Part shown: in pieces, positions 1 through 64,000 of the stretch
How positions within the stretch are numbered: position 1 is the first letter of the stretch
Layout: each line of letters starts with the position of its first letter
Origin: Allacma fusca
Taxonomy: Eukaryota > Arthropoda > Collembola > Symphypleona > Sminthuridae
Direction of reading: 5' to 3'
Assembly (NCBI GenBank): GCA_947179485.1
Contig: OX359249.1
Coordinates: 9,424,001-9,488,000, forward strand
DNA length: 64,000 nucleotides
Position numbers and translations under genes: made by a program
Notes under the pieces: generated by a model
Database searches by the model: none
Seen by the model: only the letters and a program-made list of their open reading frames with translations
What the model was told of the DNA's origin: nothing

Positions 1-49
1 TACGGGAATCCCTAGTAAAAATTCTAAACTGACATGAAGATTTATATAC

Positions 50-3000
50 CTGGCAGTATTAAAGTTTTCTGAGGCCAGATATCTCCGTGAAATCTCTCCA
101 TGAGTGGAATGTATGATGCTAATGTATCGGAATCATCGCTTGGCTCGCAGTGTGAAATATCTTTACCATATGGAATGTACATTTGTACACTATCTTCTGA
201 TTGAGCAGTATGACATCTCGGATCAAATTCAACAGCAATTCTTTGAACTGAAGGTGGAAATGTAACTCTGCAAGGCATTATCCCATAATGTTATTGGCAT
301 TCAGACAATATTGTATATATACCATACCGATAAAAGCAACTAACAAGAGCATACACTCCTCTATAACAATATTTAAAACTATCGATTTATCCAAAGAGCC
401 AGCGTGTTAGACCTGCCGCCTCTTATCGATAGTATCCTTCGTACAAGCGTAATAACATTCCGGTCAGTTTACGCATAGTCTTACAGTAAATATATCTTAC
501 TTATAATGTAAAATAGTTGCCATCTTGTAAGGGTGATCGCTTTCCACCCAAGCATAATGAACTCCAGCACTTGAGTCAGTATGTTTGCAGGTTTTGAATG
601 ACAGCAATTTATTATTCAAGGTTGACACAGAAGGTAAAACACGCCGAATCAATTCCAGCAACTCTACGGAGCTCTGAAATTATAAATATCATCAAAGTAA
701 TTACCTCGCGATTTCTTATGAGTTCAAAACAAATCACCTTAATTTAGTAACCCCGAAAACCTAACTTACTCGAGGGTCCGACCACGCGAGATGGGGTAAG
801 TGGGATACAATTGAAGGCAGCAATGTAGTTACTAGTGTGCACTTTGAAATGTCTTCAATATTAGTCGATTTTGTGCTTTCTATCATTTCTTTCGTGTAAT
901 CAAAAACAGCCGTGCCAATACGATGGGCGCATTTTCTGGCCTGAGCTTCAGCAATAGTTTTTGCTTTTTGTCTTGCATCAGAATCATCAGGATTTCTGCA
1001 AAATTTAAAATGTTAACTATTCACACGAGTAACTACTAACCAGAAAACATCTCCAGCAACAAAAGTGTATACTCCAAAAGCCTAGATCCTGGATTATACA
1101 AGGCATACATTACCTAAAATACAGAAGGTGTGGAATTTGGCCCCTAATTTGGTTAGTGCCGTTTAAACTATGAGCAGCACATGAACTAAAATTAAATGTA
1201 GTTCCATCTGGGCAACGAAGTATGGAAACTCCCCCATCACCATTGCAAGTTCTCCCTCCATGATTCTTCAGCCTTATTGCATATTTAACTCCAGGCTATA
1301 CAAAGAAATAAGTAATATATAACAATAAATACAGCATTTTTCGCGCTCATAAAATAAAAATCTAAACCAAAAAGCCCACGTACCTTGATCGGCACAGGTT
1401 TATTAAATTTGATCTCAGCTATATCTCCCCAGCATTCGTCAGAGTCGAAGTTTCCCCTTGCGATTTCTAATGAAATCCATTTTGGACCTCCCTGGTCGCA
1501 ATTTTCAATACCTACATCTTCTACCTGTAACAGTGGAAACAAACAAAAATTAGCAAGCTGTCTAAACATTGAAATCAGGTTGCAAGTACATGAACCTAGA
1601 AATCCGACATGTAATACCAGTATTTCACTTTTTCGTCAGCATTCATTTCAATTCCTAGTCATGCAGTAATGAGTAAATTTTTCATGTATTTAATATATGC
1701 TTATGACAACATGTCTAATGATAATACCTCTTGAAAGAGTTCTAATTCGTATTCATAAGATCCAGTTCCAGAGTAAATACAGGCACCAAATAATGAAACA
1801 CCAGGCTGATCTACAGTAAAAGCTACTGCATCAGGCGATCCGTTCCCAGTATTCCACGTGCGGCTTTGATTAGTTCGTGTAAAACGTGATGGGGTAGCAA
1901 CGATAATTTGACCAATCGCACATTCCAATTCAGTCTTTAAATAAACATAAAATTTTACATAACAAGTGCCATATATTTCAAATATAAAAAATTGTAAGTT
2001 CAAATCTTACATATATGCCAGAGGCATGTGATACCAACTCTTCTGTTAGTTTGGCAAGAAGTAAGGACGAATTATGAATTAATTTCTTCATTGGATTCAG
2101 TAAATTTTTTTCATCCATGCCTATTATGGTCAGAAAATGTTCCAACACTTCCCAAAAGGTCCATTTTGGTTTTATGAACTCATCTAAACCGTTTCTAGCT
2201 GACATTTGACCAACAAGTAGCCGATTATTAGCTGGCTGTTTTAGTTTCCCCCCTTCAGTATTCGTCACAAAAGTCAACTGAAATTATAAAAATAATATTG
2301 CCTCGGTAAATAAGTTACCTTTTAAATGATTTTAATTACAATAGGTTTGAAGCATACACTAGTTTCTTCCGGACTGTGCCCAACAATGGTATTCAAAACA
2401 GGAAAAATTCCGAGCAATTGTCCCCTACATGCACACAAGGCTCCAACAATACAACTTAGCATTCTTGCGTACTTTTGACCCTAAAATAATGAAAACATAC
2501 ATACATAACCGCGTTAATAAATATTAAAAAAGGTTGAGACCCTTATGATTATTGCTTAAAAACTCACCTTCTCCAGGTACAAATACAAAAAGTTAGACAG
2601 GCATTCCCACTTAAGTGAGGACGTTGGATAAAACACTTGAAAGCAATTTACAAACGTATCACAACATTGGTTTAAAATTTCAAGGGTTGAATTTCTGCCA
2701 GCACTTGAATTTTGTTCTGAAACCGATATCAAACATATGCTTAAAACAACTGCATACACCCACAAGCAATTAAGTTTGTAATTTGAAAAGCTAGTTTTAC
2801 TTAAGGGAGTAGAAATCATTTTATGAAGCATGAATCGAACGTCACCAATGGCCTCTGCCATTGTTAAGTTTTCGGACTGACCTAGCCTCACGCAACCTGT
2901 ACAAAAACCACACGTAAGTTCTAGCCAGCCAATAAGTAGGTAACAATAAAATTCCAATATTTCACTGACCTTTGTGTTTGTAGACCTGATTAATACTAAA

Positions 3001-6000
3001 TTCAATAAGATGCAAAGAAGAGCAAGCCACGAATTTCATTAAATCCATTTTTGATTTTGCGTCTATGCCACTTTCCAAATCAGCATTTTGAAGCCTTTCC
3101 CAGCACCATCCAATTAGTGTAATGAGTATTTGAACACTATCCTATAATTACCATTAAAAAACTGTATTGTAAATATGTTGCTACAGTAGCTACCGCATCT
3201 GAAAATCAAATACTATCAGTAAATTTTATAATCATATTAATGGGCTCACAGGGCCAAAGTTGTTGACGAAATCATTGCTGAGAAGGTGTACTGGCTCTAC
3301 TTGTTGTTTTGGTTTAGATCCCATATTAGCCTGGTCGATAGCATTTAGTCGGTATAAAATTTGTGGGATCTGACCCGCGTTCACATCAGTTCCGTTGTTA
3401 GATTTTTTCGAAGATTTAAAATGAAACATGACCCTGTAAAACACCATTTAAATTATTTTCTCACGATAAATGCAAGGTTCGTTTTGTCTACTCGGAATAA
3501 GTGTTTTTACTTACTGATCCTCTGCCAGCACTGCGGTTTGTCCATTAGAACCACAATCACTGGATGCACCACTAATATGAGCCCATGCCACATACCAACG
3601 TCCGGCCTACAAATTTCAAAATAATTTTTCGTTGTACTTACCCTGATCGTCCAAGCTATATTCAAAAGGTAAGAACAACGGAAAATATTTTGCCTTACCT
3701 GCAACTGAACAGGGTCTGGAAACATCATCCGATATTTCTGCCGGGATGCACATTCAAATGGAACCTCTTCACTTTCTGCCAACAATTCTCCATCTCCTTC
3801 AATTTCACCTCCTTCTGTCCCAATATCAAACACCTATAAAAACACAAATAAATATCAAATTAACGTCAATACTGTTCAACTGCTCAATTATTGCAATCCA
3901 AAGCTTATATATATAGGGGGAATGGTGGTCCCAACCCATTTGAAATATCTGCAATACAAATACTTGGTATAGATAATTGTTTCCTGTAAACAACTTCATC
4001 ACCAGAAAGTTTTCGTAGACAAACAAAAGCTGCTAGCTTATTTTTTTGGAGCACGTACAAAATGTCGACAACACACAGGCACTTCCTCTGCTTAGCATGA
4101 ACAAATACACTAGGGATGGGATACGTCCAATGTAGGCCAGGAGCCTTACAATTTTATATTTTTTACCGTATCTTATCATTGAAATACTTGTGCTCAGTTT
4201 ATGAAAGGAAAAACTACATTAGTTATATGACATGTATCGAGGTATTGCGATAGAATAATTTTTTTAATGGAAATAAACTAGCCTTGATCTTCGCTGTATT
4301 CTCCCCACGTCCACCAAATAGACCAAAGCCCCCTAATATAACATCAGCATCACAGGAAAATCTAATGGCCTCGATCGAGTGTCCTGAGTAACCCCATCCG
4401 CCCCCGTGACCTGGAAAAAACATTTTTAAGTGATATGAACCCACTACTTCTTAATTCTATATTATAAAGAGACTAGTGTTGCTACGCTGCAACTGATACT
4501 TACTCTCGAAACGACCAACAGCTGAGTAATCATCTCTGGAATACGATTTTGCTAACGCTGGGATCGCCGTTTGTTCCTCGGGGTGAACAACCAGACCTTG
4601 AGTATGAGCTGATACTAAGGTTGCCAAGCATGCCAATAAATTTGCTCCAGTCTGAAAATAAAGAATTAACCTTCAAACACCTAAAATAAAATTTTGTTTT
4701 AAACCAATGATCAACAATTTGAAGTTCTATGATATCGGTAAACTCGATCTGTTTTGAATTGGGACAGGTAAATTAACTCAGAAGTTAGAAACGGTAACAA
4801 GATGATTCCCTTTTGTCATTCCTACCTGCCAACGCTGAAGATGAGCATGTGGAGCCACTGGAACCGTAAAGGGGGGTTTCGCCATCCAAACGCAATCATT
4901 TGAGCATCGCCGGAAACCCGATGCAATAACATTGTAGCAGTTCACAATGTTTGTCTGTACTGTCCACAGGAAGTCATAGAGTGGGTCAAGACAAACTGCT
5001 TCAGTGTTCAGGGAGACCTGATTATCTCCTTCAAAGTATGCACAGCAACCATCACGTCGGTTGATCATTATGGAGGTGGCAAATTTTTGCGTCCATGGTG
5101 GAGGTACAATTACTTAAGTAGTGAATGAAATATTACATAATTGTTTAAACTGCAAAGAAGTTCCAGCCGACTTGTTTAAGAGTTTAAACACATGTAAGAA
5201 TATTCATACTTATTGTGGATCCATTAGCAGTTACAGTCGATTTTTGCAGCATATTCGGACTAATCAAGCTGGCTTCTAGTCTGATGAAGGTACAGTCCCC
5301 AGTTGCACCAACCCATGTGACACGTCTTCCAACATTCACACCAATGTTATCCAACGGGGCCATTTTTGCAAACCAAAGAACATCTGCGTCAATATCTTCA
5401 GCAGCTCGAGCTAATTGTCCTTTCTACAAAAAACTAACCTGCAGCACCTTTCTTCAACTTCTGTTCACCGAATTAAAATCCTAACACGAGGGTAACTTAC
5501 CGTATGAGCCCCACAAGTGTATACAATTCCGTCCGAGTCTAGTGCAACCGTGTGATAACTTCCAGCAGCTATTTGGACAATTTTAATAACTGGATCCGAA
5601 AACCGAACTTTCGTGGGTGTATAACGCGGGGACAAATCATTAACTCCTAATTGCCCGAAAGTATTGCTTCCACAACTGTATACACTTCCTTTGGAATCTA
5701 AGAAAACTAGATTGACACACAAAGGTAATATAATTATAAATACATTCGATACCAGCGTAAAGTTAATTTCACTGAGCACATTTGCAAGTAAAACTTTCCA
5801 AATATGCCCCCAAGGAAACTGAATTCTTTTGTAATCACACGTGTTGGGTCGAATTTTGACATTAATAAAATTAGAGTTCGCATCTCCTTTGTCTGTGCAC
5901 TTGTGTGATGCGCTAGTAATCGTGCTGTGTATAATAGTTCCTTATTTTAATAGTTTCAAGAATCATACTGCAGTGATTTTCGTAACGTGAATTCCTGTGG

Positions 6001-9000
6001 AAGTCCCAGACAATTTGAAAATCCTTAAATTCATCGGCGACTTGCACCACTTTCTGACTTTTAAATATACCAACTTTAGAACTCTCCATTGCGCAAACCA
6101 AGGAGAATTGGTGCGAACTATTGTGCCGCTACGGCGTTATCTATGTATGACTAAGGCTTTTTTTATACATTTTGGGGATGGCCATCTGGAAAGGTTTACT
6201 TGTTAGACTAATGGACAACCTGTATGATGAAGTCCGCATGCCACCTGGATAATCGGATGGCTTGTTGGCATCTTTAGCTGATGGGGTGGTAATGACGTCA
6301 TTGATGTTTCTTTGCCTATAATTTAAATGATCATTCAAGAATTCAGCAAACAATCAAGAAGAACAAAATTTAGGTCACAGAATGCAAAAAATATTACCTT
6401 TCTGTTTTACACCTTTTGATAAATTCAGACTTGACGATGGCTTAGCAAGCTTCCTCTCTGGTTGCATTGGTTCTGGAACAATTAAGCGAGCTATAATAGG
6501 ATCAAAACAAAATACAAATTAACCTACCTTAAATATTGCAACATTGAAGTATATTTTTGATTTGTCTAAATTCAATTATCCCAACAAACTTACGGTCTTC
6601 CATATGAATGAAATCAGGTAGCTCATCAGGATTAAGGGCAAGGTAATCCTGCTCTTCAATTCCTTCACGAGCACAAGTTCGACAAGACCCACATTCAGCA
6701 CATCCAGCATCACCAACCCCACAACCGCACTCCCTAGCAATTAATACAGCACACATCCAATTGAACCGATTGAATATTAAGTTAATATAATGATGTCCAC
6801 TCAACAATACAGAAACAAGAAATGCATATCAACATTATAAACCAGGTAAAAACTTACTGTCCAGGATTGCGATCTGGCCTCAAAGCAGAAATACATGCAC
6901 TACCATATCCAGTGCATTCTCGACACATTGTGCAAACCATACATTGTTCGTGTTTCCATCTATGTGTCCCGGAGGGGCACATTCCTTCTTGTTCAGGTTC
7001 GACAATAGGGCCCATTCCCCCTGCAGCCCCACCCTCTTCCCACTCTCCATCTTCATCATCAAGAGTATCATTTGAATCTAAATAAACAATCACTGCTTTT
7101 AGTTTATGCCAAAACACCAACTGAAAATAAAACTTTCGATTGAATTTAATAACTACATTTACTTTATTTAAATACAAATAATAACTTGACCCACCATCTT
7201 TAGGTTGCAAAAAACTTCTTCCACATTGACCGCGATTATTTATCCCCATCGTATATACTTTGCCATCTCCACTTAGAATAACACTATGCGCTTTACCCAT
7301 TGCAATTTGAGTAATGAAAATGCCCCTTAAAGCGACTAAATGCCCAGTCGAAAGGTCACAATGTGACGTATCCTTTCCATATAAATAAGCATCTCCACTT
7401 CGAGTAACGAAGGCTGAGGTACCGTTATTGCACGCTATGTAAACAATATCATGACCTTCCATTCGAATAACCTTCTTAGGTTTTGATGCTTTTGCAACTC
7501 TTCGAAGTTTTGCTAGAAAAATAAATAAATGAAAGCGTTACGGTTGTTACCTATTTTAAAATTCAAAAAAAGTTTCTCGTTGGCAGTGCTCACCTTGGTC
7601 CCCGTCTTCTCCACGTTTAGGAGTTCCAACGAAATAAGCGGTGCCGTCTTCAGCTAGCAAAAGGGCGTGAATTCCTTCATGACCTACAGCACACTGAATA
7701 AACCTGGGGCATTTGCTCAAGCCCAATTCAAGCCATTTAGAATATTTTGCCACACCAGATTTTTGCCCTAGGCTTGCACCTTTCCCGCAGTACAAGATCT
7801 GTAAAAGCATTGGATTTTAGAGACCCATCTTATAGACATTATTACTTACATCAAAGCTTTTTACTTAGCAAAATAAAAGGACCACTATTTACCCTTCCAT
7901 GTTGTGTTCTTAAAAGAGCAAAATCTTTTCCAGAAGTAATAGAGGCAACATCGTCATCTACACCAGTGTTAATTGGTCTAAGACCATTTTCACCATCCCA
8001 GGGACAAGGTCCAGCAACTTCTACGGACTTTCTTACCAACCTTAAATTGAATTCATTTAAGATATCCATAGAACCGGATGAGGCACTCATTGTACGCACC
8101 AAGAACCCTTCCTACAAAAATATTGTTAGCATGAAACACAATAATATAAATCCCTAGGGAGAACCAGCGGATGCTTATAGAAAGTTAAGCTGAAATACTT
8201 TTGATTACCAAGAATATCATTTTAAAACTACCTCCTTTGTAGACAAAATCATTCCGATATTAATTCCGTCAGAAAACATCGTGAATACTTTGCCATCTGG
8301 TACAATAATACTGGCTGTGATCTGCAAAGTTTCCTCATCTATTACGTGAAGCTTAGATTCGCCTGTGGACGAAATGCTGCAATACAGCTTTCCCTATGAA
8401 AGAGAAACTAATTTATAAAATATTAGTTATAACAACACTAGGATGAGAGAATCAGTATTAAAATTAGTTGTTACTTACACTTGCCCACCCAAGCCAAACA
8501 TTTTCGTTTAAACAAAATTCTTCATTGGCCTGGTACAACTGGCCTTCCACTGAGCCGTAAGTACCGGAGCCTATTTTAAAAAGCCCTCGATTGCAATGTA
8601 GATACAAATAGCGACCATCACATGCCAATGATCTGGAAGACCTGAAACTTGAAGGAGCTGTAAAAAACACAATATTATTAATACTAAACAACAGCGCATC
8701 AGATATAACGTTATACTTGGACGAAATTCCAACGCTCATTCTTGTATTTACTAACTTAATGGAAACCATAGCATCCGGAACGAGTAAACCAAAGAATTCG
8801 AAGGAATGCCATTGGTAATCCACTGAGGAAGAGTAGACCGGCCAACTAATATAGCTTGAGTACTTCTCTGAAGTGCTTTAAGAACATCTGGGTTCTGGAA
8901 ACAGTTTATATGGACAATTTAAATATATTGAATAATAATGAGTGTACTTTTATTCCATCACTGGTTCAAGTATAATGGTCACACGTGTTAATATAAAAAC

Positions 9001-10746
9001 TACTTTATTTAATAAGAAAATGCATCAACTTACTTTAAATTTTTGACTTGCATATTCTTCGTTACACATAAACAATGACGCAATCGTTTCCAGTGTAGAT
9101 TTAGTATCACCTCTAGCTATTGCTAAACTAATCATGCATGCAGTTGAGACGGAAGAAAGGGAAGTAGAGTTAGTTGTGGATTTGCTAGAGCCCGGGATGT
9201 TGACAGTTTCACTTTTTGATAGGCTTAGTAGAATGGAAAATAGGTTGTCTAGAAGCGAAGTAGCAATCATGCCAAATTAAATTCTTTTCTTCGAAGTACT
9301 ATTATAAAAATTACTACTCATCTACAATGTAACAGGCATAAAAACATCAACATACTTACCTATAACAGATGCAGGTTCTTTCCGAAAGCTCTGAGGATTC
9401 TGACTCTCGAGTATTGTTAAAAGGGATTCTAGAGACTTTATACATAGATCCGGATGAAGTACATGACTTCCTTCTATAAGCTGAAACACTACTTCTAAGC
9501 CGCATATCAATGTCTAGAATTTCAAACATGTTGTGTAAATAATTTTGTAAATATGCTGAACAACAAAGAACCTTTATAAATGTATTCCAAACTGTATTTT
9601 TACTTCTACATGTAATATTGCACAATACCTTCGGTAGCGGAACAGGTGACGGCAATCTTTCTCCTGCATTATCGTTTTCACCTTCCTTGTCTTCCAATGG
9701 AACAAGCCATTTACGGCAGGCGTCAGCAAAGTTATGCTCCAGAACAACCTACGGTAAAAACAACACGTTACCTCTAAATAAGTACACATCATCCATTGTT
9801 AATTGCCTTGTGACATTAGCTCTTGACTACATGTCAACATTTCTTCCTGACCGCAAATCATAAAATCTATGTACCGAGAATTCGTCATTCTTTCGATATG
9901 TAGTTTCATTAAGAAAAGGGCATAAGTTTATATATATATAGATTATATTGACAATAAATATGGATTACAAAATTGATATATATATATATATAATATAAAA
10001 AGAACTCAATTCGAATTTCTTCGCATAATTTTCCAGGCGGTTTCTGATCCCCATCACAGGGTCTGAGGGAATATATTGTAAAATAATTACGGGAATCTGA
10101 CTTGCCAAATTAAGATACTTGTACAGCATTTCCTTACTTACAAAACATACAAATAATATAATCAAGCACTCTTGAATGGTAGCCTGACTTGGATTTATCG
10201 TTTTCCATTGAGATTTAGGTCAATAAAGTCAGTACATACACAAAATTAAGATATCTTACTTGACGAGCACTAGCGTACGCAGCAAAAAATGAACAATTTC
10301 CAAGAACATCGATTCGGGGTGATGAAACTGGAAGGCTGGTTGTAATCGTATCAGCCTAAAAGATTACCAAAGGTGGAATAAATTACAATCCTTACAACGC
10401 TGAATTTTTTCACCAATAAATATTATTTGTGGGAAGTACATACTTAAATACAATTAATGAGCAGAAACTTACAAGGATTTTGCATCTTTGCTTGCTTTGG
10501 GAGCGTTGAGATTTATCACGGCGCTGAGTTTGCCTCTTTTCATTTTTCCGAAAGTGGAATGTACGATAAAGTGAATGAAAATCTGAGATCAGTCGATTAA
10601 CATCAACTTCCTCAGCATTGATATCCGCAACTTTGGATCGTTCTGTAAAATATCATTGATGCAATCATCCATAACAAATAATTAATTATATTTTCAGATA
10701 CATTTTTTCCCATAATTTTACCAGCATGGCTGAAAATCGATGCCAT
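50..10746 (-). CDS. hiw: Highwire/MYCBP2/RPM-1 (PHR family) E3 ubiquitin ligase, N-terminal half, partial
   Basis: Giant RING-type E3 ligase that limits synapse growth and axon regeneration (e.g. by degrading DLK kinase). Coding exons, in transcript order: 10722-10746, 10473-10642, 10260-10355, probably 10058-10183, 9629-9748, 9360-9513, 9034-9248, 8756-8894, 8479-8657, 8232-8393, 7893-8111, 7594-7798, 7195-7512, 6858-7077, 6594-6733, 6398-6490, 6220-6315, 5501-5706, 5210-5423, 4826-5112, 4504-4651, 4283-4410, 3699-3833, 3515-3606, 3250-3433, 2970-3141, 2801-2896, 2568-2716, 2358-2480, 2011-2277, 1728-1934, 1384-1524, 1114-1295, 770-995, 501-673, 50-267. All phases agree. Start is MASIFSHAE. 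RCC1-like repeats include AMGKAHSVILSGDGKVYTMG (exon 7195-7512) and VACGLHHT; a Cys-rich segment lies in 6594-7077. The first PHR domain (HGGGWGYSGHSIEAIRF) covers about 3515-4651; the second (CAIGQIIVATPSRFTR) starts in 1728-1934. The RAE1/MYC-binding and RING regions lie beyond the left edge. One intron uses a GC donor. Confidence 0.95.
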
Positions 10747-11737
10747 GTTAGTCGCTTTTCTCACTCATTTAGTTAAGAATGACCCATCCAAGGCGCTCCA
10801 ATTTCCTGTTAAATACAAAAAACATACATAATCAATTCCTAGCCCTGCTGTAATACCCCAATAACTTCCAGATCTTCAAAATAACCCATTCAACAGATAT
10901 TGCTTAACCACTGATCCATCAAACTTTAAATACCATACACCACCTAAAAATCATCACTAATCTACGCATAAAAAGTTCCCATTCAGTGGTACGGCGCATT
11001 TAATTGTCTCTCTTTACAAACACCTAAAATTCTATACGATTCCTCCAAGTCCAAATCCGTCCAAATGTCTCTATCTTACGCTATCTTCCGCTATCATCAA
11101 TTCGTCTCTTTTCGACATCCACAACTAATTAGCCGAAGCTACCCTCCACATTTCACACACCAGAAATGATTCTAAACATGGAACACCTGCAATCCCTACC
11201 ACCTCACTCATAAACCCCACACAAATTAGAGCCCACAACATCAATGTTAAATTCAAATACAAATTCACACATTTTACAACCCACTACAAAATTGTATCAA
11301 TATCTCACCCGAATAGCAAATGTCCTCAACGTACTAACAATACCCACTAACAAGAAGAACATCAGCGTACACTACCGTGTGAGTAGATTAATTATTTACA
11401 CCACGCACAAACGACGAAAAGCCCTTTAATACTTGACGGAGTGTACCACTATCCAAAAATATTCCAATTAAAACGGCTCCAGAATAAAATACGGGTAAAC
11501 AATCAGACACAGTCTTGACGGTCACTTGAACGGTGGAACGAACTACGGAAAAATATTAGACGTAAAAAACGGTTACAGAAACGCTCACAGTAATCAGTAA
11601 ATAAATTAATAGTATCTACGGAATGTCAAATAGTTGAAGTCATGCAGCTGAAACATACTTATTACTTTTCCATGTGAAAGCAGAAGTGTTGCAGTTCCGA
11701 AAATTCGGTGGATCTTGTCTGGATACGTTTCGTCTAT

Positions 11738-11753
11738 ACACACACACACACAC
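11738..11753. repeat. (AC)n microsatellite
   Basis: Eight uninterrupted AC dinucleotides, directly visible. Confidence 0.9.
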
Positions 11754-12767
11754 GTCTTGAGAGTATATCATGTCATGCACCCACTACACACTTCCTATAT
11801 GGAAGTCCACTGGAGAAACACTGATTCGGATATGTGTATCTGGTCTACTGTCACATTTGACATATACAGGTGCTATATATAGGTAGGTCAACTTCTTCTA
11901 CATCATGTCTATGCGTTGTTGTTATGGTCGATACTCCTCTCGTAGTTCTGTGACGTAAGTCATCCAGGAGCCAGACACTGTGTTCTTAATACGACTACCC
12001 CAGAACCGATTCGGGGATCTATGGAAATATCATGCAAGTGCTAGATACTGATACAGTGACACAGTCTGTGTACACTCACGTACATACTCCAGTATGAAAA
12101 ACCCTGACTGGAGTGAGCTGGTCCGTCTCCTCAACCGGCTGATGGCAGTGCTGGAAATGAACAACAACAAGAGTGAATAGCACTGCCTTTTGGAACTTCC
12201 GAGACTCACACACAACTTACACCGCTTTCTCTCCTACACACTAAACTCTAGTAAACCGTATTTCCGATCTTATGTCTATATCATGTCGGTTTCGGCAACG
12301 ACTTGCACGTGAACGCAGTGACAGGAGCTCGGCGCTCGAATCCTTGCTATTGTGTATAGTGTGTAGGAGAAACTTTTTCCAATGCTATGTTCGTACATAC
12401 TCTGCATACACATGCATTACTTAATAATAATTATACACTTGCGAGTGTACTCCTCTCAATTGAATTCCTCTTCTTGTATACGTACCTATTAATTCTTTTT
12501 TTTTCTCATGCATCGTTAGTATCGTTACAAAGCACTATACTCTATGGCCCATGGGAGTTAATGGGAGTTAATAGCACATTTGTCAACCCAACCAACAACA
12601 TTATAATCTAACTTAATTGGACTATAGCATGACCCATGACCTGAACTTCGTACAAAATACGTGCATACTCCCATGTTTTTACTGTACCTCTTCTAAGGAC
12701 TTGATGACAGAGATTAAATCTGTACTATTATGAGATCCAGGTGTCGAGCGTACTAGCGTCATTCTTT

Positions 12768-12912
12768 TTGGGTTTCGGATAGGGACAGTTTTTTAGGTTA
12801 CGGCTGGAGGGAGATTTTTATTTTAAGGTTAGAGAAGCTTTTTAGGTTATGGATAAAGAGAGATTTTTTAATTTAAGGATAGAGAGGTTTTTTGGGTTAG
12901 GTATAAAAAGGG
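12768..12912. repeat. Imperfect tandem repeat, T-rich
   Basis: Three to four diverged units of roughly 45-60 bp, each carrying a T-run followed by AGGTTA/GGGTTA-like sequence, then GGAGAGATTTTT-like and TTTAAGG segments. The units are clearly related by eye but with many differences. Confidence 0.5.
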
Positions 12913-13392
12913 AGTTTGTGTTTTTTAAGAACTCCGAATAATGGTGACATGTTATTAACAGACAGGATATATAGGGACAACATTTCAGGGTGATGCCTGT
13001 CGTTCCGTGTGCCTATAACCTTTATATGGAATTTTATTATTCCAAAATGGTCACCCTATCGTTAATCATTCGAACTTTTTGTACAATTTTTGGCAATTTT
13101 TTGAACGTTAGCATTGATCATTTTAGCTTTAATTTATTACCATAATAGAGCGTGGTAACGGTAAGTGGTATCTTGCAGGTTTTGTACTCCCTGAATTTTA
13201 TAGATTGAATTCCAAGTTGACATATTTAAATGCGAAACGTTCCAAATAGCCACACTATAAAATTATTTTTAGTGAACTTTTACTGAATATTTCGCGAAAA
13301 ATACATTTTTTAAACCACTGGAGCCCTGAACGGTTGGAGAACTAAATGATCGTAAGATAGATTTCGATTTATCTCGCTAAATTCATTCCTTA

Positions 13393-13461
13393 ATTAACTA
13401 ATTGGTGTATGATCTTGCATTTTCCCATTCAAACAATGCAAGATCACCACCCAACTAGTTA
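13393..13461. repeat. Hairpin-forming inverted repeat, arms about 28 bp
   Basis: The left arm TTAACTAATTGGTG...TGATCTTGCATT pairs with the right arm AATGCAAGATCA...CAACTAGTTAA across a loop of about 13 bases. The arms match except for a few positions. It could be a very small foldback element or a decayed MITE. Confidence 0.65.
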
Positions 13462-13520
13462 AAACAATACAGTTAATTAATTAAATAACAGCCGAATGTT
13501 ACAGGTAGAATATTTGCTTC

Positions 13521-13630
13521 TTATCTAAATGCTTAACACATTTTACTTTATATCCTTTTTGCTGACAGTAATAGCAATGTACTTTAATTAATTCATTTTA
13601 CTTCATGTAGGTTAAGCATTTTATAGATAA
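13521..13630. repeat. 110-bp element with terminal inverted repeats (MITE-like)
   Basis: Starts TTATCTAAATGCTTAAC and ends GTTAAGCATTTTATAGATAA, so the ends are inverted repeats with a small indel. There is no coding potential inside. It sits 60 bp from the hairpin at 13393-13461. Confidence 0.5.
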
Positions 13631-14145
13631 TCATAGGGAGGCAGGAACTGGCCCATTATACCTTTAAGGGAAAAGTCACATGGACTAGGGGCTAACCAAC
13701 GTCCGGTAAAATAAAATAAAATGTCTAAAAAGGAAATAAAAAGAAAATATTCGATTGCCGGTATTTTTAGTTTAACATAACTAGATTTAACTTACCCAAG
13801 AAAACCAGTAATTTCGCAAAGGTTGAATCGAAAGAATGAAGTAAATTCCGGGGTTTTTATTTGAAATCATATTTTTAACAAACTTTATTTCCGGTCTTCA
13901 ACAAAATAAATTGTTGATGCTGTAAAACATGTTGTAAGGCGGGTCACTCTAATGAGTCACATTAATGCCCTGGGATGCAGTTGGTGATGTAGTTGATGAT
14001 GTAGTTGGGAGGAATTCAGAACTGAAAACGTTACCTAACATTGCAAGATCAGAAAAAAACTGGATGGACTGGTCATTGGTCATAGTGGAGAAATGGTTTG
14101 GAATCTTGCATCCAGGGGGTTCTTCTCGAAGAAAATTTACGAACT

Positions 14146-14616
14146 CAGCCCAGAAATATTCACCACAGTGTTGGCCCAAATAAATCCTTGCATGATCTTC
14201 TTCACTTCTAGGACTACAGGTGAATGGCAAACTCGGACAACCTTTAAATTGTTACGGACAAAGTTATAAAATTGAGCCTAAATTTTGAGAATTATTCCAC
14301 CCTCTGGAACAAATAAAGGCATTTCCCAAATTGTCTGATTCCGTACTGAATTTTAGGGAAAATATTCTTGAAAGTTTTTGAAAATCGTCATTGAATTTTT
14401 AAGAGACCATTAGCATACATACTAATAATTCTTAATACAGCGCCGAAGGAAAGAAGGATTTGCAAAAGATAAAAACGATTTAAAAAATGTTAGGAGGATT
14501 GAGACTTGAATGTGCGCACTCATGATAAACTGGATGAATAAAATTTATCTGCTTGGTGAGTTCGGGTAGTACAATACTTTTTAGAGGAATCACATTCCTT
14601 GCCATTGCATTGCTTT
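14146..14616. repeat. Dispersed repeat family unit, copy A
   Basis: About 470 bp that recurs in the same orientation at 21645-22122 with only scattered substitutions, for example around CAAATAAATCCTTGCATGAT, AATGGCAAACTC and TAATTCTTAATACAGCGC. No intact protein is encoded. Confidence 0.85.
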
Positions 14617-15020
14617 GGGAGGGTACTTAATGCTATGGGACACTTTTATAGCGTCCATGCGTTGTACTCGCGCATGCTAACAGCATCCTTCACATTGGAA
14701 CCTTGAGTTTTCTACAAGCAGCAGGGAATGACCGACACATATTACCACTCCCACCATTCAAGATAAGTGCATTTTTTCTGTAGAGGAAAAAAATGTGAAC
14801 TTACTCCCACTGATCATAAACCTTCAGTGAATATCATTCAAAAACAAAATCAAGACTTATGGCAGAAATATTATAAATATCATATACATTCATACCTGTA
14901 CGCTCGTATGTACATATAATTTGATCTTGAATAAAATGATATTTGATGATATGATTGTCAATGGAATTTGATCCAGTAAAATATTCTGCAAGGACGGAAG
15001 GTCCTAACCTTGTCACTCAG
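14617..15020. repeat. Dispersed repeat family, second module (copy 1)
   Basis: Contains GGGACACTTTTATAGCGTCC, CCATGCGTTGTACTC and CCTTGAGTTTTCTACAAGCA near 14636-14725. The same module recurs at 15400-15500 and 22990-23105, so it belongs to the same low-copy family as the 470-bp unit. The module boundary at the right is uncertain. Confidence 0.6.
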
Positions 15021-15047
15021 AGAAGATTTCACAAACCAGACTTTGGT

Positions 15048-15510
15048 AGGGTCCTGGAAACGTTTCGAACGTAGCGCTGGCACTTAGAATTTAATAGGAA
15101 CGATAGACAAATGCATATCGGATCCACATGAAAATACAAACTAAAACTCCAGGATTAAGAATAATACGGCTTGTTAGTTCCTTGGTTTGGTGGCTTCTGG
15201 TACAAGAGCTTCAGAGGAGCCCCATTTACAAATGCAATAGCCCAGGGTGAACTAACGTTTCGAACGTAGAACAGAAACAGATAGCTTTTAATAGGAACGA
15301 TCGTCATGTACATATTGCCTTCACATGAAAACGTTAACTGATTGTGAGACTTCCACTGTACAGTAACGTTGAGAGAAAAAAGTGAAAAGGTACTTAATGT
15401 CTTGGGACACTTTTATAGCGCCCATGCTCCGTACTCTGCACTGACGCATGACAGCAGGAACCGTCACCGTGGAACCTTAATTTTTCAAAAGCAGCAGGGA
15501 CACCCACCAT
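15048..15510. repeat. Dispersed repeat family, GTTTCGAACGTA module (two partial units)
   Basis: Two units begin with CGTTTCGAACGTA (15059 and 15252) followed by TTTAATAGGAACGAT and CACATGAAAA. The second runs into the GGGACACTTTTATAGCG module. The same order is seen at 22864-23105. Confidence 0.65.
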
Positions 15511-16802
15511 TACGTCTCTCTACCTCAGCATCTCATTTTAAGAGCCAAATTCTAGCTTTCGAGTGTGCTTTATGAAACTGAATTTCTCCAACCTTACTCT
15601 ATAACCATATATTTACTCGCCATGCTCGCAGGACTCACGGAATTACCACCAATGAGCGTCAACCCATCTTATGATAAAATTTGTTTAATTTTCTCAGATT
15701 TTCAAAAACCATGTTTTTCCAAAACAATTATGGCGTCGCTCCACTTTCTTAACCGCTATATGGAGTACGAAATACTTTTGACTAGCAGTATAATATTTGT
15801 TCTTCTTCATAATCAGATTACAGTGTTGTGATAGATTGAACCATTAGTAATGTTGAGGTGGATGTTGCCCGGAAATGGTTTGTGTCGTATTGGAATTTAT
15901 CCACAAATTAACATAATAGCTAACTTAATAAACATTATCCCAAAGATTGATCGTAGGGACTTATGACTGCTTTTACAATTTTTTGAGACCTTACGATTTC
16001 AGATTTTTTTTTGAGAATACCAACTATCGTAACTTAAGAGCTACCCGTTACGTTCATAAGATTTTCGACAGTAACCCCCTGATTTTTTTCTTCATCCTTT
16101 AAATTTCAACCTTAGTTCTTCCAACGACAAAATCCGCATACTAGTGAACTTTACGTTTAAACTTTCTATCAACTATAATGTTTTTTACACGACCATTTTG
16201 GAAACACCAGTTTGTAGAACGTTTTGGAATAAAAATTCTGATTTTACAATCTTTAATTGTCCACTTTGGAGTTTCCAGGTCTGTATGTAATTTTGTTCAA
16301 TCTGCAAAATGATTTTTACAAAACCGGGGGATTTAAAAATGTTTAAATAAACCATACAATTTAAAATACCCTTAACATGCAAGCTAAATAAATGTTTAGA
16401 GAAAATAAAAATTTGAATACTTTCTGCGCTTTGGACTTTTGATTTTATATAAAACTTTAAGATTTTGGCAAAACACGTCTTTCGTAGCTGTCTCTTGGTG
16501 TTGTTAACTTTCATTTTCCTCCCACCTAAGCTTTCAAAATCCTGTATCTTTTCACAACCTTTCTTCAATTTTTAAATGAACCTTCCTCCAAATGTGAGGC
16601 TTAATGAATTTAAAATTCTAGAAAATGCTATTAAAGTTTCATTTTCCATTCAAAGACCTTCAGCCAAACATTTTTAGTTTTCTTAAAAGTATAATGTACT
16701 GATTAAAAATTCTTGTGACGAAGATTATCCCCACTACTGTGCTGCAAAATTTAAACTTCTGAAGGAAAAAGTTTCAAATAAATTTTTTTTTCAATCTACA
16801 AA

Positions 16803-19800
16803 TCAATTAAGGGTTGTAGTACAATATGTATAATTTCGATATGGGATATTGCAATTTTCAGTGCAGCACATGCATCTATTCGGTTGATTTCGATAGGATA
16901 AATCAACTCCTTGTTGAATGGAGCCACAGCAACAACAGCTCCGGTTATATGAATTAGTTTGATTCTGTCGCAGGCATTCGCAAGGATCACAAACAGGGCA
17001 AGTGTTAAAGCACTGCTTGACAATAATTCTCTTCTCCTCAGGAACACACTGCCTTTTCTTTTTGGAAGGACAGCAACATATAACAGGCTGTGGGCAAGGA
17101 TCACAAGGGTCGGGAGAAATGGTACAGCAACCTGGAGGACATGGTTTTGGAATTGGTGGGCAGCAACAATCATCACAGGAATTTCTAATGTAAGGATCAC
17201 AATATGAAGAGGAGTTGGAGGTGTTGCATGAAAGGGAACTCCTACCGAACGGGTCGCATGAGGGGTAACTCCTACATAATGGGTCACACGAAGGGGAACT
17301 TCTACCGTACGGGTCGCATGGAGAGGAACGTCTACAGCACGGGTCGTATGAAGGCGAACGTCTACAGCACGGGTCGTATGAAGGCGAACGTCTACAGCAC
17401 AGGTCGTATGAAGGAGACCGGCTGAAACAAGGGTCACAGGACGGTGAGCGGGTATTGTAGGAGGGGTCATATGAAGGAGTCCGTCTGCATCTGTAACTTA
17501 CTGGTAGTTGTGGTCGGTAGCCACAACATACTGAGGAACGCCTACCAGGATCTGGAGTTGGCAATCTTGGTCTTCCACAAGAGCCACTACCACAAGAATT
17601 TACTGGACGTGAGCCCCATGGTGGACGACCTGAAGGTGATACTGAACAGCGAGAGGTGCAAGTACTGACTCTGGATTTTTGAGTTGCACAGCATATGTCA
17701 CATTGACTTGGCTTCATACAACAACTCGTATCCTTTTGATTTGGTCGACAGCAACATCCATAGTCATTTGGTGGAGGTTTGCAACAGCAGGTGCGAGAAG
17801 GGGGAGGGAAATATTCTGCTGGTGGTGGGGTGACCACCCCAAAACTTGGAACATTTGGGACATCGAAAATTATGGAAGGACGATCGCACTTGGGAAAAGA
17901 CGGTTGCGTAACGGGTGTTCGAGGCGGAATGAAAGGAGGAGGTGGGTAACTGAAAGGCGTTATTAGTGGTGGATAATAATCCGGACTAATATTCAATGGC
18001 ACTGCTGGAGGACCAAACACAGTTGGAATCGGCGGTTGGAAAAACAATGGTGGTGGGCGAGTTCCTCCAGGGGGAGGGGGTCTGTAAATTCCCGGCGGAG
18101 GTGGTATATGAACAGCAGGTGGTGGTCGAGGAAAGTTGCAACATGCAGAAGGGCAGCAGGATTGATTCGAACATCCATTAGGTAATCGAAATGATTTTTC
18201 GATTAGATACAGGGTTTTAGGACAGCACGAGGAGTTTTGCATCGGGTAGCCACAATTGTTTTGTCCAATACTGTACATTAAAGGTTGGCAGCCATTGTAG
18301 CCCAAAGATGATGGAATGCAGCAAATGGGAGAGCAACAACAAGAATTCCTCATTTGCCTTCCAACGCCTATACAGGGACTGGGCAGACGAAGACAAGGTG
18401 GTTTTCTTCCACAAGGTCTGCAAAAAATAATAAACCAATGTTACAAATATTAAGGCAAATATTACGAGTATAATACCATAATCAGATCTTCTTTTGACCT
18501 GGTTTATAGTGTTTATACTTTGGAACTTGTAAATGCCACTGAAATTAAACCCATATAACACATGAAACAAAATTAAATAGACATAGTTCCACACTCTTCA
18601 ATTTACTTCGGTGAAGGAGGTCTTGGTGGTGGACCTTGACAAGGCAGTTGACATTGTCTCTGGAAGTTCGGGGGTGGAGGTCTGGGAGGTGGAGTACATG
18701 AATTTTGAACTGCACTGCAGCCAGTAAGCCGATTTAGTACCCTAAATGGTACTGGGGACGGACTTCTTGAGAAATCGCATGATCTAGGTGTGAAAGCACC
18801 GCTTGGTGAATGAACGGGTAAAGCGTCAGATTGCGGGTAGCAACAACCAGGTTCCACATCCAACACGGTGCAGCTCTGTGTAACTTGTCCAGACCCAACG
18901 CGACATCCTTCATATTGCGTCACACCTACCTGACTCTCTACAAACTGCATCGATGAGCTGGTTTTTAATGGCACGGGATTCAGATTAGCGGTGTCAGATG
19001 GAAAAACCTTTGCCGCCATTATGGGGGGAGCATTGGTCTTACAGCACTTCCTTGGACATCTACGGCGGCGGCGACGGCATTTTACTGTTGGTGAACATGG
19101 CTGACTTCGAGGAGTGAAGCAATTTGGCGTGCAGCAGTTAAACGGACTGGACCAACCGGTAACCTGTATGGATGAAATAATTATTGCTTCACTTGAATTT
19201 TGAGGCTATGCTAAACTTTTGTGGTTAACGAACTGTTTTACCTGCGGTGTTTGGAAACAATTCTTTTGACAGTTCGACGTATACGAATAAGGTGTGTTAA
19301 AACCGCTGCAATTGCATGGTGTTTCACAGCTTTGTTGTGGTGTGAAGCATGCTGTGAAATAAGAACGATATTATAAACACACATGGTACACTTCAGTTTA
19401 CATATATTAAAACCCTAAATATAACGTTTCCCCAATACTTTTAACATGGGCCGTGTATATGTACATTTCTCATGAAAAGTGTTTTGAGTTGGTATTTAGA
19501 ACTTCGAACCTTGTATTTCAAAAGTGTCTGTTCTAACTCTGCACCGACGTCTTTGCCTTCTGGGTGTACATCGACAATTTCGATCGTAACTGTGAGCATA
19601 ACTGCAATCAGGAGGAGTTTCTGGAATGAGGAGGCAGTAGTTTTGCGGTGACGAAGGTAGTAGTGACATCTTTCCCCAGTGACGATATGTCGCCACATTA
19701 TGCGCTGAATACTCACATTTTGTACATACTACGGGTACACTTACTCTTCTCTTGAGCAACAGTTGGAGATGTTGTTTGTAGATGTACGCAAGTAATTATG

Positions 19801-19829
19801 GAGACAATAGTAGACAAACTCAAAACCAT
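16803..19829 (-). CDS. Secreted-looking Cys/Pro/Arg-rich protein with decapeptide repeats, 853 aa, unknown family
   Basis: I do not recognise this protein. Exons in order: 19745-19829, 19510-19704, 19242-19351, 18607-19163, 16803-18417; all junctions have GT-AG sites and matching phase, giving 853 residues. The start MVLSLSTIVSIITCV is hydrophobic and reads like a signal peptide. Exons 2-4 carry Arg/Cys clusters (CTPRRQRRRC, KCRRRRRRCPRKCC) and proline runs (PPPRPPPPNF). The last exon has many CC and CCC pairs, a proline-rich block and about eleven units of a decapeptide close to RSPSYDPCCR, then Cys-dense C-terminal sequence with CDPC motifs. Cys-X-Pro and CDPC repeats recall sperm outer-dense-fibre proteins, and the Arg/Cys clusters recall protamines, but the apparent signal peptide fits a secreted structural (cuticle, egg-coat or silk-like) role as well. 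The exon chain is well supported; function is not. Confidence 0.75.
17225..17470 (-). repeat. 30-bp coding tandem repeat in the Cys-rich gene
   Basis: On the minus strand the unit encodes RSPSYDPCCR-like decapeptides. Three neighbouring units at about 17338-17430 are almost identical in DNA, while the flanking ones vary at the aromatic and second-cysteine positions (PSCDPLCRS, PSCDPFGRS). This pattern indicates recent expansion in the centre of an older array. Confidence 0.85.
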
Positions 19830-21644
19830 GTTTATACGTTTTCATGTTCATTTCATGTCTGTCTTTACTCCCCACGGTCTAACCAAATTTTGAAAACGTT
19901 AGTTATACTAGAAGGGGCCTATTAACCCTCGCATCACATGGTAATAAAGTGACACCAAAGGTGATCCGATAGTATTGACATAAGTACCAGTTACAAATTG
20001 GTTTCTGACGTCTGGAAGTAGTTCTGTCTACATATGCAGTATGTACTGTAATGAGGGCCTGAACCCTCACATGCCTTTTTCTAACGGAATTACTAAATAA
20101 ACCCTTCAATTTTGTTTTGAATTTCTAATGATACCCAATTCTATAAAGAAGAGTTGTTCTCAAGTATATTGTTAAGCTTAAAATGTATTCATTTATTTTT
20201 AAAATAATTAAGACCTTGATACAATTTTTTTTTCATAATAATTGGTTTTAAAAAACAAAGATTATTTGGCTCATGTCTTAATGTACTTACAAGTAACAAA
20301 CAAGTGGAGCCAGCACTTCGTTTTCTGTTGGTATGTATACTGAATATTCAGTCATGCAAAAGCATCTTGTCGCGGGCATTAATTTTTATTATTTTACAAA
20401 ATAGCAACTAGAATGACATCTCTTTGATCTCTTAATTATTGTGCAAGTTTTCCGTAGACATACCTAACACTATAACTCCTATTCCGAAATGTAAATAAAT
20501 CTTGGGTCTTTAAACTTAAATTACACCCCTTAAAAATTAATTAAAAATCCCTGACGATTAAGGTTTCCCCTGAAGTGTTGACTTAAAAGTTTCCCTTGTC
20601 CAATCAATCATCAGTCAACCAATGATACCCCCTCTTCTCTAACCTAAAAAGCTGCGTATATCTGTAAATTATAAACAATGGAGATCCTTTTTCATGACGT
20701 AAAATATGCCCCCAATCAAAACGTAAATATAACCCCTATCTTAACAGGTTTCCCCATCGCTAACTGTAAAAAGTAGAAGTTAAAAAGTGAAAAAAGTGAA
20801 AAAGTTAAAAAGTGTAAAAGTTCCTCCTCACTCACCACCTCACCATAGTGAATTTACGAGTTTTCAATTTTCATGGGCAGTCAGTTTTTCGAAAATTTCG
20901 GTCCCAGTAGATATGAAAGTTATTTATTTACTGTAAATACTTCATCACAGGACATTTTTTCCTGAGGTCTCAGATGATTCCTTGTGGACAAAAACAATGA
21001 CATCAAATTGCAATATTATAAAAGAGATTTAACCTGCAATTTCATTAAATACTCGTATTTTAAAATATGATCTTCATCGCTCAGTATGGAGCTGGAGCAT
21101 GCATTAAGGTGCATATTTAATAGTACGGGTACAGTTCCGTTTCGGTCAAAACAATGACCCGCGAAATAATTAACCTTTGTAAAATTCCTATTTGTACTTC
21201 AGTCAATTCAAAATAGTACTCCAAATTGTGAGGTTAATGAGAAGACTTGTTCAACATTTATCCTCGTACTTTCATTTCACAAAAAGAGTATTGTTTGAAA
21301 TTTAACTTCAGTTTTAGTTTAAACGTTCAACTACACACTCAATCTCAAACCAGTTTTATTTTTGTCGACTCACGTTCCAAATTAGCAATTTGTTTTCTTT
21401 TCAAGATTCGATGTTAGTATAGGAGGGATATTCTCAAATAAAATTTACGATATCGTAAGTTTCGACAAGATTGTACGATCTTCTCTACAAAATTGTCGTA
21501 TTCTCGAACGATATCAAATTATAAGCCCCTAGGTATGAAAGGAGAACTCTAATTTGCTGATCGAACCTTAAAATTGCAAACTGGTATTACTCGTAAGTAA
21601 TCCGTGAGAACTCCGACAAGTCAAACATTACTGTAACAGCACAC

Positions 21645-22122
21645 AGGCCAGGAATATTCACAACAGTGTTGACCCAAATAAATCCTTGCATGATATTCAT
21701 CACTTCTAGCACTATGGGTGAATGGCAAACTCGAACAACCTTTAAATTGTTACGGACAAAGCTGTAAAATTGAGCCTAAATTTTGTGAATCATTCCACAC
21801 TCTGGAACAAATAAAGGCATTTCCCAAATTGTCTGATTCCGTACTGAATTTTAGGGAAAATATTCTTGAAAGTTTTTGAAAATCGTCATTGAATTTTTAA
21901 GAGACCATTAGTATATACCTATACTAATAATTCTTAATACAGCGCTAAACGAAAGAAAGATTTTCAAAAGATAAAAACGATTTAAAAAATTTTCGGAAGA
22001 TTGAGACTTGAATGTACGCACTCATGATAACCTGGACGAATAAAACTTACCTGCTCGGTGACTTGTGGTGGTATAATACTTCACGGGGGTCCCGTGCCCC
22101 GTTCCTTGCCATTCAATTGCTT
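21645..22122. repeat. Dispersed repeat family unit, copy B
   Basis: Direct-orientation partner of 14146-14616, alignable end to end by eye with a few substitutions and small indels. It is followed by GGAAACGTTTCGAACGTAAC, a fragment of the second module. Confidence 0.85.
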
Positions 22123-22604
22123 AATGTATGAACCAGGAAACGTTTCGAACGTAACCCAAAAACATGCAGTATTTAGAGTTTACTGTATAGTGAGTTTCAT
22201 TTTTAAAATTGTTCTCAGTATACACGTTTCAATTGATCAAACTACAAAAATATTCATGCAGGAAATAATTTAAAGAATTTAGATGATAATAGTAATAACT
22301 GACAACGAGGGTTGTTCTAATGGAATAATAATTCGATTTCAGGAATGTCGAGCCTCCAAGTATGATAGTGTGAATACCGACTTTATTGCACCCAACAATT
22401 CCCTATTATTAAGATATTCCTAGCCCTAGCCAAATAAATAACCCACGGGGAAAAATCTCATTTAATACGTGAAGGATAGGACTCTGATCCCGCCGCGAAT
22501 TTCATCTGGGAGGAATTAGATGATGTCAATTGCTGATTATGCTGTACATTTCCATATTTTTAACTTATAATAAAAGGCAGTTGAAAATGTACAGGAACAG
22601 AGTC

Positions 22605-22697
22605 CAGGGGTGGATTTATACGGGGTGGTCCACCCTGGCCCGGTTAGAGTAAAAAATTTAGGGTCAGGGTAAAAATTATTTTATTAATCCGCCCCTG
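22605..22697. mobile_element. hAT-type MITE, 93 bp
   Basis: Begins CAGGGGTGGATTTATA and ends with the inverted counterpart TTAATCCGCCCCTG. The flanking octamers ACAGAGTC and GCAGAATC are a decayed 8-bp target duplication (6 of 8 match). Its right end, read in reverse, matches the left end of the element at 43321-43473 (CAGGGG-GGATTAATAAAATA). Confidence 0.75.
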
Positions 22698-22779
22698 GCA
22701 GAATCAATGCCTCAAACACCGACCTTGCTCCAACGTCTGCAATTTTCTGAAACGGATAAATTTAGTAGAAGTGAACAAA

Positions 22780-23105
22780 ACTTAGCGTTATGGTATCCTT
22801 CGGGTACAAGTGCTTCCAAAGGATCCTGGTGGTAGCGCCGGCATTACTTCGGTAGGGTCACTTGAACGTTTCGAAGGTAGCACTGAAACACGTAGTATTT
22901 AATAGGAACGATCCACAGGTGTGTACATAACTCCACATGAAAAAGTAAACTGAGCCTTGGAAGGTATAGGTTACCGTAACTTTGAGAGGTAAAGTGAAAG
23001 GGTATTTAATGTTTTGGGACAATTATCAAGCGTCCATGCGTTGTACTCACGCATGCCAACAGCAACATTCACCTTGAAACCTTGAGTTTTCCAGAAGCAG
23101 CAGTG
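22780..23105. repeat. Dispersed repeat family, second module (copy 3)
   Basis: Contains the ordered blocks CGTTTCGAAGGTAGC, TTTAATAGGAACGAT, CACATGAAAA and CCATGCGTTGTACTC seen at 15048-15510 and 14636-14725. Confidence 0.65.
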
Positions 23106-24854
23106 ATTGACATACACACATAAGAGCCCCGAACCCCGATTTCATTTTTTCTGCGGGGGTAAAAATATGTGAACTTATTCCAATTAAACACAACCCCCCT
23201 GTTGTTCTCCCTATATAATATAGTATATACATAATAAGTATCTATTTGACAAATATTTTAAATGAGTAGCTCACTTGTAGGGGCTAGAGATGGGGCAAAG
23301 TATTATAAAGACTTTGCCCCACACCCCCACTCCCACTTGTATCAAGGGTATCAAATACTACTACTTTATGATTCGCCCCAGCATTTAATATTATGTGGCT
23401 GCTTAGTTTCATGAAATGGTGATAAATGAGTGTTGGCAATAGAGCGACTAGGTGCCCAAAAGTCCATATTTTTGATAACGTATTTGATAACGCTCCCGAA
23501 CTTGAGTTTCATTACAATATTTAATGGCAAATTGGAAAGTAAAACTGCTTCCATTTACTGTCTATATAGCGGCAGAGTTAATACTGCTTAAGTTGGAATA
23601 CGTATATCTGTGCAAACAAACAGCCTTAGTCCGCCTCATGCTTACATTTTTAAGTCTCAGGTCTCAGCCTCGACAATTACAAGATTATCTATGATTATTT
23701 TATTGATGGTTAAATTAGCTTTTATAAAATATATTCTTGGATCTTCAAAATGGGCCAGTGTACACAAGGTGCGCAGTGCGCATATCCATATTTCTATGTT
23801 TTTGTGTCCTATCCGTGACAGTCCATATCCACCGGATTTCCAAGTCCACCCAAAGAGATTCAGTCCCATTTAAAGGATATTATTATTTAATATTAAAGGA
23901 GGGTTTGAAATTTCAAAGCTTCATGGCGTTGTATTCAAAACGTGCGTACATATTTACCTTTATGTGGAAGTCGGGGCAGTTGGTCTTTGCCTTTTGCCTA
24001 TTTCCTATATTGTTTGTTATTATATTATTTAGAGTCATAAACTAGAAACATTAAAATATGCACGAAATTCACCTCTACACGTTGCACAAACACATTTAAA
24101 TATAAACAATATACATAAAATGAGTGCACGCATGGAGTATAAAATTCGAACAACATCCTGTATCTACATGCTTATGAGACAAACTTCCTTCATATTCGGA
24201 ATCTATGCACTGAAGTTACTCCAAAAATTAAGTTTCATAAAAACTGGACCCAAATTACCTGGCATGGTTTCAGTAAGTCTTGCCCTCTGCGTAAGTCTCC
24301 CCCTGTAAGAAAACAAAAGTTCGTCCGGAGTTGCAGAGGCAGAATTTCACCATGGCGCACTCTTACGTCTGGTACATACGCCACGCCTAAACTTTGAGCA
24401 CCAACCAACAAACATGAGAGCTGCAGTATATTTGTATAGAAAATAAATTCGAGGCTGTTTATGATAATTGGCTGAAAACGTTTGTATTAATTTCGCCTTG
24501 GAGCAGCATGGACATTTTACGTATTATTCGCGTACAAAGCACATAGTCAAGAACGCCAGGCCAGGATTGTTTGAGGGTTGGCCTAATTTGGCGAAACTGA
24601 TTCTTGTGTGGTACCTCTGACGTGTAAACAGGGGGAAAATCCAGGAAATGTGGAATTGTCTTGTCTTAAAAACACAACATTTACTGGAAAGCAAAAACGT
24701 TCCCGTTCTTTCTGAAGGGAATTACTTTAAGTATAGGAAGATTACAGTTAAGTTTAAGTTTCGGTAATTAGGTGGCTGTGGTTCACATTTCATGGGGAAA
24801 TATGGTGACCGACCATAATCATAAACTATAATGACGTATATTGTTTTTTTTTGT

Positions 24855-27800
24855 TTATTTGTAAGAAATGTGTTTAGAAGGTAAAGGTAAGTTGTTTGTA
24901 TTTTTAAGAATTCCTCTAGCAGGTTTTGGATCCACTGGCTTTTCTTTAGGCTTATTTCCATTAAGTGTATCTATACGAACCCCTGGGTTCCTCAAAAGGA
25001 TGCAACCTTCCGAATTCACCATTTTTGCCACTGGAGGATTACGATGACGATTCTTATTTTTTGATCGTTTCTTCTCCGCTTCCCGAACATTTTTACTAAC
25101 GCTGTATAAGTATTGTAAAATAATCAGAATATATGCTGTACTGCGTACACATACCTGTATGTTTATATTATACTGATTTAAATATCATTTTATTAATACA
25201 CAATGTGAGACACTTACGTGCGAAGGTCTTCGTAGAATTCATGAATTTCTTTTAACCAACGTCGACGCTTGATCCTAAATAATTGGACAGAATCCTGCCT
25301 CACAACGATTTGACGATGAGTTTTTCTCCTCCACCAAATGACGATTCGTTCGAAAAAACTTATCCTAGGCTTATAATCCCCTCCACTAAAAGTTTCATTA
25401 TGTCCATGAAAATATCGTAAAAACTTGAATTTATAGTTAAATAAATATATATGAACGGGATTAATAATTACTAACGTACTAAAATCCATTTGGGGAGCTA
25501 TCCGTCTCTCGTAAACTCGAGTAACTTGATTTAGTTTTAGAGTGACATTCACAACCAAAAAAATACTGAATCATTTTTTGCCAAAGATTCTGCTTCCTAC
25601 GTTTTTTTCTCCTTCTCCGTCTCTGCTGATACGTTTTACTCTCACTTGACAAGCTGCGATCCGTTGGAGATTCGGATAAGTTTCTGTAGTAGCGGCGGCG
25701 ATCATGCTCCTTTTTCAACCCTGCTTTTCTTCGGGAATTATTGGACTCCTCAGACGAACAAGAATTGGAGGAGTTCATATTTCTGTATGGTTTATTCCTT
25801 CGTCTGGATCTTGCGTTACGACTTGTTGGGCTCAAATTTCCGCCTTTATCTGTTTGGGAGATTTTAATTTTATCCGGATGTAACGGCACCGTTTGTTTTT
25901 TATGCGTCACTCGTTTCTTCTGCTTGGTCAGTCTGTCATGTTGAGAAAGTTTGGAAGATCTACTAGCTTTTGTTGCTGATGATGAAGACGTTTGTTTCCA
26001 ATGACCCATCTTGAGTACTTCTGTAGACTCTTCTGCAGTACTACATTCATGGTGTTTTTCTTTGACAATTGGTGAGACGGGTTTCACATGAGACTTACTT
26101 TTCTCTAGTGATGTTGCAATTGGCGATTTGCTCGGAATATGCGTGTTATTGTTACGCTCATCATCGATGGCTTCCGATTTGGAAAATGCGCTCCTCAATT
26201 TAATTGCAATATTTCTGGATGATTTTTGGATTGTAAACTTGCCCGGGGAATCAGGTCCGGTGGACGAAACGGAGGGAATTCCGTGTTTCAAGAATTTTAT
26301 ATCCATAATTTCGGGTAATTCGGTGTCTGTGGTAAGGAGTGATGAAGATGCGGTTAAAGGTTTTGCATTTTGACTTGCCTGGTGATCAACCTTGAATCTG
26401 ACAGAAGACGCTCTTTTGTTCTGACTTTTCTTCAGGGCTGCCTTTTGATTGCCGAACTTGGTTTCGTCGCCTTGTTGTGAGTGAACAAATACTTGATTGC
26501 AGATAATACATGTGTTGCTGTCCTCAAATATTTTCTGGTCTTGGTTGTTATTTTCGCAAGAAGCAGTAGAAGGATCACTTCTGGTGGAATGTTTTGAACA
26601 GGAAATACTTTTTTCTAAGGTTTTGCATTTCAGAATGGATGATTTGCTTAAAGGAGTTGGTGGCGGATAGAATTTATAAAAGTTTTCTTCATCTATGGAC
26701 TCTGAACTTTGCGGGTAGAAGGACTGTTCAAGGCCATCGTTTTGACTTCTTCCAAACGCTTCCTCTTCAATGTTAATGTTTACAGGCGATGTTTCAACAC
26801 TACTCGCAAAACTTTCCACTGGAGAAAAAGAGAGCAATGAGCCGGAGCTGGGAACGCTTGGAGATGATCTTGTTCTAAGATGAATTGTTACAGCACTTTG
26901 GATTCTTGGAAGAATTTTTGAACTTGAGGACAAAAGTTGAGTTGCTCTAAAAAGTTCCACGGTTTCGGGATCTGGTTTCGGAGTAGTGATCCTAGTAGAA
27001 CTACCAGGATTTCCTGTATCAGTTTTAGAGCTGTCTTTGAACTCAGTCTTCCCGTCAGGAGTTACAAGTTCTTGTGGATCATTGGGTACATCAAGGGTTT
27101 GTTCTTGCAACACATTAGTAAGCTCTTGTGTCGCTGGTTCTTCTGTGAAATCGTCATGGCACTGATCAGTGATTGCAACTGACACAGCCTTTCTTCGCCG
27201 ATGTTTTCGATCTGTTCCTTGTGTCTTTCCTGGAAAATTGTTGGTCTCTACGTTGTACACAGTGAAGATTCCCGGCAGGGAATGAATGATTCGAACACCG
27301 AAAATATCCATGGGCTTCGAGCAGTACTGGTGTTTATCCAACGCTGCGATGCTATTAGATTCATTACAGGAGATACCGGAAGGATTTCCTGAAGACAGCA
27401 ACATGAAAATTATTATTAAAATTAAACAAACCAGGATTTCCTTCACATTTGAGCGTACGAGCTTGAAAAGGTTAAACTGTAGAGTCAAATAATTCAGATA
27501 TTAAAGGAATCCTTAAGTTGTTTATTTAGATACTGAGACCCAAAATATTTTAGAATACCTTCGTATAAAACATTAGTTTCTGGTGGTATTGATTTTTTAG
27601 ACATGTTTAGCTGGGTGCAGACTGAATCTTGAATTGCTTCAATAGACTCGCCAGCGACAGTTCCCTTGTTTTTCTCAGCAGTACATTTGGTAACATTTCC
27701 TCCACATGATTTCAGTTCCGTTATAATAATAGAGCCAGAATCTGCAGTCCTTCCTCGACAACTCCTGCAGGTCCCGTCTTCGTCCTCAGAAGTGTATTCA

Positions 27801-28561
27801 TGGATAATTGGAGACTGTGAACTACGAGCCCTATTTGACTTTCGGAATTTCGGAGGTTGCACCAATACGACAGCTTTGTCATCTTCTACTGGGACATCAT
27901 AAATCTGACAAGACACGGTTGGGGACTTGAATAATTGCGGAAATAAGAAATCTTCAAAGTCATTGAATGACTCAAACTCTTGAAAAGGATTGAAAGTACT
28001 CCAACTAAACTCCCGAGGAATATTTGCATTGAAGTCGTGGTCTGAGGTCTGCTTGTACTGATCATCAAAGTCAGTAAAGAAATCATTCCAGGTGTCGTAG
28101 TCGAATCTTTCTGACCAAGAACCTGGAAGCCAGTGACATTTGTAATACATGGGGAAAGAAGCTGCCTTGTCCAATGAGATACGGGTTGTGGACTTTGTGG
28201 ACTTGGTTACTCGTGGGATTTTATGCGGAGGACACCCCCATAGTAAAATGTCTTCGGCCTCTATTATTTCAAAAGGAACTTGCTCAAGACTGACCTCATC
28301 CTTCAGTTCGTTGACCTCATCCGTTTCCGTTTCTTCTTGTAGTTTCTTGGAATCACTGTCTGATGACTGTAGCTGAGACTGTTTTGAAGATAAATGGCGT
28401 GCTGTGGCACAAGTACATTTCGATATGGGAGATGAAATAACATGACGGCGAGCTCTGGCACGGATCTTCCGGACTGTCTGATTCCTATTCTTGTACAAGT
28501 GGCGTCGACTATTTTGATATGAGTTCCAAGTGGAGCCGGTACCGTGGCAGAAAAAAACCAT
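24855..28561 (-). CDS. Unknown Ser/Arg/Lys-rich protein, 1,108 aa
   Basis: Not recognised. Four exons in order 27559-28561, 25480-27388, 25218-25385, 24855-25101; every junction is in phase. The start is the ATG at 28561 (MVFFCHGTGS, context AAAATGG). The N-terminal third is basic then acidic and aromatic-rich (about residues 130-220: FDYDTWNDFFTDFDDQY, FNPFQEFESFNDFEDF). The middle is Ser/Thr/Pro-rich and probably disordered, with one CIICNQVF motif. Toward the C-terminus there are strongly basic tracts (QQRRRRRKKRRKQN, FRIKRRRWLKEI), suggesting nuclear or nucleic-acid contact. Left unspliced, the start of exon 2 would read as a hydrophobic segment (EILVCLILIIIFMLL); the intron 27389-27558 removes it, because donor GAAG|GTATTC and acceptor TTCAG|GAAATC fit in phase. 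So I do not call a membrane anchor. Confidence 0.75.
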
Positions 28562-31500
28562 TTTATTTCCAGAGCAGTGGCTGTGTTTTCCAAGGTATGC
28601 CCCACATTTTGTGTTGCGATTTAAACCTCTGGTAGTTTTAGGAAGCCATTTTCTTCGGAAACAAAATTTGATTAGCCAGCAATGTCAGCATCAATAAGCA
28701 ATACATCAATATATTCTTTGATGATATAATAAGGACTACATAATTTGAACAAGAATAATTATTGAACAAGTACATATTCAATCGTGCTAGAGCTTCAAAT
28801 ACATTACATTATAACCAGGCATCGACAGACACGCCGACAGGGGTAATCCCGAGGCAATTTTGTAAATTATAAAGCCTAGGAAACTCTAATTTGTCAAATA
28901 AAGCACTGGGAGATTAAATAATTTGTTTGGACCAATCCGGGTAGCAGATATCCAGACTATTACATTCGGCATTCGCCATCAAAATTTCTCGTGATGTTGA
29001 TATCAATGATTACACTCGGGTGTTGCGACCATGTATTATACTACCCGGATTCTCAATTTTTAAATAATATGGCAAAAAAATAGCATGATTTTATTTTAAT
29101 GCTTACAATGTATTGTTGGTTTATTGTACCGGGTGGTATACTACCTGGGTTTTGTGCACCCGTAATATTTACATAGATCTAGGCATAAACCAATAATATA
29201 TTGCGTAATATAAAATATGGTATTTTATAACATTTATTAAAAATTGAAAATCAGGGTAGTATGTTACCCGGTTGCTACACCCGACAAAGAACGTTGATGC
29301 CAGTAACATAATTAGGAGCAAGTTTTTGCGAAAATAGTTGCGTTCAAATAACCAACAAATATCGCCGAAATCTTGTCATTACTAATCCGGGTATACTCCT
29401 ACTCGAGTTCATTAAAAATATGTATTTAAGCTTCCAGTGCCATATCTGACCTGCAGTTGTTTCCTTGTTCATTTCAAGGGGTTATTAAGGGATAGTCCAG
29501 GGCCTTACTGTTACCATTTACCAGCATCAAATAAAATTAGCACTAGCACTGTATTTATCTTTCTTACATGTTGGAAGTAAAGAATGAGGATTTTAAAACT
29601 GGCAGATGTCAGTCGACACTGCAGAGTGGACTCAATGACGAAAATCCAAGTTGACCAAGACCTCTGACGGGTCAACTACTCGAAGTCAAGATCATTGTCC
29701 GCCGTAGCCAAAACCGGACCAATTCCTTGTCTTCAACAGCATTTTTGTATTGATGACAGACTGTGGACGTTTGAGTTGACACTACTGACACTGATGGCTG
29801 ACGTACGTGGAATACAAAACAATCAAATTGTTCAAGTGCACTCACATTTCTTACACCGTTTCTGTCACTTGAGTTCTTAAGTTCTTATACTTTATTTTGA
29901 GTCAAAAGTTTACCTAGTGATTCAGTTTCACTATCACTGTCACTGTTGTTTACTGAGCAGTGAAAAATCCTTGTCGTTTTGTATGGTTATTTTTAGTTAC
30001 GAATTTATTATACTACAGCATATTGTACTTTAACAAAATGTTCTTATAATGTATTTATAAAGGGCTTTTTTTAATGTTCTCTTTATTTTGCGTGAGAAAT
30101 TGAGAACGTGAAAAATTGCAAGTTACGAATAAATAAAGGTAAATGGAAGCCACCTGAAGATTGCAATAAAATAGAGTATTTGCTATTCAATCCAAAATAT
30201 ATTATCCTAGGGGTATCCTTTACTTTAGATTTCTTACATTTGATAATTTTGTAAATTAAATGTTTTACCTATCACTATTTCGCGTTTTGCTGCGCAGCGA
30301 TATTCGACTAAATTTGCAAAAAAAATCAGCGTATATTATTAAGCGATATATATTTATATACTTGTATTGTTGGGTTTTCGGCAGCGTAGCTGTTGGGTGG
30401 GATTGGTGTGTATGCAGGTTTGGTTAATTTATAATGTCATTGCAAAATGCAACTTTTTTGCTTCGTTCAAATTAGTATGAAATAATAATAATTTATTATT
30501 ATTTAATGATAATCTAATTGAAAAAGTCTTGATTTCAATTTCAAACTTTTAATACTTTGTAACAATAAAATACTATTATTATTTTGTTGGAAATAATATT
30601 GGTAGTTTTGACAGTAAGAAGTTGGAAAAATCTGGAATTTTTTTACACAAATAAATTTTCACAAAAGTCAAAACTGTTTGCTCCTGATTTCTGTTTATTG
30701 ACCTTTTAAAACAATTTGTCTCCACATTTTTGGTTGTTGTGGCCCCAGTTTTTTACGTGGACTGATAATATAAAATGAACTTCAATCCCAATGGGATTTA
30801 CTACAAACCCAGTGCTTTGAAATGTTTTTATAACCGCTGGAGATGTGGAAAATACTAAGTTTAATCTAAATCATAAATACAATATAAAGCTTCAAAAAGT
30901 ACGAAATACCTGCAGTGCTATTTTTAAAAATACTGTTGAGGAAACTTCGCATCATAAGTTATAAAATATCACCAAACTATTGTATTTAGAGTACAAATAA
31001 TAATTTGTCAAATACTTTACCCCTAAAACATGTATTCTGACTCGGTAATCTTGTACACAGATCAAAAATATGTGATTATATATATATATACCTATGATTA
31101 TTCAAAATTACACGTATAAATATGACATTTGTTATTGTTACTTGTTACAGGAAATTGGCCTGTCGGAAAAATTTACAAAAGACATATTTGTTTTTGTTTA
31201 GGGTAACATTATTACCACCCCCTCCACTCACAACTCTAGAATAATAATTTCGCGAAATTTTTTCAAAAACTCATGTTTCAGATTTTAGATCTGATCTCCT
31301 TACTGCAAGAGAAGTAAACAAGCCGATAAATCAATATGGCCGGATAGTTTATGTTATTACATCATTTGTGTGGGCCAGAAATGGAAGTCTTCCTCAATTA
31401 ATGGGTTGGGTAATGGCTACATCTTATTGCTCCACTAGTCTTCGTATTTCCTGTTTCAATTTCTACAATATTACAGAACCTTCCGTCATCATTATCCGTA

Positions 31501-31877
31501 CCCGTACAAGTACCGAAACACGAGATGTGATATAAAGACTTGAGAATTTTTGTACTTGCACCATGTTAATCTCAACAGGCAGGCATGGAGAAGGACAACA
31601 ATTTTTTGATACATGATTGTAGTATACACGTTTTTCACTAAAAAAATGGAACAATAAAAACTAATGCAATCTATCCACTCAGTAATCATAATTCATACAA
31701 TTACTGCACATGCCAGTCACACATTTTCCCCTTCAAATAATGATTTGGTAGTGGTAATAATTCATAAACTTCTGTAGTAAAAACTCAGTTCAGTCCAGAT
31801 AAGTTGCAACATAGACATACAGCAAATAAATGCAATATCCCAGTAATTACTAATAAGTTTAAAAATTCCGTCAAAAA
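28562..31877. other. AT-rich spacer between divergent genes
   Basis: About 3.3 kb separating the starts of the minus-strand orphan and CCDC96, so both promoters should lie here. It contains a foldback around 29150. I see no supported gene; the frame 31463-31654 is on the minus strand just upstream of CCDC96 and has no motif. Confidence 0.6.
29013..29285. repeat. Foldback (long imperfect inverted repeat)
   Basis: Left arm from about 29013 (CTCGGGTGTTGCGACC ... ACTACCCGGATTCTCAATTT) is the imperfect reverse complement of the right arm ending about 29285 (AAATTGAAAATCAGGGTAG ... TTGCTACACCCGAC). Related CCGGGTA-type motifs also occur at 28938, 29130-29160 and 29387. No protein is encoded, so this looks like a foldback or MITE remnant. 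Confidence 0.55.
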
Positions 31878-34040
31878 ATGTCAGAAGCGCCAAGAGACTC
31901 GGTAGACTCCGTAGAATTGGATGAAATTGATTCTACACCAGTAGTAGCTCCGGCTGAAATTGCAAATACTTCTGAAGAAAAACCCCCTGGTGAAGAGCCT
32001 GGAAGTGATAAAAAAGCTTCAATTGAACCACCACCTGCAGGAGAAAACCGAACTTCAGTATCACCCCCCGAGGATCCCACAAGAACCTCAGGAGAACAAC
32101 CAGAAGATGATGCCCGAACTTCAACTGAAATACCCCCAGGGGAAAATACTGACGAGCAACCAGCTTCAATCAAATCGACTGATAAAAGCCCTGCTGAGCC
32201 TCCGCCAGAGGGAACAGCGCCCCGAAAGTTAGTCCGAAAACAGTCTGATGCTGATGTACCAGAAGACGACGATGATATAGGTAAGAGTATATTCTATGTT
32301 TGCTATTATTCAAATAAACCAGTGAATAAAAAAATCAATGAATGCATTCCCTGACTCGATGAAAGATTCGGAAACCAAAAATGACGAAGTAGACGAAGAT
32401 TTAGAAGACGAAGATCATGCAGGAGAGGAAGAAGAGGAAGATGAGGGTGAAGACGAAGAGGAGGATGAAGAGGAGGAGGAGGAGGATGAAGAAGAAGAAG
32501 AGGAAGAAGTGGTGGAGGAATCACCAGAGGATCTAGAAGCTCGAATGAGGAAAAAGCAAGAACGGATTGAACTGTACATTGATATGAAGAGAGATTACAA
32601 ATTCCTGAATAAGAAAAATGCTTGCTTACAGGACAAGTTATACAAGATCAGTGTACGGAAAGGCTTCATCGTCGAAAATAAGACAGAAGAAGAAAGTGAC
32701 AAGTCCAAGAAAAAGAAACGGAAAATTAGCATCAAACATTCTGAAGACGAAGATCCTGACGATGTAGATATGGATGAGGACGATGCTCAATTTGAAGGAG
32801 AACGCTCAGAGAGAATGGAATCTGCAGAAACGGGAACTGGAGGTGGGATTAAGAACTTCTTAGAAGCAGCTCTAGAGTCCAAGTACAGTAAAGTGGTTCG
32901 TCGGATTTGGAAATCTGAAGAATCCAAAATGAATGATTCTATTACTCATGAGATGAATCTCGATAAGTTCAAAGTGAGTTTGTAAATACTCAGAAATCAT
33001 TACTATTGATATTGATCTGACATGAATCCATAAGTAGCCATTTGGACTATCGAATAAATCAGACATAATAATTGTAGGAGAAAAGGGACAAGTGGGAGAA
33101 GATTCATCAGGAAAAATTCTTGGATTTTATGGACCGAGTCCAAGCTGCAAGTGATACAGCTATAGATTCCAATACCGGCAGTCATATCCAACGTTGGGAG
33201 ACGCAGCAGTATGTGGAGGAAGTATCTAAAATTCATTCAAAACTGTGCAGATCTTTAGTAAAAATGTACCAAAATCGGCATGGCCTGGAATTTTCCTTGA
33301 AACGCTTAGAAGAAACGGAAGTTCAGGGAGAAGGTTTACAAATGCTTGAGTATGAGCAACTTCAAGCAGAAAATTATTCCCTGAAAGAGAAACTTGAAGA
33401 CAGACAAAAGGATGTTGAAAATATTAAGGGCAAAATTGCCCATGCCGTTCAAATTTTGGCCCATTTCCGAGAATGTATGCATAGACTGACAGAAAAGATG
33501 GAGGATGGAAACACCAAGCTAACTCTCATTAACAAAAGAGTTTACCAAGTTCGAGAGATCACTGACGTCGTCACTCAACGATATGAGATTTTCAAGGAGG
33601 AAGAGAAAAATTTGATTTCTGTGTCAGGTCTCCTTGATAATACAAAGTTGCTCAGAGATTTTGAAAAAACTCACTTTGATCTCCTGGACTTGAAGGAAGA
33701 AAAAAGGAAGTTGCAGAAATTCTTACAAATTAAATCAAGGGAAATTGAAGAAATTCAGGCTAAATATAGAGATATTCATCTGAACCTTCCAAGATTGAAG
33801 GAGATGGCGAAAGAAGGGAAAGACAGCAAAGGTGATGTTTTAAATCAGAATGTTGAAAAAATTGATCCAGTGGCTGCGAAACGTTTAGAAAGGGAACGTT
33901 TAGAATGGTTGCTGGAAAAACGGAACCTGGATCCCAACAAGCAACGCAGAAGAAGAAAAGTTACTACAGTCAAACCATTTGCTAATAACACGAGTTCGGC
34001 GGCGCTAGTAGAAAAATACAGATGTCATTTTCAAATATGA
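31878..34040 (+). CDS. CCDC96: CCDC96/CFAP184, axonemal coiled-coil protein, 657 aa
   Basis: Cilia- and flagella-associated protein of the DUF4201 coiled-coil family; in ciliates and vertebrates it partners CCDC113 on the axoneme near the radial spokes and nexin-dynein regulatory complex. Exons 31878-32280, 32366-32973 and 33078-34040 join in phase. The acceptor at 32366 has a weak pyrimidine tract and is the least certain junction. The N-terminal part is Pro/Glu/Ser-rich and acidic, with an almost pure Glu/Asp stretch encoded at about 32420-32515. The C-terminal 320 residues are a long coiled coil with the family core LEYEQLQAENYSLKEKLEDR. This layout (acidic disordered head, C-terminal DUF4201) is typical of CCDC96. 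A Lys-rich KSKKKKRKISIK patch lies in the middle. An AATAAA is at 34233. Confidence 0.85.
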
Positions 34041-34232
34041 AATCAAGAAATTCACAAGGGTGAAAAACGTCATTAGAAATATTTTACCATGATTTCGTTC
34101 AGTAGTAATATTTTTTCATGTGTCCTGGCTAATTTTATTTCCTAATTTCGGTGACCCTTCACCTGAACGTTGAAAAGCAAGTTCCTCCCGTCAATTATCT
34201 CCGGTGGGGATACCAAACAATAATATGTGCAA

Positions 34233-34238
34233 AATAAA
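34233..34238 (+). terminator. Candidate polyadenylation signal of CCDC96
   Basis: AATAAA 193 bases after the CCDC96 stop codon; the first such hexamer on the plus strand downstream. Confidence 0.45.
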
Positions 34239-34547
34239 CAGCATTCCGGAAAGTAACAAAAATCTGTATTACATACATATATCTGTTGGCAATTTAATCT
34301 TCAGTACATATTGTCTTACTGAGGAAGGTTACAATAAAATCAAACATTGCAAATATGTAAAAATTAAGAATCAGCTTTCTTATTATGAAATACATTACGG
34401 ATAAAAAAATCTGGGCACATCCTAGACCTTGTTTCATTTTTTGTACTTTTTGGAAATGAAGCTTTCTTATACTTACTTACATGCGTCTGTCTGTTATCCT
34501 ATAAAATCTTGTGGTTTGCATATCTCAGCCACGGAACGGCGTACGAC

Positions 34548-34709
34548 GATTTAAACCTGAATTTCGATTTAAACCTGAATTTCGATTTAAACCTGAATTT
34601 CGATTCAATCCTGAATTTCGATTTAAACTTGAATTTCGATTTAAACCGGAATTTTGATTTAAACTTGAATTTCTATGTAAACCTGAATTTCGATTCATAC
34701 GTGAATTTC
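34548..34709. repeat. 18-bp tandem repeat, nine units
   Basis: Nine consecutive copies of a unit close to GATTTAAACCTGAATTTC with few substitutions (162 bp = 9 x 18). Because 18 is a multiple of three, the array is open in both directions and produces spurious DLNLNF-type and RNSGLN-type peptides, which I do not treat as genes. Confidence 0.95.
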
Positions 34710-34947
34710 GACTGATCCGTTTTATAGCTTCCATTCAAAGAATTTAGTTCTAAAGTTGAACGCGTATTTGTATGACACCTGTAATTTGATACAAAAGTAT
34801 ATATAAATTCAACCCTACATCTTTGCATCTAATACCAACTTACGTCTAAATTCAAACTTCAGTCTGTATATAAACTTTAGTAGTGCTTTAACACGTCACG
34901 ACTTATGGCTGAATCTGTTTGCTGTAACTTAAAATCACAATCCCAGT

Positions 34948-36253
34948 CAGTGCTGCCAGATGTCCCGGATTGACCCAAACTGTCCCGGAATCGATGCGTT
35001 TGTCCCGGAGGAAGTACTTAAAAGAGGATTCCTTGACACAAACGGTTTGGGAAATGCATAAAAAATTCCGGGACATGCTTAAAAAAAGACTCTTGGCCAT
35101 CACCGTTCATTGTACGTTTATAAACACCGGAAACTAATTTTGGCATTGCACGCTCCCTGTTATACATTTCTGGTAATCGCTTACACTCTTCATTGAATTA
35201 AACGTCAATGCAATAAATGGATACTTCGACTCTTCCTGCAGGCTGGAGCGTGCGTTCACACTTAATTATGCACGAACCTACGTAATCCATTGCTTCAATC
35301 TGATTGATATTAATAACAAGAATTTGAAAATTCTGATATCTTTATAGTTATGTCAGGCCGCACGAAAAAAAAAAGAAAATCGCTGGAAGATCGGAAGAGA
35401 GATTGCTTTTACGGAAGCAAAGCCAATTCGATTTTGAAATTACTACCTCGGAAGCAGCAAAAAAGTTTTACATTCGATGCGGATAATTTCCTGCACAAGT
35501 CAATTGAGTACCTAACTACTCATTTTGATTTTTCGAACGGAAACATACTCTCCAGACTGAAATTTTTATCATTATCCATGACCGAATTTGATTCAATCTT
35601 CTCAGAGTTTACCAATTTAGCTAATGAGTTGAAAATCGAACTTTCAACTGATCAGAGCTATCAAGATTTTTGTAATCTACGTGCTAATTACAAAATTATT
35701 GCTGCAGAAGACGAAGTGGATAAGCGTTGTGTATCAGTTTTTAAAATTGTCAAGGCAGTTCCTGTTAGCAATGCACGAGCACTGCACAGCCAGCATTTGC
35801 TGGCTCAGAACGGCAAATGTAAATAAGGAAGGCAGTAAATAGTTGTATGCAATAGCTAGCTGCATATAGCTATGGTAGTCGCTCCAGCTCGAGCGCGCGA
35901 AAATTTGAATCTTACCATCACGGACACGGATGCGGAGACGGAGACTATCCACTCTTTCAACTTAGAAGAGAGGATTGGCAGAAAACGTTTTTAGTCTTCT
36001 AAAATTGATTTGGACGGACAGGCATAATTCTATGTCCGTTAGTTTGATCAAAGCTGAATTACAAGTTAAACACAATTTTGAACTCACTTCTTGTGTTAAT
36101 TTTTTGGAATACATGGGCAAGGCCGAAAATAAAGCCCTCCTGCTTATTAAATACTACTTACTATGTTTTTTCACCATAAACCTAGACAGCTTAAAATTTT
36201 GTATTACAAAAAAAATTGTCCCGGAATTCATGATTTTACATCTGGTAGCACTG
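34948..36253 (+). mobile_element. hAT-superfamily DNA transposon, internally deleted, 1,306 bp
   Basis: Terminal inverted repeats are CAGTGCTGCCAGATG (left) and its partner CATCTGGTAGCACTG (right), one mismatch in 15. Both ends are flanked by the identical octamer ATCCCAGT (34940-34947 and 36254-36261), the 8-bp duplication diagnostic of hAT insertion. Inside are transposase remnants on the plus strand. The element is far too short for a full transposase of about 600 residues, so it is a non-autonomous deletion derivative. Perfect target duplication suggests a fairly recent insertion. Confidence 0.9.
35350..36135 (+). pseudogene. hAT transposase remnant
   Basis: An ATG-initiated frame of 158 codons (35350-35826) ends in FKIVKAVPVSNA, the typical sequence just before the hAT C-terminal dimerisation motif. 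The matching continuation ENVFSLLKLIWTDRHNSMSV appears only from about 35979, after an interruption of roughly 170-180 bases carrying stops, and then runs on to LEYM. The catalytic RNase H-like core is missing between the basic N-terminus and the C-terminal part. This is a broken, deleted gene with no expected activity. Confidence 0.8.
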
Positions 36254-36261
36254 ATCCCAGT

Positions 36262-37650
36262 CAACAGTTGGTATTTTGTTAGAAGTGGCCGTTGGGCGTT
36301 GGGGCCGGGACAGTGTGTTGGGCACCTTGGCTATATACAGCTATACAGGCCCTATAAATACGCGATGATATAGGCGGGCTGGAAAGTGCAGAAGGTGAGG
36401 TGGGCGTGGGCAAGTGGGCACTGTGGGCAGAATAAAGGATAGACATTGTATAAATACTAGGCTAGAGGTTAGGAAGGCAACCATAACACACCCATTATGT
36501 ATAGGCAAGGAAAAGGAAGGGAGCCAACGTGCCAAGCGTTGCCGATCCTGTCAGAATGTGGTGCTGAAGGGTATACCATTCGGTGATTTTACATACAAGA
36601 TAATCGGTAAGAGCAAATGCATTCGCTGGCTGAAAGTAGGATTGGACCACATCAAACGTTTTATTGGAATCTGGTTTTGGGGTTGTTGGTAAATACAGAA
36701 TAAGGAACAATAGAAATGTTTTGTGCTGTTCGATAAATAAATAGAACTTGCATAGTTAGAAATGCAAATGCAGTATTACTTAATCACATAGGTAGCACTA
36801 CTCAAATGCACTTCAAAACTAGGCAAGGTGTTGGGCAAGGTTATATAAATAAATAAATATATATACAGTATTATATCAATATTGGTCACGATTGTCAACG
36901 CTGGCCCAATATTGCACCAACGGACATTTTTAGCAAATCGCCAACTGGGCTTGAAGTTCAAACTGATCTAAGACGGCTAATTCTTATTGTTGGCGAAATG
37001 TTGGCCCATGACCCATGGTAATTGTTGACTGGGAAACTTACACTATATTAAAAGCAGTACTGCTGTTATAGGTTAGTTATTATTTTTATTATACTAGGTA
37101 TAGTGGAGGCTTGCGAGGTTTGCAAAAATCCGTACAGTAGTGCATGGGCTTTTTTTTGCAAAATATATGTAAATATAATATAAATAAATATTTTAATTTA
37201 TGTAACACAACATATCATATACGCATGTTGCAATTTGCAATGAAATGAAAGTCCTATTTATTGACACCACAAAATGTTTATAACATAGTTTTCTATGGAA
37301 GTGAAAATTGTCAAAAATTAACGCTTTACCTTTGATTTTGATATTTGGGGAAAAGTGTAAGAAAACATGCACGAATAAAAGTTAAATCCGTCAAATTCAA
37401 AGATTAACAAAAAATTATTCATTTGCAATCTGCACTGCATTCTGCAATGCTGTAAAATGTACATAAGTACGACAACAACAAACCACAGCCACATCCAACT
37501 GATTATCCGAAAATCCGATTTCGGTTTCATACCTTTCCTCCCTTATCATCATCAGTAGTACAATTTCCTATAATTATTACAGCCCCCACTTCGCTTTCTT
37601 AGGAAACTGCTATTATACTTTTTTTCACGAAACCTTGACGAAGATGGATC
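36262..37650. other. Spacer between the hAT element and SPEF2
   Basis: About 1.4 kb without a supported gene. A frame at 36414-36692 contains two close cysteine pairs but has no ATG-plus-splice support or family resemblance I can name. The SPEF2 promoter is expected toward the right end. Confidence 0.55.
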
Positions 37651-37804
37651 CTAAAGTTTTCAATTAAGAATCTAAGTTATTACTCAGTCTTTTTGAATTG
37701 AGTATTGACCATTTAAAGAACTGGAGCCTAAAGTTTTCAATTAAGAATCTAAGTTATTACTCAGTCTTTTTGAATTGAGTATTGACCATTTAAAGAACTG
37801 GAGC
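37651..37804. repeat. Perfect 77-bp tandem duplication upstream of SPEF2
   Basis: 37651-37727 (starting CTAAAGTTTTCAATTAAG, ending AAAGAACTGGAGC) is repeated without a visible mismatch at 37728-37804. The second copy ends 85 bases before the SPEF2 start codon, so the duplication lies in its 5' UTR or core promoter. Confidence 0.95.
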
Positions 37805-37889
37805 CACCATTTTGATCATTTGTGTAACTGGAAATAATATATTCACATCAGGTTCTAGGTTTTATATATTGAATCAAAATAATTCCATC

Positions 37890-40800
37890 ATGGGGGAGTT
37901 TTTGATGCATTGGATAGAAAATAAACTTGGCCTGAACCTGCCATTCTTTCAAGGTATAAATAATTATTCATTTTAAATTCACAATGAAGACTTTTATGGT
38001 ATTTGACATTGTATTGTAAATATAATATTGTATTTTGTGATCACTTCCATAGATCCGCAAAAATTTAGGAAGGCCATGTCAAACGGTTACTTAGTTGGAG
38101 AAATTTTGAGGAAATACAATGTTATAAGCGATGACCAGTGCATCTCCCTTAAAAAGACACTGTAATCATAAAATCTCTAACAGTTGAATTATTGCATTCG
38201 GAATTATACCTCCTCAAAAATTCCAGGAACTTTACTCGGACTGAGCCTTTGCTAATTGTAAGTTCATATAAAATTATTCATATTTGGTCTAAAACATGTG
38301 TCGTTAAAAATTTTAGGAACAACAAATGCTCCGTGAAAAATATGCAGTACATACACAAATGGTTGCGGGACAATGGACTCGGCACGGATTTTCAGGAACT
38401 GTTGGCCATTGTGGAGGTTTGAAAAAGTTTGTTCAGAAACCCAAATGTGTTCATCCTGTGTAATATCAGTAGGTCTTGTAAAAGCTATTTTAATGAAAAA
38501 CAGGAAGAACCTGGAGCTGCAGTACGATTCATTTATCGTCTATACCTTTGGCTGGAATCACCAAAAGGATTTACCATCGCGGGGTTCAAACCAATGCCAA
38601 ACCTTCAGAAATACCTGAGGCATACGGCAATAGGTGAGGAGGATTCCAGTGCCTGCGGTAGACCCAAATCAACGAAAGTTGAATTTAAACCATGGGAATC
38701 TTTGGCAGAACGAAATCGACAAGCGATGGAAGCAGGAGATAACATTCAGTTTACCAGTGAAATGAAACAACATATTTATTATGATGTTCCTCTACAGGTT
38801 CATTTTAAAATTTGTTGAGAAACATTATGAAAATTATTACCTATATACAGTAATCATTACCTCATCAAGTGAAACTAGAGTAACAGTTAATGTCTGACAT
38901 GCAATTGCAGCCTCCAGTTCTGCTGAACGTAAAGCTGGGTAGTGGTAATAACGAAGGTAATGACACCGAAGATCTGTACTATGATTTTCGGAGCAAGAGG
39001 AAGTCTCCAGAAAAAGCGGAGTCAAGTGGTCCAGAGATTGACTGGAAAAGTCAGATTCCACAACCAGTGACAATTTGTAGCTTTGGACGGTAATAGTAAA
39101 TACTACTCCTCCACTCAGCAGAACTACGTCAGGGTCAAATGAGACTTCTTAACCTTATGACCCGGACTTGTCCACTTGAGCTGAAACATTCTCATCTACT
39201 AGCTGTTTACAAAAATATTGGTTATTTATTTTGCTATGTTCACGATTTCTTGAATTTTCCGCAGTCCGCATCCAACCAAACAACAACAAAACAACAAGGC
39301 TTGGGTAAACAAGGCTTGTTTACCCACGGAATACTCCAATACAGAAATAAAATCTTCAATGAATGAAATGAAGAAATTTAATGAAGTTGTTCAACATAGC
39401 TTGGTATCAATATTAGTTTTATTTATACGTTTTTTGGTAAAACTGGAGAAAATATATCACATATATGAAATTGTTGACACTTGAACAGGATAAGCAGCCT
39501 GCTATCGTAAAAGTCTACGAAAACGGACTGGGAGATCCCGAAGATTACAGAAAAAGTCTGTTAGAAATGAAGAAAAAATTATCGGATGAACAAAAGTTAG
39601 CGAATGAAAGAGCCAGTTACAGGAAGAGCCTCACCTGCAAACTCCAAACAGCAATGGCTGAGGAGTCGGTAAAAATACAAACATGCAAAAACATTTACGT
39701 TTCGTCTTTCCATTCATACTCCATAACAAAGGCATTAAATGATCTCAAAGAGCAAAAAGCTGGATGAAGAAATTTTAAACAAACTGTCAAATCTTCCGTC
39801 TCGGGAAAAAAATCTAGCGGAATTTGTAAGTTCTCTTCATGGCTTGAAGCAGTGTTTTGTGGATCATAAAGTATACGAAGAGAAACAATTGGCAGATTAC
39901 CGAAGTATGGATGTTTTAAAAGAGATGAGCTTAGTTGATGTAAGCATAATTTTGGAGAGTTGATATGATTATATGTAGGCGCAGTCAAGGCAAACTGTTT
40001 CTATAAGGGATGAGTGTCCAAGGGAGTCACCAGTCGCAATTCATTAAATACATGACACCAGAACTTCTTCCGGAAATAAATCCGAAGAAGCTTTGAAAAG
40101 AGTATACTAGCTGGAACTCTCTCATACACGTTCTTTTGGAACGCACTTAATGAACTTTTAATGAAACAAAAATGCAGACCCATTTACCGTCCCTTGTATT
40201 AGGAATCTACTAAGTATGTAATAACGTGTTGGTAATAATTCCTTAATTATCTCAATGTTTTTTGCCTGAAATATTGCAGCAAAAAGAAATACTTCGACGG
40301 TGTTTAGCTAAAAAAGATGTTGATTTCAAAGCATGCGTTGAGAGTGAAACCATTCGTGCACAGCAAGCTGCTTTATCCCAAAAGGTTGCAACCGATGTCA
40401 GTGGTATACTCGATCATCTCTTGGATTTGGTGATTAAAATAGCAACTTTTCGGGATACTGCTAAAACGTAAGGAAGAACGCCTCTGCGCGACATGCAGCC
40501 AAACATGTTAATTATTTGGCACAGCTGAAGTTAATTGTACATGTAATATCAACTGATTTAGTGATCCACCAGACGCTTTGTTAGAAGAATGGAAAGAGGA
40601 ATTTCACCGAGCAGACGCTCTACAAGAAGCGAACGAAGCGTCCGCTGAAAGAGAAACAATGTCCATGTTGGATGACATTCGTGTCAAAGAATACTTGTTT
40701 AGGGAAGCTGCTTGGAATGTAGAAGTTCCTACATCTGGGGACTTCAAGGAAAATTACATTCTGAAGAAAATAGTCGCATACGTCCTCGAAGGTCTCTATC

Positions 40801-43800
40801 CTCCTCCAATTCCTGACCCAACTCTACCACCACCTGAGTTCGTTGGTGCTGTTGCTGTTACTGGAGTCAATTTCCAGTGGGTTGCTTCGATAGTTCGAGA
40901 GTCTTTACTGAAAGTTGCGGAACGTAAGATTATTTTGAAATGAATAGCATAACTAAGAAAATCCTTATTCACGGTTAGAATGCTCCTGGTAATAAAATGT
41001 CAATAATAGTTCCTCATGATCAGGTGTGCGTAAGTGCGCACTCAAGTTACTAGCCGGAATTTGAGATATGAGTTCGGTCCACAAGTTAACGTTCTCAAGA
41101 GTGTGAATTAGTGGTCACAATTACTTGTTGGACCAAACTTTGGTCTAAAGGCACACTGGATTATCAAGATAGAGAGCGACTTACAGAACATCACTCTTGA
41201 GGAACTATGATGTTCAAACTTTGCAACCTTTAGCATTTGCTTTTACTGTAGAGTATCATTGGTGATCGGTTTGCTTTTATGTTCTTCCTGTTTAGCTTTC
41301 TCCTTGTCTCTACACATTCTGGACGTGACTCTTGTGGTTCAAGAAGCTGTAAAAGCATACTCTACTGCCCTTGCTCTGTCTGCCGATGCTGAAATGCTAA
41401 ATGGTAATTTCCAAATGTATTCATCTTTTCCAGGCGAAGTAGAAGGGGAGGAATTTGAGACTCTGTGGAGTCGTTCTCGGAAGCCTGAATTAGAAACAGG
41501 AAACACGGATGAGGAGGAAGAGACTGATGCTAGTGATGTGCTTGAGAACCCGGAGTCAGTGGTAAAGTTTGAGCAAGGATTACCTCAGAGTAAGGAATTG
41601 ACTGAAACAAACTATCTAAATAATAGTAACCCTGAGGATAAAATATCTCTGTCGAACGATACTAAAAATATTCCACGAGCTCGTAAGAGCCCAGTTAAAA
41701 TAACAAATAACTCAGAATCGAATCCAAGTGGGGTCCCACCGGACTATGAAGAAATAAATGACGAAGCTGTTTCTCCATTAAATTATGAGCTTCCCACAAA
41801 TGAGAAAGAAGTTACAGAAAATACTTTAAAGGAAGCGTTAGCAAGGAAGCAGCGAAGGAATACTAACCAAAAGAAGAGTAAAGACTCGCAGTATTATTCA
41901 GAACCTCCGGAACACTCTCAAGTCTATGAGATTGTGAGAGAGTCTTTTGGACCTATGCTTGACGCTACGACAGAAGATGATCTTCAAATTCTCTTCAGTC
42001 CTCAGGACCAACCCGAATCGTGGCCCGAGTTTGTGAAACTGGGAAGGATTGCTTGGGATCAGCTCTTGACAGGGTACCCTGTCAGTGACTGGCTCGTGGC
42101 AAAAATCGTGGCTGAAAGGATGAGGTACGTACGTATTTATACGGAATGTGGCTACTCATGGCTCATGAGTATCTGCAATAATTATTGACGCAAGAGCGTG
42201 TGTTCAATTTTTAATATCTTAATGGCATCTGCTTGTTGGTGCCTGTACTTTTGTAATATCAATAAAATGACTTCACATGTGAGGACCTACAGCTTACCCT
42301 CTCATAAGGATAAGATATTAGAAAAGCCCAGGTCATTTCGTCTTTGAAGAGGCAAGATGATTTTGTACAGCATGTAGATCATTTTACCTCTTCAGCGAAG
42401 AATAATACCTCAGGAGCAATTACAGATATTTTTGTTAGTAATGCTCCTGATTTTTGCGTAGACATTACCCAGCAAACAGCTACGTGATCGTTCTCAACTA
42501 CCCCCAGGCAATGTGTCAAACCGTATATTTAGAGGATACAATCAGAGAAAATGATTTGCCCAGACCTCCCTGTTATCATCATGTGGACACTCTGATTGAA
42601 GAGTTCAAGAAGCTTCGTAGTGACGAAGGTAGGCCTTCGTATTAAACGCCAGTACTTGTACCATTTCCATTGGAATTTTGTAAGAAAGCAAAGCTTCCCA
42701 TTTGCGCTCCCGAGATACCGGTGAAACCAGGTTTTCGGGCTAATCAGATTTAATTCCATTTTGATGTGGAATTCAGGCTACTTGTTCTCCATGCAGATTT
42801 TGTCAATTTTTTATGAACAATACTTGGATTGTTTCAAAAATGGCAACACCTGTCTTTGAGCGTTGACATGTTCTGACCACTAATTCTGGAGCGATAGCGC
42901 TTCCTACGCTGATTGCAAAACTGATTCCAGATTGCAAAGCTTTCAAATTAAAAAGGGTTTACGTATGCATGTGCAGTATAAACTCAGCAGTGTCCCCAAA
43001 TATGCTACCATTTACATGTTTAAATGCGTGATCTTACTCATTACGGGAATTACACCCATGGCATTATCTGAGCAAAATTGTTTTTTAAGTTGGCCCTCTC
43101 ATGAAATCAGCCGGGCAAGCTCTGGCAACTAATAAAGCTCAACATGAGTCTTTCTTGTTCAAGTACAACAACGAGCAACGCGTCCCAGGTGAAGCATTTC
43201 GAAGCTTTCTGGATGCTGTTATCATCGCTGATATTAACCATGAACAAATATGTGATCCGCGGGTTATCAACAATTGTAAGGTTTTTTTACAACCGTTTTG
43301 TTTCTAGTAATATTTGTTAGCAGGGGTGGATTAATAAAATATTTTTTACCCTGGCCCTAAGCCTCAAAATGAATTTGTGGGCCTTTCCACTTGCAATATG
43401 GGGGGGGGGGGCTTCGTTAATTTGTTTTTACCCTGGCCGGACCAGGGTGGGCCACCCCATACATTTACCCCTGTTTGTTAGGTACTTTAAATACAGTATC
43501 TTTGTTCCTGTATTATTAGTGGATGAAGCGCAAGAAAGAATGATCCGTAAAAAAGATGGCGATACGGTGGAGGAAAAATTAGATGTTTTAAGACATCTGT
43601 CATATCTTCAACTGAAGAAGTTTTATCTGGACCTAGGGTTGGCATACGTGCTGGATTTGGGGGTTCAGTCGGAGCCTTAGTAAGTAAAATATGTTTTTTC
43701 AGCATTAAAATGTTTGTGTCCGGTACTAGCTGCATTAAATGATACAATGTTTGAGATTTTAGGACATTAAAAGAGGATCAAGCTTAGAAAATGGGGCAGA

Positions 43801-46800
43801 GTTTTTCCTACCTGGATTTTCGTGGTAGTAGATAGTAAAAGCGTCAGGCTAGAGATCCATATTTGAACTTTCTAGGTTGGGTTTATGAAAATTAAATGCT
43901 ATATTTGATTTGACGGTTACATTCTAGCAGTCAGAAATAATTTGTTCATAATAAACAAAGAATAAATTATTTCGTTTGAAGAATTAAAGCTAGAAAAATG
44001 CCACGTTAAAGTGTAGTAAACGGAAATTACGGATACGTAGGATTCTATAATTGAGTACAAGTTCAAGTCGTGGTCAGGTTTTGTTTAAAAATTCATTATT
44101 TGAATCATATTCGTTTCTTCAATTGTGTTTGTCTTTTTTGGATTATAAGACCAGAAGATAGCTCAGGTTTGTGATTTAACTTGTAGTTTATAATATTTTG
44201 GGCTATTTAATCCCATCTAGTTACTTGGCTTTGAAGGAGCTCATGGAACAAATAATTGCTGTCAAGTACGATAGCCGTCTTGGGTACGAGTACCCAGGTG
44301 AAGTCATACCTGAAATGGATGGAGTTAACAGTGAAGAGGAAGAAGTCAGCACTACACCTTTAGTTGATCCAAATGAAGACGAATCGGAAATGCAAGATTC
44401 TGAAAGGGAACCACGTTCTCCTGATAAGAAAAAGAAAAAGGGGTACTTTGCGTGAAAAACTATTTAATAAAATTAATGCTGAAAAATTTGTGCATAGATA
44501 TTTTTGTACCTATATCCGCCTTTTACTGTCGATATAGTTCGCTATACGTACACTGCCTCAACAATGTATGCACAAAAATGTTTTATTTATGAATAGCAAA
44601 GGAAAAGACAAAGGTAGCAAAGAAAAGGGCAAAGGTAGCAAAGAAAAGGGCAAAAAGAAGTCAAAGGAGAAGAAAAAGTCAAAAGAGAAGAAAGGTGGCG
44701 ATAGTAAGACCAAACTGAAGAAAAAAGATAAAAGTGGCAAGAAGGAGAAGAAAGCGAAATCCAAGAAAAAAGACTTCGATGCTACTTCTGAAGGTATGCA
44801 TATAGTCTTTAAATACCTAAAGTAATAACATCCAGCGTCAATATGCAGCTATATAATAACCAGATATCAAAGCTTTGTTCAAGTTATATGGTTCAGCCGA
44901 CTTGCACTCTCGAGCTTGATTATTCCAGTGAAGAGTACTTTAATAATATCGACCTTGGAAAGGATAACCTTTAAAAGTTTTTGTACACAATTCAAGGCCT
45001 TATACTGATATTTGAGTCTATTAAAAAGCCGAATTTGCGAATCTTGGATCTTCTGGTTGTTAATCCAACTTGATTCAGACTTAGATTCTGAATCTCGGTC
45101 AGACAAACTTCAAAGAAGTTCTTTTTAGGGTATCGCCCCTAATAGGTACTAAGTTACCTGAATGGCCAGTTATTAAGTGTAAATTCAAGTAAAAATCTTC
45201 AAATTTTGCAGAGGAGGAATGGAGCGCCGAAGAAGAAATGCAAATTGAAGGACCTCCTCCAGAATTATCCCCACAGCCTTCTCCAGCAATTTATTATAAC
45301 ATTAAACCTGAAGATTTGGCTGTAAGACTGTTTGCCATTTTTCAAATTATTTTTTAAAACCGGGTGAGATAAAATTTAAACTGATTTTGTCTTAGGTATT
45401 AGGAAACTTCTGGACTAACATGGAAGAGCGCTATATCCGGGGGATTCGTGATGCCCTGAATGAAATTCGACATTCCCACGATCGTGTAGCCATGTTTGCT
45501 GACCAATTTCGTTCGAACCTGAGGGACTTCTTGGAACGGCCAGATAACAAGCAAAGTCTACTAGTACAGTAAGTTCTTAATGGAAATTTGATTGAGAATG
45601 TTGAAATTACAAAGATATTTTACACACTTCAGGTGAAGTAATACTTTCAAGATTGCGTACCAATTTTCCGAATTCATTGACCTAGGTAAAAATTTGTGGC
45701 TACATACATCTGTCAAAAGACTTACAATCAGACAAATTCAGGAGGTTTTGCGAGAAGGTAACTATTTTTCTTAAGAAAAGGCTTTATCACTTTAATTGCC
45801 TCACTTACTTCTTATTTTGTATTTGAATCGGAAAAATGCATACATTTTCGTCACATCTTTGATAAATGTGACCACAAATTTTGGCTTGAGATATTGAAAT
45901 ATGACAATCTGAAAGTTTGCTACAAAATATGGGAGGTGAACATTTTAGGACATTCGCCTTCGCCCACTGAGTTGGCAACGGCGAACTGCTTCTTCACAAC
46001 TTTTACACGGAGCTTAAAATAAATGCTATATTTGCGGAATAACGCTTAATTATTCCAGATTCCAAGAAAAATTTAACCAGGTGAGTAGCTACATTCGTGG
46101 GGACTACGAGGTAAAGGCAGAGCTTCATAATCGGGTGTCAGAGCTTAGGGAGAGACTCAGTGCAATTTGTGATGAGAGGCATGATGAAGCAGTGCAAGAG
46201 GTGTTCTCGATCTTAAGTCAGGGTTATTTAGAAGGAGAAATAGAGATACTCACGAACCTATTCATAACATTAATCCAAATGGAGGCAGATCACTACTGTG
46301 ATGTCATCCAATTCATCAATGATTTTTACTGCATGTCCGGACTAGTTAAACCTGAAACACTTCCTTGGTGTGATGTACTTCGCATTGAACTCGTCTCCCG
46401 CTCAAGATATGCCTCACGACAGTTCAATCACTTTCGTAATGATGGAGAAGAAGAGGAAGAGGAGGAAGATTTCCAAATGAATACTTTATCTCAAATGCTG
46501 AACAATAATTTGTTAACCACAGATCGTGACGTCTCTTCGTCAATGCAAGTACAATCATCTAGGGACCAGACGAAAAGTAATAAAGATACAAGCGCTAGAT
46601 CTACTAAAGGTTTTAAAAAACCGTTCAAGAGGTCAGAAAGTCTTGTGAACCCTTTCCCTTCTAAGCAACAGCCAGCAAAGCCAAGAAAGTCGACAAGTGA
46701 AAAACTAGTTGTTCCTGAAATTCCCATTGAGTTCCGTGGAGAGAGCGCTGAAGAAACAATTATTATCCCTCCACTGGAAGAAAATTCTAATTCTGCCCCT

Positions 46801-48699
46801 CCAGCCACGCGTCTTCTCGAAGGTTATTTTGGTGATGATGAAACTAATGACGAACAGAAAGCCCAGAAGTCCTTCAAAGAGAATGTGATATCTAATCATG
46901 AAATAAGCTTGGACTTTCTTCAGAGCATTCTCAGTAGAGTCTTTCAAAATCTCAATAAAGTAAGTAGGCTGTATCTCTTTATATTTACTACTTACTACTA
47001 AAGCTTGGTAGTATAAGGCGTGAAGTACAAGAAGGAAGTACCCATCAGGAAGTGCAGTACTCATTGCACTTGGGTTGGACACTCGGTTGTACTCATGTAC
47101 TGTATACTCTATCTTTAAACTCAAATGTACACTTTATTCACAAGTGGTCATCATTCAGTTTCTATTGCCAACATTTCGTTTTAAGTACTAGAATTTCATT
47201 CCGTATAGCACTAACGTAAAGTATGCTTGTGATATGATCATGTGCAGGTGGAAACATTTACTATGAACTACGTGCGAAGTACAGCTTCTGCTGCACAACC
47301 GGACGGAGTCGAAAATTTAATTCCCGAAGTATCACTACTTCAAGAACAGCCTGTAAAGAGTAAGGAGTCATTGAAGCCTTCTGCTTCTATAACGGGGAGC
47401 AAAAGCAAGAAGAAAAAGGATAAGGACGGTGGAAAGAAGAAAAAGAAGGGCAAGAGTAAAAGCCAGGAGGCTGTTTCGGAAGGAGGGAAAAAGGTGAAAA
47501 AAACGAAGAGTAAAAGCAAAGATAGTGGTTCGGAAGGAGAGAAAAAAAGCAAGAAGAAAAAAGGTAAAGGAAAGCACAGCGGTTCTGAAGATGAGAAAGG
47601 AAAGAAAAAAGGAAAGAAAAAAGGAAAAAAAGGTGCGAAAACAATTAGTGTTGATACTATTACAACAGTGAAACTGCCTCTAATGTCACCGGCTCCTCAA
47701 GTGCCTCACAATACACCCGTTGCAAAGAAAGATAAAGGAACAAAACGTACTGCAGAGTGGCAGCTAGCTGTTGAACTTGAAGGTTTGATTTAATTTTTCC
47801 ACACATTTCGTACCGTTTTTTAACCTTCAGTCCGTACTATTAAATGTGAAACTGTGCTCAAGTACAGTGAATACAAAAATCCGACCTACAAAACTTGTCC
47901 TGAACTAGAATTCTCAAGTAAATAATATACGAGAATCCAAAATCCAAACTTTAATTTTGAAATGAATATTGTCTGCAAGGATTTTGAACTTGAGAGTTCT
48001 GCTTGGGGAAAGTTCTTCACCATGAGTTTTCAAGGAAAAAGATTCCGGGCTTGAGCTTGACTTATTGTTAGTACTTGTCTTACTTTTTTATACAATATTA
48101 AACCTCTGACCAATCTGACCCCAACTTTTATACGCAAGCTTGAGCTGGTAAAATTTGAGAGGTTAAAACCAAAATGGTAAATGCATTCTAGTGCAGCTTT
48201 GGTTATTTTACTGTTTTCAGGCAAAAGAATCCGAATCCAGCTTGGCGTGATAGAGGAAAAGGCAAAGCAGGAATTACAGCAACTTAGAGAATGGCTACTG
48301 CAAATTATTTCTGTTGGGGAAAATGATGCTGCAATAGCTTACAAAGCTGAACTTCAGAAGTAATTTCTATGAATCCATATTTACAAGTATTCTCTAATGG
48401 AATATGGAAATTATAGTGCAATGAACAAAAATCTACGAGAATTTGGTCATTAATGTGTTTATTAGACTAACCGCTATAATATTTGTTCTAGTGTCCGCTC
48501 AGTGTGTGACCTGTTCCGTTTTGCAATTGAAAATGGAACTCCCGTTGACACGGATTTAACTCTGGATAAAGCACGGTTTTTAATTGGGTGCCAGAGTAGT
48601 GACCCTTCTCGGTGTCAGTCGTACCCTGATGGGGAAGAGTACGAGGAGCAGGGGTTGGCGTCTAACTATCAGTCAGAATATTTTATGGAGGACGAGTGA
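37890..48699 (+). CDS. SPEF2: SPEF2 (sperm flagellar protein 2/KPL2), 1,815 aa
   Basis: Large protein of the axonemal central apparatus (C1b projection), needed for sperm tails and motile cilia. Exons: 37890-37953, 38053-38161, 38227-38257, 38348-38416, 38504-38797, 38911-39066, 39489-39668, 39751-39939, 40280-40467, 40562-40923, 41296-42124, 42462-42628, 43111-43275, 43520-43679, 44221-44442, 44597-44793, 45212-45321, 45396-45568, 46059-46959, 47248-47782, 48221-48359, 48492-48699. All phases fit and the total, 1,815 residues, is close to human SPEF2 (about 1,820). The N-terminus (MGEFLMHWIENKLG, SNGYLVGEILRKYN, RFIYRLYLWLES) is the CH-like domain. Coiled coil follows in 39489-40467. An adenylate-kinase-like domain spans 41296-42628 (TGYPVSDWLVAKIVAERM), without a Walker A. 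Two Lys-rich blocks lie in 44597-44793 and 47400-47640. The donor at 39067 (GTGACA) and the stretch 39067-39488 are the weakest parts; a further exon could hide there. Confidence 0.9.
40958..41023 (+). pseudogene. Possible decayed P-loop exon of the SPEF2 adenylate-kinase domain
   Basis: Read in one frame, this piece gives KILIHG, a TAG stop, then NAPGNKMSIIVPHDQ, and it is bordered by AG before and GTGTGC after. It sits exactly where the Walker A exon is expected in SPEF2, and KILIHG resembles the beta strand before a P-loop. The stop, and the fact that the flanking exons join in phase without it, suggest a dead exon. The resemblance may be chance. Confidence 0.35.
43321..43473. mobile_element. 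hAT-type MITE, 153 bp, inside a SPEF2 intron
   Basis: Starts CAGGGGTGGATTAATAAAAT and ends CATTTACCCCTG. It is flanked by a perfect 8-bp duplication TTTGTTAG (43313-43320 and 43474-43481). It has a run of ten G in its middle and no coding capacity. It lies between SPEF2 exons ending at 43275 and starting at 43520, so splicing sites are untouched. It belongs to the same family as 22605-22697. Confidence 0.9.
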
Positions 48700-48840
48700 T
48701 TTTGATTGCAATCAAGGTTTCGGAATTCGAAACGCTGCTTATGTTGTTACAAAACTTCAATAGCTATAGCTGCATAATCGTGGCTAAATAACTTATTATA
48801 ACATCGCATTTTATTCTTACAAAAGTTAAAAGAAAGTACC

Positions 48841-48846
48841 AATAAA
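48841..48846 (+). terminator. Candidate polyadenylation signal of SPEF2
   Basis: AATAAA 142 bases after the SPEF2 stop codon. Confidence 0.55.
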
Positions 48847-50019
48847 TGGTAAAGTTCCTCAGATGATTGTATAGACAAGGATTCAAGAGGGATTTCATAA
48901 CTGTAAATCTGCAGTTACGCATTCCTGTCGTGTATGCATTCGTACCAGCCTATAAAACTTGTAGTGTAAGTAAACTACTATAAACTTGGTACAGTTTGAT
49001 TTAGGATATGTATTACATGGGCTCGTAATTTTTTAATCAAGCTTCAAACTCAAATCGCTGTATTATACAAGTCTTTGCACTGTTTGTATAAGTGTGAACT
49101 CAAATAAAACAGCACAACAAATATAATTCAGTAAAATAGTTAACGGCTCAAAACATAAAAATACGCAGGTACCAGCCAACATGAGTTTTTCTTGTGCAGG
49201 TACGTTTACCTCGCGCTATTCTGTATAAAAGGCAAAAATATATTCGAGCTTATACCACAGCGTTAATTTTCTACTTCGAGTAATTATTTCCACGTAAGTA
49301 ATGGGTCCATAAATTACTTCTTTTGGGGGTGCCCTTATAAAGTGAGTGCACTCTTTTGTTCAACCAGATTTTTTCAAATATTGCATGACATGATTAAACT
49401 CAATATATTTAACTGGGAAGTTAAAACAGATTTATTCACAGAGAGTGCAGCCGTAGATGCGCGTTGTAGTCTGTTGTTCATAGTTTGTGCTCATACAGAT
49501 ACGAAGGATTATTTTTGTTTTTTTTGGAACTCTTATTGAAACATGACAAAAGTAATAAAACTAAAACTCTTACAGCATTAAAACTTTATAATATAGCAAG
49601 TCTCTTGACAGATGGCTCATAGCACCCCCTCTATCCCATTTACCATCACCCCGCCTATGTTGAGAATTGTGGTCCTGATCGGTGAAAACTGGGAGCGGAG
49701 ACAGGGAAATTCCGATTCAGGAACAAAATCGATAAAAGTGTGCACATTCGGAAGAAATTCTGAAGTTGCAAATTTTTCAGAAACAAAACTGTTATTTTAA
49801 AGAGTCGAAGTACAGCACAGGAGTTGTTGCTTTCACGGTCATGCACCTAATATCACTAACCTATCAAAAATTACGTCCTCGGAAGCAAAAATGATGACTA
49901 ACTATCATTTGATATTACTAGGTATATGTAGATACATATGTACACTCCAGATGTTCTTTCGTATTGCTTTACTTAAAAGATGAGTAGGACTGGAGACTAT
50001 ACTGTAATTTTAATATTGC

Positions 50020-50025
50020 TTTATT
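50020..50025 (-). terminator. Candidate polyadenylation signal of the membrane-protein gene
   Basis: AATAAA on the minus strand, 86 bases beyond the stop codon at 50112. Confidence 0.5.
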
Positions 50026-50111
50026 ATTACATATATTTACACAATGATAATGCATGATTTAATGGCGTGATGCACACCCGAAAATAATTCTAATTGGAAA
50101 CAAATATAAAA

Positions 50112-52037
50112 TCAGTCCAAGTCGCCTTCATCCTCTTCTTTCATGGTAAACAATTGTGTGCCCAATTCCATTAGTATAGCGAAAAACCAGACATCCTCCG
50201 ACTGAAAATTAAACATGACATTATTTCAGGGAGGGAGAGTGCGGCCTGGCACATGAGCTGTCACCAAATTTGTAGTGATTTGACCTCCTTATGTTTCACA
50301 CTCATTTGCTCAACACCTTGCGCCAGTAAGTAAGAAGTTACTGTGGATGAAATGAGGAAAGCTTCCCGTGCTGAAAATCCCAAGACGGCGTACCGGGTCG
50401 GGGTGGACACCAGAATTAAATTCAGTAGCATGACACATGCCCCAGCGAAACACCAGTGATTTTCCGAGAGGATGCTGATGTACATGTGGGATACTATTAG
50501 TACAATAAAATCATATTGAAGTTTTATGGGAAGACTTGTACATGATTATAAATCAAAATAATTTTTAGGCTTGAGCGAACATACGGATTGAAAACATGGT
50601 AACAAATTGAGTTGTGAAAATTATTAGGTCCCCTTGTCTCTGAAGCCACGCTATCAAAGGAATGACAGCCAAAGCTACGTAAGCATGTGCTGCTACACTG
50701 GGATAGTACGCCTACAGTAAAGATTAGTTAGTTATAGTTAAATCGTAAATTCCTTGAAAACGGGTATACTTGAGGTATATGATGCAAAACCAACCATCCA
50801 AGTAGAACTCACAAAAGCTGGATATCCAACTAGAAAATAAGTGCTTACAATTAGTGGTTAGTCCTTGACTTCACGCGTTGAATAATTATGTTAATAATTG
50901 TGTTCTTATATGTAGGGATTTCTCCTCGCAATTTATTTATTTTTGGTGTAAACAGCTTACAATAATTAGTGCCTTAGCGTATTTATTCTCCCTTTACCCC
51001 TGTCTAGAGTATTTTTGCGTGCTCTTCCGAAACCTTCCTTCTATCCTTCCTCCGGTTCATGCAAGCACTTTCACCTATTTCTTAGTCTTTCTCCCATCTT
51101 TTTCATAAATTTTTAAAATTACACCCGGTTTACATTTTTGAAATGATCAAAAATTTGACAGAGCGTGAAAAATTGTACGACCATGGTCAATCAATTCTGA
51201 CTTTTTCAGAGTCATTTATACTCTTAATTTGTAAGGACAGTGAGGAGTATGATTTTTGCAAAATAGGCGCCTTGAGCGGAATTTCTGCTTGAGCATTGAG
51301 ACCGGCATGTTTAACAAGAATATAAATCAAAGTACCTTGCATTGAGTATCGTATCCCATTCATTAGTTTTCTTTGAGTAAATATTAAAAACATTAAATAC
51401 TTCTTTTTGTTTCTAACGAGGACATTTTTGAAAAGTACGCGATTTTATTAACATTTATGACTACTTCAAATTTGTCTATGTAACTTTTCCAAAATAAATT
51501 TTTTATTTGAAACCTTACTTAAAATTTTTATCATGGTTCCCCCCAAATTCCCCACAAGTGTTTACCTAGGTAAATGAAATACGTTTCAGAAAATTGGGAC
51601 ATTTCTTAAAAATGGAGGCGAGGCAATGATTATTTTGTAAATAGCTCCCTTCTGCCTTGTTTTGTGGTTGTATGAGCAGGCCAGAAGGGGGATGGAGTTG
51701 GAAATATATTCAATATTATTAATGGATTGGCAAAATTCCCAATTTACACATTTTTGATACTTAGTTACTAAAACTTACCAATGCATGATATCCATGCAAA
51801 AAGATAATGATATTGTAGAGCATAATGGCTGCGTGCTTTATTCGGGTCCGAGTCTGTAAAGCTGAAAAGTATAGACAGAAATCCAGCAAAATTAGCCACA
51901 CCAGAGGTCATAAACCAGCAGCCAGTGTAGACCATGCATAGGACTGGGGAGCAATTGAGGTGAACATAATACATCCCAAAGAAACAGGAGCATAACGCGA
52001 AGAAATGAAGTACGGCAACTAGTTCATTGCTTGCCAT
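50112..52037 (-). CDS. Multi-pass membrane protein, 233 aa, unknown family
   Basis: Not recognised. Five exons in order 51779-52037, 50813-50829, 50585-50711, 50285-50493, 50112-50201, all in phase; exon 2 is a 17-nt microexon that is required to keep the frame open. The start codon has good context (CAAAATGG). The product has several hydrophobic segments that look membrane-spanning: ELVAVLHFFALCSCFFGMYY at the N-terminus, a second around VANFAGFLSILFSF, one around HYLFAWISCIVGYPAF, YVALAVIPLIAWL, then FAGACVMLLNLILV and REAFLISSTVTSYLLA. The C-terminus is acidic (KEEDEGDLD). The last donor (GAG|GTCAAA) is weak. Exon 1 is followed by an intron of about 950 bp; I saw no further coding exon in it. 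Confidence 0.7.
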
Positions 52038-53857
52038 TTTGGGGCTCAATTTGAAAGGATCGCAATGGAACGAAGTATACACTTGAACACTGAAATTCTG
52101 GGATGTAGGATGTCAATGTTTCAAAAAATCTTTTTTCTTCGATGAATTAGAGCAATAACAGCATTAAGTGATGGTCAATTCAATAGCCACAGACTCGCAG
52201 GCCATAGCCAGTCCATATTTCAGCGGTGCGATTGAGGAACTAGACTTTCTCTTGTAGGATTTCCAAAGATATCCTAATTTTGTCCCCTTGCGCATGAACT
52301 ATCCCAAGTGTCAAGTAGATGAGATATGAGTTCAGTCTTCATGATTGCTTCCAAGACTCCATATTTTCAGCAAAGCTGTTTTGGTGTTCCGAAGAGCAAA
52401 TTGTTTTCACTTTTTTGCGCTGCGTTATCGAACCTGCATTCGCAAAAGGTGGAAGTTGACACTATGACAGTCCCAAGACCCAATTACCAATATCACATAA
52501 CGAAAAATCTCACTCGTAGGGGGAGGTGCATTTCCTTACCCAATTTCCAATTCAAATGATATCCAATGCAATACAATGATGACAATAAATTAGTATTGTC
52601 TTACACTTTTTGTACTAACGCTGCTTCTACGGAAGTATTTCATTTTTGATAAATTGCTTGAATATTGTTAATGCCGTAAAAACAATTATCATGCGATGTC
52701 CAAACCTTGAAAAATGAATATTTCCGATAAGTAGTGAAAGCTGGAAGGGAACTTCGGTTTAAAGTGGATGCGAGACAAATGTTGTTCGGTGTGTTTTTTT
52801 TTATTGAAACGTCCTTGAAGGGTCTTTAGATATCTACAAAAACCAACAACATTTTGAAACATTTGGTTGGCAAGGATTCACTTGACAACCATTTAAGAAG
52901 CATTGTAGAAAAGTTCTTACAGAAGGTCTTCCCCACAAGCGATTTTGATAACATTTTGCACAGAGTCAATCAAGAGTGTTCAAACTGAAGTTTAATGTGA
53001 GGGACTTTCTAAAAGGCTTAAGTACTTAATTATTGATGTTTGAGATGTTGAAAACAATCTCAGTTGACCGTGTTTATTACAAATCTCAATCAAAAAATAA
53101 AATTCAGAAATATTTGTATGAACAAAAAAATAAAAAATAAATTAATTACTAATGTATCCAAAACTTATATATAATAATCCCATCCCATCTAACATTTTGT
53201 TTGAATTTTATTGCTACAGTGAGCTCTCACTATACAAAATTCCTCTAAAAATGATTTTTGGTATAGGGGATCGAGTTTTGCAGTCCAAATTCCCGTTTAC
53301 CTAATGCTTAAAATTATTCATGTAAGGACAACATTTTTGGGTATATTGAGCATCCTTTATAGTATTGAGTCTTTTTCAACAATTTTATCCCAAAGCGTAT
53401 AGCTAACAATCAAGTAATCCACAATGTGGTTAAACAATCTTGGACTGCAATGAATTATTATTTTAAATCACTAACGCAAAAAATGGAAGTATTGCAATGT
53501 ACAGGATGCTAAATAACCTTTTAGCTCCTAAGTTCTCCAAGAACCACGTATGTTACACTTACACAATTGTAAATTGTAGAAGGACAATTTGGTATAACAT
53601 TTTAATGTGAACTACCAGTATCAGTTCATAAATAAAGAGGTTTTGACCAATTTTCTAAACCCAGGCATAATAAGGAGAAGGGATGGAAGAGGAGCCACTT
53701 CTCCGGCCACGCGGAGCTCGCACGCTTCTTAAATTGATTGTACCTTAATTATAGGATATGGTTTGTGAATTTCTTGCAATTATGGATGGCTAGACTTTCT
53801 GCACATTTGCTGCGGAATTCAAAATGTAATTCAACTCCTGAATAACAGTAAGTGAAT

Positions 53858-54137
53858 ACAAAATGAACATTGCGTAGTGTAGCAAAAGATACGAAAATTA
53901 ACATTGCGCTGTAAAGAAAATGATACGAAAATTAACATTGCGCTGTATAGAAAATGAACACAAAATTAACATTGCGCTGTGTAGAAAATGACACGAAAAT
54001 TAACATTGCGCTGTATAGAAAATGACACGAAAATTAACATTGCGCTGATAGAAAATGACACGAAAATTAACATTGCGCTGTATAGAAAATGATGCGAAAA
54101 TTAACATTGCGCTGTACAGAAAATGAACACAAAATTA
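53858..54137. repeat. 34-bp minisatellite, about eight units
   Basis: Tandem copies of a unit close to GAAAATTAACATTGCGCTGT followed by ATAGAAAATGACAC. Most central units differ at only one or two bases; the outer ones are more diverged. Confidence 0.9.
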
Positions 54138-55578
54138 TGAAGAATAACCATTTCTGTTTAGGGGAATTCATGAGGTATAACCATGTTTACCACCATAACT
54201 CGACCTCCTGAGTTTGTTGGTACCGGTTTCGCCATATTCAAATGATATAATGAGGATCTTCTTTATTTTTCATCCTGTCTCATTGAGGTCACAGTCACAG
54301 GAGCCAAAAATGTAACGCGTTATTTAATTTTTTGATCAATTTCGTTCATGATATTGAATTTTACCTTTTAATGTACCATACGGCGGTATACTCTATGTAG
54401 GAGTTTTCCTTGGTTGGATTATAAGAGAGATTATATGCTGGAGGGATTTATTATCGGGGAGAACATGTTTATAATTTATGTCGGAGATATTACAAGTTTA
54501 ATCATTTCAGAGTGTAAATTTAGGAGGGATTATCGGTGGAGACGGAGAAAATTATTTCTTTGATTTGAGGGATTGTGTCGTAAGATGTATTGTAAATTAA
54601 CACGTTACATAACCGCTCCGAATTTTAGACTATTGGACGATAGTTAATTCTTTGCGACATGAAATATCGTTGCTAAAGTTCGGAACATTGTGTTCTGTGT
54701 TGGTCCACACAATAAATATATCGTGGGCTCTCAAGAATTGAAAACTTTGGTAGCCTCTCCTGGGGTAAAAACGGGAAGCGCATTCGAGTTACTTGATTTC
54801 TGAAACTTAGTAGGGGAGAACTAAAGCATGAGTAATGTTTTGTTCGAATCCAGGAGAATCATGTCAAAAGCTTTATCTGTAAGCTAAGTTATTATCTTTC
54901 AAGTAAATACAAGCTTACTTATCATTGACATTTATTCTTTAGGTTTGACGCAATTTACATGTTTATAGAATCGACTAGAAGCTTATGAATCATTAAATAA
55001 GCTGGACTGACATACACAAACAGAAATCGAGATCTCTTTAGTAACATGCGTGAGGTAACAACACATGCCGTATCTACTTATATCTTTGGGTAGGTAATTA
55101 GGATTACTGACAATTTGAGCTACATGATTTGGGCTAAATTTTAAAGGTTTAACAGTTTTAAAAATTTTGACAATGATGCATAAAGTATAAATTAACAGTA
55201 AAACAAATTATCACAACCTAGCTGTAAGTCCACGAAGGACTTCCGCTCCGTCCACTGCAAACTGCAATGACATTCGCAGTAGACCATTCATTACATACAA
55301 AGGAGAGATTTCAGAGTTGCAAATGTTGCAATGATTAACGATTAACCATATGATTAATCTACATTTCAGTGTTAGATTCTTATTCTTGTATTCACATCTC
55401 ACTTTAATAAACTTACTTATGCACTTATTTTTCCTGAAAACAGTCATATACAAATTGCTCACGGTAACTATACTCGGTTATGCTTACAAAATTACTTTGA
55501 CAGCAGTCAGTACGTCAGTAGTAACAATATAAAAGTAAAACAAAATGAGTTCACTCAGGAATGACTGGACTGCATGAT

Positions 55579-55584
55579 TTTATT
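55579..55584 (-). terminator. Candidate polyadenylation signal of ZDHHC16
   Basis: AATAAA on the minus strand 16 bases beyond the ZDHHC16 stop codon. Confidence 0.5.
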
Positions 55585-55599
55585 GAGTTAAGAACCAGC

Positions 55600-58395
55600 T
55601 TATTCACTAGAATACGTTGATCGCTGCATAGTGTACTTGAGAAGATTAGACCATTCGTATCCATTGCCTACTGGGGTATGGCGTGAGGGAAGCAATATAT
55701 GACGCCAAAACGATCTACCCGGTTGATCGAGTCCAAGAAATATTTTCCAATTTTTTTTGACGCCCACATTGTATAAGTTGACGTAACTCTAAAATTGAAA
55801 CAGGATATCTTCGAAACTCTTAAGTAATATTACAATAATTATTTATATATTTACTAGATTTTTATTGATTTACATCGCCATGCTTCCTCTTATTGTTCTT
55901 GTTGATATGGTACTCAATGCTAGTTTCTCCATTAGAAATAAGCCGTCCATGCCACCAAGCAAGTCCACCCAGGGCAATAAATGATCCTGAAAACAATACC
56001 ATTAGCTGATAAATTAATTAGTAGTTTTTTGTGCCACAGAAAAAGTTTTATTTTGGGCATTAACTATTTTCAAAGACAATAGAACACCGGAAGCAGAATA
56101 ATTTATTCCTAATTATATTAGTTCTACTGTACGTCAAAACTATGGAGAGTCTTTCTAGTCGTTTCTTCACGGTGTTTTATATCCTTTGTCTCCCCCTCTC
56201 GAGCAAATTCTTTTCCTGATTTTTCAAAATCTGTTTCACTGACGTAGTTCAAGAATTGGGGTCATAATCGCCAGAAACTTGAAGCGTAATAGATATTTCC
56301 TGAATATTTTACTCATTAAAAATTGTTTCTTTCCAGCCAAAACATTCTCTCAAACATCTTTTGACGCTCGTTGGTAGGAAATACTATGGGCTTTCCAGGG
56401 AGCTATCCAACAAATCCCTCCGTTAAAAATAGTGAACATAACTCGTAAATACGGAGAGCAAAGTTTAGTAAATCCAGCTTCAGGAACGACAGTGATAAAG
56501 ATGCGGAACTCAGGGTGCGCTTATATACTGACCGATAAAAATGGGAAACAAACAAGCTGCTGCTGGGGTGAACAAATTCGCGAAACCGGTTTACTGCCTA
56601 AATTCACAAATTATTTGCTCAACTCGTTGTGATTGCAAACTTTCAACAAAGCTCATTTCAGAAATGATTTTCTATCCAGGTAGTTCGCCAACCCGGAAAA
56701 CTGTTCATTTCAGAAACCTTTTGCCTATATAGGAAGTTACTCTAAAGAAATATTCGTGGATTTTGGATTGACAATGTTTAGAAAACTTTCACTTTCCATA
56801 TTCCATGTAATTTCTCACTGGAACTGCATTCGGTTGAATTCAATCCAGAATGGATTAATCATATATAAGTACATTAAAACTTGAAAGTTTTAAAGACTGG
56901 GCCCTTGATTTCTTTCTGGGTAGCCCTGTCCTTTCTGTTTCGAAGTGCTTACTTCCGTTACACTCGAAAGAACAAAAAAAGAACTATTGCCGTAGAACCC
57001 TTTAAGAGTAAATAAATGTCTTATTCTTACCAATGCAAAGGAACCCAGTAATATAGATCATGGCCTTCACAGCAAATCTTGTGACTAGAATGTAGCCAAA
57101 CATTATATTAGCTTTACTAACAGAGTTTCTTCCAGACGTTTCGTCCAAAAAGGAAAGTCCAAATATTAGCCTCAACATCAGTCTGGTATTTCCTAGAGAT
57201 TTTTGGGGTTGAAACTGAATAGGGCCCGGGAATGTGGAAATATTTTGCGAAACGCTGGATCCAAAATCCAAAATATCTTGTTCCAAAAAGACATGCTTAA
57301 AGGCTAACTCGACTCCGAACAGCATTACAAAAAAAACACCGATGATTATGTACACAGCCGTGAGATAAAAGTACCGATGGTTGTAATGTCCAATACAGTT
57401 GTTAACCCATGCTGCAAGAAAGAACGGTAAATCAAAACTCCTTTAAACATTTCCAAATCTACATAAGAAAACTTGTCATTTCAGTTTTAAGCTATTAGTT
57501 TGCGCTGGGGTTCCAGTCTGTCTGACTTCCAGATCTACATTCGAATAGAATGTAAACTAACCATCATTAATAATTTCGGTCGAGATACACACTGTAAAAT
57601 TAGATACGGGTTCGAAGAGCCTCATGTCAGCCTGAGCAGTAATACTATCCCAAAGACCCCGAATATAATTACTACTATAGTAATCGTCTCATTGATAGTA
57701 TCACCCATTTATTTTAGAGCATATTCAGGGTCAGGTCAGGGTAACGTCCTTACGGTTGTTGGAATATATTGGGGATTATATTAAGCCAGCTCGCACTTGA
57801 CCCTACTTAAGCTAGAATCCCCACAGCATTAGAGTGCAATGAAGCACATTCATACCAGACACTAAACTTGTTAACAATTTAGGAATGTATGTCCCATTAG
57901 TTGGTCTAACTTACGGCAATGATGATCCATTTTGAGGTAACAGCGGTTACAAATGGAACAGTGATGTGTCCGAGGGGGTTTAGGACTGATACATATCTTG
58001 CACACGGTAACACTATACACACCTAGAAGGTTCATTTCGGTCGGCTGGCCCGGAGAAACGGCCGCAGCTTGGTAGAAGTTAAATAAAATATTCACTAATA
58101 TCCAATATCCAATTACAATCAAAATTAAAGTAAACACTGGACTCCTGTCCCACCAGAATGGAATACCCAGAACATGAGCAACAAAAGTGACTTCAAAAAT
58201 CAGAACACAGACGAGGCAGACGAAAAATCGCCCGAGCAATTTAGTGAAGTGATCCACAAACCAAAATACTGGCTCCACTACAACGTCCACGCAGTAGTCA
58301 AATGAGAATGAGGAATGGTAGAAGAGAGTGAGGAACCATAATTTCAATTTGTGTGTCGTTGATACTTTGGGAAATGTGAAACCCTTCGTTGACAT
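55600..58395 (-). CDS. ZDHHC16: ZDHHC16-type palmitoyltransferase, 387 aa
   Basis: DHHC-family protein S-acyltransferase that attaches palmitate to cysteines at the endoplasmic reticulum or Golgi membrane; vertebrate ZDHHC16 (Aph2) also palmitoylates ZDHHC6. Exons in order 57915-58395, 57031-57411, 55874-55986, 55600-55788, all in phase; 387 residues against 377 in human. The first exon carries two N-terminal membrane segments (FVCLVCVLIFEVTFVAHVLG, FTLILIVIGYWILVNILFNF) and the zinc-binding Cys-rich domain (CKICISPKPPRTHHCSICNR). The catalytic DHHC ends that exon, and the next supplies the PWVNNCIGHYNHRYF that always follows. Two more membrane segments come next, then the ZDHHC16-like tail SNGETSIEYHIN and NWKIFLGLDQPGRSFWRHIL. 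The last exon is needed for this conserved tail; without splicing at GAT|GTAAAT the frame would stop three residues later. Confidence 0.95.
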
Positions 58396-58789
58396 GTCTT
58401 CAATTGAAGTAGTTAATAATTGTGGAAACCCAGTTACTTTACTAGCTATTCATTGATTTGGATAAATACAAAATTAGTACACATAATAATTACATAGACA
58501 CGGGAATAAATACATACACACATAAATAATTCATTCAGATTCCTCACGACAGTCACGACCATACCTGAATTTCCCTCAAAGCCTGGAAGGAAAGTAAGAC
58601 ACTTGTGGTGTCCAATGTGACCACTAACTTTCACCTTGTTCCAAAAACCTCAAAAATAGAATCGTGCTGGACAAAAATTTCACATCCTAAACGTCTACTG
58701 TACTAATTATTACCGAAATCCTTGAAAGTAGCTAGTAAAGTAAACTTAATCTACTAATTAATATTTCCGGACAAGGGACAACAATCGAC

Positions 58790-59011
58790 TTAAATCTTCG
58801 GTAACTTTTGGGGTCCTTTCTCCATTTCAGCACTTAGTAATAATTCCCTAGTCCCAGTCCCTTCGGCCCTAGAAGCAATTTCTCCTTTGAATTTGAATAC
58901 ATTTGGTGGCTGTGGATTGGTCGGGTGAAAAAAATCAAAAGTTGGCGCACGTGGAAGTTGAAGCAGAACTCCTTGCCGTGAAATAAAAAAGTGACGTGTT
59001 GTCATGGTCAT
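58790..59011 (-). CDS. Possible small protein, 73 aa
   Basis: Single open frame from the ATG at 59011 (MTMTTRHFFISRQGV) to a TAA at 58790. It is basic at the N-terminus, which could act as a mitochondrial presequence, then Pro/Phe-rich (FDFFHPTNPQPPNVFKF) and ends charged (SAEMEKGPQKLPKI). It is not low-complexity and lies between the start of ZDHHC16 and the divergent CLPB, in a relatively GC-rich stretch that looks promoter-proximal. I cannot assign a family; it may be a short gene, an upstream exon or a chance frame. Confidence 0.4.
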   Translation of the reverse strand: MTMTTRHFFISRQGVLLQLPRAPTFDFFHPTNPQPPNVFKFKGEIASRAEGTGTRELLLSAEMEKGPQKLPKI

Positions 59012-59503
59012 GACATGACATGGGAATTTCAACAATGTTCACATTTCTCCGATGTCATTGTCACCGCGCCGGGCCGTAACCCGTCGTAGCCCGATGCATC
59101 GGAGATGCCTGGACCTTGTTTCGTGTGAATATTGTTCAGTGCAGTGTTTATATTTTAGTGGGTATTTAGTTATTAGTAAGTATGTAACTTTCTAGAGATG
59201 ATGTAAAGTCAGGCGCGAAATCATCAGATTGTTGGTGAAAGTCCCAGATCTTTCTCGACCTTGTAGAATGAAAGTTGGAACTGCTGAGACTAGTGAGAGT
59301 CTCTCCGCAGTTTAATTGTAGCGATAAAATGGACTGGAGAGAACTATGGATTCCGAAGTGTCTAAATTGGTGTTTATTGTGAAATTCTGTCTTAAGTTTA
59401 GATATTTTAGTGACTCTGGGAAAGAAGGGATACTGGTCTAAAAAAATTCTTTGGAAAGTTTATTTAGAGGGGTGAAAGTTTGAAAAACAAGGAGTTTTGA
59501 AAT
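59012..59503. promoter_or_regulatory. Presumed promoter and 5' leader of CLPB
   Basis: The stretch around 59050-59110 is locally GC-rich with several CpG (CACCGCGCCGGGCCG, CCCGTCGTAGCCCGATG), unlike the surrounding AT-rich DNA. It lies between divergent coding regions. No TATA box is evident. The call rests on position and composition only. Confidence 0.4.
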
Positions 59504-62466
59504 ATGCATAGGTTCCAGTGGTTCAACAGTAGTAGGATATTTAATTTGTTAAGGAGATATGGACGGAAAGGGATGTCCTACAATGCTGCAGCGGTTTTAA
59601 ATTCTGGGTACAGATTCAGCAGCCACCAGTATGGACCCAATGTCGGGAATCTTAATGTGGGGAGGATTCTTGCCAGCTTTACAATCATCGGCTTCTCTTC
59701 TAACTTCCCTGGAGATCAGTTTCCGGATGATCCTTATGGAGGTAACAATGGCGAGCTTGGAAATAACGATGGGAATATTTTTGGAGGTACTGGAGTAAGG
59801 TGTTTAGTAGTGACTAGTGTATATAGTGGGCCTTGTTCCACATGTTGTAATTGATGCTCGCTCGGAATGAGGAAAGGAACTAACTTGGGGGATGATATTT
59901 ATTTCAGATCTGCAAAGCCATCGGTTACTGACTGCAGCTAGAGTTGGAAATAATGATGAAGTTAGGATGTTGATTAAATCGGGAGCCGATCCAAATACCA
60001 GGCACGGTTTGGGCTGGACAGCATTGCATGGTAAAAGATATGCGATTAGTAATTGCTTAGTAGTGGAAGCTCTTGGGTGAAATCAGCATGATCAGAGATA
60101 ATAATTGGGATGTTGTAGTGGCTGCCGTCAATGGGAATACTTCTACTGTGAAATTGTTGCTGAAGTTGGGGGCAGATCCCAATGCAAAGGATGAGTATTC
60201 CAATGCTTATAAGGTGGCAAGCCTGCAGAGTCTTCATTCTTTGGAGGGTAAGATGTTTTCGGTTGAATTTTTATTGTTTGAAGTTGGGTTGAATATTTTT
60301 AATAAATAAGTGTAATGCATGTTATGGATGGATTAGTGCAATTTAACCGGGAGGAAGAATTCAGTGATAGATTGTCGGCCAGGTCGAATTTTAAGGGATG
60401 CACAGCTCTACACTATGCTGCTTTGGCTAATTGTCAGAGTTGTGTCAAAGCGTTGTTGGAAGGAGGAGCAGATCCGACGATTGCTAATGATTCAGGACAT
60501 CTTCCAATTCATTACTGTAAAGATGAAAATATTAGGGTGCTAATTCGTGCTCAAACTGAAGTTGTAAGAACCTCAAGTGTAGACATTAAATTGTCACCTG
60601 CCAAGGTCTCCGAATTTGGGTTAATGTGCTTCTGATTTCATTTAGTTTGACGAGCAGAAGCGGTTGAAAGAGATGGAGGAGCGAAGAAAATTTCCCTTAG
60701 AGAATAGGATCAAAGAAGTTATTGTAGGTCAAGAGTTAGCCATAGCTACTGTGGGATCCGGTATGTACAGTATATCAATTACGGAATTACCTCTTAATAA
60801 TGAAGAGGGAAAGGCTGTCTATACAATTCTCACATTCAGTATCGTAGTATTTTTTTTACATAATAGATTAATGATAATCTGTCACAGCCATTCGCCGCAA
60901 AGAAAATGGGTGGATTGACGATGAACACCCGCTTGTATTTCTCTTTCTGGGATCTTCTGGAATTGGAAAGACAGAGCTTGCGAAACAAATTGCTAAATAT
61001 TTACATAAAGGAAAGAAGGATTCTTTCATACGAATTGATATGTCCGAATATCAAGAAAAGCATTCTGTAAGTAATTTCGCTTCAAGTGATTTTTAAAATG
61101 GTAATTTTATCGAGGCTGCTGATGGGAAGTATTGCTTTTAAAAACTAAACATATGGTGGAGGGAATCTTTTGAAATGCTTTCACGTATACTTCCAGCATC
61201 TTTCCCTTCAGATTTTTGCTAAGCCGAAAATTACGGATTGAAATTAGCTTCACGCATCAATGAATCTGAAAGTTTTGTTTTCTCATCGTATTTAGGTTGC
61301 ACGATTCATAGGATCTCCTCCTGGATATGTGGGGCATGACGAAGGCGGCCAATTAACATCTCGTTTGGCCAAGTCGCCAAATGCAGTCGTTTTATTTGAC
61401 GAAGTAGAAAAAGCGCATCCAGATGTTTTAACCGTGCTACTACAGCTTTTTGACGAAGTACGTAAATAGTAGCTATTGTTCTTTAAGGGAAACTTTCAAT
61501 CATTTATTTATTTTCCAACTAATAATTATTTTGACCTACGCGAAAAATTCTTAGCTCTAAATCCTCAGTTCTGTTGAATTGCGAGGGCAGTAGCTACGAT
61601 AATTCTTGTTTTTATATACATACAAAATTCGAATTTAAACGTTATTCTGATTTCAGGGTAGAATTACCGATGGTAAGGGGAAGACAATACATTGCAAAGA
61701 TGCGATTTTTGTGATGACATCAAATTTAGCAAGTGAAGAAATTGCACAATACGGGTTGGAACTTCGCCGAGAAGCTGAAAACACTACCAAAGAAAGATAT
61801 GAAGGAAAAAAAACCAGTAAGTAGAACTATAGAAATCAATCTTTTGAATTCAATCCATCTTATTTACTATTGACTACTCAAACTTCCAATAATTTTCTCC
61901 ATTTCCAGAAGATAACGAATTGTGTGAAAAAATTACTGTATCGTCACATTTCAAAGAAAATGTTGTTCGAAGGATTTTGAAATCTCATTTTAAGAGGGAC
62001 GAGTTCTTAGGACGTATAAATGAAATTGTATATTTCTTGCCATTCTCCAAATCCGAGCTATACCAACTGGTCACTAAAGAACTTCAGTTTTGGGCAGGAA
62101 AAGCATTGGAAAAGCACTCCGTCACACTACAGGTTTTGAATACGGCCGGATCTTACTACATTAAATATTTTACCGAGCTGACACGAGCTGACATATCTTT
62201 CTCATTCATTTTTCTAGTGGGATCAGTCTGTGGTCGAGCTGCTTACTCAAGGTTACAATGTTCACTACGGAGCACGATCTATTAAGCATGAAGTAGAACG
62301 TCGCGTTGTGACCCAGCTAGCACAAGCTCATGAGAACTGCCTATTAAAGCCAAAATCCACAATTCACATTGTAGCGTGCAATAATACGATTCGCCTTCAG
62401 ATAACACAAAAAGGGAAGCTAGTTGACCTGGAAAATCCTATCAAGGTTCCTCTCAAGAATATTTAA
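59504..62466 (+). CDS. CLPB: CLPB/Skd3 mitochondrial AAA+ disaggregase, 616 aa
   Basis: Intermembrane-space ATPase that keeps proteins soluble in mitochondria. Exons: 59504-59786, 59908-60030, 60119-60247, 60337-60563, 60646-60760, 60888-61066, 61296-61457, 61657-61816, 61909-62132, 62218-62466; all phases fit. The N-terminus ([20 protein letters not shown]) is a likely mitochondrial presequence, followed by a hydrophobic stretch ([14 protein letters not shown]). Ankyrin repeats follow ([60 protein letters not shown]). The single AAA+ domain has Walker A GSSGIGKT, Walker [12 protein letters not shown], pore loop GYVGHD, sensor 1 MTSN and sensor 2 [27 protein letters not shown] is characteristic of CLPB. 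Human CLPB has 707 residues; this one is shorter in the linker and N-terminus. AATAAA lies at 62530. Confidence 0.96.
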
Positions 62467-62529
62467 ATATGTTAATCGAGTCAATCTAATCAATATGGAA
62501 ATAATGTTATAATAATCTTAATAACAGTA

Positions 62530-62535
62530 AATAAA
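62530..62535 (+). terminator. Candidate polyadenylation signal of CLPB
   Basis: AATAAA 64 bases after the CLPB stop codon. Confidence 0.6.
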
Positions 62536-63187
62536 AAACCGATTTTTGTTACCAGCTTATACCATACAATTATTATTATGGGTGTGGTTGCCGTTCATAT
62601 ATAATATATGATTAATTAATTACATATATAATATGTAAACTGGATCAGTCATAACTTTTTACTTAAGCACACTCATCGTTAAAGCCCAACAAAGTTGGCT
62701 GGAGCTCGAACATACTGCAATCGCGATTAATTAATTCGGGATTTTCCCATCATGCATATGCATGCTGCAGATAACTTTTAGGGAATATTCTTGGCGGGAG
62801 TGTTCGAAGTCATGGCTCGAAATTATTTACAGCCAGTGCCAGTGTGAGTGTTCGAGCTTTCGAACCGTAACATTTTAATCCAATTCGTTCGAAAGTTTTA
62901 GTTTATTTACAGTGCTGGTCGCATTGTTTAATTAACTGGCAAAGTCTTTTTAAAATACTGCTAGATTTAAAAATTGCGGAATGCAACATTTGGTCAAGTC
63001 AGTAGGCGATTTTAACTTTACTTCTACTTCACTTGAAGATTAAAAATTTGTTCGACAACCGTGAGACAATTTCATGGGAAATTACATTAAGAGCTGTGCA
63101 TAATATAACAGAGACAACGTAGAAACTGAATGTAATCTCAAGTGCTTCTGATTTTGTAAAGTGACATATTCTCGGAACTCTGGTACA
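62536..63187. other. Spacer and PEX16 5' region
   Basis: About 650 bp, AT-rich, without an open frame of note. It separates the 3' end of CLPB from the PEX16 start codon on the same strand. Confidence 0.6.
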
Positions 63188-63937
63188 ATGAGTAGTATTC
63201 AGGAAGTGTTAAATTTGATGAGGTCCAAGGCCCAGGAATTACAGAAAGACTACACGACATGGATCTGTAAAAATCCTAGTCGAGCAGCGGATATAGAATC
63301 GTCATTAAAAATTTTGTCATATTTGTTGCACGGTAAAGTAAAGCATGCGAACGTACTTCCTGAACTTCTCTACTGCTCCTCCAACCTCCTGTCCTTCTGG
63401 CACAACAAGCTCATCTCCAAAGAAGCCGAATTACAGATCATTGCCAATCAAGAGGATCTCGACTCCTGTCAAAGCCCACGAGTGAGACGCATACTTAAAA
63501 TCCAGTCTACGCTGACAATTCTTGAATATTTCGAAGTATTTTTAGAAGTGAGTGCCAAGGTATTTTGGGGGGAACTGGGGAAATGGCTTATGATCCTTAT
63601 CATTCAGTCTGTCAAGTAAGTTCAAAATAAATGAGAAACAAAAATAGTTTGATTTAGTAGACATTTTGAAGCGAAAAAATAACGGAATTTCCAAATTAAT
63701 TAGACTAATTTCTTTGATGTGAGTACTAAGATGAGAATGATGTTCCTGCATGTAGGACCGGTCTTCGAGCAGCCCTACTTTTTTATTACAAAGTTGGACT
63801 GATCCCTGGACCGTCTGCAGTAGGATCAACTATGCCAAAGCAAAAAAATAACGTTGGGAATAATAATGGGGGAAGTGACCCAAAAGTTGTGTTTGTGCTT
63901 AAGCATTCCGGTCGCGTTGTGAGGAAAATTCATGCAT
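63188..63937 (+). CDS. PEX16: PEX16, peroxisomal membrane biogenesis protein, 5' part
   Basis: Integral membrane protein that recruits PEX3 and membrane proteins to nascent peroxisomes. Two exons are visible, 63188-63615 and 63756-63937, joined in phase; the intron after 63937 runs off the right edge. Start is MSSIQEVLNLMRSKAQEL; the upstream in-frame extension has no ATG. Family signatures are LSYLLHGKV, ELLYCSSNLLSFWHNK, LTILEYFEVFLEVSAKVFWG and ELGKWLMILIIQSVK, then TGLRAALLFYYKVGLIPGP and SGRVVRKI, all in the order found in vertebrate PEX16. About 203 codons of a protein usually near 330-350 residues are present. Confidence 0.93.
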
Positions 63938-64000
63938 GTAAGATTGTGGTTTTTGTCTTGCTTTACTCAAAATATCCAATGCATTTTTGAGGATTCTATT

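Follow-up and report, generated by a model that had tools for sequence, protein, structure and literature searches.

A 64-kb stretch of the Allacma fusca genome (the window, in whose positions all coordinates are given) contains on its minus strand what is very probably a real gene, as predicted from the DNA. Our best model of it extends from 19669 to 16803, comprises four coding exons and encodes a protein of 813 amino acids rich in proline and cysteine. We propose that the product is an intracellular, disulphide-hardened structural matrix protein, most plausibly of sperm, and give this reading a probability of about 0.4; a signal peptide is not supported. The proposal is carried by an in-frame excess of synonymous differences within a decapeptide array, by a coding start at 19669, by a non-hydrophobic N-terminus and by the Cys/Pro composition, while a weak first splice donor, the lack of a close AATAAA and the failure of conserved-gene codon usage to discriminate count against it. 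We assign the gene with high confidence to chromosome X1, which measures 55.59 Mb in an assembly of 392.8 Mb and 95 scaffolds, and RNA-seq of A. fusca is said to be available for annotation (PMC10427803).

The initial annotation had joined five exons in phase to give 853 residues, and this join was reproduced exactly (Table 1); on the contig it spans 9,440,803-9,443,829. The last exon runs for 538 codons without a stop. In the preferred four-exon model five of the six splice edges are consensus-like (19351, 19242, 19163, 18607 and 18417) and the phases agree throughout. The remaining edge, at 19510, has a weak donor (GTTCGA) that departs from the consensus and was the sole in-phase one spotted by eye. 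For the second CLPB intron checked in the window the best donor was GTTTTG, so this genome may make use of non-consensus donors. No AATAAA was found within 900 bases past the stop codon, where only an ATTAAA occurs, about 545 bases away.

Table 1. Features of the gene and its surroundings, in window coordinates.
Feature	Position	Strand	Remarks
Five-exon model of the initial annotation	19829-19745, 19704-19510, 19351-19242, 19163-18607, 18417-16803	-	in-phase join; TGA 16805-16803
Exon 1 of the initial annotation, signal-peptide-like start	19745..19829	-	dropped from the main model; possible alternative first exon
Coding exon 1, preferred model	19510..19669	-	ATG 19669 (MSLLPSSPQNY...); contains CRCTPRRQRRRCR; donor AAG/gttcga
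Coding exon 2, preferred model (exon 3 of the initial annotation)	19242..19351	-	acceptor cttatttcacag; donor CCGCAG/gtaaaa; phase-matched to both neighbours
Coding exon 3, preferred model (exon 4 of the initial annotation)	18607..19163	-	acceptor tcatccatacag; donor ACCGAA/gtaaat; sole genome match
Last coding exon, with TGA stop (exon 5 of the initial annotation)	16803..18417	-	1615 bases; acceptor tattttttgcag; sole genome match
Arg/Cys cluster KCRRRRRRCPRKCC	19041..19082	-	residues 118-131 of the 813-residue model, from translation
Proline-rich spacer	17895..18134	-	about residues 371-450 (813-residue model); in 50-residue bins, 17 Pro in 351-400, 18 Pro and 0 Cys in 401-450
Decapeptide array, consensus RSPSYDPCCR	17211..17483	-	eight clear units (17483-17241) and one decayed (17240-17211)
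RCC1 repeats	5.7-7.2 kb
CCDC96, open frame	33078-34034	+	PDB match; axonemal
SPEF2	46018-46995	+	PDB match; axonemal; at most about 14 kb from CCDC96
DHHC acyltransferase	57-58 kb
CLPB, Skd3-type, ankyrin and AAA exons	60106-62382	+
PEX16	63 kb

The preferred model differs from the five-exon model at its start. The latter opens with a signal-peptide-like exon, from which secretion had been argued; neither the exon nor the argument was supported. The intron that would connect it to the next exon (19744-19705) is 40 nt long and by eye has no pyrimidine tract. Intron lengths were estimated from the gaps between adjacent TCP-1 chaperonin matches genome-wide (30 kept, 4 dropped because too many residues were missing): none of the 30 fell below 60 nt, with a minimum of about 68 and a median of about 119. 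Two CLPB introns in the window, chosen by eye among listed GT-AG pairs, measured 92 and 85 nt.

Codon usage was trained on exons 3-5 of the initial annotation (759 codons), with the tested exon outside the training set, and compared with a null of equal-length open windows outside the gene, which overlap and include other genes. The 53 codons from the ATG at 19669 scored 12.8, a value attained by a fraction of 0.0005 of 2185 null windows. The 28 codons of the dropped exon resembled background, their score being reached by 30% of 6210 null windows, as did the 42 codons directly upstream of the ATG at 19669 (85% of 3353). Codon usage of conserved genes (1627 codons) separated neither the exon beginning at 19669 (47% of the null as high) nor the dropped exon (34%); since it is the usage of exons 3-5 alone that separates the former, the test depends for the most part on amino-acid composition. 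We set the start at 19669 because an intron of 40 nt lies below the range estimated here and coding-like codons begin there, not before. The N-terminus thus obtained has no hydrophobic stretch (best 11-residue Kyte-Doolittle mean 0.42, versus 2.4 for the dropped start), and no 19-residue window of the 813-residue model exceeds 0.86, a membrane segment not being evident. A TATAAA lies at 19836-19831 on the minus strand, one base ahead of the dropped ATG; should it be a TATA box, the transcript would begin only downstream of that ATG.

These observations bear directly on the main rival, in which the gene encodes a secreted extracellular protein hardened by disulphides, such as a component of a spermatophore, sperm-cyst secretion, eggshell, cuticle or gland glue. 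We consider this possible but doubtful. Its signal peptide would come from 19829-19745, joined either through the 40-nt intron or directly to 19351, skipping 19669-19510; spliced straight to 19351, the exon would make the protein a secreted one. The direct join is phase-compatible, the intron would be 393 nt long, and the donor is GTAAGT. The peptide itself, MVLSLSTIVSIITCVHLQTTSPTVA-QEK (cleavage guessed by eye), is hydrophobic, and by eye its ATG has a good Kozak context. There is also precedent in the chorion of the moth Hyalophora, whose Cys-rich proteins harden it through disulphides between them (PMC13409908). Insect chorion and other secreted Cys-rich matrices share with the present protein repetitive segments and possible cross-linking through cysteine, and differ from it in that its signal peptide is unsupported and no Pfam family was matched. 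Against secretion stand the out-of-range intron and background-like codons described above, together with the loss of the coding-like, Cys/Arg-rich 19669-19510 that the direct join would entail. A TATA box at the TATAAA, moreover, would put the transcript start downstream of the required ATG.

Use of the frame is supported most strongly by the decapeptide array. Its units, in register, read RTPSYDPSYN(T), RSPSCDPCFS, RSPSYDLCCR, RSPSYDPCCR, RSPSYDPCCR, RSSPCDPYGR, SSPSCDPLCR, SYPSCDPFGR and, decayed, SSLSCNTSNS. Identity at a lag of ten residues was 47 of 85 within the array, compared with 12.0 ± 3.0 in shuffled sequences (maximum 23, n = 2000), and 132 over the whole 813-residue protein, compared with 70.3 ± 7.7 (maximum 97). 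Tandem Repeats Finder (TRF) reported a 30-base unit in 6.3 copies (score 196). It is this lag-10 test that distinguishes the array decisively from chance, and not a count of decapeptide-like windows: seven scored at least 25, whereas shuffles averaged 1.1 but reached as many as 8 (n = 500). The best decapeptide score was 63 against a top shuffled score of 45, with a consensus drawn from the protein itself.

With the units put in register by peptide, units 1-8 gave a proportion of synonymous differences (pS) of 0.64 and of non-synonymous differences (pN) of 0.21 in frame, a relation that was reversed in the shifted frames (pS 0.17 and pN 0.38; pS 0.23 and pN 0.35). All ten slots in frame, the decayed included, gave pS 0.67 and pN 0.35. 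The synonymous excess is thus confined to the annotated frame, as expected of a repeat that is translated and constrained. Another frame of this strand (16799-17497) is open for 233 codons over the array, and the lower pS than pN in both shifted frames argues against its use.

The number of units had been put at about eleven. While the array itself is confirmed, this number is not: the ninth unit matches the others at 14-17 of 30 bases and has decayed, and a tenth slot matches at 6-9 of 30, so that we count eight or nine. The near-identity in DNA claimed for the central three holds, units 4 and 5 being the same at 30 of 30 bases and unit 3 differing at 3 of 30, which points to recent duplication. 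To call the array expanding is fair for these central units.

Proline makes up 18.0% of the 813 residues, cysteine 12.9%, serine 11.7%, arginine 8.4% and lysine 2.6%, with about one cysteine in every eight residues, often paired; in the 853-residue model the values are P 17.2%, C 12.4%, S 11.6% and R 8.1%. The Arg/Cys cluster KCRRRRRRCPRKCC, polyproline and many CC pairs, all listed in the initial annotation, are present. In the 853-residue model none of 500 shuffles had as many CC pairs (28, shuffle mean 13.0), PPP (15, mean 4.3), CDP (7, mean 0.6) or runs of three basic residues (7, mean 1.0), and the same held for the CDPC, RR and SPS counts. The dipeptide CP was depleted (8, compared with 18.3 in shuffles), and C.PC occurred 3 times (mean 2.1, equalled in 170 of 500). 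The protein is basic, with 89 Arg and Lys and 41 Asp and Glu among its 813 residues.

No match to a known cuticle, chorion or sperm family emerged from Pfam or the PDB, in agreement with the initial annotation. With the 853-residue model as query and a threshold of E 10, at which HMMER filters nevertheless discard most matches above E of about 0.1, Pfam yielded no family (alpha-crystallin, chorion and cuticle domains included) and a phmmer search of the PDB no matching chain. When the last exon (537 of 813 residues) was used as query, viral contigs gave two pattern matches and prokaryotic genome contigs 14, none of them a relative. Together these collections say little about presence in insects or other springtails. 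Paralogues were sought in the 392,743,791-base (393-Mb) genome (91 contigs), scoring the best one to four candidates per search, with queries taken from the last two coding exons. Among the candidates scored across the whole genome, exon 5 of the initial annotation with the eight preceding intron codons (545 residues, E ≤ 0.001), exon 4 of that annotation (E ≤ 1), the C-terminal 228 residues (E ≤ 10) and the array DNA (E ≤ 10) each matched themselves only. Within the window, tblastn (E ≤ 1) recovered, besides the gene itself and self matches of low complexity, a single weak match (40791-40841, E 0.30). The label of orphan structural protein accordingly stands, provisionally, within Pfam, the PDB and the organism's own genome (exons 4 and 5 of the initial annotation and the C-terminus).

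A description of this gene was not found among the top-ranked papers, judged by the openings of their abstracts, and neither was a paper joining outer dense fiber with a Cys-rich, Pro-rich insect sperm tail. In the mosquito, many sperm proteins are uncharacterised (PMC9934393). A lead to crystallomitin was dropped for want of a composition to compare, as cysteine and proline are never mentioned in PMC6388916.

ODF1 carries a CDPC-type motif, and a resemblance of the CDPC motifs to outer-dense-fibre proteins had been suggested. The resemblance is one of composition: CDP and CDPC are enriched, C-X-P weakly so (24 in the whole protein, mean 18.1, equalled in 34 of 500 shuffles). ODF1/HSPB10 has 250 residues, an alpha-crystallin domain and several C-X-P repeats in its C-terminal domain (PMC8913478). 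The A. fusca protein is likewise Cys/Pro-rich with CDPC-type motifs, and disulphide cross-linking would be expected of it; unlike ODF1 it is 813 residues long and shows little C-X-P enrichment. Because the Pfam search found no domain in it, alpha-crystallin included, we rejected membership of ODF1. The Mst(3)CGP proteins of Drosophila carry a repetitive Cys-Gly-Pro motif (PMC10645079). Those such as Mst84D and Mst87F resemble our protein in their low-complexity Cys/Pro repeats and as presumed intracellular structural proteins, whereas its repeat is the decapeptide RSPSYDPCCR. Its translation contains no CGP run and one strict CGPCGPC-coding pattern had no match in the whole genome, so membership of this family was rejected as well.

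How such a chain might work can be outlined on the precedent of mammalian ODF1 and SMCP and the Drosophila Mst(3)CGP proteins. Proline would keep the chain extended and disordered, and the paired cysteines of the array (CC, CDPC), with the flanking cysteine clusters, would form disulphides within and between chains late in maturation. Before oxidation, chains may be held together by the Arg and Asp of adjacent units and possibly also by phosphorylation of the RSPS motifs, which we take to resemble SR-kinase sites; such sites could keep the chains soluble until late. Such chains would set into an insoluble material, either elastic or stiff, for which the maturing sperm cell is the most plausible site.

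Animal proteins that exceed 10% cysteine and lack a signal peptide belong for the most part to sperm, to the keratin-associated and cornified-envelope groups or to the metallothioneins, and from arthropods chiefly the sperm class and metallothioneins are known. It is because the present protein exceeds 10% cysteine, has no supported signal peptide and comes from an arthropod that we favour sperm; we infer both the step from composition to cross-linking and that from cross-linking to sperm. In Drosophila, deletion of the Mst84D genes disturbs the axoneme and the nebenkern derivatives (PMC10645079). Collembolan sperm axonemes, including those of Allacma itself, are without accessory tubules (PMC7140630); one obvious place for such a protein is thus missing, which counts against the simplest version of a sperm role.

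The same composition would suit a somatic intracellular structural protein, for example epidermal or tracheal, as a counterpart of keratin-associated or cornified-envelope proteins. No somatic arthropod precedent is known to us, and since nothing in the sequence favours this alternative over sperm we think it unlikely, although the cuticle of A. fusca is thicker than that of other springtails and its tracheal system is complex (PMC10427803). It is more improbable still that the model is partly wrong, the locus being a pseudogene or the last exon alone being translated. The absence of a detected homologue, the weak first donor and the distant poly(A) signal would fit such an error, but the open last exon, the protein-type variation of the array, the consensus-like splice edges and the agreement of phases argue against it.

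A sperm nuclear basic protein or its precursor, with Arg/Cys clusters binding DNA, is the least probable alternative, to which we give hardly any weight: R+K is just 89 of 813 residues against 41 D+E, and over most of its length the protein is rich in Pro, Cys and Ser. The description of the protein as protamine-like fits its short clusters, KCRRRRRRCPRKCC (six arginines flanked by cysteine) and the shorter RRQRRRC, but not the whole chain, which differs from protamines in its size, low overall basic content and dominance of proline; as arginine is not abundant over most of its length, membership of the protamines was rejected. Some sperm nuclear basic proteins of insects seem to arise by cleavage of larger precursors, and cysteine is present in some (PMC12216123), so the Arg clusters may have a small role of this kind.

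Two axonemal genes, CCDC96 and SPEF2, share the window with the focal gene. They lie at least 13 kb away on the opposite strand with a gene-like region between, and for this reason lend little weight to a sperm role. That region (25482-28684, minus strand) consists of two long open frames of 673 and 396 codons that abut at 27500 in different frames; Pfam (E ≤ 0.01) found no family in it, so that it joins the focal gene as an unplaced, gene-like stretch, situated on the near side of CCDC96. Tandem arrays occur at 34547-34711 (18-base unit, 9.2 copies), 37645-37805 (77-base unit, 2.1 copies, 98% matches) and 53856-54126 (34-base unit, 8.0 copies). Scans of the 64-kb window with Rfam (gathering threshold) and for tRNAs gave no hits in either case.

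As it stands, this is a gene without a known relative, and it offers a clean example of a recently arisen tandem peptide repeat within a structural protein of low complexity. Its practical value lies mainly in the corrected gene model and in the specific test that the model allows. In its most specific form, which we put forward tentatively and lean against, our proposal would describe a springtail-restricted, X1-linked sperm protein without homologues, hardened by disulphides and built from a new, still-expanding RSPSYDPCCR repeat independently of the CGP repeats found in flies and the C-X-P repeats found in mammals; the sperm of this lineage have no accessory tubules, and its males are presumed to undergo paternal genome elimination. 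If the protein does belong to sperm, it would point to yet another separate emergence of cross-linked, Cys/Pro-rich material there, and would provide a molecular handle on the little-known sperm of Collembola.
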